Of a stretch of 36,277 nt of DNA, positions 1 through 36,277 are shown piece after piece. Every line of letters starts with the position of its first letter. Position 1 is the stretch's first letter. The DNA is from Acidimicrobiaceae bacterium (GTDB lineage Bacteria > Actinomycetota > Acidimicrobiia > Acidimicrobiales > RAAP-2). The position numbers and the translations under genes are program-made. Under the pieces are notes generated by a model, which was given only the letters and a program-made list of their open reading frames with translations, was not told where the DNA came from and ran no database searches. The stretch covers positions 1-36,277 of the forward strand of contig PLNQ01000139.1 of the NCBI GenBank assembly GCA_003141815.1, in the 5' to 3' direction.

Positions 1-12
1 TCTCTTGCTCCA

Positions 13-945
13 TTAGTTTCTAATCTGCTGCTTCCTTGATGCCCAAATCCGGGCGGTGAGACTGAGTAAGAAAATGAACGCCACCAGGACTAACGCAGTC
101 CCCCACACTTGGGCGCGTTGGCTCGGCCACTGGGACTTCGAGTTCGCGAAAATCGAGAGCGGCAGCGCCGAGACTGGGTCGAGAAGTCGCCATTGATTGA
201 TGTAACCGCCCGCAATGGTCAACAACACGGGCGCAGTTTCACCGACCGCGCGCGACACGGCAAGAATGACGCCAGTCACGATGCCCGACAGTGCAGTGGG
301 TAGCACGATGCGCAGCGACACTTTGTGACTCTTCGCGCCGAGTGCGAGTCCAGCCTCTCGAAGCGAGTTGGGCACGTTGCGCACCGCGATCTCGGTGGTG
401 ATGATGATCACTGGGAGCATCAATACCGCGAGGGCGAACGAACCTGCGAGCGCGGAGAAACCGATATTCAAATCGTGCACGATGAACGAAAACGCGAAGA
501 GACCCATGAGAATCGACGGCGCGCCCGCCATGGTTTGGGCGATTACTCGAAGTGACGACGCCAGTTTCGAGTCAGTCTCAGCGAGATGAATCCCCACGAG
601 AACGCCAAGAGGAACGGCGAGCACCGAAGCGTACAGATTCAGGGCGATGCTCCCGATGATCGCGTTAGAGATTCCACCAGTGGCGTTTGGCGCGATCAAC
701 GTCGGCGTCTGAGGTTCGGCGGTGAAGAACGCCTTGTTGATCTCTGGCAGGCCATTCTTCACCAACTCAGCGATCAGAAACACGAGCGGGACCGCGGCAA
801 CGAGAAGTGCGACGCCGCAAAGCATCATCATCACGCGCGACGTCGCCACCCGACGAGCGTGGACGCCCTTGGATATCCTTCGAATCTCGTCGCGCACTAA
901 GTGACCGTCTTCGACGGGTTCGCTGAGTTCGATCATGTCGCTCAT
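13..945 (-). CDS. pstA: Phosphate ABC transporter permease PstA
   Basis: This is the second membrane permease of the high-affinity phosphate importer (PstSCAB), acting in the cytoplasmic membrane. The 310-aa product has a cytoplasmic N-terminal segment of about 35 residues, then about six hydrophobic segments. The ABC permease coupling (EAA) motif is visible as EAGLALGA at residues 197-204, where PstB docks. Length is normal for PstA. Its ATG overlaps the pstC stop codon as ATGA, so the two are translationally coupled. After the stop codon the minus strand shows a GGAG Shine-Dalgarno (plus-strand positions 8-11) close to the window edge, which predicts that pstB starts just outside. The family assignment is secure from the motif, length and neighbours. 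Confidence 0.95.
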   Translation of the reverse strand: MSDMIELSEPVEDGHLVRDEIRRISKGVHARRVATSRVMMMLCGVALLVAAVPLVFLIAELVKNGLPEINKAFFTAEPQTPTLIAPNATGGISNAIIGSIALNLYASVLAVPLGVLVGIHLAETDSKLASSLRVIAQTMAGAPSILMGLFAFSFIVHDLNIGFSALAGSFALAVLMLPVIIITTEIAVRNVPNSLREAGLALGAKSHKVSLRIVLPTALSGIVTGVILAVSRAVGETAPVLLTIAGGYINQWRLLDPVSALPLSIFANSKSQWPSQRAQVWGTALVLVAFIFLLSLTARIWASRKQQIRN

Positions 946-1916
946 ACGATCGCCAAGATCTTCCGCTGGCGATTGACGAGCGCCCGGCTGATCATCGAGA
1001 GTCCAAAGTTCAAGATCATGAGCAAGACCCCCAGCGCCATCAGCGCCGCGATCTCGGTGCCCTGCGACTCACCGAACGTCAGCGCAATCCACGCCGCGAT
1101 CGAGGTGCCGGGATAGAGCAAGTGGAACTGCGCGTTCGCGACGCCGCCGGCGACGAGTGCGACGGCGACGGTCTCACCGGTCGCACGGGCGAGAGACAGA
1201 AACGTCGCGCCAAAAAGGCCGACCTTCGCTGTGGGTAGAACGACCTCTCGAATCACCTGCCAGCGAGTGGCGCCTAAGGAGAGGCAGGCTTCAACGAGAT
1301 CTTGCGGGACGACGGCGATCACCTCTCGACTGATAGCGACAAACGTCGGCAAGATCATGATTCCGAGAACGATCGACGCCAACAACAGAGAAGGCCCGAA
1401 CTCCTGGCCGGGATTGCCGAAGAGCACCTTCGCAAAGGGCCAGCTGTTCAACCAGGGATTGACCGTGACCGCCATCCAGGGTGCTAGCACCAGGAGTCCC
1501 CACAGCCCGTAGACCACACTGGGCACCGCGGCCAGGAGTTCCACCAGAGTCGCCACGATGTTGCGAAATCGTCGGGGAATGAGAAAGACGATCGCGATCG
1601 ACGTCCCGAGTCCGATAAGCACGGCGAGGGCGAGGGCGATGAGTGACGTCTCGACTGTTCCGACAATCATCGCGAGTCCACCGAAGGGGCCGCCGGGCGA
1701 CGACCAGCCCTTACCCGTGAGAAGCGTCACGCCATGGTGCAGCCACGTGGGCAGCGAACTCCAGAAGATCGTCCCAACGAAGCCCAGACTGATGATGCCA
1801 AAGAGCACTGCCGCGGCCAGAAGAACGTAGTGGTACCACGTGCGATCGGCGGTGGCGGAGTTGAACTCCGCCACCGCCTCATCGCGTACGTGCAGGTCAG
1901 TAGGTATGAGGGTCAC
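942..1916 (-). CDS. pstC: Phosphate ABC transporter permease PstC
   Basis: PstC is the first permease subunit of the phosphate importer and forms the membrane channel with PstA. The 324-aa product has an N-terminal tail rich in charged residues, a transmembrane segment at about residues 31-53, and five more hydrophobic segments. The EAA-type coupling motif is EACLSLGA at residues 209-216. The start chosen is a GTG at 1914-1916, preceded only by a weak AAGAGA ribosome site; no better in-frame start is seen. It follows pstS by 45 nt and overlaps pstA by 4 nt, giving the operon order pstS-pstC-pstA. Sequence and context agree, so the call is firm. Confidence 0.94.
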   Translation of the reverse strand: MTLIPTDLHVRDEAVAEFNSATADRTWYHYVLLAAAVLFGIISLGFVGTIFWSSLPTWLHHGVTLLTGKGWSSPGGPFGGLAMIVGTVETSLIALALAVLIGLGTSIAIVFLIPRRFRNIVATLVELLAAVPSVVYGLWGLLVLAPWMAVTVNPWLNSWPFAKVLFGNPGQEFGPSLLLASIVLGIMILPTFVAISREVIAVVPQDLVEACLSLGATRWQVIREVVLPTAKVGLFGATFLSLARATGETVAVALVAGGVANAQFHLLYPGTSIAAWIALTFGESQGTEIAALMALGVLLMILNFGLSMISRALVNRQRKILAIV

Positions 1917-1961
1917 TCTCTTGACTACCTACTCCCTTGCACTTGTGTTGCTCGTTTTTAG

Positions 1962-3275
1962 TTACGAATTCTGGGTAACGCAGACTGTGCCGTTGGCCGT
2001 TACTTGCTTCAAAAGCGCGTGCGCGTAGGTGCGAACACTCGTGGGCAGTGGTACGTAACCCTCAGCCTTCGCGATTGCGTTCTGCGCGTAGTGCGACTCC
2101 CAGTCCAGGTACTTCGTGACTGCCTCGCAGGTGCCTTCATTGGTCTGAGCCTTGGGCACGATGGCCCAACTGTAAGTAGCGAAGGGCCAGACGTTGGTGC
2201 CGGGCTCGTCCGTGATTGAGAAGTTCGCGGTCGACAGGCCCGAACCAGCAGCTGCCGCGGCCGCGGCGATGTTGGTCAAATTGGGCTGGAGCCACTGGCC
2301 GTTCTTGTCCTGCAACTGTGACACCTGGATGGCGTCATTTCCGGGGATGAGAACGTAGCTGTACTCCACGTAGCCAATCGAGCCGAGCGTATTGACAATG
2401 CCCTGCGCCATGGCCGCGTTGTTCGCAACGCCGTTGATGTTCGTCGCGCCCCACGCGCCGCCCGCGCCTTCCATTGGACTGCCACCGTTAGGCGCGTGAC
2501 CGGAGTTACCCGCCTGGGAGAGGTAGTACGTGAAGGCTTCTGTGGTGCCAGAACCAGCGTTGCGGTACAGCACCTTGATGGTGTTGCGCGCTTCGTTGTT
2601 GGTCGCGAGGGCCGCCAGGGCCTTGCCGATAGACGTGCCCGTGCCACCATTGGTTGCCACGATCGCCGCGTTCGACCACGTCGTGATCTTTCCGTCGTAG
2701 ATCTGGGCAATCTCAGCAGCCGTGAGCTTAAGGTTGTCGAAGCCCGCGCCGAGGTTGTAACCGACAACGGCACCACCCAAGGCGTAGGGAACCTGAACGT
2801 AGTTCGATTCGGTCGTGCCGGTCGGCAACGTCCCCGCCGCCGCGGTCATCGGTACGTCAGAGAAACCGATAGCAACGGAACCGTTAGCTATGGCCGTACG
2901 ACCCGTTCCCGATCCGGCCGCCGGGTACGCGCTGAAGGACACTTTGCCGCCCGCGGTGTAACCCGTCGATCCACTAGTGGTTGCACCGACCAACGGTGCG
3001 TCGAACGACGAACCGTTGATGGCCAATGTCACCGTGCTGGGAACGTTGAGGTCGATGTCACCCTTTAGGTTCGTGCCCTGCAAGCTGGGCTTGGTACGAG
3101 ACCATCCCTTAGGGCAAACCTTGGTGAAGGTCTTGGTTCTAAGCGCCGTGTTGGTCAGTTCGTAGCAAGTGATTTTTTTCGCCTTTGCGGCACCGCTTGC
3201 GGGCAACGTCGCCACGGTCAGGAGGCCAGTCGCAGCGAGTGAAATCGCCGAGAGTGCCCTGAGTGTCTTTTTCAT
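1962..3275 (-). CDS. pstS: Phosphate-binding protein PstS (secreted)
   Basis: PstS captures extracellular phosphate and delivers it to PstC/PstA. The start is the ATG at 3275, preceded by a strong TAGGAGGAAA ribosome site; a longer in-frame reading to 3386 lacks one. The 437-aa product has a Sec signal peptide (residues 1 to about 28, ending PASGAA) without a lipobox Cys. Residues 35-60 form a small module with Cys37 and Cys54 (ITCYEL ... VCPKGW), resembling short Cys-pair modules I recall from actinobacterial surface proteins. The periplasmic-binding fold follows, with the phosphate-contacting segments GSSFDAPL (88-95), GFSDVPM (137-143) and RNAGSGTTEAF (238-248). The lack of a lipid anchor is unusual for a monoderm binding protein. 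The function is certain; its mode of retention is not. Confidence 0.94.
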   Translation of the reverse strand: MKKTLRALSAISLAATGLLTVATLPASGAAKAKKITCYELTNTALRTKTFTKVCPKGWSRTKPSLQGTNLKGDIDLNVPSTVTLAINGSSFDAPLVGATTSGSTGYTAGGKVSFSAYPAAGSGTGRTAIANGSVAIGFSDVPMTAAAGTLPTGTTESNYVQVPYALGGAVVGYNLGAGFDNLKLTAAEIAQIYDGKITTWSNAAIVATNGGTGTSIGKALAALATNNEARNTIKVLYRNAGSGTTEAFTYYLSQAGNSGHAPNGGSPMEGAGGAWGATNINGVANNAAMAQGIVNTLGSIGYVEYSYVLIPGNDAIQVSQLQDKNGQWLQPNLTNIAAAAAAAGSGLSTANFSITDEPGTNVWPFATYSWAIVPKAQTNEGTCEAVTKYLDWESHYAQNAIAKAEGYVPLPTSVRTYAHALLKQVTANGTVCVTQNS

Positions 3276-3361
3276 TCTGAACTTTCCTCCTAAAGAAAGT
3301 GGTGCAATGTGACTCGACGATTCGACGCTCGAACGTGTTGTCGCAAGCAACCTAAGAAAGG

Positions 3362-3403
3362 AAAGTAAACGGGAGGTGACTAGCAAGACCTGCCAGGGTG
3401 AAA
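3362..3403 (-). promoter_or_regulatory. PHO-box-like repeat and -10 upstream of pstS
   Basis: Read on the minus strand, two 7-bp units, TTTCACC (3403-3397) and AGTCACC (3381-3375), lie 22 bp apart. That is two turns of the 11-bp period used by actinobacterial PhoP boxes (consensus GTTCACC); the middle unit is degenerate. Seven bases further is TACTTT (3367-3362), a plausible -10, and no -35 is evident, as expected for an activator-dependent promoter. The predicted leader is about 80 nt. This fits phosphate-starvation control of pstS, but the match is inferred by eye. Confidence 0.35.
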
Positions 3404-3441
3404 TGAAAGAGAAATCCTAAAAAGACAGTAAAAATAAGGTC

Positions 3442-3651
3442 TCAGTCACAACAACTATCTCGCCAGCCGCAGCTAGAACATCGAAAATGCGCGTGTTCGG
3501 GGCGTAACGACGACCCGCAGTAAGGGCATTCGGAGAATATGGCCTGGGGACTGGCACACGCCAACGCGGCAATAGGTGCAGTGGACATGGACGAGTTCAA
3601 GTCGAAGGACACACTCCCATTGTTCACGTGCGACGATCCCAGGGCAATCAC
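3442..3651 (-). CDS. Small zinc-ribbon protein
   Basis: A 69-aa protein whose C-terminal 28 residues form a compact zinc-ribbon: Cys42-Pro-Tyr-Cys45 and Cys58-Ser-Ser-Cys61, followed by a terminal Cys67-Cys68 pair. The stretch RPEHAHFRCSSCGWRDSCC resembles a conserved small-protein family I recall from several bacterial groups, whose function I cannot name. The N-terminal 40 residues are low-complexity and probably disordered. The start is a GTG at 3651 with no clear ribosome site; an internal ATG at residue 22 is an alternative. It lies between pstS and tdk on the same strand. The zinc-ribbon reading is clear from the cysteine spacing; the role is unknown. Confidence 0.6.
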   Translation of the reverse strand: MIALGSSHVNNGSVSFDLNSSMSTAPIAALACASPQAIFSECPYCGSSLRPEHAHFRCSSCGWRDSCCD

Positions 3652-3679
3652 CCAGTAAATAAGTTTTAGCGACGCGCCG

Positions 3680-4291
3680 TCACGCCCTAAGAACGGCGGC
3701 CGTCTCAGGGCTCAGTTGACCGAGTCGGTAGTGAGAGCGGCAGAGGACTTGGTAGTGGACGGCCCCCTCACTCACGTCACCCGTCACGAACTGCGTACCC
3801 TCACGAGCGACGACACCGTCAACCACGCGCGCGTTGCAGCGGCCCTTCTTACCGCACCAGCACGACGACGTGAGCGGCAGTTCGTGCGCCCAGTCGGCGA
3901 TCGCGAAGAGCCGAGCCGAAGAGGGAAAGACGTTCAAGAGAAAGTCCGCCGAAAGCCCGAAGGCGTGGACGTCGACGTCGAGGTCATCGACGAGCCGGGC
4001 AAGCGCGTCGATCTGGGCGACGCTCGCGAACTGCGCCTCGTCGATGACCAGTATCTTCACGCCACGGCCGATGAGTTCTTCCACGTTTCGGTCGATGTCC
4101 GCACCAGGCACGATCGCTTCAGCGGCGGCCTCAATCCCGATGCGACTCGTGACCATTCCGTCGTCACTGCGATCGCCAAAGGTCCATAACGCGACGTCAC
4201 TTCGACCCTCTCTCAGTTGCCAACAGAGTTGTAGCGCCAGGGTGGACTTGCCGGCGGCCATGGTCCCGTAGGTAAAGGTAAGTTCAGCCAT
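3680..4291 (-). CDS. tdk: Thymidine kinase (type II)
   Basis: This enzyme phosphorylates thymidine to dTMP with ATP in the cytosolic pyrimidine salvage pathway. The 203-aa product shows the TK1-type P-loop GTMAAGKST at residues 9-17, the Walker B-like segment ILVIDEAQF, and the C-terminal structural zinc site with CWCGKKGRC and a later CRSHY. The ATG at 4291 is preferred because AGAAGAAGAG precedes it; a GTG eight codons upstream (4315) is the alternative. Length is normal for the family. It points the same way as the zinc-ribbon gene and is divergent from the methyltransferase gene at 4398. Confidence 0.92.
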   Translation of the reverse strand: MAELTFTYGTMAAGKSTLALQLCWQLREGRSDVALWTFGDRSDDGMVTSRIGIEAAAEAIVPGADIDRNVEELIGRGVKILVIDEAQFASVAQIDALARLVDDLDVDVHAFGLSADFLLNVFPSSARLFAIADWAHELPLTSSCWCGKKGRCNARVVDGVVAREGTQFVTGDVSEGAVHYQVLCRSHYRLGQLSPETAAVLRA

Positions 4292-4397
4292 CTCTTCTTC
4301 TCTCGAACGCTCCACGATACCGCCGAGGTCTCGGGGACTCGCGAGGTCAGTTCACGCTATGACGCGTCGCCACTAAATTGGGTTGGTGGAACCCGTG

Positions 4398-4844
4398 ATG
4401 CGCACCATTGCCTTCGTGCGCAATGAGCGGCGTGACATGAGCGACGACAATTGGGACGACTTCGTCTCCACGATCGAGTTGGCCGACGACGTTCCGAGCG
4501 CGGCGCTGCGCGGGCTCGACGAGTTCTCGCACGTGGAGATCGTGTTCTTCGCGTCCCTCGCCGAGAACGTGCCGCCCGGGCCCTGGCACCGCCGCCCCCG
4601 AGGGAACACGGAGTGGCCGGACGTGGGAATCTTCGCGCAACGAAACAAGGACCGACCGAATCGTCTGATGCTCTCGATCGTCGCCATAGAGAGAGTTGAC
4701 AAGAGGTCCCTCGTCGTTCGAGGTCTCGACGCCATCAACGATACGCAAGTTCTCGACATCAAACCGGTCTACTCCTGGAGCGGACCACGAAGTGAGTTAC
4801 GCGTTGCTAAGTGGAGCGAGGAACTGGGCGAGAACTACTTTTAG
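4398..4844 (+). CDS. TrmO/TsaA family tRNA methyltransferase
   Basis: A 148-aa protein of the TsaA-like (UPF0066) beta-barrel family. Characterised members (TrmO) use S-adenosylmethionine to N6-methylate the t6A base at position 37 of certain tRNAs. Family features visible are FSHVEIVFFA near residue 45, the R-x-x-x-G-N-T-E-W-P-D-V-G-I-F-A-Q-R region with its basic residues, and the C-terminal DIKPVYSW, which normally reads DIKPY. The ATG at 4398 follows GGTGGA at 4385-4390 at a normal distance; TTG 4383 and GTG 4395 are alternatives. Some members act on other substrates, so the exact tRNA target is inferred. Confidence 0.82.
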   Translation: MRTIAFVRNERRDMSDDNWDDFVSTIELADDVPSAALRGLDEFSHVEIVFFASLAENVPPGPWHRRPRGNTEWPDVGIFAQRNKDRPNRLMLSIVAIERVDKRSLVVRGLDAINDTQVLDIKPVYSWSGPRSELRVAKWSEELGENYF

Positions 4845-4885
4845 GCTGGCGCGACTAACGAGTAGGGATCATCGGCCAGTCACAC

Positions 4886-4907
4886 AGTTCTTCCTCGCTG
4901 AAGAACT
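4886..4907. terminator. Short hairpin after the TrmO-like gene
   Basis: A perfect 8-bp inverted repeat, AGTTCTTC / GAAGAACT, with a 6-nt loop, 42 nt beyond the stop codon of the TrmO-like gene. There is no following U-tract, so it may be a weak or factor-dependent terminator or only a 3'-end stabiliser. The rest of the 200-nt gap holds the promoter at 5011-5039. Confidence 0.3.
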
Positions 4908-5010
4908 CGCTGCAATGATTTCGTCACTTGTTGCTTCCGGTTGGCACAGGAGAACTTGTCAGCCTGGAGACCGACGAGGCGGCGCTGTCGGGGCGTCCCC
5001 AGGACCAACT

Positions 5011-5039
5011 TTGTGCTCTCTCTCACCTGACCCTATAAT
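5011..5039 (+). promoter_or_regulatory. Strong promoter for a leaderless transcript
   Basis: TTGTGC (5011-5016), a 17-nt spacer, then a perfect TATAAT (5034-5039). The ATG of the next gene begins at 5046, only 6 nt after the -10, which is where transcription should start. No Shine-Dalgarno is possible between them. The message of the iminopeptidase gene is therefore predicted to be leaderless. Confidence 0.7.
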
Positions 5040-5045
5040 GCCGCG

Positions 5046-5948
5046 ATGGCGGGCGATAACGTTCACGAGGGCACCATTTCGTTTGGTGAATGGTTAACGT
5101 GGTATCGAGTCACCGGTGATTTGGACTCGGGGATGACGCCATTAGTGGTGGTGCACGGTGGTCCGGGTTGCACGCACGACTATCTCCTCGCACTCGCCGA
5201 CGTCGCCGAAAGCGGGCGCCCCGTCATTCATTACGACCAGCTCGGCGGTGGGCGTTCAACGCACCTGCCCGATCGTGGCGGCGACTTCTGGACCGTTCAA
5301 CTCTTCTTGGACGAGTTGGACAACCTTCTCGACTCACTCGGTATCGCCGACGACTACCACCTCTTGGGTCAGTCCTGGGGTGGGATGCTCGGCGCCGAAC
5401 ACGCCATTCGCCAGCCCGAGGGACTGCGTTCAGTCGTGCTCTCCAACTCACCGGCCTCGATGGCGCTGTGGGCCAGCGAGGCCAAGATTCTGCGTGGGCA
5501 ATTGCCGCCCGATGTCGAGGCGACCCTCGATCGGCACGAGGCCGACGGCACCACCAACGACTCCGAGTACCTCGCCGCGTCGCAGGTCTATTACGACGAG
5601 CACGTTTGTCGCGTCGTGCCGAATCCCCCAGAAGTCGTGCGCACGTTTGAGTTCCTCACCGAGGACCCCACCGTGTACCACACGATGAACGGACCGAACG
5701 AATTCTTTTGCATCGGGACCCTGAAGAACTGGAGTGTCGTCGATCGTGTGCAGCACATTGTGGCGCCGACCTTATTACTTTCTGGACGCTTTGACGAGGC
5801 GACGCCAGCAACGGTCCAACCCTTCTTCGACTCGATCCCCGACGTGCGCTGGGAGATCTTTGAAGCATCGAGCCACATGCCCTTTATCGAAGAACGCGAA
5901 CGCTACCTGTCGGTGGTCGAGGACTTCCTCGCCCAGCACGACACCTGA
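5046..5948 (+). CDS. Proline iminopeptidase family hydrolase
   Basis: A 300-aa alpha/beta hydrolase of peptidase family S33 that removes N-terminal proline, or acts on related amino-acid amides, in the cytoplasm. The oxyanion motif HGGPG lies near residue 38. The nucleophile elbow is GQSWGG with the catalytic Ser, the acid is Asp in SGRFDEATP, and the catalytic His is in SSHMPFIEE near the C-terminus. The insertion with YYDEHVCR matches the cap domain of the proline iminopeptidase subfamily. There is no signal peptide. It is the first gene of a run leading into a peptide ABC transporter only 34 nt downstream, which supports a role in degrading imported peptides. Substrate preference within S33 is inferred. 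Confidence 0.86.
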
Positions 5949-5982
5949 GCAAGAGGCCGTATCTAAACAATAAAAGGGGAGC

Positions 5983-7686
5983 ATGATGGCCAAGCAGTTA
6001 GTCCAGAAGGCGTTCGTAACGTTCGGGGCGCTCGCTCTGATGTCGAGCATGCTGGTTGCGTTGGGGCCGGTGACGCCCGCGGGCGCGGCCTTCACCTACC
6101 AATCCAAACACGCGGGTGGCACCGTGCACTTGTTGGCCTCGACGGCCGGAGGCACGTTGGACCCCCAGGTCAACTACACCCTGCAGTACTGGCAGTTGTA
6201 CCAAGCGTCGTACGACGGCCTCGTGAGTTTCGAGAAAGTCAGCGGCCAGTCGTCGTTTAACGTCGTGCCCGACTTAGCAGTCGCGATGCCTACGGTCACC
6301 AACTCAGGCAAGACCTACACCTTCAAACTGCGTACCGGCATAAAGTTCTCGAACGGTCAGACCATGACCGTGAAGGACGTGCTCGCTAGCTTCCAGCGGA
6401 TCTTCAAGGTCTCGAACCCCAACTCGGGTACGTGGTACAACGACATCGTCGGGGGTCCCGCGTGTGTTACGACGCCGGCGACGTGCACGTTGGCTGGCGG
6501 TGTGGTGGTCAACGCGTCGACCAATTCCGTGGTCGTACACCTGATCAAGTCCGACTCGGAGTTCCTCGACCAACTCGCGGTGCCCTTCGGGTCCATCTTG
6601 CCGGCAAGCACGCCGGGCAAGGACCAGGGTGACGTGCCGATTCCCGGCACGGGCGCGTACACGTTCTCCAAGTACAACCCCACGACCGGACTGACCATGG
6701 TCCGCAATAAGTACTTCAAGGTCTGGTCGGCCGCGGCGCAGCCTCAGGGCTACCCCGACACGATCGAAGAGACGTTCGGTCAGACCGTGGAGTCCGAGGT
6801 GACGTCAGTGGAGAACAACCAGGCCAACTGGATCTTCGATCCGCTGCCGACGGACCGTCTCCAGCAGATCTCCACTAAGTACGCGTCTCAGTTGCACGTG
6901 AACCCCCTCACTGCCGACTGGTACGTGCCGATGAACGTGAACCTCGCGCCGTTCAACAACGTGAAGGCCCGACAGGCGCTTAACTACGCGATCAACAAGA
7001 ACGACGTCGTCAACCTTTACGGCGGCGCGAAACTAGGTCAGCCGACCTGCACGGTCTTGCCGCCAGGATTTCCTGGCTACAAGGCGTTCTGCGCGTACAA
7101 CAGCACGAGTTCCTCGACCTACAAGGGACCGAACCTCACGAAGGCCAAGGCCCTGGTGAAAGCTTCGGGCACCGCTGGTGACAAGGTCGGCATCGTCGTC
7201 ACGAACGACCCGGTGAACCTCGCGGTGGGTCAATACATCCAGAGCGTATTGAACTCGCTTGGCTACAAGGCCACCGTCAAGCCCTTGTCCGCCAACATCC
7301 AGTTCACCTACATCCAGAACACCAAGAATAAGGTCCAGATCAGCGTTAGCCAGTGGTACCAGGACTACCCCGCAGCCTCAGACTTCTTGAACGTGTTGCT
7401 CAGCTGCGCGAACTTCCACCCCGCCTCGGACAACAGCATCAACATATCGGGCTACTGCAACAAGGCCATAAGCGCGAAGATGCTGCAGGCGGAAGCCCTC
7501 GAGTTGACCAACCCCACGCAGGCCAACACGATGTGGGGCTCCATTGACCAGCAGATCATGACGACCGACGCGCCGTGGGTCCCGCTGTTCAACCCTAAGT
7601 TGACTGACTTCGTCTCGAAGGGCACGGGGAACTACCAGTTCTCGAAGCAGTTCTACATGTACGTGGACCAACTTTGGGTGAAGTAG
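5983..7686 (+). CDS. Peptide ABC transporter substrate-binding protein
   Basis: A 567-aa family 5 (DppA/OppA) extracellular solute-binding protein that should deliver oligopeptides or similar ligands to the permeases downstream. It starts at one of two adjacent ATG codons after AAAAGGGGAGC. Residues 1 to about 36 form a Sec signal peptide ending PAGAA, with no lipobox Cys. The mature part shows SBP_bac_5 landmarks: GGTLDPQ near the start, YTFKLRTGIKFSNGQ, DVLASFQR, and VKARQALNYAINKNDV. A Cys-containing insert occurs around CVTTPATC, unlike E. coli DppA. The ligand cannot be read from sequence. It overlaps the next gene by 13 nt if that gene starts at its TTG. Confidence 0.9.
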   Translation: MMAKQLVQKAFVTFGALALMSSMLVALGPVTPAGAAFTYQSKHAGGTVHLLASTAGGTLDPQVNYTLQYWQLYQASYDGLVSFEKVSGQSSFNVVPDLAVAMPTVTNSGKTYTFKLRTGIKFSNGQTMTVKDVLASFQRIFKVSNPNSGTWYNDIVGGPACVTTPATCTLAGGVVVNASTNSVVVHLIKSDSEFLDQLAVPFGSILPASTPGKDQGDVPIPGTGAYTFSKYNPTTGLTMVRNKYFKVWSAAAQPQGYPDTIEETFGQTVESEVTSVENNQANWIFDPLPTDRLQQISTKYASQLHVNPLTADWYVPMNVNLAPFNNVKARQALNYAINKNDVVNLYGGAKLGQPTCTVLPPGFPGYKAFCAYNSTSSSTYKGPNLTKAKALVKASGTAGDKVGIVVTNDPVNLAVGQYIQSVLNSLGYKATVKPLSANIQFTYIQNTKNKVQISVSQWYQDYPAASDFLNVLLSCANFHPASDNSINISGYCNKAISAKMLQAEALELTNPTQANTMWGSIDQQIMTTDAPWVPLFNPKLTDFVSKGTGNYQFSKQFYMYVDQLWVK

Positions 7687-8732
7687 TAAACACAGAAGAA
7701 CTCAGCACCATTGACCAAGCCGGTAACGGTGTGACGACCGCCAGGGGACCTGAAAGCCCCTGGCGGTCGTCACTACGCCAACTTCGTAGAAATAAGGCGG
7801 CCATGGCTGCCTTCGGGCTTCTCGTTTTCATCGTGACGGTGTGCTTGTTGGCCCCGGTCTACGCACACAACATTGCCCACGAAAATCCCTTCACTTCGAA
7901 CCTGAACGGCACCCTCCGACTAGGTCACAAGACCGTCAACGTTCTGCAGGCCAACACCCAGGGCCTCGGACTTGGCGTCACGCCCATCGGCCCCACCTGG
8001 CACTTCTCGACGTACTTCCTGGGCGCCGACGCCCAAGGTCGCGACGTCTTCGCCCGGCTGCTCTACGGCGGACGCACCAGTCTGTACATCGGCTTCACCT
8101 CGGCCATGATCTGCTGCGTCATCGCTGCCCTGCTCGGACTCATCTCGGGCTACTTCGGCGGTGCGATCGACTGGCTGATTTCTCGACTGTTCGACATCGT
8201 GTGGGCTTTTCCCGTTTATCTGCTCGCGATCTCGTTGTCGGTGGTGCTCCTCACGAATGGCATCAACATCGTCTTCATCCATCTCCAAGCTGGCTCGCTC
8301 TTCCTGCCGATCCTCATCATCGCCGCCGTCTACGTGCCCTACGTTGGTCGACCGGTCCGAGGCCTCGTGTTGTCGCTGAAGGAGCGCGAGTTCATCCAAG
8401 CCGCCATCGGCGCAGGCGCCTCGGACTGGCACATCTTGCGTAAGGAGATCCTGCCCAACGTGATGCCCAGCATCATTGTCTTCTTCCCACTCATGGTGGC
8501 CTTTGACATGCTCACGGAATCGGCGCTTTCCTTTCTCTCCATCGGCGTCCAACCACCGGCGGCCAGTTGGGGCACCATCATCAACGACGGACTCGACCTG
8601 CTCTACACCCGACCGTGGGTGGCGATGGCGCCGGGAATCATGATCGTGATCACTGCGGGCGCGCTCAACGTACTGGGCGACGGCTTCCGAGACGCCTTTG
8701 ACCCCAAGGCCAAACTGCGCGGTTCAATCTAA
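7674..8732 (+). CDS. Peptide ABC transporter permease, DppC type
   Basis: A 352-aa inner-membrane permease of the DppC/OppC type. The N-terminal OppC_N region has the usual SPWRSSLRQLRRNKAA before the first membrane helix (about residues 43-65). The coupling motif is visible as AAIGAGASDWHIL, followed by PLMVAFDMLTESALSFLSIG. About six membrane helices are present. The start chosen is TTG 7674, which follows GTGGA and overlaps the binding-protein gene. An ATG at 7803 would omit the conserved RRNK segment. A perfect 17-bp hairpin lies in codons about 20-34. DppC precedes DppB here, the reverse of the E. coli order. Confidence 0.88.
   Translation: MGEVVNTEELSTIDQAGNGVTTARGPESPWRSSLRQLRRNKAAMAAFGLLVFIVTVCLLAPVYAHNIAHENPFTSNLNGTLRLGHKTVNVLQANTQGLGLGVTPIGPTWHFSTYFLGADAQGRDVFARLLYGGRTSLYIGFTSAMICCVIAALLGLISGYFGGAIDWLISRLFDIVWAFPVYLLAISLSVVLLTNGINIVFIHLQAGSLFLPILIIAAVYVPYVGRPVRGLVLSLKEREFIQAAIGAGASDWHILRKEILPNVMPSIIVFFPLMVAFDMLTESALSFLSIGVQPPAASWGTIINDGLDLLYTRPWVAMAPGIMIVITAGALNVLGDGFRDAFDPKAKLRGSI
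7731..7773 (+). promoter_or_regulatory. Perfect 17-bp hairpin at the start of dppC
   Basis: GTGACGACCGCCAGGGG (7731-7747) and its exact reverse complement (7757-7773) flank a 9-nt loop. It lies 45 nt after the binding-protein stop codon and inside the first codons of the permease gene. Such a stable structure would impede both RNA decay from the 3' side and ribosomes or polymerase entering the permease genes. It would fit the common need for more binding protein than permease. The structure is seen directly; the role is inference. Confidence 0.6.
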
Positions 8733-9701
8733 ATGTTCTATTTCATAGTTCGCCGATTCGCCTCGGCCGTCTTGGTCCTCTTCACCATCAGCGTGACGGT
8801 CTTTCTCATCTTTTTCGCCACGCCCGGCGTCGATCCGGCCGCGCGCATCGCCGGACGCAGCGCGTCGGCGCAAGTGCTCGCGCAAGTGGCGAAAGAGTTC
8901 GGGCTCAATCGGCCACTGCCCATCCGCTACCTCTTGATGATGGATCACCTCTTCATCAAACAAGACCTCACGTCCTACGTGAACGTTGGCGAGCGCGTGG
9001 TGCCCCAGATCACCCAGGCCGCGCCGGTCACCCTCTCACTCATCTTCGGCGCCGCCGTGATCTGGTTAATCGTGGGTGTCCTGGGCGGCGTCGTTGCCGC
9101 GGCGAACCAGGGAAAACTCATCGACCCAGTCATCATGTTCGTAGGCATCGCCGCGGTGTCCGTGCCCGCCTACTGGCTCGGCCAAGTGATGAACCTTTTG
9201 ACCCAGGGCACGTTCCACTCGTCGATCTTCGCCTGGGTGCCGCCCCCGGGCTACGTCTCGTTCACGACCAGTCTCTCCCAGTGGTTCCTCCATCTCCTCT
9301 TCCCCTGGTTCACGCTGGCCGCCCTCTACGCGGGGATCTACGCGCGCGTCCTGCGCGCCGAACTCGTGAACGCACTCAATGAGGACTACATCCGCACGGC
9401 ACGAGCCAAGGGTCTCTCCGAGCGTCGTATCCTTTTCCGTCACGCCCTGCGCTGTTCGTTGATCTCAATCGTCTCGCTGTTCGGACTGGACTTTGGTGCG
9501 CTCATCGGGGGAGCCGCGCTCCTCACCGAAGTCGTCTTCGGACTTCCCGGCGTCGGCTATCTGACGTACGTCTCGCTGCAGAGTTTGGACCTTCCGATGA
9601 TCATGGGGTGCGTCATGTATGGCGCCTTCTTCATCGTCCTCGCGAACGCCGTCGTGGACGTGCTCTACGCCTACTTGGATCCGAGGGTGCGCCTTGCCTG
9701 A
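8733..9701 (+). CDS. Peptide ABC transporter permease, DppB type
   Basis: A 322-aa permease of the DppB/OppB type, partner of the DppC-type subunit. It begins MFYFIVRRFASAVLVLFTISVTVF, the typical N-terminal helix with R-R in front. It then shows FATPGVDPA, FGLNRPLPIRYL and the coupling region DYIRTARAKGLSERRILFRHAL. The ATG directly follows the dppC stop codon with no gap, so translation is probably coupled. Its end overlaps the start of the following ATPase gene. About six membrane segments and a normal family length support the call. Confidence 0.92.
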   Translation: MFYFIVRRFASAVLVLFTISVTVFLIFFATPGVDPAARIAGRSASAQVLAQVAKEFGLNRPLPIRYLLMMDHLFIKQDLTSYVNVGERVVPQITQAAPVTLSLIFGAAVIWLIVGVLGGVVAAANQGKLIDPVIMFVGIAAVSVPAYWLGQVMNLLTQGTFHSSIFAWVPPPGYVSFTTSLSQWFLHLLFPWFTLAALYAGIYARVLRAELVNALNEDYIRTARAKGLSERRILFRHALRCSLISIVSLFGLDFGALIGGAALLTEVVFGLPGVGYLTYVSLQSLDLPMIMGCVMYGAFFIVLANAVVDVLYAYLDPRVRLA

Positions 9702-10710
9702 GTTGAACACCGAACGAGTGCCTGTCTTGAGCGTTCGTGACCTGAAGGTCTCCTTCGCCACACGCCAAGGCGTCCTTCGCGCGGTCGACGGACTCTCTTT
9801 CGACGTGGGACAAAAGGAGATTGTCGGCATCGTCGGTGAGTCGGGATCGGGCAAGAGCGTCGCCATTTACTCGATGCTCGGGCTCGTGCGAGAGAAGAAC
9901 GTGACCGTCACCGGCAGTGTGCTCTTCGACGGCCGCGAGATCCTTGGACTGAGCGACAAAGAGCTCCAGCCGATCCGCGGGGGCTCGATTGGCATGATCT
10001 TTCAAGATCCCATGACCGCGCTGACGCCGGTCTACACGGTGGGCTGGCAGCTCGTCGAACAGATCCGCCAACACCTTCACCTAACCAAGGCCGCCGCGCG
10101 CCAGCGCGCCATCGAACTGCTCGGCCAAGTAGGCATCCCCGATCCCAAGTCCCGTGTGGATCGCTACCCCCACGAGTTCTCGGGTGGCATGCGTCAACGC
10201 GTCGTCATCGCGATGGCCCTGTCGTGCAACCCGCGACTCTTAATCGCCGACGAACCCACGACGGCCCTCGACGTCACCACCCAAGCCCAGATCCTCGACC
10301 TGATGTTGAAACTGCAGGACACCTACGACTCCTCCATCATCATCATCACGCACGACATGGGCGTCATCGCCGAGATGGCGCATCGTGTCGTCGTGATGTA
10401 CGCCGGACGGCCCGTCGAGATCGCGCCCGAACTTGAGCTCATTCGCCACCCGCGTCACCCCTACACCTGGGGATTGCTCGACGCCGTGCCGCGCCTGGAC
10501 ACGAAGAACGAGCGCCTGCGCACCATTCGCGGCAACGCGGTATCGCCGCTCAACTTACCGCCGGGCTGCGCGTTCGCACCGCGCTGCGACTACGTGATGG
10601 ATAAGTGCGCGGAGCGCCCACCCCTCGATGGTGAGGCCGGACACGTCGACGCCTGTTGGTTGAGTGAAGCCCAACGCGTCTCGATTCGTGGCACCGAGGT
10701 ACGCTCGTGA
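9694..10710 (+). CDS. Peptide ABC transporter ATP-binding protein, DppD type
   Basis: A 338-aa ATPase powering the peptide importer. It contains Walker A GESGSGKSV near residue 47, the signature EFSGGMRQR, and Walker B LLIADEPTTALDVT. The oligopeptide-type C-terminal extension has the Cys-rich segment GCAFAPRCDYVMDKC, a site that binds an iron-sulfur cluster in some studied homologues. The TTG at 9694 is chosen because GAGGGTG precedes it at normal distance and it overlaps the dppB stop; a longer reading upstream would run through dppB. Its stop overlaps the GTG of the next ATPase by 4 nt. Confidence 0.92.
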   Translation: MPELNTERVPVLSVRDLKVSFATRQGVLRAVDGLSFDVGQKEIVGIVGESGSGKSVAIYSMLGLVREKNVTVTGSVLFDGREILGLSDKELQPIRGGSIGMIFQDPMTALTPVYTVGWQLVEQIRQHLHLTKAAARQRAIELLGQVGIPDPKSRVDRYPHEFSGGMRQRVVIAMALSCNPRLLIADEPTTALDVTTQAQILDLMLKLQDTYDSSIIIITHDMGVIAEMAHRVVVMYAGRPVEIAPELELIRHPRHPYTWGLLDAVPRLDTKNERLRTIRGNAVSPLNLPPGCAFAPRCDYVMDKCAERPPLDGEAGHVDACWLSEAQRVSIRGTEVRS

Positions 10711-11717
10711 CCGACGACGTCGTCCTAAAGGCCACCGACGTCGTGAAGACGTTCTCCTCGCGGGGAAAGAAATTGGGCACGCGAGTCGTCGCGCACGCGG
10801 TCAACGGCGTCTCACTCGAAGTGAAGCGCGGCGAGACGCTCGGCATCGTGGGTGAATCGGGGTGTGGAAAGTCGACGCTCGCGCGCTGTCTCGTCCAACT
10901 CTCGCCCGTGACGTCGGGATCGGTGATCTTTGAAGGTACCGACCTCACAGGGCTCTCGAGGCGCCGACTACGTCCCTTTCGACGCAAGTTCCAACTGGTC
11001 TTCCAAGACCCCTACGCGTCGCTCAATCCGCGTCGCACGGTAGGCGACATCGTCGCCGAGCCCATGCGGATCAATCATCTGGGCAGTTCGAGTGAGATCG
11101 ACGCGCGCGTGCGCGAACTCTTCACGACCGTGGGTTTAGACGCGGCCGCGATAAATCGCTACCCCCACGAGTTTTCGGGCGGCCAACGCCAACGCATCGG
11201 CATCGCGCGGTCGCTCTCACTCAATCCCACGTTGGTCATCGCCGACGAACCGGTGAGCGCTCTCGACGTCTCGATCCAAGCTCAGGTGCTCAACCTCATG
11301 GCTGACCTCCAGCAAGAGTTCAACCTCACCTACGTCTTCATCGCCCACGACCTCGGCGTCGTGCGACACGTCTCGAACCGAGTGGGTGTCATGTACCTCG
11401 GTGAGTTCGTCGAATTCGGCGACGCCGGTTCGCTCTACGAGACCCCGTTACACCCGTACACCGAAGCGCTCTTGTCCGTCGTTCCCGAGTTGAACGACAC
11501 CGACGCACCACGCCGTGAACGCATCATCATTGCGGGCGACGTGCCGGACCCCGCGGACCGACCGAGTGGTTGCCCCTTCCATCCGCGTTGCCCCGTCGCG
11601 ACCGACCTCTGTCGAGTGGAAAAACCCGAGTTGTTGACCATCGTCCCCGGTCGTCAAGTGGCGTGTCACTACCCACGCAACCTCGACGCGGTCAACGCCA
11701 CCAGCACGACTACGTGA
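10707..11717 (+). CDS. Peptide ABC transporter ATP-binding protein, DppF type
   Basis: The second ATPase of the heterodimer, 336 aa. Walker A is GESGCGKST near residue 48, the signature is EFSGGQRQRIGIARSL, and Walker B is LVIADEPVSALDVS. The C-terminal extension carries GCPFHPRCPVATDLC, again a four-Cys arrangement. The GTG start overlaps the preceding stop as GTGA. This is the last gene of the run of five transporter genes; the next gene is convergent. The short gap to that gene has an imperfect GC-rich inverted repeat (11729-11744) without a U-tract. Confidence 0.93.
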   Translation: MTDDVVLKATDVVKTFSSRGKKLGTRVVAHAVNGVSLEVKRGETLGIVGESGCGKSTLARCLVQLSPVTSGSVIFEGTDLTGLSRRRLRPFRRKFQLVFQDPYASLNPRRTVGDIVAEPMRINHLGSSSEIDARVRELFTTVGLDAAAINRYPHEFSGGQRQRIGIARSLSLNPTLVIADEPVSALDVSIQAQVLNLMADLQQEFNLTYVFIAHDLGVVRHVSNRVGVMYLGEFVEFGDAGSLYETPLHPYTEALLSVVPELNDTDAPRRERIIIAGDVPDPADRPSGCPFHPRCPVATDLCRVEKPELLTIVPGRQVACHYPRNLDAVNATSTTT

Positions 11718-11748
11718 GTTCGAATCGGCGCTGACGCGTCGGCGGCGT

Positions 11749-12684
11749 TCACTCACCAGACTTAGACATCCACTCCGCAACGTCGTCTCGTCGCGGTCCG
11801 GTTGCCGGACCGAATTTACTGATCGCCATTGCGGCGGCGGCGTTCGCCCATCGGGCGGCGGCAAGGGGGTCGTGACCACTGGCGAGCTCGGCGACGAAGA
11901 CACCGTTATGAACGTCGCCGGCACCGTTGGTGTCGACCACCGTCGTCGTGAATCCTGGAACGACGACCGCGTCGCGATGATTGAGAGCCACGGCACAACC
12001 CTCCGCGCCGCTTCGAACGAGTACGTCGAGAGTGTCATTTCGCGTCGCCAGTGACGTCGCCGCCTCGGCCGCGTCATCGCGGCCGGTGAGTGTCGTCGCT
12101 TCGGCCACGTTGCACAGCAGCCAGTTCGCGCGCGCGATCATCGTTTCGAGGTTCGACTTTGGAATGTCGACCATTCGTGTCGCGGGGTCAAAGAACACCG
12201 TCACTTCCAATGGGAGGCGAGCGATCCACGCCAGAACCAGGGCGCCGAGTTCGGGATACATGACGTTGTACCCGGACACCAAAACGTAGTCGCGCGCTCG
12301 CACCCCAAGCGCGTCGAGGTCGTTCGCGCGAAGCGTGGCTTCGGCGCCGGGCGACGTGACAAACGTGCGCTCACCGTCTGGCTCGAGGAGCACGACGCAG
12401 ATCCCCGTGTCGAGGTCTACGTTTCGTGCGATGGGCGCCAGGATGCGTTCGCGTTCGAGCGTCGTGGTCGCGAGTTCGGAGAAGGGACCCGCGCCCAATC
12501 GGCCCGCGTACGTGACGGGCATGTGGTGTCGAGCAGCGGCACTCATGGCGTTAAATCCCCCGCCAGTCGTGACGAGTTTTTCGCTCGCGAGCGCGTCGCC
12601 CGCACGTTGTGGTAGCGCCGAAATCTTTAGCACCACGTCAATCAAGACAGTGTCGAGACAAAAAAGTCGCGGCGCGTCGCTCAT
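11749..12684 (-). CDS. PfkB family carbohydrate kinase
   Basis: A 311-aa cytosolic sugar or nucleoside kinase of the ribokinase/PfkB family. The N-terminal substrate region has GGGFNAMSAAARH and GRLGAGPF. The C-terminal signature is VVDTNGAGDVHNG, in which the Asp of GAGD is the catalytic base and the Gly-Ala-Gly loop is the anion hole. The order and length match ribokinases; the sugar cannot be read from sequence. The ATG at 12684 has no clear Shine-Dalgarno. A weak TAGGGT 8 nt upstream suggests a leaderless start. It is divergent from the NCS1 transporter gene, which may hint at nucleoside use. Confidence 0.85.
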   Translation of the reverse strand: MSDAPRLFCLDTVLIDVVLKISALPQRAGDALASEKLVTTGGGFNAMSAAARHHMPVTYAGRLGAGPFSELATTTLERERILAPIARNVDLDTGICVVLLEPDGERTFVTSPGAEATLRANDLDALGVRARDYVLVSGYNVMYPELGALVLAWIARLPLEVTVFFDPATRMVDIPKSNLETMIARANWLLCNVAEATTLTGRDDAAEAATSLATRNDTLDVLVRSGAEGCAVALNHRDAVVVPGFTTTVVDTNGAGDVHNGVFVAELASGHDPLAAARWANAAAAMAISKFGPATGPRRDDVAEWMSKSGE

Positions 12685-12812
12685 AGACCAACACCCTAGT
12701 GAGCAGGTCGTGAAACTTCTAACGAACGATCGGGCGCTGGGCCGTCGTGCAATTGCTGATCACTGCGTACAATCGATGCCAGCGAAGCACAAGGCTGTCG
12801 CGAGGAGGAACC

Positions 12813-14282
12813 GTGAGCGACGATGTAGCTGAGCGACTAGGCACTGGATCTTCCGGCGTCCTACGAATCGAAGAAAACGGCATCAACGTCATCGCCGAGA
12901 ACGAGCGAAAGGGCCATCCCCGAGACCTCTTCTGGCCCTGGTTCGGCGCGAACGTCTCGGTCCTCGGCTTGGGATACGGCGCGTACGTGTTGAACTTCGG
13001 CATCTCCTTCGCCCAGGCCCTCATCGTGGGCGTGATCGGAACGGTCTTTAGCTTCTTGCTCTGTGGCATTATCGCCACCGCCGGCAAGCGGGGCTCGGCA
13101 CCCACCATGGTGCTCTCGCGCGCGGCCTACGGCGTGCGCGGGAACCGCCTCCCGTCAGCCATCTCGTGGTTGCTCTGTGTCGGTTGGGAGACCGCCCTGA
13201 GCGTTATTGCCGTCCTCGCCACGAATACCGTCTTCGTTCGCCTCGGATGGGGCGGGGGCGACGGTCTGAAGATCGTGGCGATGCTCGTCATCGCCGCACT
13301 GATCATCGGTGGCGGCGTGATGGGCTTTGACATGATCATGCGCATGCAGGTGATCATCACCGTCGTGACCGGCATCCTGACAATCCTCTTCATCGGCCTC
13401 ACGGCGAAGCACATAAGTTGGCACGTCGTAAGCCACGTTCACAGTGGCTCATTCCAACTGACCATCGGCGCGCTGGTCTTCGTCATGACGGGATTCGGAC
13501 TCGGTTGGGTGAACGTGGCGGCGGACTATTCGCGCTACCTGCCGCGCACTGCCTCGTCACGCGGCGTGGTCTGGTGGACCACCCTCGGCTCCTCCTTGGC
13601 GCCTCTCATCCTCATCGGTTTCGGACTTCTTTTGGCGGGATCGTCGTCGTCACTGCGCAGTGCCGTTGGCAATGACCCCGTAGGGGCATTGGCGAACTTG
13701 TTGCCCACCTGGTTCCTCGTGCCCTACGTCATCGTGGCCATACTTGGACTGGTTGGCGGTGCCGTGCTGGACATCTACTCCTCGGGTCTCGCGCTGTTGT
13801 CGGCGGGACTCAAGATCCCCCGCTACGCCGCGGCGGGCGTGGACGGCGTGATCATGTTGATCGGAACGATCTACATAGTCTTCGATAAGCAGAACTTCCT
13901 CTACCAGTTCGAAGGCTTCCTCATCACGGTGGGCGTCTTGATCGCTGCGTGGTGCGGCGTCTTCTTGGGTGACCTCTTGTTGCGCAAGAAGAACTACGTC
14001 GAGCGCGATCTCTTCCAGTCGTCGGGTCGATACGGTGACCTGCGCCTCGTGCCCATCGCGACCACCGTCGTGTCGAGCTTCCTCGGCTGGGGACTCGTCA
14101 CGAACACCTACGCCTCTTGGCTCACGTGGCAGGGCTACTTGCTAAAGCCCTTCGGTCTCGGGGGCAAGACGGGTCACTGGGCCGGCGCCAACTTGGGTGT
14201 GCTCGTCGCCCTGGCCCTAAGTTTCGTACTCACCATTCTCTTCACGCGAGGCGACGTCGTGAGAGAAGAGGCCCTGGCCTAG
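12813..14282 (+). CDS. NCS1 family nucleobase:cation symporter
   Basis: A 489-aa membrane transporter of the NCS1 family (cytosine, purine, allantoin or hydantoin permeases). The GTG at 12813 is preceded by GAGGAGGAACC and chosen over an upstream ATG at 12747. About twelve hydrophobic segments are visible. The family hallmark FGLGWVNVAADYSRYLPR, the helix 6 region, is present, as is DLFWPWFGANVSVLGLGYG at helix 1. TACAAT at 12768-12773 could be the -10, with a poor -35. The substrate cannot be assigned. A hydantoinase operon 12 kb away makes a pyrimidine, dihydropyrimidine or hydantoin ligand worth considering, but this is inference. Confidence 0.88.
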   Translation: MSDDVAERLGTGSSGVLRIEENGINVIAENERKGHPRDLFWPWFGANVSVLGLGYGAYVLNFGISFAQALIVGVIGTVFSFLLCGIIATAGKRGSAPTMVLSRAAYGVRGNRLPSAISWLLCVGWETALSVIAVLATNTVFVRLGWGGGDGLKIVAMLVIAALIIGGGVMGFDMIMRMQVIITVVTGILTILFIGLTAKHISWHVVSHVHSGSFQLTIGALVFVMTGFGLGWVNVAADYSRYLPRTASSRGVVWWTTLGSSLAPLILIGFGLLLAGSSSSLRSAVGNDPVGALANLLPTWFLVPYVIVAILGLVGGAVLDIYSSGLALLSAGLKIPRYAAAGVDGVIMLIGTIYIVFDKQNFLYQFEGFLITVGVLIAAWCGVFLGDLLLRKKNYVERDLFQSSGRYGDLRLVPIATTVVSSFLGWGLVTNTYASWLTWQGYLLKPFGLGGKTGHWAGANLGVLVALALSFVLTILFTRGDVVREEALA

Positions 14283-14284
14283 CG

Positions 14285-14316
14285 CTCGACGTCGAGGCCG
14301 TCGCCGCTAGCGACGG
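14285..14316. terminator. Convergent-gene hairpin
   Basis: Between the stop codons of two convergent genes lie a 12-bp palindrome, CTCGACGTCGAG (14285-14296), and a perfect 7-bp stem, CCGTCGC / GCGACGG (14298-14316), with a 5-nt loop. There is no strong U-tract on either strand. A bidirectional terminator is the likely role. Confidence 0.4.
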
Positions 14317-14317
14317 T

Positions 14318-14557
14318 CTAGGACTTCTTGGTGATGAGATCGAAGCCCCACCACAGGGCCCACGCGAGCACGCCCGTCATCACGACGGCGAGGACGACAC
14401 CGAGGATTCGAATGAGGAGTCGTCGACCAGTATCACGGGCGAACGAAAGTGCGACGAGTCCGATTGAGAACGCGACGACGACGCCCACGCCCGCTAGGAC
14501 GGCCACGAGGACCACGTGGCCCAGCAGCGACCAGTCGACGAGAGAAGTGGCGATCAC
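14318..14557 (-). CDS. Small two-helix membrane protein downstream of PiT
   Basis: A 79-aa protein with two hydrophobic segments, about residues 12-38 and 47-71, joined by a short basic loop (RDTGRR) and ending in KKS. It lies 24 nt after the PiT transporter gene on the same strand, so it is likely cotranscribed. Small membrane proteins of this kind often follow actinobacterial PiT genes, so it may be a partner or modulator of phosphate uptake. I do not recognise a named family. Confidence 0.6.
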   Translation of the reverse strand: MIATSLVDWSLLGHVVLVAVLAGVGVVVAFSIGLVALSFARDTGRRLLIRILGVVLAVVMTGVLAWALWWGFDLITKKS

Positions 14558-14581
14558 GTGGTGACGAAACGTCGGGTGGGC

Positions 14582-15733
14582 TTACGCCGCGACGACGGTA
14601 GCGGCTTCGGGTGGCGCGAGCGACTCGCCCCAGAGGTCGTTCACGTTCGTAGCGTTGATCGCGTGACGACGTGAACGTCGCACCAACAACGTGACGTACG
14701 CCGCAGCGACGATTGCCAACACTGCGACACCATACGTTCCGCCGATGAGGTGGGCGACGTAGTACGAGAAGGCGCCGAAGAGTCCGGCCGCCGGCAAGGT
14801 AATGACCCACGCCATGGCGACGTCAGCGACGAGTCGCCAGCGAACGGGCTGCTGGGGCGTCGCGGCGCCGACGCCAATGATTGAACCGGTGGCGACGTGC
14901 GTCGTTGATAGCGGCAGGCCCAAGTGCGACGACGTCAAGATCACGGCTGACGAGGCAATCTGCGCGGCAAATCCCTGTTGGGGCGTCAAGTGAGTGAAGC
15001 CGTGACCCATGGTGCGAATGATGCGCCACCCGCCAAAGAACGTGCCCATCGCGATGGCGACGGCGCAACAGACGACGACCCACGCGGGAGTGGAGGAGTT
15101 CGACGCGATCGTGCCGTTTGCGATCAGGGCCAGCGTGACGACGCCCATGGTCTTTTGTGCGTCATTGGTGCCGTGCGCGATGGAGAGCAGCGACGATGAG
15201 CCGATCTGTCCCACGCGAAAGCCCCACGTCGAGGTGTCGTGGTCGACCTTCGCCGTGAGACGTCTCGCGGCGAAGACGGCGACACCGGCGGCGACAAGAG
15301 CCACGAGCGGTGCCAGACCCGCTGGAATGATGACCTTCGAGATCAGACCACCCCACAGCACCGCGTGGCCGCCGGCGAGTACCACCATCGCACCAATGAC
15401 CCCGCCGATCAACGCGTGACTCGAACTTGAGGGAATGGCGAAGTACCACGTGGTTACGTTCCACGCGATGGCGCCGATGAGTCCCGCGAAGATCACTGGC
15501 AACGTCACGAGATTCTGTGCGACGAGGGCACTGGCGATGGTCGCGGCAACTTTGAGCGAAAGGAACGCTCCCACGAGGTTGAAGAGAGAGCTGAGCGCCA
15601 CGGCCGTTCGTGGCTTCAACGCCCCCGTCGCGATGGTCGGCGCGATGGCGTTGGCCGTGTCGTGGAAGCCATTCGTGAAGTCAAAGGCGAGCGCGACCGT
15701 CACGACGATAGCCAGTAGAAGCGTGTTGTGCAT
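14582..15733 (-). CDS. pit: PiT family inorganic phosphate transporter
   Basis: A 383-aa low-affinity phosphate (metal-phosphate/H+) symporter in the membrane. Both PiT signature repeats are visible: the N-terminal GFHDTANAIAPTIATGALKP near residue 22, and IAHGTNDAQKTMGVVTLAL in the second half. About ten hydrophobic segments surround a central loop. GGAGG lies only one base before the ATG at 15733, an unusually short spacing, but the N-terminus fits the family. The 228-nt gap to the divergent pfkA gene has no clear hairpin. It complements the high-affinity Pst system at the left edge. Confidence 0.92.
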   Translation of the reverse strand: MHNTLLLAIVVTVALAFDFTNGFHDTANAIAPTIATGALKPRTAVALSSLFNLVGAFLSLKVAATIASALVAQNLVTLPVIFAGLIGAIAWNVTTWYFAIPSSSSHALIGGVIGAMVVLAGGHAVLWGGLISKVIIPAGLAPLVALVAAGVAVFAARRLTAKVDHDTSTWGFRVGQIGSSSLLSIAHGTNDAQKTMGVVTLALIANGTIASNSSTPAWVVVCCAVAIAMGTFFGGWRIIRTMGHGFTHLTPQQGFAAQIASSAVILTSSHLGLPLSTTHVATGSIIGVGAATPQQPVRWRLVADVAMAWVITLPAAGLFGAFSYYVAHLIGGTYGVAVLAIVAAAYVTLLVRRSRRHAINATNVNDLWGESLAPPEAATVVAA

Positions 15734-15961
15734 GCCTCCGTCCTAGCAAAGGAACTTTCGACTTCAACAGGAAATATCCCTAATGCGCACACATTTGTCA
15801 CAGATTTAACCTTCGGATTACCCAGTTGGCGCTGACGTAAATTTCGCCGTGGCGAAGTGGAGTTCATGACTCTGTCCACGTCGCCATCGTTTCGAGTTGC
15901 CTTCCCCGAAGCGGACTTCCCCACGCTCCTAGACTGGCGTCGGGTCTGGTGAGGGAGCTTC

Positions 15962-16993
15962 ATGAGAATCGGTGTTTTGACTGCTGGAGGCGACGCGCCC
16001 GGCCTGAACGCCGCGATTCGCGCCATTGGCGAAATGGCCCTGCGCGATGGCCACGAAGTCATCGGGATCGCGAACGGCTGGGCCGGGCTCGTGGGCGACT
16101 TCCAAGGTACTGCGCTCACGGCAAATGAACTACGCGGCGTGATCGGCCAAGGCGGGACGCTGCTCGGGACCGCCCGCTTCAATCTCGACAAACCCGCCGG
16201 CGGTCGCGAGTGTGTGCTCGCCGCCATCGAAGAGCACCTCGATGCGCTCGTCGCCATCGGCGGCGACGGGACGCATCGCATCTCGAGTTGGCTCGCCGAA
16301 CGAGGCGCGCCCGTCGTGGGCGTACCCAAGACGCTCGACAATGACCTGCCAGGTACCGACTACTGCATCGGCTTCGACACGGCCATAAGTATCGTCGCCG
16401 AGTCCCTCGACCGCCTCCACACGACCGCCGCCTCACATCACCGTGTCATCGTCGTTGAGACCATGGGACGATCCACTGGTTGGGTCGCGGCCCTCGGAGG
16501 GCTGGCCGGCGGGGCCGACCTCATCGTCATTCCCGAGTTCCCCGTCACGATGGACGAAATCGTCGAACACATCAACCGACGCCGGAGTGCCGGTCTTGTG
16601 TACTCGATCATCGTCGTCGCCGAAGGCATCAACCTCGCCATTCTGGGGGGGGTCGAGACGGAAGAACTCTCGAACGAAGGCGTTGGTGGCGTTCGTCACG
16701 CCACGCGAGGCGTGGGCCATTTCGTCGCCGCGAAGATTGAAGAACAGGGTGGTTTCGAAGTTCGGACGACCGTCCTCGGTCACCTCCAACGCGGCGGAAG
16801 TCCAACCGCCCACGATCGCATCTTCGCCACGCGCGTGGGCGCTGCCGCGTACGAAGCGGTCATCGCGGAAGAGTTCGGCATGATCCCCGTCATTCGTGGC
16901 GACGACGTCGTTCTCGCGCCGCTGGCGACCGTCGCTGTCGGTCAACGAAAAGTCCCTCGAGAGATCTACGACCTCTGCGCCGTCTTCTTCTAG
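15962..16993 (+). CDS. pfkA: 6-phosphofructokinase (pfkA family)
   Basis: A 343-aa glycolytic enzyme that phosphorylates fructose 6-phosphate. The N-terminal GVLTAGGDAPGLNAAIR and the catalytic PKTLDND (residues 122-128, with Asp126 and Asp128) are present, as is the substrate segment ETMGRSTGWVAA. The donor-selecting positions read GGDGT (100-104) with Gly103, the ATP-type residue, and Lys123 where bacterial ATP enzymes have Gly and PPi enzymes have Lys. This Gly/Lys combination occurs in known ATP-dependent enzymes such as trypanosomal PFK, so ATP is the likelier donor. GAGGGAGC precedes the ATG. It is a stand-alone gene, divergent from pit. Confidence 0.92.
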   Translation: MRIGVLTAGGDAPGLNAAIRAIGEMALRDGHEVIGIANGWAGLVGDFQGTALTANELRGVIGQGGTLLGTARFNLDKPAGGRECVLAAIEEHLDALVAIGGDGTHRISSWLAERGAPVVGVPKTLDNDLPGTDYCIGFDTAISIVAESLDRLHTTAASHHRVIVVETMGRSTGWVAALGGLAGGADLIVIPEFPVTMDEIVEHINRRRSAGLVYSIIVVAEGINLAILGGVETEELSNEGVGGVRHATRGVGHFVAAKIEEQGGFEVRTTVLGHLQRGGSPTAHDRIFATRVGAAAYEAVIAEEFGMIPVIRGDDVVLAPLATVAVGQRKVPREIYDLCAVFF

Positions 16994-16997
16994 AGCG

Positions 16998-17366
16998 TTA
17001 GGCGGGGACGCTTCCTCTGCGCCAACGAAGAAACCTCGAAGCCACCAACCGGAGTCCCAGCATCAGGAGGCCGAGAAATCCGAAGGCCACGACGATAAAG
17101 GCGAAGGCGGTCCCTTGACCGGAGAGTACGCGTAAAACCATCCCCATCACCACCGTGCTGAGCCAGACTGCGACGCCGCCTCGCAGTGACGCTCCATCTC
17201 GACGTCGAAGCGTGAGGTACAGCCAACCGAGTCCTAGACCTACCGCGAAGGGCCAGGTTGTCGAGAGAAATCCCGCGAGGCGAAGGCCGTGATGGTGTGA
17301 GGAACGTCCAATGCCCACGAAGACCAGCACGATCAGAGCGTCCACGACGATCCACACGCGATTCAT
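16998..17366 (-). CDS. DUF3054-like membrane protein
   Basis: A 122-aa protein with four hydrophobic segments. It begins MNRVWIVVDALIVLVFVGIG and has the segments SSHHHGLRLAGFLSTTWPFAVGLGLGWL and LRGGVAVWLSTVVMGMVLR, which resemble the DUF3054 family of unknown function. The ATG at 17366 is chosen because the family starts there; the frame stays open to 17459 but would overlap the promoter of the divergent gene. It ends 4 nt from the convergent pfkA stop. Function is unknown. Confidence 0.7.
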   Translation of the reverse strand: MNRVWIVVDALIVLVFVGIGRSSHHHGLRLAGFLSTTWPFAVGLGLGWLYLTLRRRDGASLRGGVAVWLSTVVMGMVLRVLSGQGTAFAFIVVAFGFLGLLMLGLRLVASRFLRWRRGSVPA

Positions 17367-17450
17367 ACGTGCAAACTCTACCGACTGGGGCCACTCGGCA
17401 ATCTCATCTCCGTGCCGTGGACGCGACATTCGATGGCGGGCCAAGCGATT

Positions 17451-17479
17451 TTCGCTCAATTGCGCTGACTACTTAGACT
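17451..17479 (+). promoter_or_regulatory. Promoter for a leaderless PAP2 gene
   Basis: TTCGCT (17451-17456), a 17-nt spacer and TAGACT (17474-17479) are followed after exactly 6 nt by the ATG at 17486. The geometry is identical to that at 5011-5046, and no Shine-Dalgarno is present. It supports leaderless transcription of the downstream gene. Confidence 0.5.
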
Positions 17480-17485
17480 AGAACG

Positions 17486-17974
17486 ATGCACACACTCATC
17501 AAGATTGTTGGCGAGGACTTCGTCTATATAAGCGTCGCAATCGTGGGTGTCTATTGGCTACGCGCGAAGATGAGCGTCAAGAAAACGCTCGGGTGGCAGT
17601 TAGTTGCTGGCGGCGTCCTCGCGCTCGTGTTGTCCGTCGTTGCCGCGCATTTCTACTACGACACACGACCCTTCGTGACGCATCACCTCACGCCAATAAT
17701 CCCCCACGCCGCCGACAACGGGTTCCCCTCCGACCACGCCCTATTCACGTCGTTTCTCGCCTTCACGATGGCCTCCTACTCGAGACGCACGGCGATCGTT
17801 CTCCTCGTGATCGCGCTGCTCGCGAGCTGGGCGCGCGTTGCCGCTCACATTCACAACCCGATCGACATCGTCGGATCGTTCGCCATCGCCGCGATTTCGG
17901 TGGTGGTGGTTCGCGTCGTCACGAAGTGGTGGCACAATCGCAGAAAGACCTCCAATTGGCGCTCGGCTAACTAG
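17486..17974 (+). CDS. PAP2 family undecaprenyl-diphosphatase (BcrC-like)
   Basis: A 162-aa membrane phosphatase of the PAP2 family. BcrC-type members recycle the undecaprenyl pyrophosphate carrier of cell-wall synthesis on the outer membrane face. The three active-site motifs are recognisable: YYDTRPF (motif 1), PSDHA (motif 2) and SWARVAAHIHNPIDIVGS (motif 3, with Arg, His and Asp). About five hydrophobic segments are present and the length is usual for BcrC. The start is supported by the promoter placed 6 nt upstream. Its stop overlaps by 4 nt the stop of the convergent SRPBCC gene. Confidence 0.85.
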   Translation: MHTLIKIVGEDFVYISVAIVGVYWLRAKMSVKKTLGWQLVAGGVLALVLSVVAAHFYYDTRPFVTHHLTPIIPHAADNGFPSDHALFTSFLAFTMASYSRRTAIVLLVIALLASWARVAAHIHNPIDIVGSFAIAAISVVVVRVVTKWWHNRRKTSNWRSAN

Positions 17975-18435
17975 ACGCCTATACCTAACGTAACGTCCAG
18001 ATGTTCGAGGATCTGCGGCCACGAATCACGGTGACGACGTGCTGACGCTTCGTCGTAGAATCCACTGTGCGCGAGACGAAGGTTCGTCCCCACTTCCAAG
18101 GATTCGAGCTCAGCTCGTGCCACTGTCTCGGCGCGGTCGGTTCCGTTGCGGCCAGTGACCCACGTCTGTTCGATCAATCGTCCCTCTTCGACGCGCAGGA
18201 TCTTCCCGTAGTGCGCGTAGCGTTCGCCCTCGTGAACACCGTCGAACCAGTACGGCTCGCCGGGAACCGCGTTGATGGAAATCTCTCCGGGCGACGTGAA
18301 CCATGTGTCGAAGTGAATCGTCCACGCGACAAAGATCTCCGGGGCCGACGCCGCCATCGTGCGCTCCACTTTGAACTCGTGGCGCTCGGGAGTTGCGGAG
18401 AATGCATTGAGTGGTGGATCTTGTTTATCGATCAT
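17971..18435 (-). CDS. SRPBCC (AHSA1-like) domain protein
   Basis: A 154-aa single-domain protein of the START/SRPBCC superfamily, AHSA1 (Hsp90 ATPase activator homologue) branch. The pattern VERTMAASAPEIFVAWT, then HFDTWF, GEPYWFDGVHEGERYAHYGKIL and a C-terminal SGFYDEASARRHRDSWPQILEHL is typical. These proteins form a hydrophobic cavity; most bacterial members have no known ligand. The ATG at 18435 follows GGAGGAAGTGG; the frame stays open to 18516 without a comparable site. It is divergent from the S51 peptidase gene. Confidence 0.82.
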   Translation of the reverse strand: MIDKQDPPLNAFSATPERHEFKVERTMAASAPEIFVAWTIHFDTWFTSPGEISINAVPGEPYWFDGVHEGERYAHYGKILRVEEGRLIEQTWVTGRNGTDRAETVARAELESLEVGTNLRLAHSGFYDEASARRHRDSWPQILEHLDVTLGIGV

Positions 18436-18534
18436 TTTTCCACTTCCTCCTTGCATGGCGACCCATGAGCCCCGAAAAGCGTCACGCGCGATGCGCTTGA
18501 TTGGCTTGGCCGACATATAGATTGAGCGAAGGCG

Positions 18535-19302
18535 ATGGTCAGCACGCCCGCATCACGAGTTAGTCGTGCGTCGCATTGGAGGACAGTGGGTACTGAAGAG
18601 GGACCGGGTCCCATCGCACTGGTGGGGTCGGGTGAGTACCTACCCCAGATGGCCGACTTCGAAGGAGCGCTCATCGCTGGTCGCGCTCCTCGCTACGTTC
18701 AGTTGGCCACCGCCGCGGTCCAAGACGGACCCTCGGTCGTCAATCATTGGCACGAGCTCGGCCGGACCCAAGCTCAGCGTCTCGGGGTCGAGCCCGTCAT
18801 CGTTCCCGTCAACGACCGTTCCGACGCGGACAATCCGGACTTCGCCAAGATGATTGAGGGCGCGGGATTGATCTACCTCTCGGGGGGCGATCCCAACTAC
18901 TTGGCGGACACGCTGCGCGACACAAAAGTGTGGCATGCCATCGAAGCAACGTGGCGCCAAGGCGCCGCGCTCGCGGGTTGCAGCGCCGGCGCGATGGCGC
19001 TCGGCGCGTGGATTCCTTCGCTGCGCCATCCGCGTAAGGGCAGCATCGCGGGACTCGGCATCCTCGAGCACCTCGGCGTTATCCCGCACTTTGACGCCTT
19101 CGCGGCACGAGTTCCCGACCTCTTGACCCGTTTTGTTCTTCCCGACGAGTCATTGATCACCGTCTTCGGGATCGACGAAGAGACGGCCCTCGTGGGCGGT
19201 CCTAAAGAGTGGACGGTCCAGGGACGTCAGAGCGTGTGGCGACTCGGCTCGAGTGGTCGAGAAGAGTTTCCCGTCGGCGCTACCGTCTCCACGCGCGGTT
19301 AG
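18535..19302 (+). CDS. Peptidase E / cyanophycinase-like (S51) protein
   Basis: A protein of up to 255 aa of the class I glutamine-amidotransferase-like fold, family S51 (dipeptidase E, cyanophycinase). The nucleophile elbow is GCSAGAMALG with the expected Ser, and YLSGGDPNYLADTL precedes it. The N-terminal core starts GPIALVGSGEYLP. Actinobacterial homologues are mostly uncharacterised. The start is uncertain: the ATG at 18535 has weak AAGGCG upstream, while GTG 18586 has GGAGGA but only 2 nt spacing. The first 17 residues do not look conserved, so the shorter form (238 aa) is possible. No signal peptide is seen. Confidence 0.75.
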   Translation: MVSTPASRVSRASHWRTVGTEEGPGPIALVGSGEYLPQMADFEGALIAGRAPRYVQLATAAVQDGPSVVNHWHELGRTQAQRLGVEPVIVPVNDRSDADNPDFAKMIEGAGLIYLSGGDPNYLADTLRDTKVWHAIEATWRQGAALAGCSAGAMALGAWIPSLRHPRKGSIAGLGILEHLGVIPHFDAFAARVPDLLTRFVLPDESLITVFGIDEETALVGGPKEWTVQGRQSVWRLGSSGREEFPVGATVSTRG

Positions 19303-19348
19303 AAACCAGACTTTTCGTCACCAGCAGTCCGAGGCGGTACAGGTGCAG

Positions 19349-20554
19349 TTAGCGTGCGGCGACCTTGTCGAGGTGGTAACGAATCTGAATCGACGCCGCC
19401 GCTCCCTCGCCCACCGCCGACGCCAATTGCTTCGTCGAACCTTGCCGCACGTCGCCAGCGACGAACACGCCGGGCACGTTCGTTCGAAACTGCTCGTCAC
19501 TCAGGATGAAACCGCGCTCGTCTAGTTCGAGCGCGCCGTCGAGAAACGCCGTGTTCGGATCAAGACCAATGAAGACGAACGCTCCCGAGGCTTCGTGAAG
19601 ACGGCGCTCGCCGGCGACGCGATCCTCCAATTCGACCGATTCGAGTTGGCCCGTCGACCCACTTTTAAAACTCACGACCTTCGTGTTCGTGACGACGGTC
19701 ATCTTCGGGTGCGCGAGCACTTTGTCTTGAAGGAGTCGACTTCCCGCCAACTTCTCGGAGTACTCCACGACGGTGACGTGGTCGGCGAACTGTGTGAGAA
19801 AAAGTCCTTCCTCTAAACCGCTATTCCCGCCACCGACGACCAGAACTTCATTAGCCCCTCGATAGAACGGCCCGTCGCACGTCGCGCAGAAGTGGATGCC
19901 GGCGCCAATGAGGTCGGATTCGCCGTCGGCGCCAGTGCGCCGGTACATCGAGCCCGTCGCCACGAGCACGGCGCGAGCCTGGTAGGCGTCACCCGTCGTG
20001 GTCGTCACCGCGACCCAGTCACCCTCCACACTCACGTCGCTCACGGCGACTGCTTGGAGGATCTCCACGCCGTAGCGCTCGGCCTGACGTCGGATGCGAT
20101 CGGCGAGTTCGTGTCCCGCGACGCCGTCGGGAAAACCCGGATAGTTGTCGAGCCGCTCGGTGATGCCGGCTTGGCCACCAACGGAGGACTTCTCGATGAT
20201 GAGGACACTCTGGTTCTCTCTCGCGGCATAGATCGCAGCGGTCAGACCGGTTGGTCCACCGCCGATGACGACGAGGTCGTAAGACCTGGACTTCGCCGAG
20301 CGAGTGATGCCCAACTTCTCGGCGAGTTCGTCGTTGCCCGGTTCGACGAGGTGTGAACCGTCGGAAAAGACGATGGTGGGAATGCTCCGACTCCCGCCGT
20401 TGATACGTTCGACGAGTTCGATGGCTTCGGGGTGCTGCTCTAGATCAACCCAGTCGTACGCGACGCGGTGTTCGCCCAGAAAATCCTTCGCTCGACGACA
20501 GTCCGGGCACCAACTCGCGCCGATGACGGTGATTGTGTCCTTCGCGAGTTCCAT
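19349..20554 (-). CDS. Glutaredoxin-thioredoxin reductase fusion
   Basis: A 401-aa fusion of two redox domains. Residues 1-80 are a glutaredoxin/mycoredoxin-like domain with WCPDC (Cys16, Cys19) and the cis-proline RSIPTIVF. Residues 92-401 are a low-molecular-weight thioredoxin reductase with the FAD-binding GGGPTG (98-103), the redox pair CATC (223-226), the NADPH-binding GGGNSG (241-246) and a C-terminal GVFVAGDVRQG FAD segment. The reductase may pass electrons directly to the fused CPDC site. ATG 20554 is chosen over the TTG one codon earlier because GAGGAG is then at normal distance. The free-standing reductase is about 310 aa, so the extra 90 residues are clearly a second domain. Confidence 0.88.
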   Translation of the reverse strand: MELAKDTITVIGASWCPDCRRAKDFLGEHRVAYDWVDLEQHPEAIELVERINGGSRSIPTIVFSDGSHLVEPGNDELAEKLGITRSAKSRSYDLVVIGGGPTGLTAAIYAARENQSVLIIEKSSVGGQAGITERLDNYPGFPDGVAGHELADRIRRQAERYGVEILQAVAVSDVSVEGDWVAVTTTTGDAYQARAVLVATGSMYRRTGADGESDLIGAGIHFCATCDGPFYRGANEVLVVGGGNSGLEEGLFLTQFADHVTVVEYSEKLAGSRLLQDKVLAHPKMTVVTNTKVVSFKSGSTGQLESVELEDRVAGERRLHEASGAFVFIGLDPNTAFLDGALELDERGFILSDEQFRTNVPGVFVAGDVRQGSTKQLASAVGEGAAASIQIRYHLDKVAAR

Positions 20555-20601
20555 CAAGCTCCTCGTAACGATAAAGACGGGGTCCTAGCCGGCCTGATTG
20601 G

Positions 20602-21171
20602 TCACTTTAGTGGTCGACGGTACGTCAAGACGACGACGCCTTCGCCCGTCCTTTCGACGTCCTTCAGTTGCCAACGCGACGTGTCGAGACCTTCGTCAAA
20701 GAGGCGAGTACCCGATCCCACAATGATCGGGTGAATCCAGAGTCGATACTCGTCCACGAGGTCGTGTTTGTGGAGATAGCGCACGAATTTTCGACTTCCG
20801 ACGACCACGAGACCTTTTCCGGGCTCTTCTTTTAGTACCTTCACCGCGTCCGCGACATCGCCGTGCAACAACGTCGCATTCCACGACACTTCGCGCAGCG
20901 TCGACGACGCCACGTACTTCGCCATGGCATTGATGCGATTGGCAAAACCGATCTCGTCACGTATCGTGGGCCACACCGCCGCAAATCCTTCGTACGTCTT
21001 GCGACCCAAGAGCAGCGCGTCGGCGTCGACGAATTGGGTGAGGATCATGGCGTTGTGATCGTCGCCGACGAACTGTCGTTGCCAACCACCGCGAGGAAAC
21101 TCACTCGCGTCCCCGGGTCCTTGCATCACCCCGTCGAGGGAGAGAAACTCTTGCACGATGACGGGTCTCAT
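20602..21171 (-). CDS. Dihydrofolate reductase family protein (RibD C-terminal type)
   Basis: A 189-aa NADPH-dependent reductase-like protein of the RibD C-terminal/DHFR-like superfamily. Visible landmarks are the N-terminal VQEFLSLDGVMQGPG, the central LLGRKTYEGFAAVWP, and the C-terminal VVVGSRKFVRYL and WIHPIIVGSGTRLF. Such YyaP/YwjB-like proteins are widespread and their substrates are mostly unknown; a true dihydrofolate reductase role is unlikely. ATG 21171 follows GGAGGTGACC at ideal distance and is preferred to the GTG two codons upstream. Confidence 0.85.
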   Translation of the reverse strand: MRPVIVQEFLSLDGVMQGPGDASEFPRGGWQRQFVGDDHNAMILTQFVDADALLLGRKTYEGFAAVWPTIRDEIGFANRINAMAKYVASSTLREVSWNATLLHGDVADAVKVLKEEPGKGLVVVGSRKFVRYLHKHDLVDEYRLWIHPIIVGSGTRLFDEGLDTSRWQLKDVERTGEGVVVLTYRRPLK

Positions 21172-21233
21172 GGTCACCTCCGGTCTGAAGAAAACTTTCG
21201 TGAATCGACGCCACCTGGCGTAGCGTCGTGGCT

Positions 21234-21362
21234 ATGCGGGTCGCCACGACAACAAGTCAAGCACTGGCGATTCCATCGGCGCTTGGGACTGTCCATTCCA
21301 ACGCCGTCACACTCATCGAGGGCGCCACGTCTACCACGAAGATCGGGCTACACCGGCGGTGA
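21234..21362 (+). CDS. Possible 42-aa ORF coupled to the downstream gene
   Basis: A short ORF that begins ATGCGGGTCGCC and ends with a TGA overlapping the GTG start of the following membrane-protein gene as GTGA (21359-21362). This overlap is the arrangement expected for translational coupling. TAGCGT (21221-21226) lies 7 nt before its ATG and could be the -10 of a leaderless message; the -35 is weak. The peptide has no hydrophobic segment and matches nothing I recognise. It may be a small protein, a leader, or chance. Confidence 0.3.
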   Translation: MRVATTTSQALAIPSALGTVHSNAVTLIEGATSTTKIGLHRR

Positions 21363-21952
21363 GCCACCCTCACCCCTCCATCGGCGTCGTACGTTCGATG
21401 AAGGAACGCGTGATCCGAGACGTTGCGCGAAGTCAAATCGCCTTCGCCCTCTTCATCGGAGTCTGCGTAGCCCTGCACCCCGGCGAGGTGCTTAAGGTCA
21501 ACGAAGGAGGCCTCAGCAACTACGGCGTGCATCTCCAAACCGCCATCCCCTACACCTTGGCGCTCGCTCTGGCGTCGGCACTGTCCTATCGCGCCACGCG
21601 GTCTCTTCACACCACACGGCGCGAGACCCGACACTTCAAGTTGCTCCTTCTCGTCTACAGCGGGCTCACGCTGCTGACCCTCGTGACCACCTACGGCTAC
21701 ACCCTCGACACGCCCCAGCTGGATCTTCATGATGCCGTCGGCGTCATGATCACTCTGTTCGAGTTCGCATCCTTACTGTGGATGTACTTCATCGTCCGTC
21801 GTCTCGTCGTCGTGGTCGTCGTGGGTTTCGCTGGCTTCGTACTCGCCGCATTGACGTTCTTCGGTGTACTACACGTGTTGTTCTTGACCCAAGTGCTTAT
21901 CGGAGGAGCCTTCGCCCTCCTGTTGGTGAGAACGAGTCGAGAGTTGGCCTAG
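21359..21952 (+). CDS. Hypothetical multi-pass membrane protein
   Basis: A 197-aa protein with about five hydrophobic segments: residues 26-42, 64-80, 96-112, 128-145 and 150-190. The third is preceded by a charged loop (HTTRRETRHFK). It resembles poorly characterised DUF998-like membrane proteins in layout, but I cannot name the family. The GTG at 21359 overlaps a 42-aa ORF; an ATG at 21398 is an alternative, and neither has a clear ribosome site. Downstream, 21953-22009 shows nothing notable before the convergent gene. Confidence 0.6.
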   Translation: MSHPHPSIGVVRSMKERVIRDVARSQIAFALFIGVCVALHPGEVLKVNEGGLSNYGVHLQTAIPYTLALALASALSYRATRSLHTTRRETRHFKLLLLVYSGLTLLTLVTTYGYTLDTPQLDLHDAVGVMITLFEFASLLWMYFIVRRLVVVVVVGFAGFVLAALTFFGVLHVLFLTQVLIGGAFALLLVRTSRELA

Positions 21953-22009
21953 GTCACGAAGTGCACGCAACCTAACCACGCGTTTCCAACGTCGAGAGTC
22001 TTCTGGCCC

Positions 22010-22369
22010 TCAGACGAAGGGACTCCGGCGAGGCGCTAGGGAAGTGGGACCCAACCCAGCGCGTTCGCGAACGACGGCCTCGAAAGCGTCGGGGCTGTCG
22101 GGCGTGACGAACGGCTTTACTTTTTTCTCGTTGTCAAGAATAAAACCGAACTTCTTCGCGGGACGCCGTACCTCCAAATTCACCCAGTACCTGAAGGTTC
22201 CCGTTCCCCAGATTCGAACTTTGCCTCGTAGTGGACGTAACAGGACTCGTCGGATGCCCATGATTTCGGTGTAAGGAATGTCCTTGGTTCCGTAGGGAAA
22301 GTAGTGCCAGTGAATGCGCAACAACGTAGAAGTGCACTCGATCTTGGCGTCGTGGTACTCCGCGCTTAT
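22010..22369 (-). CDS. Small PH-like protein with apparent ATA start
   Basis: A 119-aa conserved hypothetical protein resembling a small beta-rich (PH-like) family. The core reads RIHWHYFPYGTKDIPYTEI, then RRVLLRPLRGKVRIWGTG, RYWVNL, and KKVKPFVTPDSPDAFEA. The conserved N-terminal strand continues upstream of the first usual start (TTG 22324): the frame encodes SAEYHDAKIECTSTLL, matching how related proteins begin. No ATG, GTG or TTG exists there. The only codon with a good ribosome site (TAGGG, 7 nt) is ATA at 22367-22369, just after an in-frame stop. Either ATA is used or the start codon has been lost. If translation starts at TTG 22324, the product is 104 aa. Confidence 0.6.
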   Translation of the reverse strand: MSAEYHDAKIECTSTLLRIHWHYFPYGTKDIPYTEIMGIRRVLLRPLRGKVRIWGTGTFRYWVNLEVRRPAKKFGFILDNEKKVKPFVTPDSPDAFEAVVRERAGLGPTSLAPRRSPFV

Positions 22370-22426
22370 AGGCGAACCCTACCTCTGGTCCTGGCGATTC
22401 GTGGAGCGGTGAGTTCGTCCAGCGAA

Positions 22427-23152
22427 CTACGGGAACGTTACCGACGTGGCCGTGACGAACTTCGCGGGCTTGGCGATCGTAACCTTTTCGTCCCACTTTG
22501 AAAACAATACGTTGCTCGATACTTTTTGGCCGCTCACGACACCCGAGTCCGTTAACGCGACCGGCCGATAGGGCGCGGTAGTCGATACGTACAGCGTCTG
22601 GCTACCGCCGCTACCTCCCGACGAGGATGCCAAAGTACCCCTGATCGCCACGGCCTCCTGGCCGTTTATCTTGAAGACCCCGGCATCCTTCAACGCGCTG
22701 ACGCCCTTTATTTGTTGAAGCAACGAGGGAAGAAGAATGCCAATCGCGATGTTGGCGTAGTTCTTGTTCGTGGAAGGAACGAGTACCCACTCGTTCGCCA
22801 ACTTTGTATTCTTCACGCCGAAGTCCTGTGCGTACGACGTTTTATCTCCAAAGATGTAAAGCGTCTTGCCAAGGAGTCTGCTCGTTTCGGTCCCCCCACC
22901 CAACTTCTGCGTTTGCACGCCCTCGGTCAAGGAACTGTCGGTCGAAAGGGTGATTTGCACGACACCCGCGTAAGCATCCGTCGAGACGTAGTGAAAACTG
23001 CCTGCGCTCTTCATGGCCGACGTGGCGAGCGCAAGGATCTGCGCCGGTGTTTTCGCGCCGAAGGGGTTCGACGCGGCATTCGCCGATACCACGGAGCCGA
23101 AGACGATCACCAGAACGGCAGCGGACGTAAAGAAGGAAAGTCGTAAACGCAT
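22427..23152 (-). CDS. Secreted protein, LolA/LppX-like fold suspected
   Basis: A 241-aa exported protein. It starts at ATG 23152 (CTGGAG upstream) with a Sec signal peptide, residues 1 to about 27, ending VSANAA. The mature part has the pattern TPAQILALATSAMKSAGSFHYVS, then alternating strands with KTLYIFGD and LVPSTNKNY, a glycine-serine patch near residue 180, and SKWDEKVTIAKP near the end. The layout recalls the half-barrel of LolA/LppX-type lipoproteins, but there is no lipobox Cys and the call is a fold-level guess. It precedes the PH-like gene by 57 nt (to ATA 22369) on the same strand. Confidence 0.65.
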   Translation of the reverse strand: MRLRLSFFTSAAVLVIVFGSVVSANAASNPFGAKTPAQILALATSAMKSAGSFHYVSTDAYAGVVQITLSTDSSLTEGVQTQKLGGGTETSRLLGKTLYIFGDKTSYAQDFGVKNTKLANEWVLVPSTNKNYANIAIGILLPSLLQQIKGVSALKDAGVFKINGQEAVAIRGTLASSSGGSGGSQTLYVSTTAPYRPVALTDSGVVSGQKVSSNVLFSKWDEKVTIAKPAKFVTATSVTFP

Positions 23153-23242
23153 GGGACTCCAGGATCGGGTTGATGGCGCTCCGTGGCGCAAGTAGCGAAG
23201 AACTTTACCACTCGGATTTGCGCCGATGGGTGCAGCGCGGCG

Positions 23243-23650
23243 TTACAGCGAACCGACGATGCTTTTGCGGTACGCCTCAATCGTGCCTTCGTGTGTCGTG
23301 CATGAGGCACATCGCGAACTGATCGACACCGAGTTCATCACGCTCGGCGAGGCGCTTTCGATGGTGCGCAACCGGGCCGAGAAGACAGAATCGATCGATG
23401 ACCTCGTCGGGGCGAACGTGGCGTCGGGATTGCCGACCTTGCCATGATGGCTGTAGTCGTCGCCCTTGTGACCCTTGATGAAATCAGCTGACGCGGGAGG
23501 AACGAGGTTCGAGTCGTCTCCGTAGCGTCCGACGATGTCGGCCACATGGTTGCCCACCATGCCACCGAACCAACGAACCTGATTGCGCTGGTGCGCGAGG
23601 TCGCCGCCCACATGCGCGGGCGCGGCCACGCACGCCTTGTACTCCCCTAA
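23243..23650 (-). pseudogene. Frameshifted 3' fragment of a luciferase-like oxidoreductase gene
   Basis: The last ~135 codons match the intact luciferase-like gene at 24987-26063. One frame reads CVAAPAHVGGDLAHQRNQVRW ... GNPDATFAPT, nearly identical to that gene. A base loss near 23423 shifts the match to another frame, reading DEVIDRFCLLGPVAHHRKRL ... DELGVDQFAMCLMHD. A second shift near 23297 returns to the first frame for TIEAYRKSIVGSL. The first ~220 codons are absent, with homology starting at EYKACVAAP. It is a decayed partial duplicate, with several amino-acid changes showing it is not recent. Confidence 0.85.
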
Positions 23651-24052
23651 ATAGAGTCGCACCGAGCCGGGGGCCAAAATTCGATTGCCCCGACAGTAAG
23701 GTCAAGTTGTGGGACAACACCCAATCTTCGCCGTTTTGGTTGGGACGCTGTTGAAGATTCCTTACGAGAGTGCGTCGTTCGGGCACCCGATATCGTCACG
23801 GGCCGCCGTGACGCAATTCAACGACCACCCCATCAAAGAGGCGGCCGAAGATGCTCTCGCTATTGCGCGTCACCTCGTTTTTCGTGGGCCGCGTTGAGCA
23901 AGCGGTCAAAGAAGGACGCCCGATGCCAGGATCTGGGCCGCCTCTATTGCAGCATTGAATGCCACGAGGGATCGTGGCATGATACGAAGTACGCCGCTCG
24001 ACCTGCGCCACCCGCAGTACTCAACCCGGAGGTCGAAGGAGGTTCGCCTCAG
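23651..24052. other. Intergenic region upstream of the CHAD gene
   Basis: About 400 nt without a convincing gene. Open frames exist (for example 23709-23897 and an upstream extension of the CHAD frame from TTG 23894) but lack ribosome sites and recognisable motifs. The region holds the 22-bp palindrome at 23959-23980 and the GAAGGAGG ribosome site of the CHAD gene. Confidence 0.4.
23959..23980. promoter_or_regulatory. Palindrome upstream of the CHAD gene
   Basis: ATGCCACGA and TCGTGGCAT form perfect 9-bp arms around GGGA. As RNA this is a hairpin with a GNRA-type tetraloop. As DNA it fills the spacer between TTGAAT (23955-23960) and CATGAT (23978-23983), a plausible -35/-10 pair with 17-nt spacing, so it could be a repressor operator. 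Which reading is right cannot be decided by eye. Confidence 0.35.
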
Positions 24053-24952
24053 ATGATGAACGACGCTCCAGGCGACCTGGAGTGTGAGATCGTCAAGGGC
24101 TTCACGCGCGACATCCTCCACGTCGCCGAAAGCGATATCAAATTGGCAGATTTCACTGTCAGGAACAACCATCGAGAAGGCGTCCCCGACGACCCTGAAT
24201 CGACGCGGAAGATTCGGCTGTCGTTTCGCCGCATCCGCTATCGACTCAAGACAATGGCCGCCATCGAGAGTTCCCTGGGCGCGGAGTTGCTCATCGGACG
24301 CTTGCGCGACGTCGGCAAGCCCTTCGGTCGGCTTCGTGACGCCGAGATCCTCGAGTCGAGTGTCATCAAGGCGCTAGGCGACCGGGCCGACACGCCGCAG
24401 GGTCGTCAACTAATGGAGATCACCGCGCACGCGCGTCGCGTCGAGCAACAGACCACCACTCACCTCCTTCACTCTGACACGTATCGAGAGACTCTCAATG
24501 AAGTGAGCAAGTTTCGCCGTTCGCTTCCTTCTCGTCAGTCAACGCCCGATATGTTACAACCGATGGCCGAGCGCGCCATGCGGCTGTCGTGGCGATCGCT
24601 ACGCCGAGCGGCGCTCAAGGCGAAACGCAAACCCACGGACATCAATCTTCACCGCACTCGAATTGCGGCGAAGCGAACTCTCTACGCAGCCCAAGCGCTC
24701 TCAGACGTGCTCGGAACGCCGGTCGAGGAGTTTGTGAGCAAAGTTGACGAATTGCAAAAATATCTCGGCAACCAGCACGACCTGGCTATCGCGTCGAAGT
24801 GGTTTGCTCAAGTCTCCAAGGACTACCCGGCCCTACACAATTTCGCCAGATCGCTCGCGCGAGAGGAGCGTAAGCGCGCGGACAAGCGATCAAAGCGCTG
24901 GACGAAGTATTGGAAGTCCCTTGAGGTCCAACAGCTCACCAAGCGATGGTGA
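24053..24952 (+). CDS. CHAD domain protein
   Basis: A 299-aa protein composed of a CHAD domain, an alpha-helical repeat fold rich in conserved His, Arg and Lys that binds inorganic polyphosphate in studied members. Typical segments are STRKIRLSFRRIRYRLKTM, LRDVGKPFGRLRDAEIL, HRTRIAAKRTLYAAQAL and YLGNQHDLAIASKWF, giving two four-helix halves. No CYTH domain is attached. The ATG at 24053 follows GGAGG by 10 nt; the frame is open to a TTG at 23894, but that part is not CHAD-like. Its position near pst and pit systems fits phosphate storage, though the genes are not adjacent. Confidence 0.85.
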   Translation: MMNDAPGDLECEIVKGFTRDILHVAESDIKLADFTVRNNHREGVPDDPESTRKIRLSFRRIRYRLKTMAAIESSLGAELLIGRLRDVGKPFGRLRDAEILESSVIKALGDRADTPQGRQLMEITAHARRVEQQTTTHLLHSDTYRETLNEVSKFRRSLPSRQSTPDMLQPMAERAMRLSWRSLRRAALKAKRKPTDINLHRTRIAAKRTLYAAQALSDVLGTPVEEFVSKVDELQKYLGNQHDLAIASKWFAQVSKDYPALHNFARSLAREERKRADKRSKRWTKYWKSLEVQQLTKRW

Positions 24953-24986
24953 GAAACACCGCACCGAAAAAACGCGTTCTTGCTTG

Positions 24987-26063
24987 CTAGACCTGACCGA
25001 TAATGAAGTCGCGATAGGCGTCGATGGTGGCGCCGGGCTGGTCGTGCATAAGATAAAGCGAAAACTGATTCACGCCGAGCTCACCCAACTCACTGAGGCG
25101 ATCGCGATGTTGCTCGATCGTCCCGAGCACACAGAAGCGATCGATCACCTCGTCGGGGACGAACTCGGCGTCCGGGTTCCCGGCTTGACCGTGGTGACTG
25201 TAGTCGTAGCCCTTGCGTCCCTTAATGTAATCGGTCAACACGGACGGAACGATGTTCGGATCATCGCCGTAGCGTTCGACGATGTCGGCCACGTGATTGC
25301 CCACCATGCCACCGAACCAACGAACTTGATTACGCTGGTGCGCGAGGTCGCCGCCCACGTACGCGGGCGCGGCGACGCACACCTTGTATTCTTCGGTGCT
25401 TCGTCCCGACGCGCGAACCGCCTCGTGCGCCGTTTCGATCGCCCACTTGACGACGAAGGGGTCGGCGATCTGAAGGATCAGTCCGTCAGCTTTACTTCCC
25501 GCAAGTTCCAACGCCTTGGGACCGTAGGCCGCCATCCACACGTCGAGGTGACCGTCTACAACCCAGGGCATCGTGACGGTTCGATCGTTGATGGCGGCGT
25601 CACGACCTTCCACGAGTTCTTTGATCACGGTCATGCACGCCGAAAGGGTGGCCAAGGACGCGGGCGTTCCACCCGTCACGCGAAGTGCCGAGTCTCCACG
25701 ACCGATGCCACAGATGGTTCTCGGCCCGAACATCTCGTTCAACGTGGCGAAGAGCGACGCCGTCACGGTCCAGTCGCGCGTGATCGGATTGGTCACCATG
25801 GGACCAACGGTGATGTGATCAGTGGCGCTCAGAATCTGGGAGTAGATGACGAAGGGCTCTTGCCAGAGCACCACCGAGTCAAACGTCCAAAAGTGTGAGA
25901 ACCCTGCGTCTTGCGCACGCTGGGCTAGTTCAACGACTTTCTTTGCCGGCGCGTTCGTTTGCGCGACGAGTCCAAAGTCTATTACGTGGACCTTCCCGGC
26001 GCGTCCGGCTCGACGCAGACGATCAGCCAGCCGCGGGCGTGCTCGATCATCGGAGGAACCCAT
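24987..26063 (-). CDS. Luciferase-like (LLM) F420-dependent oxidoreductase
   Basis: A 358-aa TIM-barrel flavin/F420 oxidoreductase of the bacterial luciferase superfamily. The core starts at about residue 28 with IDFGLVAQTNAPAKKVVELAQRAQDAGFSHFWTFDSVV. It continues with TDHITVGPMVTNPITRDWT, CGIGRGDSA and a C-terminal TIEQHRDRLSELGELGVNQF. Whether it uses F420 or FMN is not certain. The ATG at 26063 follows GAGGCCTCA and overlaps the end of the hydantoinase gene by 17 nt; no later start exists before the core, so residues 1-27 are a real or vestigial extension. It is the third gene of an amide-hydrolysis operon. A broken partial copy lies at 23243-23650. Confidence 0.88.
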   Translation of the reverse strand: MGSSDDRARPRLADRLRRAGRAGKVHVIDFGLVAQTNAPAKKVVELAQRAQDAGFSHFWTFDSVVLWQEPFVIYSQILSATDHITVGPMVTNPITRDWTVTASLFATLNEMFGPRTICGIGRGDSALRVTGGTPASLATLSACMTVIKELVEGRDAAINDRTVTMPWVVDGHLDVWMAAYGPKALELAGSKADGLILQIADPFVVKWAIETAHEAVRASGRSTEEYKVCVAAPAYVGGDLAHQRNQVRWFGGMVGNHVADIVERYGDDPNIVPSVLTDYIKGRKGYDYSHHGQAGNPDAEFVPDEVIDRFCVLGTIEQHRDRLSELGELGVNQFSLYLMHDQPGATIDAYRDFIIGQV

Positions 26064-27450
26064 TGAGGCCTCGGCGAAGGAACTGACCGTGACCCTTTCG
26101 TCCTACGTACTGTTCGTTTTCGATCACGACGGTTCCCCGTGAGAGCACCGTCTTCACCGCACCCTTAACTGTCATCCCCTCGTACGCCGAATAGTCGACG
26201 TTCATATGGTGTGTGTCGACCGAGAAGGTGTGGGTGGCGTTGGGATCGTAGAGCACGATGTCCGCGTCCGATCCCGGGGCGATGAGTCCCTTCTTCGGAA
26301 AGAGACCGAACATCCGTGCCGGCGTCGTGGCCGTGACGTCTACCCAACGAGCGAGCGAGATCTCGCCCATCGCGACGCCCTGGAAGATCAAGTCGACGCG
26401 ATGTTCAATGCCGGGGATGCCGTTCGGGATCTTGGAGAAATCGCCCAGACCAAGTTCCTTCTGTTCCTTGAAGCAGAAGGGGCAGTGGTCCGTCGAGACG
26501 ATGCTGAGGTCGTCGGTGCGAAGGCCCCGCCAGAGATCGGCGTGGTGACGCTCGGGACGAAGCGGTGGCGAGCAGACGTACTTCGCGCCCTCGAATCCCT
26601 CTCGAGCAAGATCGGCGTCGGAGAGGAAGAGGTACTGCGGACAGGTCTCGGCGAAGACGCTCTGGCCGCGATCTCTCGCCTCGACCACTTCATCGAGCGC
26701 TTCTGCGGCGGAGAGGTGGACAATGTAGAGCGGCGCGTGCGTGACGAGGGCAAGTTGAATGGCCCGGTGCGTCGCTTCGCCTTCGAGCGCGACCGGACGG
26801 GTCAGGCCGTGGAATCGAGGACTGCCCTCCCCCCTCGCGAGCGCTTGGGCGACCAGCACGTCAATGGCGATCCCGTTTTCCGCGTGCATCATGATGGTCG
26901 CGCCAATCGAGGCGGCTTGTTGCATGGCTTGGGTGATCTCGCCGTCGGTGGAGTAGAAGACGCCGGGGTAGGCCATGAACAACTTGAAACTGGAGAGACC
27001 CTCGTCGACGACGAGGTCCATCTCCTTTAAGGACGCCTCGTTCACGTCCGACACGATCATGTGAAAGCCGTAGTCGATGGCGCAGTTACCCTCGGCCTTG
27101 GCGTGCCACGCGTCCAGTCCTTCTCGAAGGCTCCTGCCCTTGGACTGAATGGCGAAGTCGATGATGGTGGTCGTGCCCCCGAAGGCCGCCGCGCGTGTTC
27201 CCGTTTCGAAAGTGTCGACCGAGTGCGTGCCCCCGAAGGGCATCTCCAGATGGGTGTGCCCGTCGATGGCGCCGGGGATCACGTACTGACCGGCCGCGTC
27301 AATGACGCGGTCCGCGCCAACTCTCCAGAGCTCTGACGTGGTGGTGCCCGGCGCGGCGAGTCCGACGATGATGTCGCCGTCGACGAAGACGTCCGCCGCG
27401 AAGGGACCACTCGCGTTAATGACGGTGCCGCCACTTATCAAAGTCTTCAT
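26047..27450 (-). CDS. Dihydropyrimidinase / D-hydantoinase
   Basis: A 467-aa zinc amidohydrolase that opens dihydropyrimidine or hydantoin rings to N-carbamoyl amino acids in the cytosol. Metal ligands are visible: HTH (His65, His67), Lys156 in SSFKLFMAYPG (the carboxylated bridging lysine), MMHAENG, IVHLSAAEAL and the catalytic Asp in STDHCPF. The length is typical. ATG 27450 is preceded by GAAGGAAA; the frame is open to 27840 but that part lies within the nitrilase gene and is not conserved. It sits between the carbamoyl amidase and the luciferase-like gene. The ring substrate (uracil-derived or hydantoin) cannot be read from sequence. Confidence 0.92.
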   Translation of the reverse strand: MKTLISGGTVINASGPFAADVFVDGDIIVGLAAPGTTTSELWRVGADRVIDAAGQYVIPGAIDGHTHLEMPFGGTHSVDTFETGTRAAAFGGTTTIIDFAIQSKGRSLREGLDAWHAKAEGNCAIDYGFHMIVSDVNEASLKEMDLVVDEGLSSFKLFMAYPGVFYSTDGEITQAMQQAASIGATIMMHAENGIAIDVLVAQALARGEGSPRFHGLTRPVALEGEATHRAIQLALVTHAPLYIVHLSAAEALDEVVEARDRGQSVFAETCPQYLFLSDADLAREGFEGAKYVCSPPLRPERHHADLWRGLRTDDLSIVSTDHCPFCFKEQKELGLGDFSKIPNGIPGIEHRVDLIFQGVAMGEISLARWVDVTATTPARMFGLFPKKGLIAPGSDADIVLYDPNATHTFSVDTHHMNVDYSAYEGMTVKGAVKTVLSRGTVVIENEQYVGRKGHGQFLRRGLNGFLR

Positions 27451-27485
27451 GGAAGTTTCCTTCTTTCTTTGCGTATCGGCGCTGA

Positions 27486-28346
27486 CTAGGGGGCGACCAG
27501 GCTTCCGTAGCTGTCCGGGCGTCGGTCGCGATAGAACGCCCAGGTGTGACGTACTTCCTTCAACACGCCGAGGTCGAGGTTGCGCACGATGACTTCGTCC
27601 TCCGTGTCCGAGGCGGCCTCCCCCACGAGTTGACCGCGAGGGTCGACGAAGTACGACGACCCGTAGAAACTGTTGTCGCCGAGATCTTCGACCCCCACGC
27701 GATTGATGGCCCCGACGAAGTACTCGTTCGCGACCGCCGCCGCTGGCTGTTCGAGGTTCCAGAGGTAGGCGGAGAGTCCCCGACTCGTCGCCGAAGGGTT
27801 GAAGACGATCTTCGCGCCGGCGAGTCCGAGCGCGCGCCATCCCTCGGGGAAGTGACGGTCGTAACAGATGTAAACGCCAATCGGACCGACGGCGGTCTGA
27901 AAGATCGGGTAGCCGAGGTTGCCCGGTCGAAAGTAGAACTTCTCCCAGAATCCGCGCACCTGGGGAATGTGGTGCTTGCGGTACTTGCCCAGATACGTGC
28001 CGTCAGCGTCGATCACGAAGGCCGTGTTGTAGAAGACTCCTTCTTGTTCGACCTCGTAAATGGGCACAACGAGCACCATGTGAGTCTCTCGAGCCAACGC
28101 TTGCATCAACTCGGTGGTCGGCCCAGGAATGGACTCGGTGTAGGCGAAGTACGCAGGGTCTTGCACCTGGCAGAAGTAGGGGCCGTAGAAGAGCTCCTGA
28201 AAGCAGAGAACCTGTGCGCCTTGACTTGCCGCCTTGCGGGCCAAGGCCACGTTGGCGGCAATCATTGACTCTTTGTCGCCGGTCCACTTCGTTTGGACGA
28301 GTGCCGCGCGCACGATCTCGTTGGTGGTGTCCGTTGGGGTAGTCAT
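27486..28346 (-). CDS. N-carbamoyl amino acid amidohydrolase (nitrilase family)
   Basis: A 286-aa member of the nitrilase superfamily, close to beta-ureidopropionase and N-carbamoylputrescine amidase. It would hydrolyse the carbamoyl product of the adjacent hydantoinase to an amino acid, ammonia and CO2. The catalytic triad is visible: Glu51 in CFQELFYGPYF, Lys124 in YRKHHIPQ and Cys161 in GVYICYDRHFPEG. ATG 28346 follows GAGGTGAAGCG; longer in-frame readings lack a site. It is the promoter-proximal gene of the operon, 35 nt before the hydantoinase. The order of enzymes supports a two-step ring-opening pathway. Confidence 0.9.
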   Translation of the reverse strand: MTTPTDTTNEIVRAALVQTKWTGDKESMIAANVALARKAASQGAQVLCFQELFYGPYFCQVQDPAYFAYTESIPGPTTELMQALARETHMVLVVPIYEVEQEGVFYNTAFVIDADGTYLGKYRKHHIPQVRGFWEKFYFRPGNLGYPIFQTAVGPIGVYICYDRHFPEGWRALGLAGAKIVFNPSATSRGLSAYLWNLEQPAAAVANEYFVGAINRVGVEDLGDNSFYGSSYFVDPRGQLVGEAASDTEDEVIVRNLDLGVLKEVRHTWAFYRDRRPDSYGSLVAP

Positions 28347-28401
28347 TCGCTTCACCTCGAAGTTCTTTTCAACGTGGAAATGCCGTACGAATATCTCCTG
28401 C

Positions 28402-28419
28402 GTCGAAGGTACTTTCGAC
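28402..28419. promoter_or_regulatory. Imperfect palindrome in a divergent promoter region
   Basis: GTCGAAGGTACTTTCGAC is palindromic at 16 of 18 positions and lies between the divergent carbamoyl-amidase operon (start 28346) and the Ddn-like gene (start 28491). It looks like a dimeric-regulator operator. No regulator gene is in the window. Confidence 0.35.
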
Positions 28420-28490
28420 CAGATGTGGATACTAGACCCGAACATCGAGTAGTTCGTGGGATTACCTTCGCTCGGGCGTAAGGTCAGCCT

Positions 28491-28931
28491 ATGAATCTGA
28501 AACAACGCGGCGTCGATCTCGGGTTCAAGGTGTTGAACTCCACGCACCGCACGGTTTTTCATTTGAGCGCAGGCCACGTCGGCGGTTCGATCATGGGCAA
28601 GCCCATGATCGAGTTATTGACCGTCGGGCGGAAATCGGGTGTGGCCCGTTCGACCATGCTCTTGGCGCCCGTCGTGGACGGCGATCGAGTGGTCCTCGTC
28701 GCGTCCAAAGGAGGCGACGATCGAGACCCCGATTGGTACCGCAACCTGCTGGCTCATCCTGACGTCGAGCTGACCATGAACGGCGAACAACGCCCGATGC
28801 GAGCGCGCTCGGCGAACCTCGAAGAAGAGGGTGAACTGCGGCCACGCGTGGAGAAGTCCTACAGGTCGTACGCGAGTTACCGCGAGCGCACGACGCGCGA
28901 TATTCCTCTGGTCATCTGTGAGCCTCGCTGA
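28491..28931 (+). CDS. Deazaflavin-dependent nitroreductase family protein (Ddn-like)
   Basis: A 146-aa split-barrel protein of the Ddn/Rv3547 family, whose studied members use reduced F420 to reduce quinones or nitro compounds at the membrane. Features are MIELLTVGRKSGVARSTMLL, the core VDGDRVVLVASKGGDDRDPDWYRNLLAHPDVEL, and the C-terminal RTTRDIPLVICEPR. The ATG at 28491 has AAGG 7 nt upstream, which also forms part of TAAGGT, a possible -10 exactly 6 nt before the start. This supports an F420-using organism. The specific substrate is unknown. Confidence 0.88.
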   Translation: MNLKQRGVDLGFKVLNSTHRTVFHLSAGHVGGSIMGKPMIELLTVGRKSGVARSTMLLAPVVDGDRVVLVASKGGDDRDPDWYRNLLAHPDVELTMNGEQRPMRARSANLEEEGELRPRVEKSYRSYASYRERTTRDIPLVICEPR

Positions 28932-28975
28932 GAGTCCGATTTCGAGCGTTGCGCAGTCCCAAGGAAGGGAGCGCC

Positions 28976-29401
28976 ATTAAGAAGGCACGGATCACCTATC
29001 GAGTTCTCTTTTTGATCGTGTTACTCGGAAGCGTCGGTGCCATTGGAGTCATCGCTTTCTACTTTGGCGATAGCCACGCGCTAAAGAATCTGACCATTCG
29101 ACGGGTCTCTGCGGACAGTGTCGCTTCGGCGATGCACCATGACGAGTTCTACTCGGACTTTCGAGAGAACACGTTGCTCGTCACTGAATTGGTAGCGGCG
29201 ATCTCGAACCAACACTCTCGGCAAACAATTCAATTCACCACGTCGGGGAACTTCAAGACCCTCTGTCGATTGAAATCGAAGCAACCCGCTCTCGTTGTGG
29301 GTGAACGAATCACAGTCGTAACGGAGGCCTACACAGCGGTTCGCCGTCCCTCGGCAGTGCTACTCGAAAATTGCGTCGTACTCCTCACGCGGAGATCTTG
29401 A
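28976..29401 (+). CDS. Membrane-anchored OB-fold-like protein, possible ATT start
   Basis: A protein of about 141 aa with an N-terminal signal anchor (KKARITYRVLFLIVLLG and onward to about residue 30), then an extracellular domain. The domain pattern SVASAMHHDEFYSDFREN, TLLVTELVAAI, a Cys in KTLCRLKS, ALVVGERITVVTEAY and VLLENCVVLL resembles the bacterial tRNA_anti-like OB fold; the function of these is unknown. No ATG is available. The ATT at 28976 has AGGAAGGGAG with normal spacing, whereas the only ordinary start, TTG 28949, has none. An ATT start is therefore proposed; with the TTG the product is 150 aa. Confidence 0.6.
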   Translation: MKKARITYRVLFLIVLLGSVGAIGVIAFYFGDSHALKNLTIRRVSADSVASAMHHDEFYSDFRENTLLVTELVAAISNQHSRQTIQFTTSGNFKTLCRLKSKQPALVVGERITVVTEAYTAVRRPSAVLLENCVVLLTRRS

Positions 29402-29570
29402 CTCTTTGAGTGTCCGGTGACGTTAGGTACCTTTTGCCGCGGCGCGGGCGCAACGGCACGTAACTTCTCACCAATTTCGAAACCATCTCTCAGCCATCCA
29501 ACAGCACCTTCACATCACTCTCACAATTGCGCTGTCTACTCTGAGAACTGTTCCTGTGAAGGGAGAGCCA

Positions 29571-30305
29571 ATGAAAAACTTAACTACCCGATCCATCTCG
29601 GTGTTCGCACTCGTCGCCGCCATGGGTATCAGCATTCCAGCCGTTGCGTACGCCGATTCGCCGCCTTCCCCGTCGACCGACACGACTCCAAGTGCCAGTT
29701 TCGTCACGGCACAAAAGGCGCTCGAGCTCCAGCTCACGAACCGCGCAACGCAACTCCAGCACCTCGTCACGGACGTGACCGGGGCGACCACGCTGAGCGC
29801 GAGTGTTGTAACGACGCTCCAAGCACGTCTTTTATCCGAGGAATCGAGTATTAATTCCCTGGTCGCAAAGGTTCCGACGGACACCACCAGAGCAGAACTC
29901 AACACAGACCGCGCGACAATGCTCAAGGACAACCGCGTCTACGCGGTGATGTCCCCACAAGTGTTCGAAATGATCGAAGCCTCGGTTGTGGCGGGCCAAG
30001 TTACGACGTTGCAGGGCAACGAATCGACGCTCCAATCAGAAGTCGCGTCGCTTTTAGGTCTGCCGGGTTACGCGAATGCTCTCAACCACTACAACAACTA
30101 CGTCGCTCGACTTTCCAACTGGTCAACGAAGATTGTGACCGTTGAGAGCGTCGTGCTTGCCCAGACGCCGCAGGCCTACCCAGGGAACACGAAGATCTTC
30201 GTCGCCGAGAATCACGGTATTCTCAACGCGAACATTGCCCTTGCGTACGCCGCGTATGACGCGAGCATCATCGGTCTCGCAACCGGCGGATACACCGGTG
30301 CGTAG
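29571..30305 (+). CDS. Hypothetical secreted helical protein
   Basis: A 244-aa exported protein. ATG 29571 is preceded by GAAGGGAGAGCC, and residues 1 to about 28 are a Sec signal peptide ending AVAYA. The mature part is Thr-, Ser- and Gln-rich, with helical heptad-like stretches between about residues 48 and 190 and no Cys. The C-terminus (IALAYAAYDASIIGLATGGYTGA) is small-residue rich. I do not recognise a family. It is followed by the strong terminator at 30336-30379 and stands alone. Confidence 0.65.
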   Translation: MKNLTTRSISVFALVAAMGISIPAVAYADSPPSPSTDTTPSASFVTAQKALELQLTNRATQLQHLVTDVTGATTLSASVVTTLQARLLSEESSINSLVAKVPTDTTRAELNTDRATMLKDNRVYAVMSPQVFEMIEASVVAGQVTTLQGNESTLQSEVASLLGLPGYANALNHYNNYVARLSNWSTKIVTVESVVLAQTPQAYPGNTKIFVAENHGILNANIALAYAAYDASIIGLATGGYTGA

Positions 30306-30335
30306 GGAATCGCGTCAAACCTAAACAATGATTGA

Positions 30336-30379
30336 CAAATATGGCGGTTGGTGGCTTCGGCCATCGATCGCCATATTTG
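30336..30379. terminator. 20-bp hairpin with UUCG tetraloop
   Basis: The arms start CAAATATGGCG and end CGCCATATTTG, pair continuously over 20 positions (two of them G-U), and close on a C(UUCG)G tetraloop at 30356-30359. The AT-rich base and ATTT after the stem make it a likely intrinsic terminator on both strands. It would serve the secreted-protein gene on the left and the tRNA-Arg gene on the right. The 150 nt between it and the tRNA hold nothing else I can support. Confidence 0.7.
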
Positions 30380-30532
30380 ATTTCGCGCCTCTCAGTTGAC
30401 ACGCTACGGCTATGACGACCCGGAGAACAACTTGGAGCCCATTTCGTCATCGTATGGCGGCAAGTGGGGGCCTGATTTTCAGTGTCGACACGGAGGGACC
30501 GTTCGCGCGTCCTTTCCACCAATCCCGATTTT

Positions 30533-30607
30533 TGGTGCCCCCGGCAGGATTCGAACCTGCGCTCACGGTTTAGGAAACCGATGCTCTATCCCCTGAGCTA
30601 CGAGGGC
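30533..30607 (-). tRNA. tRNA-Arg (anticodon CCT)
   Basis: Complete cloverleaf on the minus strand with an encoded CCA (30533-30535). The acceptor stem is GCCCTCG/CGGGGGC with one G-U pair, the D-stem is GCTC/GAGC, the anticodon loop is TTCCTAA and the T-arm is GCAGG-TTCGAAT-CCTGC. The first base pair of the anticodon stem is a T-T mismatch. The 5' half (to the anticodon loop) lies in the 34-bp direct repeat of the integrated element, so this half and its upstream promoter come from the element. Confidence 0.95.
30569..30602. repeat. Left attachment repeat in tRNA-Arg
   Basis: 34-bp sequence beginning TTTAGGAAACC and ending GAGCTACG, identical to 34807-34840. It covers the tRNA from the anticodon loop to the 5' acceptor stem, in the same orientation as the right copy. 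It marks the junction of the integrated element with the chromosome. Confidence 0.88.
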
Positions 30608-30651
30608 AAATATTGGGTTTTCAACTACTTTCGAGGCTTCGCAAACGAACG

Positions 30652-30670
30652 AGCACAACCTCAGCACAAC
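30652..30670 (+). repeat. Left arm-type repeat
   Basis: AGCACAACCTCAGCACAAC, two AGCACAAC units 11 bp apart, repeated exactly at 34658-34676. Paired direct repeats inside each end of an integrated element are typical binding sites of the recombinase N-terminal domain. Confidence 0.6.
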
Positions 30671-30755
30671 CTCGAGGAAAAAGTGCCCCGCTCTTCGCGA
30701 TGCCTCCCCACTATTCAAACACGCCTGCACGGAACCGAGAGAACGTTGGGTTCTC

Positions 30756-32138
30756 GTGAAACCTCGACAGGTCAAAGTAACGGTATCTGCACCGACCGAA
30801 TACCCGGACCGCAACATGCCCTACGTCGTCCGCTGGCGATTGAACGGACATGGATACTGGCGAAGTTTTTCGACCAAACGAGGGGCCAATGGCGCCGAGG
30901 CTTTCCACGCGAAGATGAAGGTCGCAATGTTCAACGAACCAAGCTGGGATTCGAGAACTGGACTCCCCACTTCCATGAGTCCTTCGAGCGAACTCAATCT
31001 GGCCGAGTACTGCCGTTCATTCATCCAGGATCAGTGGCGACGTCTTTCGCCATCAACGCGCAGGAGTTATGTGGAAGCCTTGACGTCGTTCGTGTTCAAC
31101 TGCACGCGCAGTGCAGCACGGCTGCCCGTATATGAGTGGCGCCAGATTCTGGCATCGTGGATGACGCCTCGATTCAGTCATGTTGTCGGCGGTGATACAC
31201 CGGATTGGGCTTGGACAGATGATCCACTACCTCGGGGCCTTCAGGCTTGGGTGTCCAAGAATTCTCCGCTCTTAACTGAACTGGATCGAAAGACACTCTA
31301 CGAAACAGACCGCCGCATGCGTCTTCGTCCAGACGGAGTGACGCTCTATGCGCCCAGCACTCAGAGCCGCCTCATCACGGTAGCCAAGACTGCGCTCTCA
31401 ACGGCCGAACAAAAGGGTCTCATTGATGCCGTGCCGTGGCCTCGTCGCGAGAGCGGTGCGACGGCAAAGAGCGACCGCAAGGCTTCTCTCGATACTCGAG
31501 ATGAGGCAGTACCAAGCGTTGCGCAGTTACGGGCGATTCTCGATGCAATCCCCTCTCATCAGCCTTCTAGCCACCTGTACCGTGCACTCTCGGCCGTCTG
31601 CGGGTTCGCGGAATTGCGACCTGGCGAGGCGGTCGTTCTCCGAGTCGAGGATCTCACGCTTCCAGACAGTGGTTGGGGTGCGATTCGTATCACTCGAGCA
31701 TGGTCCGCCACCGACAATTCAAAGTGGAGTATCGACCAAGAGGCCATTGCCGGACCGAAGACGGAACGTAGCCTTCGCACCGTCCCGATTCCACCGATCC
31801 TCGTCGAGATCCTTGTTGACTGGATGAAACGCCGCGAGATAACGCACGGACCGCTGTTCCTCTCGCAGTCAGGCTCACGTCCCACGCAAAGTAACTGGGG
31901 TCGCGCTCTACGTCGCGCCAGTCACCTTGTCGGGCGGCAATACCCGTTGAGCCCTTACGGTCTCCGACGCACCAACGCATCCCACCTCGTCCAAGTGATT
32001 CCCATCGCTGAAGCGGCTGCGAGACTGGGACACTCAGTTGACATCCTCACGAAGCACTTCGTCAAGCGAGTTGCCGGCCAAGAATCACTGTCGAACCAGA
32101 TACTCGATCAGTTCTACGACTCTGGTTATCGAATCTGA
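30756..32138 (+). CDS. int: Tyrosine recombinase (integrase) lacking the catalytic Tyr
   Basis: A 460-aa phage-type integrase. It has an N-terminal arm-binding region (PYVVRWRLNGHGYWRSFSTK), a core-binding domain at about residues 85-215 and a catalytic domain at about 260-445. Catalytic residues seen are Arg288 (ELRPGE), Lys335 (GPKTERS), Arg404 (PYGLRR) and His426 (LGHSV). The nucleophilic Tyr, expected nine residues after the His as in VYAK of relatives, is Phe435 (KHFVK; codon TTC 32058-32060). Tyr401 in place of the first box-II His is common in this subfamily. A 6-bp hairpin (30739-30755) abuts the GTG start and could limit translation. Confidence 0.88.
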   Translation: MKPRQVKVTVSAPTEYPDRNMPYVVRWRLNGHGYWRSFSTKRGANGAEAFHAKMKVAMFNEPSWDSRTGLPTSMSPSSELNLAEYCRSFIQDQWRRLSPSTRRSYVEALTSFVFNCTRSAARLPVYEWRQILASWMTPRFSHVVGGDTPDWAWTDDPLPRGLQAWVSKNSPLLTELDRKTLYETDRRMRLRPDGVTLYAPSTQSRLITVAKTALSTAEQKGLIDAVPWPRRESGATAKSDRKASLDTRDEAVPSVAQLRAILDAIPSHQPSSHLYRALSAVCGFAELRPGEAVVLRVEDLTLPDSGWGAIRITRAWSATDNSKWSIDQEAIAGPKTERSLRTVPIPPILVEILVDWMKRREITHGPLFLSQSGSRPTQSNWGRALRRASHLVGRQYPLSPYGLRRTNASHLVQVIPIAEAAARLGHSVDILTKHFVKRVAGQESLSNQILDQFYDSGYRI

Positions 32139-32377
32139 GCCATACTTTCAAGCCACTCGTCAAGAGCAGCGCGGCGTATGCGGAGCTGACCATTCGGAAG
32201 CTTCACAAAGGAAATGTGACCCGATCTGCGCCAACCATCGAGTGTGGAACGACTTACGCGGAGGTGCTGCATCGCTTGTGCATAGTCCAGCCACACGTGA
32301 ATGCGCGAGTCGCGAGCCTGATATGTCCAGTTCTCGTTCGGCAAATCTTCGTTCGTGACATCGGTTGACTTTCTCAT
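32126..32377 (-). CDS. Excisionase-like helix-turn-helix protein
   Basis: An 83-aa DNA-binding protein with a MerR/HTH_17-type winged helix: DYAQAMQHLRVSRSTLDGWR, then RSGHISFVKLPNGQLRIRRAALDEWLESM. This is the layout of excisionase (Xis)-type proteins, which bend attachment-site DNA and direct the recombinase to excise. ATG 32377 follows GGGAGCGAT; the frame is open to 32422. The gene is convergent with the integrase and overlaps its 3' end by 13 nt, so antisense interference between the two is possible. A repressor role is an alternative. Confidence 0.78.
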   Translation of the reverse strand: MRKSTDVTNEDLPNENWTYQARDSRIHVWLDYAQAMQHLRVSRSTLDGWRRSGHISFVKLPNGQLRIRRAALDEWLESMAQIR

Positions 32378-32721
32378 ATCGCTCCCTACCAGAAGACGAG
32401 GTTTTCGACTTCTACTTAACAAGCCAATTTCAGAAGCCGATTGGGGACACGAAAGTGGCGATGATCTTGAGAAATGTGATCAGTGGACGTTGAGAGACGT
32501 TGATGGATCTTCGGATCGAACCTATGAGGCCTTCGGGCTGCCGGGCGCTACGCGCCCGACGCCCAGTCAAGGCGGGCTGATGAAGGCTTGAAGTCGGGGC
32601 GTTACGTAACTCTTCTATACGTTCTTCAAGTGAGCGTCCTGCTTCCAAGCCATTAAGTGATTTCCGGCACTTCGAGTCGTTGACACGTCGATCACCGGTT
32701 TGCATCTGCCACAATTTAGTA
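32378..32721. other. Divergent intergenic region of the element
   Basis: About 340 nt between the excisionase-like and cargo genes. It contains a perfect 7-bp stem CGGGCGC/GCGCCCG with a 3-nt loop (32542-32558) and a TTGACA at 32680-32685, a possible -35 for the cargo gene with no convincing -10. A minus-strand open frame (32430-32714) has no recognisable motif and is not called. Confidence 0.4.
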
Positions 32722-34545
32722 ATGAACGACGGGCTTTCATTCGAGCAGCTTTTGGCAATGGCCGAATCTGGAGACGGCGAGGCGATGGAAGAACTCGCGA
32801 AGCGGTACGCGGATCGCGAGGACGCGGAGACAGCCGAACTTTGGTATAGAAAAGCTTCCGAGTCGGGGGTCGTCCGAGCAATGAACCGACTCGGTGATTT
32901 GTTGGAGGAACGAGAAGATCTTGAGGCAGCAGAAGAGTGGTTTGGGAAGGGGGCGTTGCTCGGCGACGCGTATTCAATGTTCAGTTTTGGTTTTCGTCTC
33001 GCTCAGCGTGGCGACACTGCAGACGCTGAGTACTGGTATCGAAAGAGCGTAGAGCTTGGAGAAGTGGGCGCAATGTACCAACTCGGATACTTGCTTGAGA
33101 CTCAAGAAAACTTGGAAGATGCCGAGAAATGGTATCGGCGAGCAGCGGAACTCGGCAGCACTTACGCAATGGGAGGTCTTGGCACATTGCTGAAACGTCG
33201 AGGCGACCTCGAGCAAGCAGAAGAGTGGTATCGAAAGGGCGCAGAGCTTGGCGAAGAGGACGCAATGGGCCAACTCGGATACTTGCGTGAGGCTCAAGGC
33301 GACTTGGAGGGTGCCGAGAAGTGGTATCGGCGAGCAGCGGAACTCGACAGCACTTACGCAATGGGATGCCTTGGCACATTGCTGAGACGTCGCGGAGACC
33401 TTGAGCAAGCAGAAGAGTGGTATCGAAAAGCAGTGCTGAATGGTCGCACTTATTCGATGAATAGCTTGGGCATGCTACTGCGCGACAAAGGCAATCTTGA
33501 AGAAGCCGAGGAGTGGTTCTTAAAGGGAGCAAATGTCGGAGAGGTTGATGCGATCAACACCCTGGCCTACACGCTGAATAACAGAGGCGAAGTGCAGAAG
33601 GCGGAAGAATGGACCCGTAAGGCCACCGAACAAGACAGTGACTACGCATGGAACTTTTTGGGCAACGCGCTGGAGGCTCGCGGTGAACTCGCTGAAGCGG
33701 AGAGGTGTTTTCATAGGGCAGTCGAAGCGGGTTACAAGGATTCTCTCCTTGCGTTGGGCCGTATGAGTCAGATTCGAAGAGAAATGGTGGAGTCGGAACT
33801 TTGGTATCGCCGTGCCGCTGGGGAGGAAGTGAGTGGCGCAGAAAGCGCGCTTAAGAGTCTTGAGCTAGCCGTCAGATCGGCTGAGATGATGGACGCCATC
33901 ACGTTCGATACGTTCGGGTGGACGCCCACTGTGAACGAAGAGAACCTTCGGGCCTGGCGGGGAGACCACGCGACGCTAGTCGAGAGGAATATTGCCACCG
34001 ACTTCGACTTCACCTCGTATGACGAGGAAGAATTGCGGGCCGAATTTGGTGACTTCATGGAGCAGATAAATTCCCCTTCCTTCGATGTCGGCGACCTCGA
34101 GATACCAGAGGAGTTCGGGAAACTTGACACCGAGCACTTTCCGAAACAGTCGAGTCTGCTCGAACTCGAACGATTTGAACTAAATAACGCCAAATGCTTG
34201 TTTACGATCACTCGGCATCGGATGCAAGAAGTGATTCATTATGCGAGCGCAACGATGATTTGTTTTGCCGAGTGCTTCTGGTTGCTGGGAATCGAACTGG
34301 ATGAGCAAGAGTTGGTGGGCGCCCGTGAGGCCGCAGTTGCTCGGTTTGAGATCGACGCAAGAGATTCGGGCTTACCCGAGAGCGGTGGATCTGATCCCTA
34401 CGACTCGAAGTGGGATGGTTTGATTCCCATCGAGGACGACCCACTGACACGCATACGTCAGTTGACGAAGATTCTTCTCAAATCACTCGCACTTGGCGAA
34501 ACCGCACGACGACTAGAGGCATTAGAAGGCGACGATGACGAATAG
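32722..34545 (+). CDS. Sel1/TPR-type repeat protein, element cargo
   Basis: A 607-aa soluble, acidic protein. Residues about 20-385 contain 11 helical repeats with a 32-residue period and consensus GDLEQAEEWYRKGAELG-x2-AM-x2-LG-x-LL, the Sel1-like/TPR form common in actinobacteria, which usually scaffolds protein contacts. Residues about 390-607 form a separate domain without repeats (FDTFGWTPTVNEENLRAWRGDH; HYASATMICFAECFWLLGIEL; DDPLTRIRQLTKILLKSLALGE) that I do not recognise. No signal peptide or enzyme motif is seen. ATG 32722 begins the conserved part but lacks a Shine-Dalgarno; the frame is open to 32680. As the only cargo it may give the host or element a selective function, unknown here. 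Confidence 0.8.
   Translation: MNDGLSFEQLLAMAESGDGEAMEELAKRYADREDAETAELWYRKASESGVVRAMNRLGDLLEEREDLEAAEEWFGKGALLGDAYSMFSFGFRLAQRGDTADAEYWYRKSVELGEVGAMYQLGYLLETQENLEDAEKWYRRAAELGSTYAMGGLGTLLKRRGDLEQAEEWYRKGAELGEEDAMGQLGYLREAQGDLEGAEKWYRRAAELDSTYAMGCLGTLLRRRGDLEQAEEWYRKAVLNGRTYSMNSLGMLLRDKGNLEEAEEWFLKGANVGEVDAINTLAYTLNNRGEVQKAEEWTRKATEQDSDYAWNFLGNALEARGELAEAERCFHRAVEAGYKDSLLALGRMSQIRREMVESELWYRRAAGEEVSGAESALKSLELAVRSAEMMDAITFDTFGWTPTVNEENLRAWRGDHATLVERNIATDFDFTSYDEEELRAEFGDFMEQINSPSFDVGDLEIPEEFGKLDTEHFPKQSSLLELERFELNNAKCLFTITRHRMQEVIHYASATMICFAECFWLLGIELDEQELVGAREAAVARFEIDARDSGLPESGGSDPYDSKWDGLIPIEDDPLTRIRQLTKILLKSLALGETARRLEALEGDDDE
33111..33428 (+). repeat. Internal two-repeat duplication in the cargo gene
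   Basis: Bases 33111-33236 and 33303-33428 are about 92% identical (10 differences in 126), offset by 192 bp, which is 64 codons or two 32-residue repeats. Other repeats in the gene are far more diverged. This shows a fairly recent tandem duplication of a two-repeat unit. Confidence 0.8.
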
Positions 34546-34657
34546 CGATTTAGGATCTCCGACACCAGTCATGATCCGCACACTCAAGTCGCCAATGCGA
34601 GGTTGCGGACATGTTGCGTCTGGTCTCCGACATGAACTCGCACTCACTACTAAAGCC

Positions 34658-34676
34658 AGCACAACCTCAGCACAAC
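34658..34676 (+). repeat. Right arm-type repeat
   Basis: Exact second copy of the 19-bp sequence at 30652-30670, in the same orientation, 130 bp inside the right core repeat. The 34546-34806 stretch otherwise holds no gene. Confidence 0.6.
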
Positions 34677-34806
34677 ATTTGTAAAGAACGGTGGCGAATG
34701 GTAAAGAATAATTGATACTCTAAACTTTCGGTGAAGTACCGCTTCATCAGAAGTTTTGGCTAAATAAACGGGATAGGGCCTCGACTCACAAAGGGTGCCA
34801 GAACGA

Positions 34807-34840
34807 TTTAGGAAACCGATGCTCTATCCCCTGAGCTACG
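34807..34840. repeat. Right attachment repeat
   Basis: Exact copy of 30569-30602 in direct orientation. It marks the right end of the integrated element and is part of the stranded tRNA half. Confidence 0.88.
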
Positions 34841-34845
34841 GGAGC
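34807..34845 (-). pseudogene. Stranded 5' half of the original tRNA-Arg gene
   Basis: Reading on the minus strand, GCTCCCG-TA-GCTC...GAGC and on to the anticodon loop form the 5' half of tRNA-Arg. Its acceptor strand GCTCCCG pairs fully (one G-U) with the CGGGGGC 3' strand at 30536 onward, as the element-supplied GCCCTCG also does. This indicates that it is the chromosomal 5' half displaced by integration. It has no 3' half here. Confidence 0.8.
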
Positions 34846-34861
34846 CACAGCCCCTTGCTCC

Positions 34862-34890
34862 ATTCTTTCGACAGGGTGCAAAAATGGCAA
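34862..34890 (-). promoter_or_regulatory. Orphaned tRNA-Arg promoter
   Basis: On the minus strand TTGCCA (34890-34885), a 17-nt spacer and AAGAAT (34867-34862) lie 16 nt before the 5' end of the stranded tRNA half. The spacing suits a tRNA promoter with a short processed leader. If active it now transcribes into the element, antisense to the cargo gene. Confidence 0.5.
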
Positions 34891-35096
34891 CAAGACGGTC
34901 TTATGGTGCAGGCTGACTCGTCGAGCGCCCTGCTGGTAGCGGGAATTGGATGTATAGATACGTCGAAGCCAATGATCCAGCCAAAGGCCACAACGCGCTC
35001 AGCGTCGGCATAATGTTGACAAGTTCTGTGACGCCCCCGAGCATCTACGTGTCAGTTCGCGGCATTCACGGGTGTCGAAGTTGGCCTTTCACCTGA
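34891..35096. other. Gene-free chromosomal stretch
   Basis: About 200 nt between the element junction region and arsC. No credible gene, hairpin or RNA is seen; the small plus-strand open frame crossing the tRNA remnant has no coding support. Confidence 0.4.
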
Positions 35097-35507
35097 CTAG
35101 GACTCGGCCTTCAAGAGGTCGGCGATCAAGGTTCGAACGCGTTTTTCAATGTCATCACGAATTGGACGGACGTCGTCGATTACTTTGCCAGCCGGGTCGG
35201 TCAACTCCCAGTCGAGGTACCGTTTACCGAGGTACACGGGACAAGCGTCGCCGCAGCCCATAGTGACGACGACGTCGGCGCTTCGGCCCATTTCGTCGGT
35301 CAACTTGCGCGGAGTCTCGCTGGATATGTCGATACCCTTCTCCAGCATCGCGGCCACTACTGCGGAATTCAAAGTCTCTCCCGGAGCGGAACCAGCCGAG
35401 TGAATTACTACGCGATCGCCGCCGATCTCGCGGGCGAACGCGGCGGCCATCTGCGATCTCCCAGCATTGTGCACGCACAGAAAAAGAATTCCGGGACGGA
35501 TGTTCAT
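35097..35507 (-). CDS. arsC: Arsenate reductase, thioredoxin-coupled LMW phosphatase type
   Basis: A 136-aa cytosolic enzyme that reduces arsenate to arsenite. The low-molecular-weight phosphatase loop CVHNAGRSQM (Cys-x5-Arg) is near residues 12-21, and the second redox region has MGCGDACPVY with two further Cys, as in thioredoxin- or mycothiol-linked ArsC. The C-terminal DWELTDPAGK and the DDVRPIRDDIEKRV helix also fit. ATG 35507 follows GAGGTGGC and overlaps the acr3 stop codon as ATGA, so the two form an operon. The fused reductase at 19349-20554 could in principle supply electrons, which is inference. Confidence 0.9.
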   Translation of the reverse strand: MNIRPGILFLCVHNAGRSQMAAAFAREIGGDRVVIHSAGSAPGETLNSAVVAAMLEKGIDISSETPRKLTDEMGRSADVVVTMGCGDACPVYLGKRYLDWELTDPAGKVIDDVRPIRDDIEKRVRTLIADLLKAES

Positions 35508-36277
35508 GAAGCCACCTCGACGGCGGTATCCGAAGCGTAAAATTGACGCTTCGCCCACAGCGATACATAGACCAGCCCAACGAGTACTGGCACCTCAATG
35601 AGAGGTCCGACCACGCCGGCCAACGCTTCGCCACTCGTAACTCCAAAGACACCAATGGCAACGGCAATTGCTAGTTCGAAGTTATTGCCCGCAGCCGTAA
35701 AGGCCAAGGTTGTGGTCCGGTCATAGGGAAGGCCAAGTGCTCTCCCGAGTGCGAATGACCCGAACCACATGATCGCGAAATAGCACAGCAGCGGCACGGC
35801 AATACGCGCCACGTCGCCAGGACGTGCGGTGATGGTGTGACCCTGAAGAGCGAAGAGGATAACGATGGTGAATAGCAAGCCGTAGAGAGCGAAGGGGCCA
35901 AGGCGCGGCAACAGTTTGGTTTCATACCACTCTCGACCGCGCTGACGTTCACCGAGTGTGCGCGTGAGATAGCCCGCAACGAGTGGTATTCCCAGGAAAA
36001 TGGCAACGGTTTCGGCAATTCGACCAATGGAAAGATGCAGGCCCACCGTGCTGAGTCCGAGCCATTCTGGAAGCACCTTCAGATAGAAGTAGCCGAGGAG
36101 GGCGAAAGCGACGATCTGAAACAACGAGTTGATCGCTACGAGAACGGCCGCCGCCTCGCGGTTACCACCCGACAAATCATTCCAAATCAGCACCATGGCG
36201 ATGCAACGTGCGAGGCCAACGATTATGAGACCCGTCCGGTAGGTCGGTAGGTCGGGCAACAGCAACCAAGCCAGGGT
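35504..36277 (-). CDS. acr3: Arsenite efflux transporter Acr3, N-terminus outside window
   Basis: C-terminal 257 residues of an Acr3-type arsenite exporter of the BART superfamily. The conserved GLIIVGLARCIAMVLIWNDL with its essential Cys is present, as are GIPLVAGYLTR and TLAFTAAGNNFELAIAVAIG. About seven membrane helices are seen. Relatives start roughly 110 residues earlier, and the frame is open to the window end, so the gene is cut by the window and not truncated in nature. It pumps out the arsenite made by ArsC, which follows it. Confidence 0.92.
   Translation of the reverse strand, partial: TLAWLLLPDLPTYRTGLIIVGLARCIAMVLIWNDLSGGNREAAAVLVAINSLFQIVAFALLGYFYLKVLPEWLGLSTVGLHLSIGRIAETVAIFLGIPLVAGYLTRTLGERQRGREWYETKLLPRLGPFALYGLLFTIVILFALQGHTITARPGDVARIAVPLLCYFAIMWFGSFALGRALGLPYDRTTTLAFTAAGNNFELAIAVAIGVFGVTSGEALAGVVGPLIEVPVLVGLVYVSLWAKRQFYASDTAVEVAS

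What the first reader, a model, noticed from the sequence alone, without database searches (positions are those of the whole stretch)
30569..34845. Element integrated on the 5' side of a tRNA gene, with the original 5' half stranded at the far end
The 34-bp direct repeats cover the anticodon loop to 5' acceptor part of tRNA-Arg(CCT). The recombinase and cargo lie on the 5' side of the intact tRNA, so the element rebuilt the 5' half, not the usual 3' half. The two 5' acceptor strands differ (GCCCTCG against GCTCCCG) but each pairs fully with the shared 3' strand. That points to an element-borne half that evolved for compatibility. The host tRNA now depends on an element promoter.
Basis: partly seen in the sequence, partly recalled or inferred. 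Interest (0 to 1): 0.75.

Follow-up and report, generated by a model that had tools for sequence, protein, structure and literature searches.

The report
Islands that replace a tRNA's front half
A small mobile DNA element sits in front of an arginine tRNA gene and supplies the gene's front half, a known but rare arrangement that in this group of bacteria is frequent and sometimes stacked on the same gene.

Summary
A 4.2-kb element (Tyr integrase, excisionase, TPR protein) lies 5' of the only tRNA-Arg(CCT) found in this draft genome. An exact 34-bp repeat marks both ends, and the crossover fits the 7-bp anticodon loop. Identical 19-bp arm-like repeats lie inside both ends. The half stranded at 34845 is not the original. 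It belongs to an older element of another integrase family, which left a 38-codon integrase relic (34875-34988) and an arsenic operon. The native half, with native upstream sequence, lies 1.3 kb beyond the window, across two short gaps. In 99 genomes of the genus I collected 65 intact genes: 18 have the native upstream by profile, 21 have an 11-bp-spaced repeat instead, 21 neither, 5 too little sequence. I found 31 stranded 5' halves against 5 stranded 3' halves; Islander lists 159 against 3,760. The acceptor difference is no special adaptation: native genes carry all three variants. The window's integrase has Phe where 22 of 22 compared relatives have the catalytic Tyr, so this copy is probably fixed in place. 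The arrangement is a known rare kind; its frequency, stacking and use by two integrase families are what I did not find described. Promoter takeover is inferred.

The parts
30533..30607 (-). intact tRNA-Arg(CCT); 3' half chromosomal, 5' half from element A
   Evidence: ARAGORN; only 3'-half match of this tRNA in the genome at up to 2 mismatches (assembly 89.9% complete)
30569..30602 (-). exact 34-bp repeat, copy 1; contains the anticodon-loop core TTCCTAA (30570-30576)
30652..30670 (+). P-side arm-like repeat AGCACAACCTCAGCACAAC (two 8-mers 11 bp apart)
   Evidence: family D8; 2 matches in window, 0 expected
30756..32138 (+). tyrosine integrase (int1 family), divergent from the tRNA; Phe435 at the catalytic Tyr position
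   Evidence: PF00589 2.4e-11; XerD/XerA alignments; Tyr in 22 of 22 relatives
32126..32422 (-). excisionase-like helix-turn-helix protein
   Evidence: HTH_17 1.3e-12; TIGR01764; phrog_66
32680..34545 (+). TPR/Sel1 repeat protein, cargo
34658..34676 (+). P'-side arm-like repeat, identical to 30652-30670
34807..34845 (-). stranded 5' half (exact repeat 34807-34840); core 34808-34814; formerly the working half carried by element B
   Evidence: upstream not native by profile
30577..34814 (.). element A, 4,238 bp between cores
   Evidence: core positions
34856..34863 (-). single arm-like 8-mer (ATGGAGCA in the tRNA sense) at the P end of element B
34875..34988 (+). relic of a second-family integrase (int2): first 38 codons, one in-frame stop, no further match
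   Evidence: tblastn 63% identity, E 3e-12 against two short subject sequences only, query residues 1-38
34815..36277 (.). element B (arsenic island), continuing to about contig position 37625
35097..35558 (-). arsenate reductase-like protein, element B cargo
   Evidence: LMWPc 6.3e-22; arsC models below NCBIfam cut-off
35504..36265 (-). Acr3 arsenite efflux transporter (part; continues past the gap at the window end)
   Evidence: TIGR00832 8.1e-92

Best explanation
Element A is an integrative island whose attP carries the 5' half of tRNA-Arg(CCT) together with element DNA upstream of it. The integrase would bind paired 8-bp arm sites on both sides and recombine the 7-bp anticodon loop (TTCCTAA) of attP with that of the chromosomal gene. 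The crossover leaves the chromosomal 3' half joined to the element's 5' half and upstream region, and pushes the previous 5' half to the far end. Here the previous half already belonged to element B, an older arsenic-carrying island of another integrase family, which had displaced the native half and native upstream earlier. The tRNA is therefore on its third 5' half and probably its third promoter. Shown: anatomy, order of the array, displaced native upstream, repeat signature, recurrence in the genus. Inferred: exact strand-exchange position, arm function, promoter takeover, loss of activity of this integrase copy.
For: Exact repeat and integrase on the 5' side. Arm-like repeats inside both ends. 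In the genus, exact 7-mer repeats at 11-bp spacing occur upstream of 27 of 59 non-native and 0 of 35 native sites with at least 85 bp upstream; at spacings 8-10 and 12-15 the count is 0 or 1 of 59. Similarity of stranded halves to the tRNA stops shortly after the loop in 30 of 31. Native upstream sits at 18 of 65 intact and 16 of 31 stranded sites. The 3' flank of element-bearing G086 matches that of native G101 at 91% over 1,374 bp, starting about 80 bp from the gene in both. Three other int1 integrases (62-67% identity) sit divergent, 363-386 bp 5' of the same tRNA. int2 relic and int2-type ends of element B.
Against: No excised circle, transcript or assay was seen. The third half is linked to the window across two short NN gaps; acr3 homology on both sides of the first gap supports continuity. 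The relatives are drafts, many with contigs ending at this tRNA. 21 of 65 intact genes have an upstream that is neither native by profile nor carries a strict repeat; some may be native variants (G018, G021, G070 by eye). With one mismatch allowed, 3 of 35 native sites also show a 7-mer repeat (against 35 of 59). In G074 and G029 native-type upstreams occur together with element features. No relative was found with native upstream joined to the window's own 3' flank: the best 3'-flank matches of the window genome (G011, G075, G068) are themselves non-native.
Confidence: 0.87

Rival explanations
1. The stretch 30608-34807 is ordinary chromosome and the 34-bp repeat is a tRNA pseudogene or duplication.
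For: Partial tRNA copies can arise by duplication; the stranded half is truncated at the loop.
Against: Integrase, excisionase-like gene and matching repeats at both ends; 31 stranded halves in 20 genomes, with similarity stopping shortly after the loop in 30 of 31 (that they reach the loop is required by my pattern); native upstream at 16 of them.
Confidence: 0.04
2. The array is a metagenome-assembly chimera joining strains at the repeated tRNA half.
For: Fragmented draft (186 contigs, 89.9% complete, 5% contamination); contigs of relatives often end at this tRNA; one fragmented genome, G034, gives 5 of the 31 stranded halves.
Against: Element A has no gaps; the same integrase-repeat-tRNA layout occurs in three other genomes; end types pair consistently within elements in G000, G005 and G036.
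Confidence: 0.06
3. Compatible with the main reading: the element is no longer active but domesticated; the integrase is dead and the element stays because losing it would cost the tRNA.
For: Phe435 in place of the nucleophile Tyr present in 22 of 22 relatives. In one search an integrase recognised by the int1 profile lay on the 5' side of only 7 of 46 intact genes then labelled element-type.
Against: One draft sequence. A helper integrase could act in trans. Many of those 46 had only about 1.5 kb of flank or less, other integrase families could be missed, and the label then included a few sites later called native. A second tRNA (TCT) may read AGG, so the gene may not be essential.
Confidence: 0.55

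Closest known systems
Islander tDNA islands with a 5' tDNA fragment (PMC4383910, passages seen)
   Same: tRNA gene, displaced 5' fragment upstream in the same orientation, Tyr integrase between; anticodon-centred attP class
   Different: There a minority (159 of 3,919 islands; 3,760 have a 3' fragment); here the commoner case at one tRNA, with stacked arrays and two integrase families
Thermococcus pTN3-type integrases (PMC8371274 passages; PMC5495485 passages)
   Same: [quoted passage not shown] the rebuilt gene is separated from its original promoter
   Different: Archaeal; the integrase gene is split on integration, whereas here it stays whole; no sequence kinship tested
tRNA-dependent lysogeny of actinophages (PMC10865867, passages)
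   Same: The host comes to depend on mobile DNA for a tRNA
   Different: There the tRNA is destroyed and the phage brings a whole tRNA gene; here half a gene is supplied and the tRNA is rebuilt
Ordinary 3'-side tRNA islands of related integrases
   Same: Related integrases at roughly 29-44% identity to the queries, tRNA-Arg or tRNA-Ser targets; for tRNA-Arg a similar anticodon-loop boundary
   Different: They carry the 3' half and leave the native promoter in place

Membership tests
Tyr-integrase island in a tRNA gene (Islander criteria) | intact tDNA plus displaced tDNA end fragment in the same orientation | tested here: met
Tyr-integrase island in a tRNA gene (Islander criteria) | integrase gene between them, length 2-200 kb | tested here: met
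   (4,238 bp)
Tyr-integrase island in a tRNA gene (Islander criteria) | 5' fragment lies upstream of the tDNA, not downstream | tested here: met
Active tyrosine recombinase | catalytic Tyr | tested here: not met
   Phe435; Tyr in 22 of 22 relatives and in XerD/XerA alignments
Active tyrosine recombinase | excision circle or recombination activity | not testable with these tools
   needs reads or assay
[quoted passage not shown]
pTN3-type 5' integration | integrase gene split by integration | tested here: not met
   460-codon open frame 149 bp from the tRNA
tRNA-dependent lysogeny | target tRNA not rebuilt; element carries a whole tRNA | tested here: not met
   one tRNA in the window, rebuilt
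Conjugative element or prophage | transfer or virion genes in the element | tested here: not met
   only integrase, excisionase-like and TPR genes recognised; integrase matches in plasmids and phages at most 30.4% identity, none in a pattern-limited viral scan

The most novel reading that the evidence does not exclude
In much of this genus the front half and promoter of tRNA-Arg(CCT) have been handed over to mobile DNA: successive elements of different integrase families take turns supplying them, dead elements are kept because the gene now depends on them, and in one species (G022) elements on both sides supply both halves, so the working tRNA is assembled wholly from mobile parts.
Probability: 0.4. 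Interest if true: 0.72.

Novelty: new variant of a known kind. Interest (0 to 1): 0.52.

Why it matters
tRNA-gene islands usually carry the 3' half, which leaves the host promoter untouched. Elements that bring the 5' half must also bring a promoter, so they take control of a housekeeping gene. A genus where this seems to have happened many times at one gene makes the cost, the promoter replacement and any addiction-like retention testable, with native and replaced versions side by side. It also suggests that the side of insertion is set by which half of the gene attP carries, since related integrases use a similar loop boundary from either side.

Tried and rejected
The GCCCTCG half as a mark of element origin: rejected, native genes carry it too.

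A promoter in the element's P end: the consensus scan found none. A block that looks conserved by eye in several int1 P ends (TGTTTGAATAGTGGGGA in the tRNA sense, about 30707-30726; sequences printed) has no convincing -10 and was left unassigned.

5'-sidedness outside the genus: suggested by ARAGORN at G327. With more flank it was a stranded 3' half, so I dropped it. G248 has the integrase 5' of an intact tRNA-Arg(CCT), but no stranded half was found in the 14 kb fetched.

Phage, plasmid or viral origin: a pattern-limited viral-contig scan gave no relative; plasmids (5 records) and phages (6 records) gave matches of 26-30% identity.

Papers: Williams 2002 on tRNA sublocation is not held; I know it only through other papers and recall. 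Searches listed no report of this genus or of serial 5'-half replacement; I saw the listings, and passages of four papers. They cover open-licence PMC papers only, and the search cannot match 5' with its prime.

No fold was used.

Counting: the first survey merged identical sites of different genomes and so left out G001, G020:C69 and G114. One search recounted with merging within genomes only; its numbers are used here. Change: 65 instead of 62 intact, 69 instead of 67 genomes; stranded and repeat counts unchanged. Confidence in the main reading was lowered from 0.88 to 0.87 because the window genome's own 3' flank matches only non-native relatives.

Full report
What is there. The tRNA-Arg(CCT) gene is at 30607-30533 on the minus strand. 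Its 5' half recurs at 34845-34803 at 93% over 43 nt, with 34 bp exact (30569-30602 = 34807-34840). Between the copies lie a tyrosine integrase (30756-32138, divergent from the tRNA), an excisionase-like protein and a TPR/Sel1 protein. A 19-bp sequence made of two 8-mers 11 bp apart stands at 30652 and again at 34658 in the same orientation; with up to two mismatches allowed the window holds these two copies, against none in 100 shuffles.

The crossover. My search pattern required each 5' half to reach the end of the anticodon loop TTCCTAA, so that part is by construction. What follows is not: of 31 stranded halves, 27 continue with NCCG, and in 30 the next bases are unlike the tRNA; the exception, at G118:C17, shares a further run. 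That fits a 7-bp overlap in the anticodon loop, the Islander class 'anticodon centered'. Placing the strand exchange there is inference.

The far half is not the original. The window is bases 1-36277 of a 38,253-base contig. A third 5' half lies at contig 37656-37619. Its upstream is the native type by profile, so I take it as the native half. It has one change inside the anticodon, so it is decaying. The half at 34845 has instead ...TCGAAAGAATGGAGCA..., like the P end of a second class of elements with a different integrase (int2, about 390 aa, starting 41-58 bp from the tRNA in five genomes; three of the five run against Pfam, all with PF00589 and PF14659; P ends printed). A tblastn with two int2 proteins found a relic of the first 38 codons at 34875-34988, at the expected place, with an in-frame stop (E-value 3e-12, for two short subject sequences only). 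The far end of this element (TCCGAAGACT...) resembles the far ends of elements with the same P-end type in G005 and G036. So element B, with arsC-, acr3-, glyoxalase- and arsR-like genes, arrived first, and element A second. The link to the third half crosses two NN gaps.

The genus. Ninety-nine genomes were searched for the 5' half; 84 matched, counting also the CCG tRNA (whose list was cut; four genomes at its end were searched again). From these places, those and four named loci, 103 CCT-type sites in 69 genomes were read: 65 intact, 31 stranded, 7 at contig edges. Genomes whose gene has a longer D-loop are under-sampled (G083 and G089 are missing), one site with N in it (G078:C93) was left out, and a few sites at contig ends may be counted twice (e.g. 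G117, G111, G006). Of the 65 intact genes 18 have native upstream by profile, 21 an 11-bp-spaced repeat, 21 neither, 5 too little sequence. Of the 31 stranded halves 16 are native, 8 have the repeat, 6 neither, 1 too short; they lie in 20 genomes, five of them in G034. By genome, of 60 with an intact gene 20 have only the repeat type, 16 only native, 18 only 'neither', 6 are mixed or too short. Some 'neither' sites (G018, G021, G070) look like native variants to the eye, and others look like weak repeats. The native class was defined without using the repeats. Exact 7-mer repeats spaced 11 bp occur at 27 of 59 non-native and 0 of 35 native sites with at least 85 bp upstream; at other spacings from 8 to 15 the count is 0 or 1 of 59; in mononucleotide shuffles 0.3%. 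With one mismatch allowed the numbers are 35 of 59 and 3 of 35, and 5.4% in shuffles.

Same locus. 3' flanks of intact genes align between element-type and native genomes: G086 (element) with G101 (native) at 91% over 1,374 bp from about 80 bp after the gene in both; G086 with native G032 at 87% over 1,657 bp, but 3.2 kb further out in one of them; G091 with native G102 at 88% over 1.4 kb with a 0.2-kb offset; G077 with native G033 at 85-88% with a 2.3-2.5 kb offset. So the locus is the same and the 3' side has its own insertions. For the window genome the matches are G011, G075 and G068, none of them native, so its own empty site was not found. A search with the 597 bp beyond the third half gave matches in 21 of 99 genomes, mostly to the native upstream segment itself.

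Stranded 3' halves. A search for the 3' half at up to two mismatches, followed by reading of the hits not paired with a 5' half, gave G071, G072, G024 and G084, plus G022: five away from contig ends. G076 is unclear because of NN, and three to four further hits end at contig ends. Islander counts 3,760 3' fragments against 159 5' fragments (PMC4383910 Table 1, passage). The bias is thus inverted at this tRNA, within the limits of two searches of unequal tolerance.

Integrases. The int1 proteins of G022, G091, G008 and G074 (62-67% to the window protein) form a 100/100 clade with it. Near them in the tree, on an open fork, are G072 and G084, and then G022b; these lie with 3'-side elements of the same tRNA. 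More distant relatives in the order (12 of 397 genomes had a match, the window's among them) sit beside 3' halves of tRNA-Arg in four loci read further, or 3' of tRNA-Ser in four loci; others were unresolved. So far 5'-sidedness is seen for int1 and, separately, int2 in this genus. In G074 the int1 element ends in a decayed 24-nt remnant. G022 carries a 5'-side and a 3'-side element on one tRNA, with a native-type 5' half on contig C18 and a 3' half at C10:33277. Both halves of its working gene may be element-borne; the 3' part rests on one degenerate half whose flank matched no other genome here.

A dead integrase? Among 23 integrases the window protein reads LGHSVDILTKHF where the 22 others have Tyr at the last position. 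That position aligns with the Tyr of the IYTHV/IYTKV motif of XerD and a XerA-like protein. That this Tyr is the nucleophile is recalled knowledge. The copy is thus probably unable to excise on its own. One draft sequence supports this; no reads were seen.

What it does. The rebuilt tRNA has a full acceptor stem with any of the three 5' variants. All three occur at native genes (GCCCTCG 7, GCCCCCG 7, GCTCCCG 4 of 18), so the pairing is ordinary constraint. Transcription most likely starts inside the element, because the native upstream now lies about 7 kb away; no promoter was identified and read-through was not tested. The genome also holds tRNA-Arg(TCT), which by general knowledge can read AGG, so the CCT gene may tolerate altered expression. 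That may be why it is a favoured target; this is conjecture.

Known or new. 5'-side tRNA islands are known and rare; a review says of expression from the integrase promoter that it is 'seldomly encountered in bacteria', citing Williams 2002 (PMC8371274, passages). Thermococcus pTN3 is a studied case (PMC5495485, passages). What I did not find in the searches listed under Tried and rejected is serial replacement at one tRNA across a genus, by two integrase families, in stacked arrays. The genus is unnamed in the tools. Four of its loci match public assemblies, three titled Acidimicrobiaceae (isolate names palsa or fen) and one Actinomycetes; equal contig lengths equate them with G022, G008, G091 and G074.

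Noticed in passing
window 30756-32138, codon 435: Phe at the catalytic Tyr position of the integrase; 22 of 22 compared relatives have Tyr.
   Followed up: partly
L105 (G022:C10) and L052 near 1224-1278: Elements on both the 5' and the 3' side of one tRNA-Arg(CCT), so the working gene may be made of two element-borne halves.
   Followed up: partly
L106 / L196 (G074:C20): A decayed 24-nt 5' end of the tRNA with int1 and arm-like repeats behind it lies 1.1 kb upstream of an intact gene with native-type upstream, which may itself have been carried in or restored.
   Followed up: no
L073 (G029:C57) 6209 and 7903: Two stranded 5' halves, both with native-type upstream, 1.7 kb apart: some elements may carry a native-type promoter.
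   Followed up: no
just after the tRNA 3' end in G028:C55, G027:C18, G036:C68 and G072:C47: Short repeats of the tRNA 3' end (CTGCCGGGGGCAC or nearly so), possible traces of further 3'-end insertions.
   Followed up: no
window 30707-30726: A block (TGTTTGAATAGTGGGGA in the tRNA sense) similar in several int1 P ends, function unknown.
   Followed up: no
window 29556-30305: 249-aa open frame next to the tRNA 3' end with no Pfam or NCBIfam match at the limits used; the window's 3' flank here is about 1 kb longer than in G075.
   Followed up: no
L199 (G118:C17) 1502-15593: A 14-kb span between a native-type stranded 5' half and the intact gene with int1-type repeats; contents not read.
   Followed up: no
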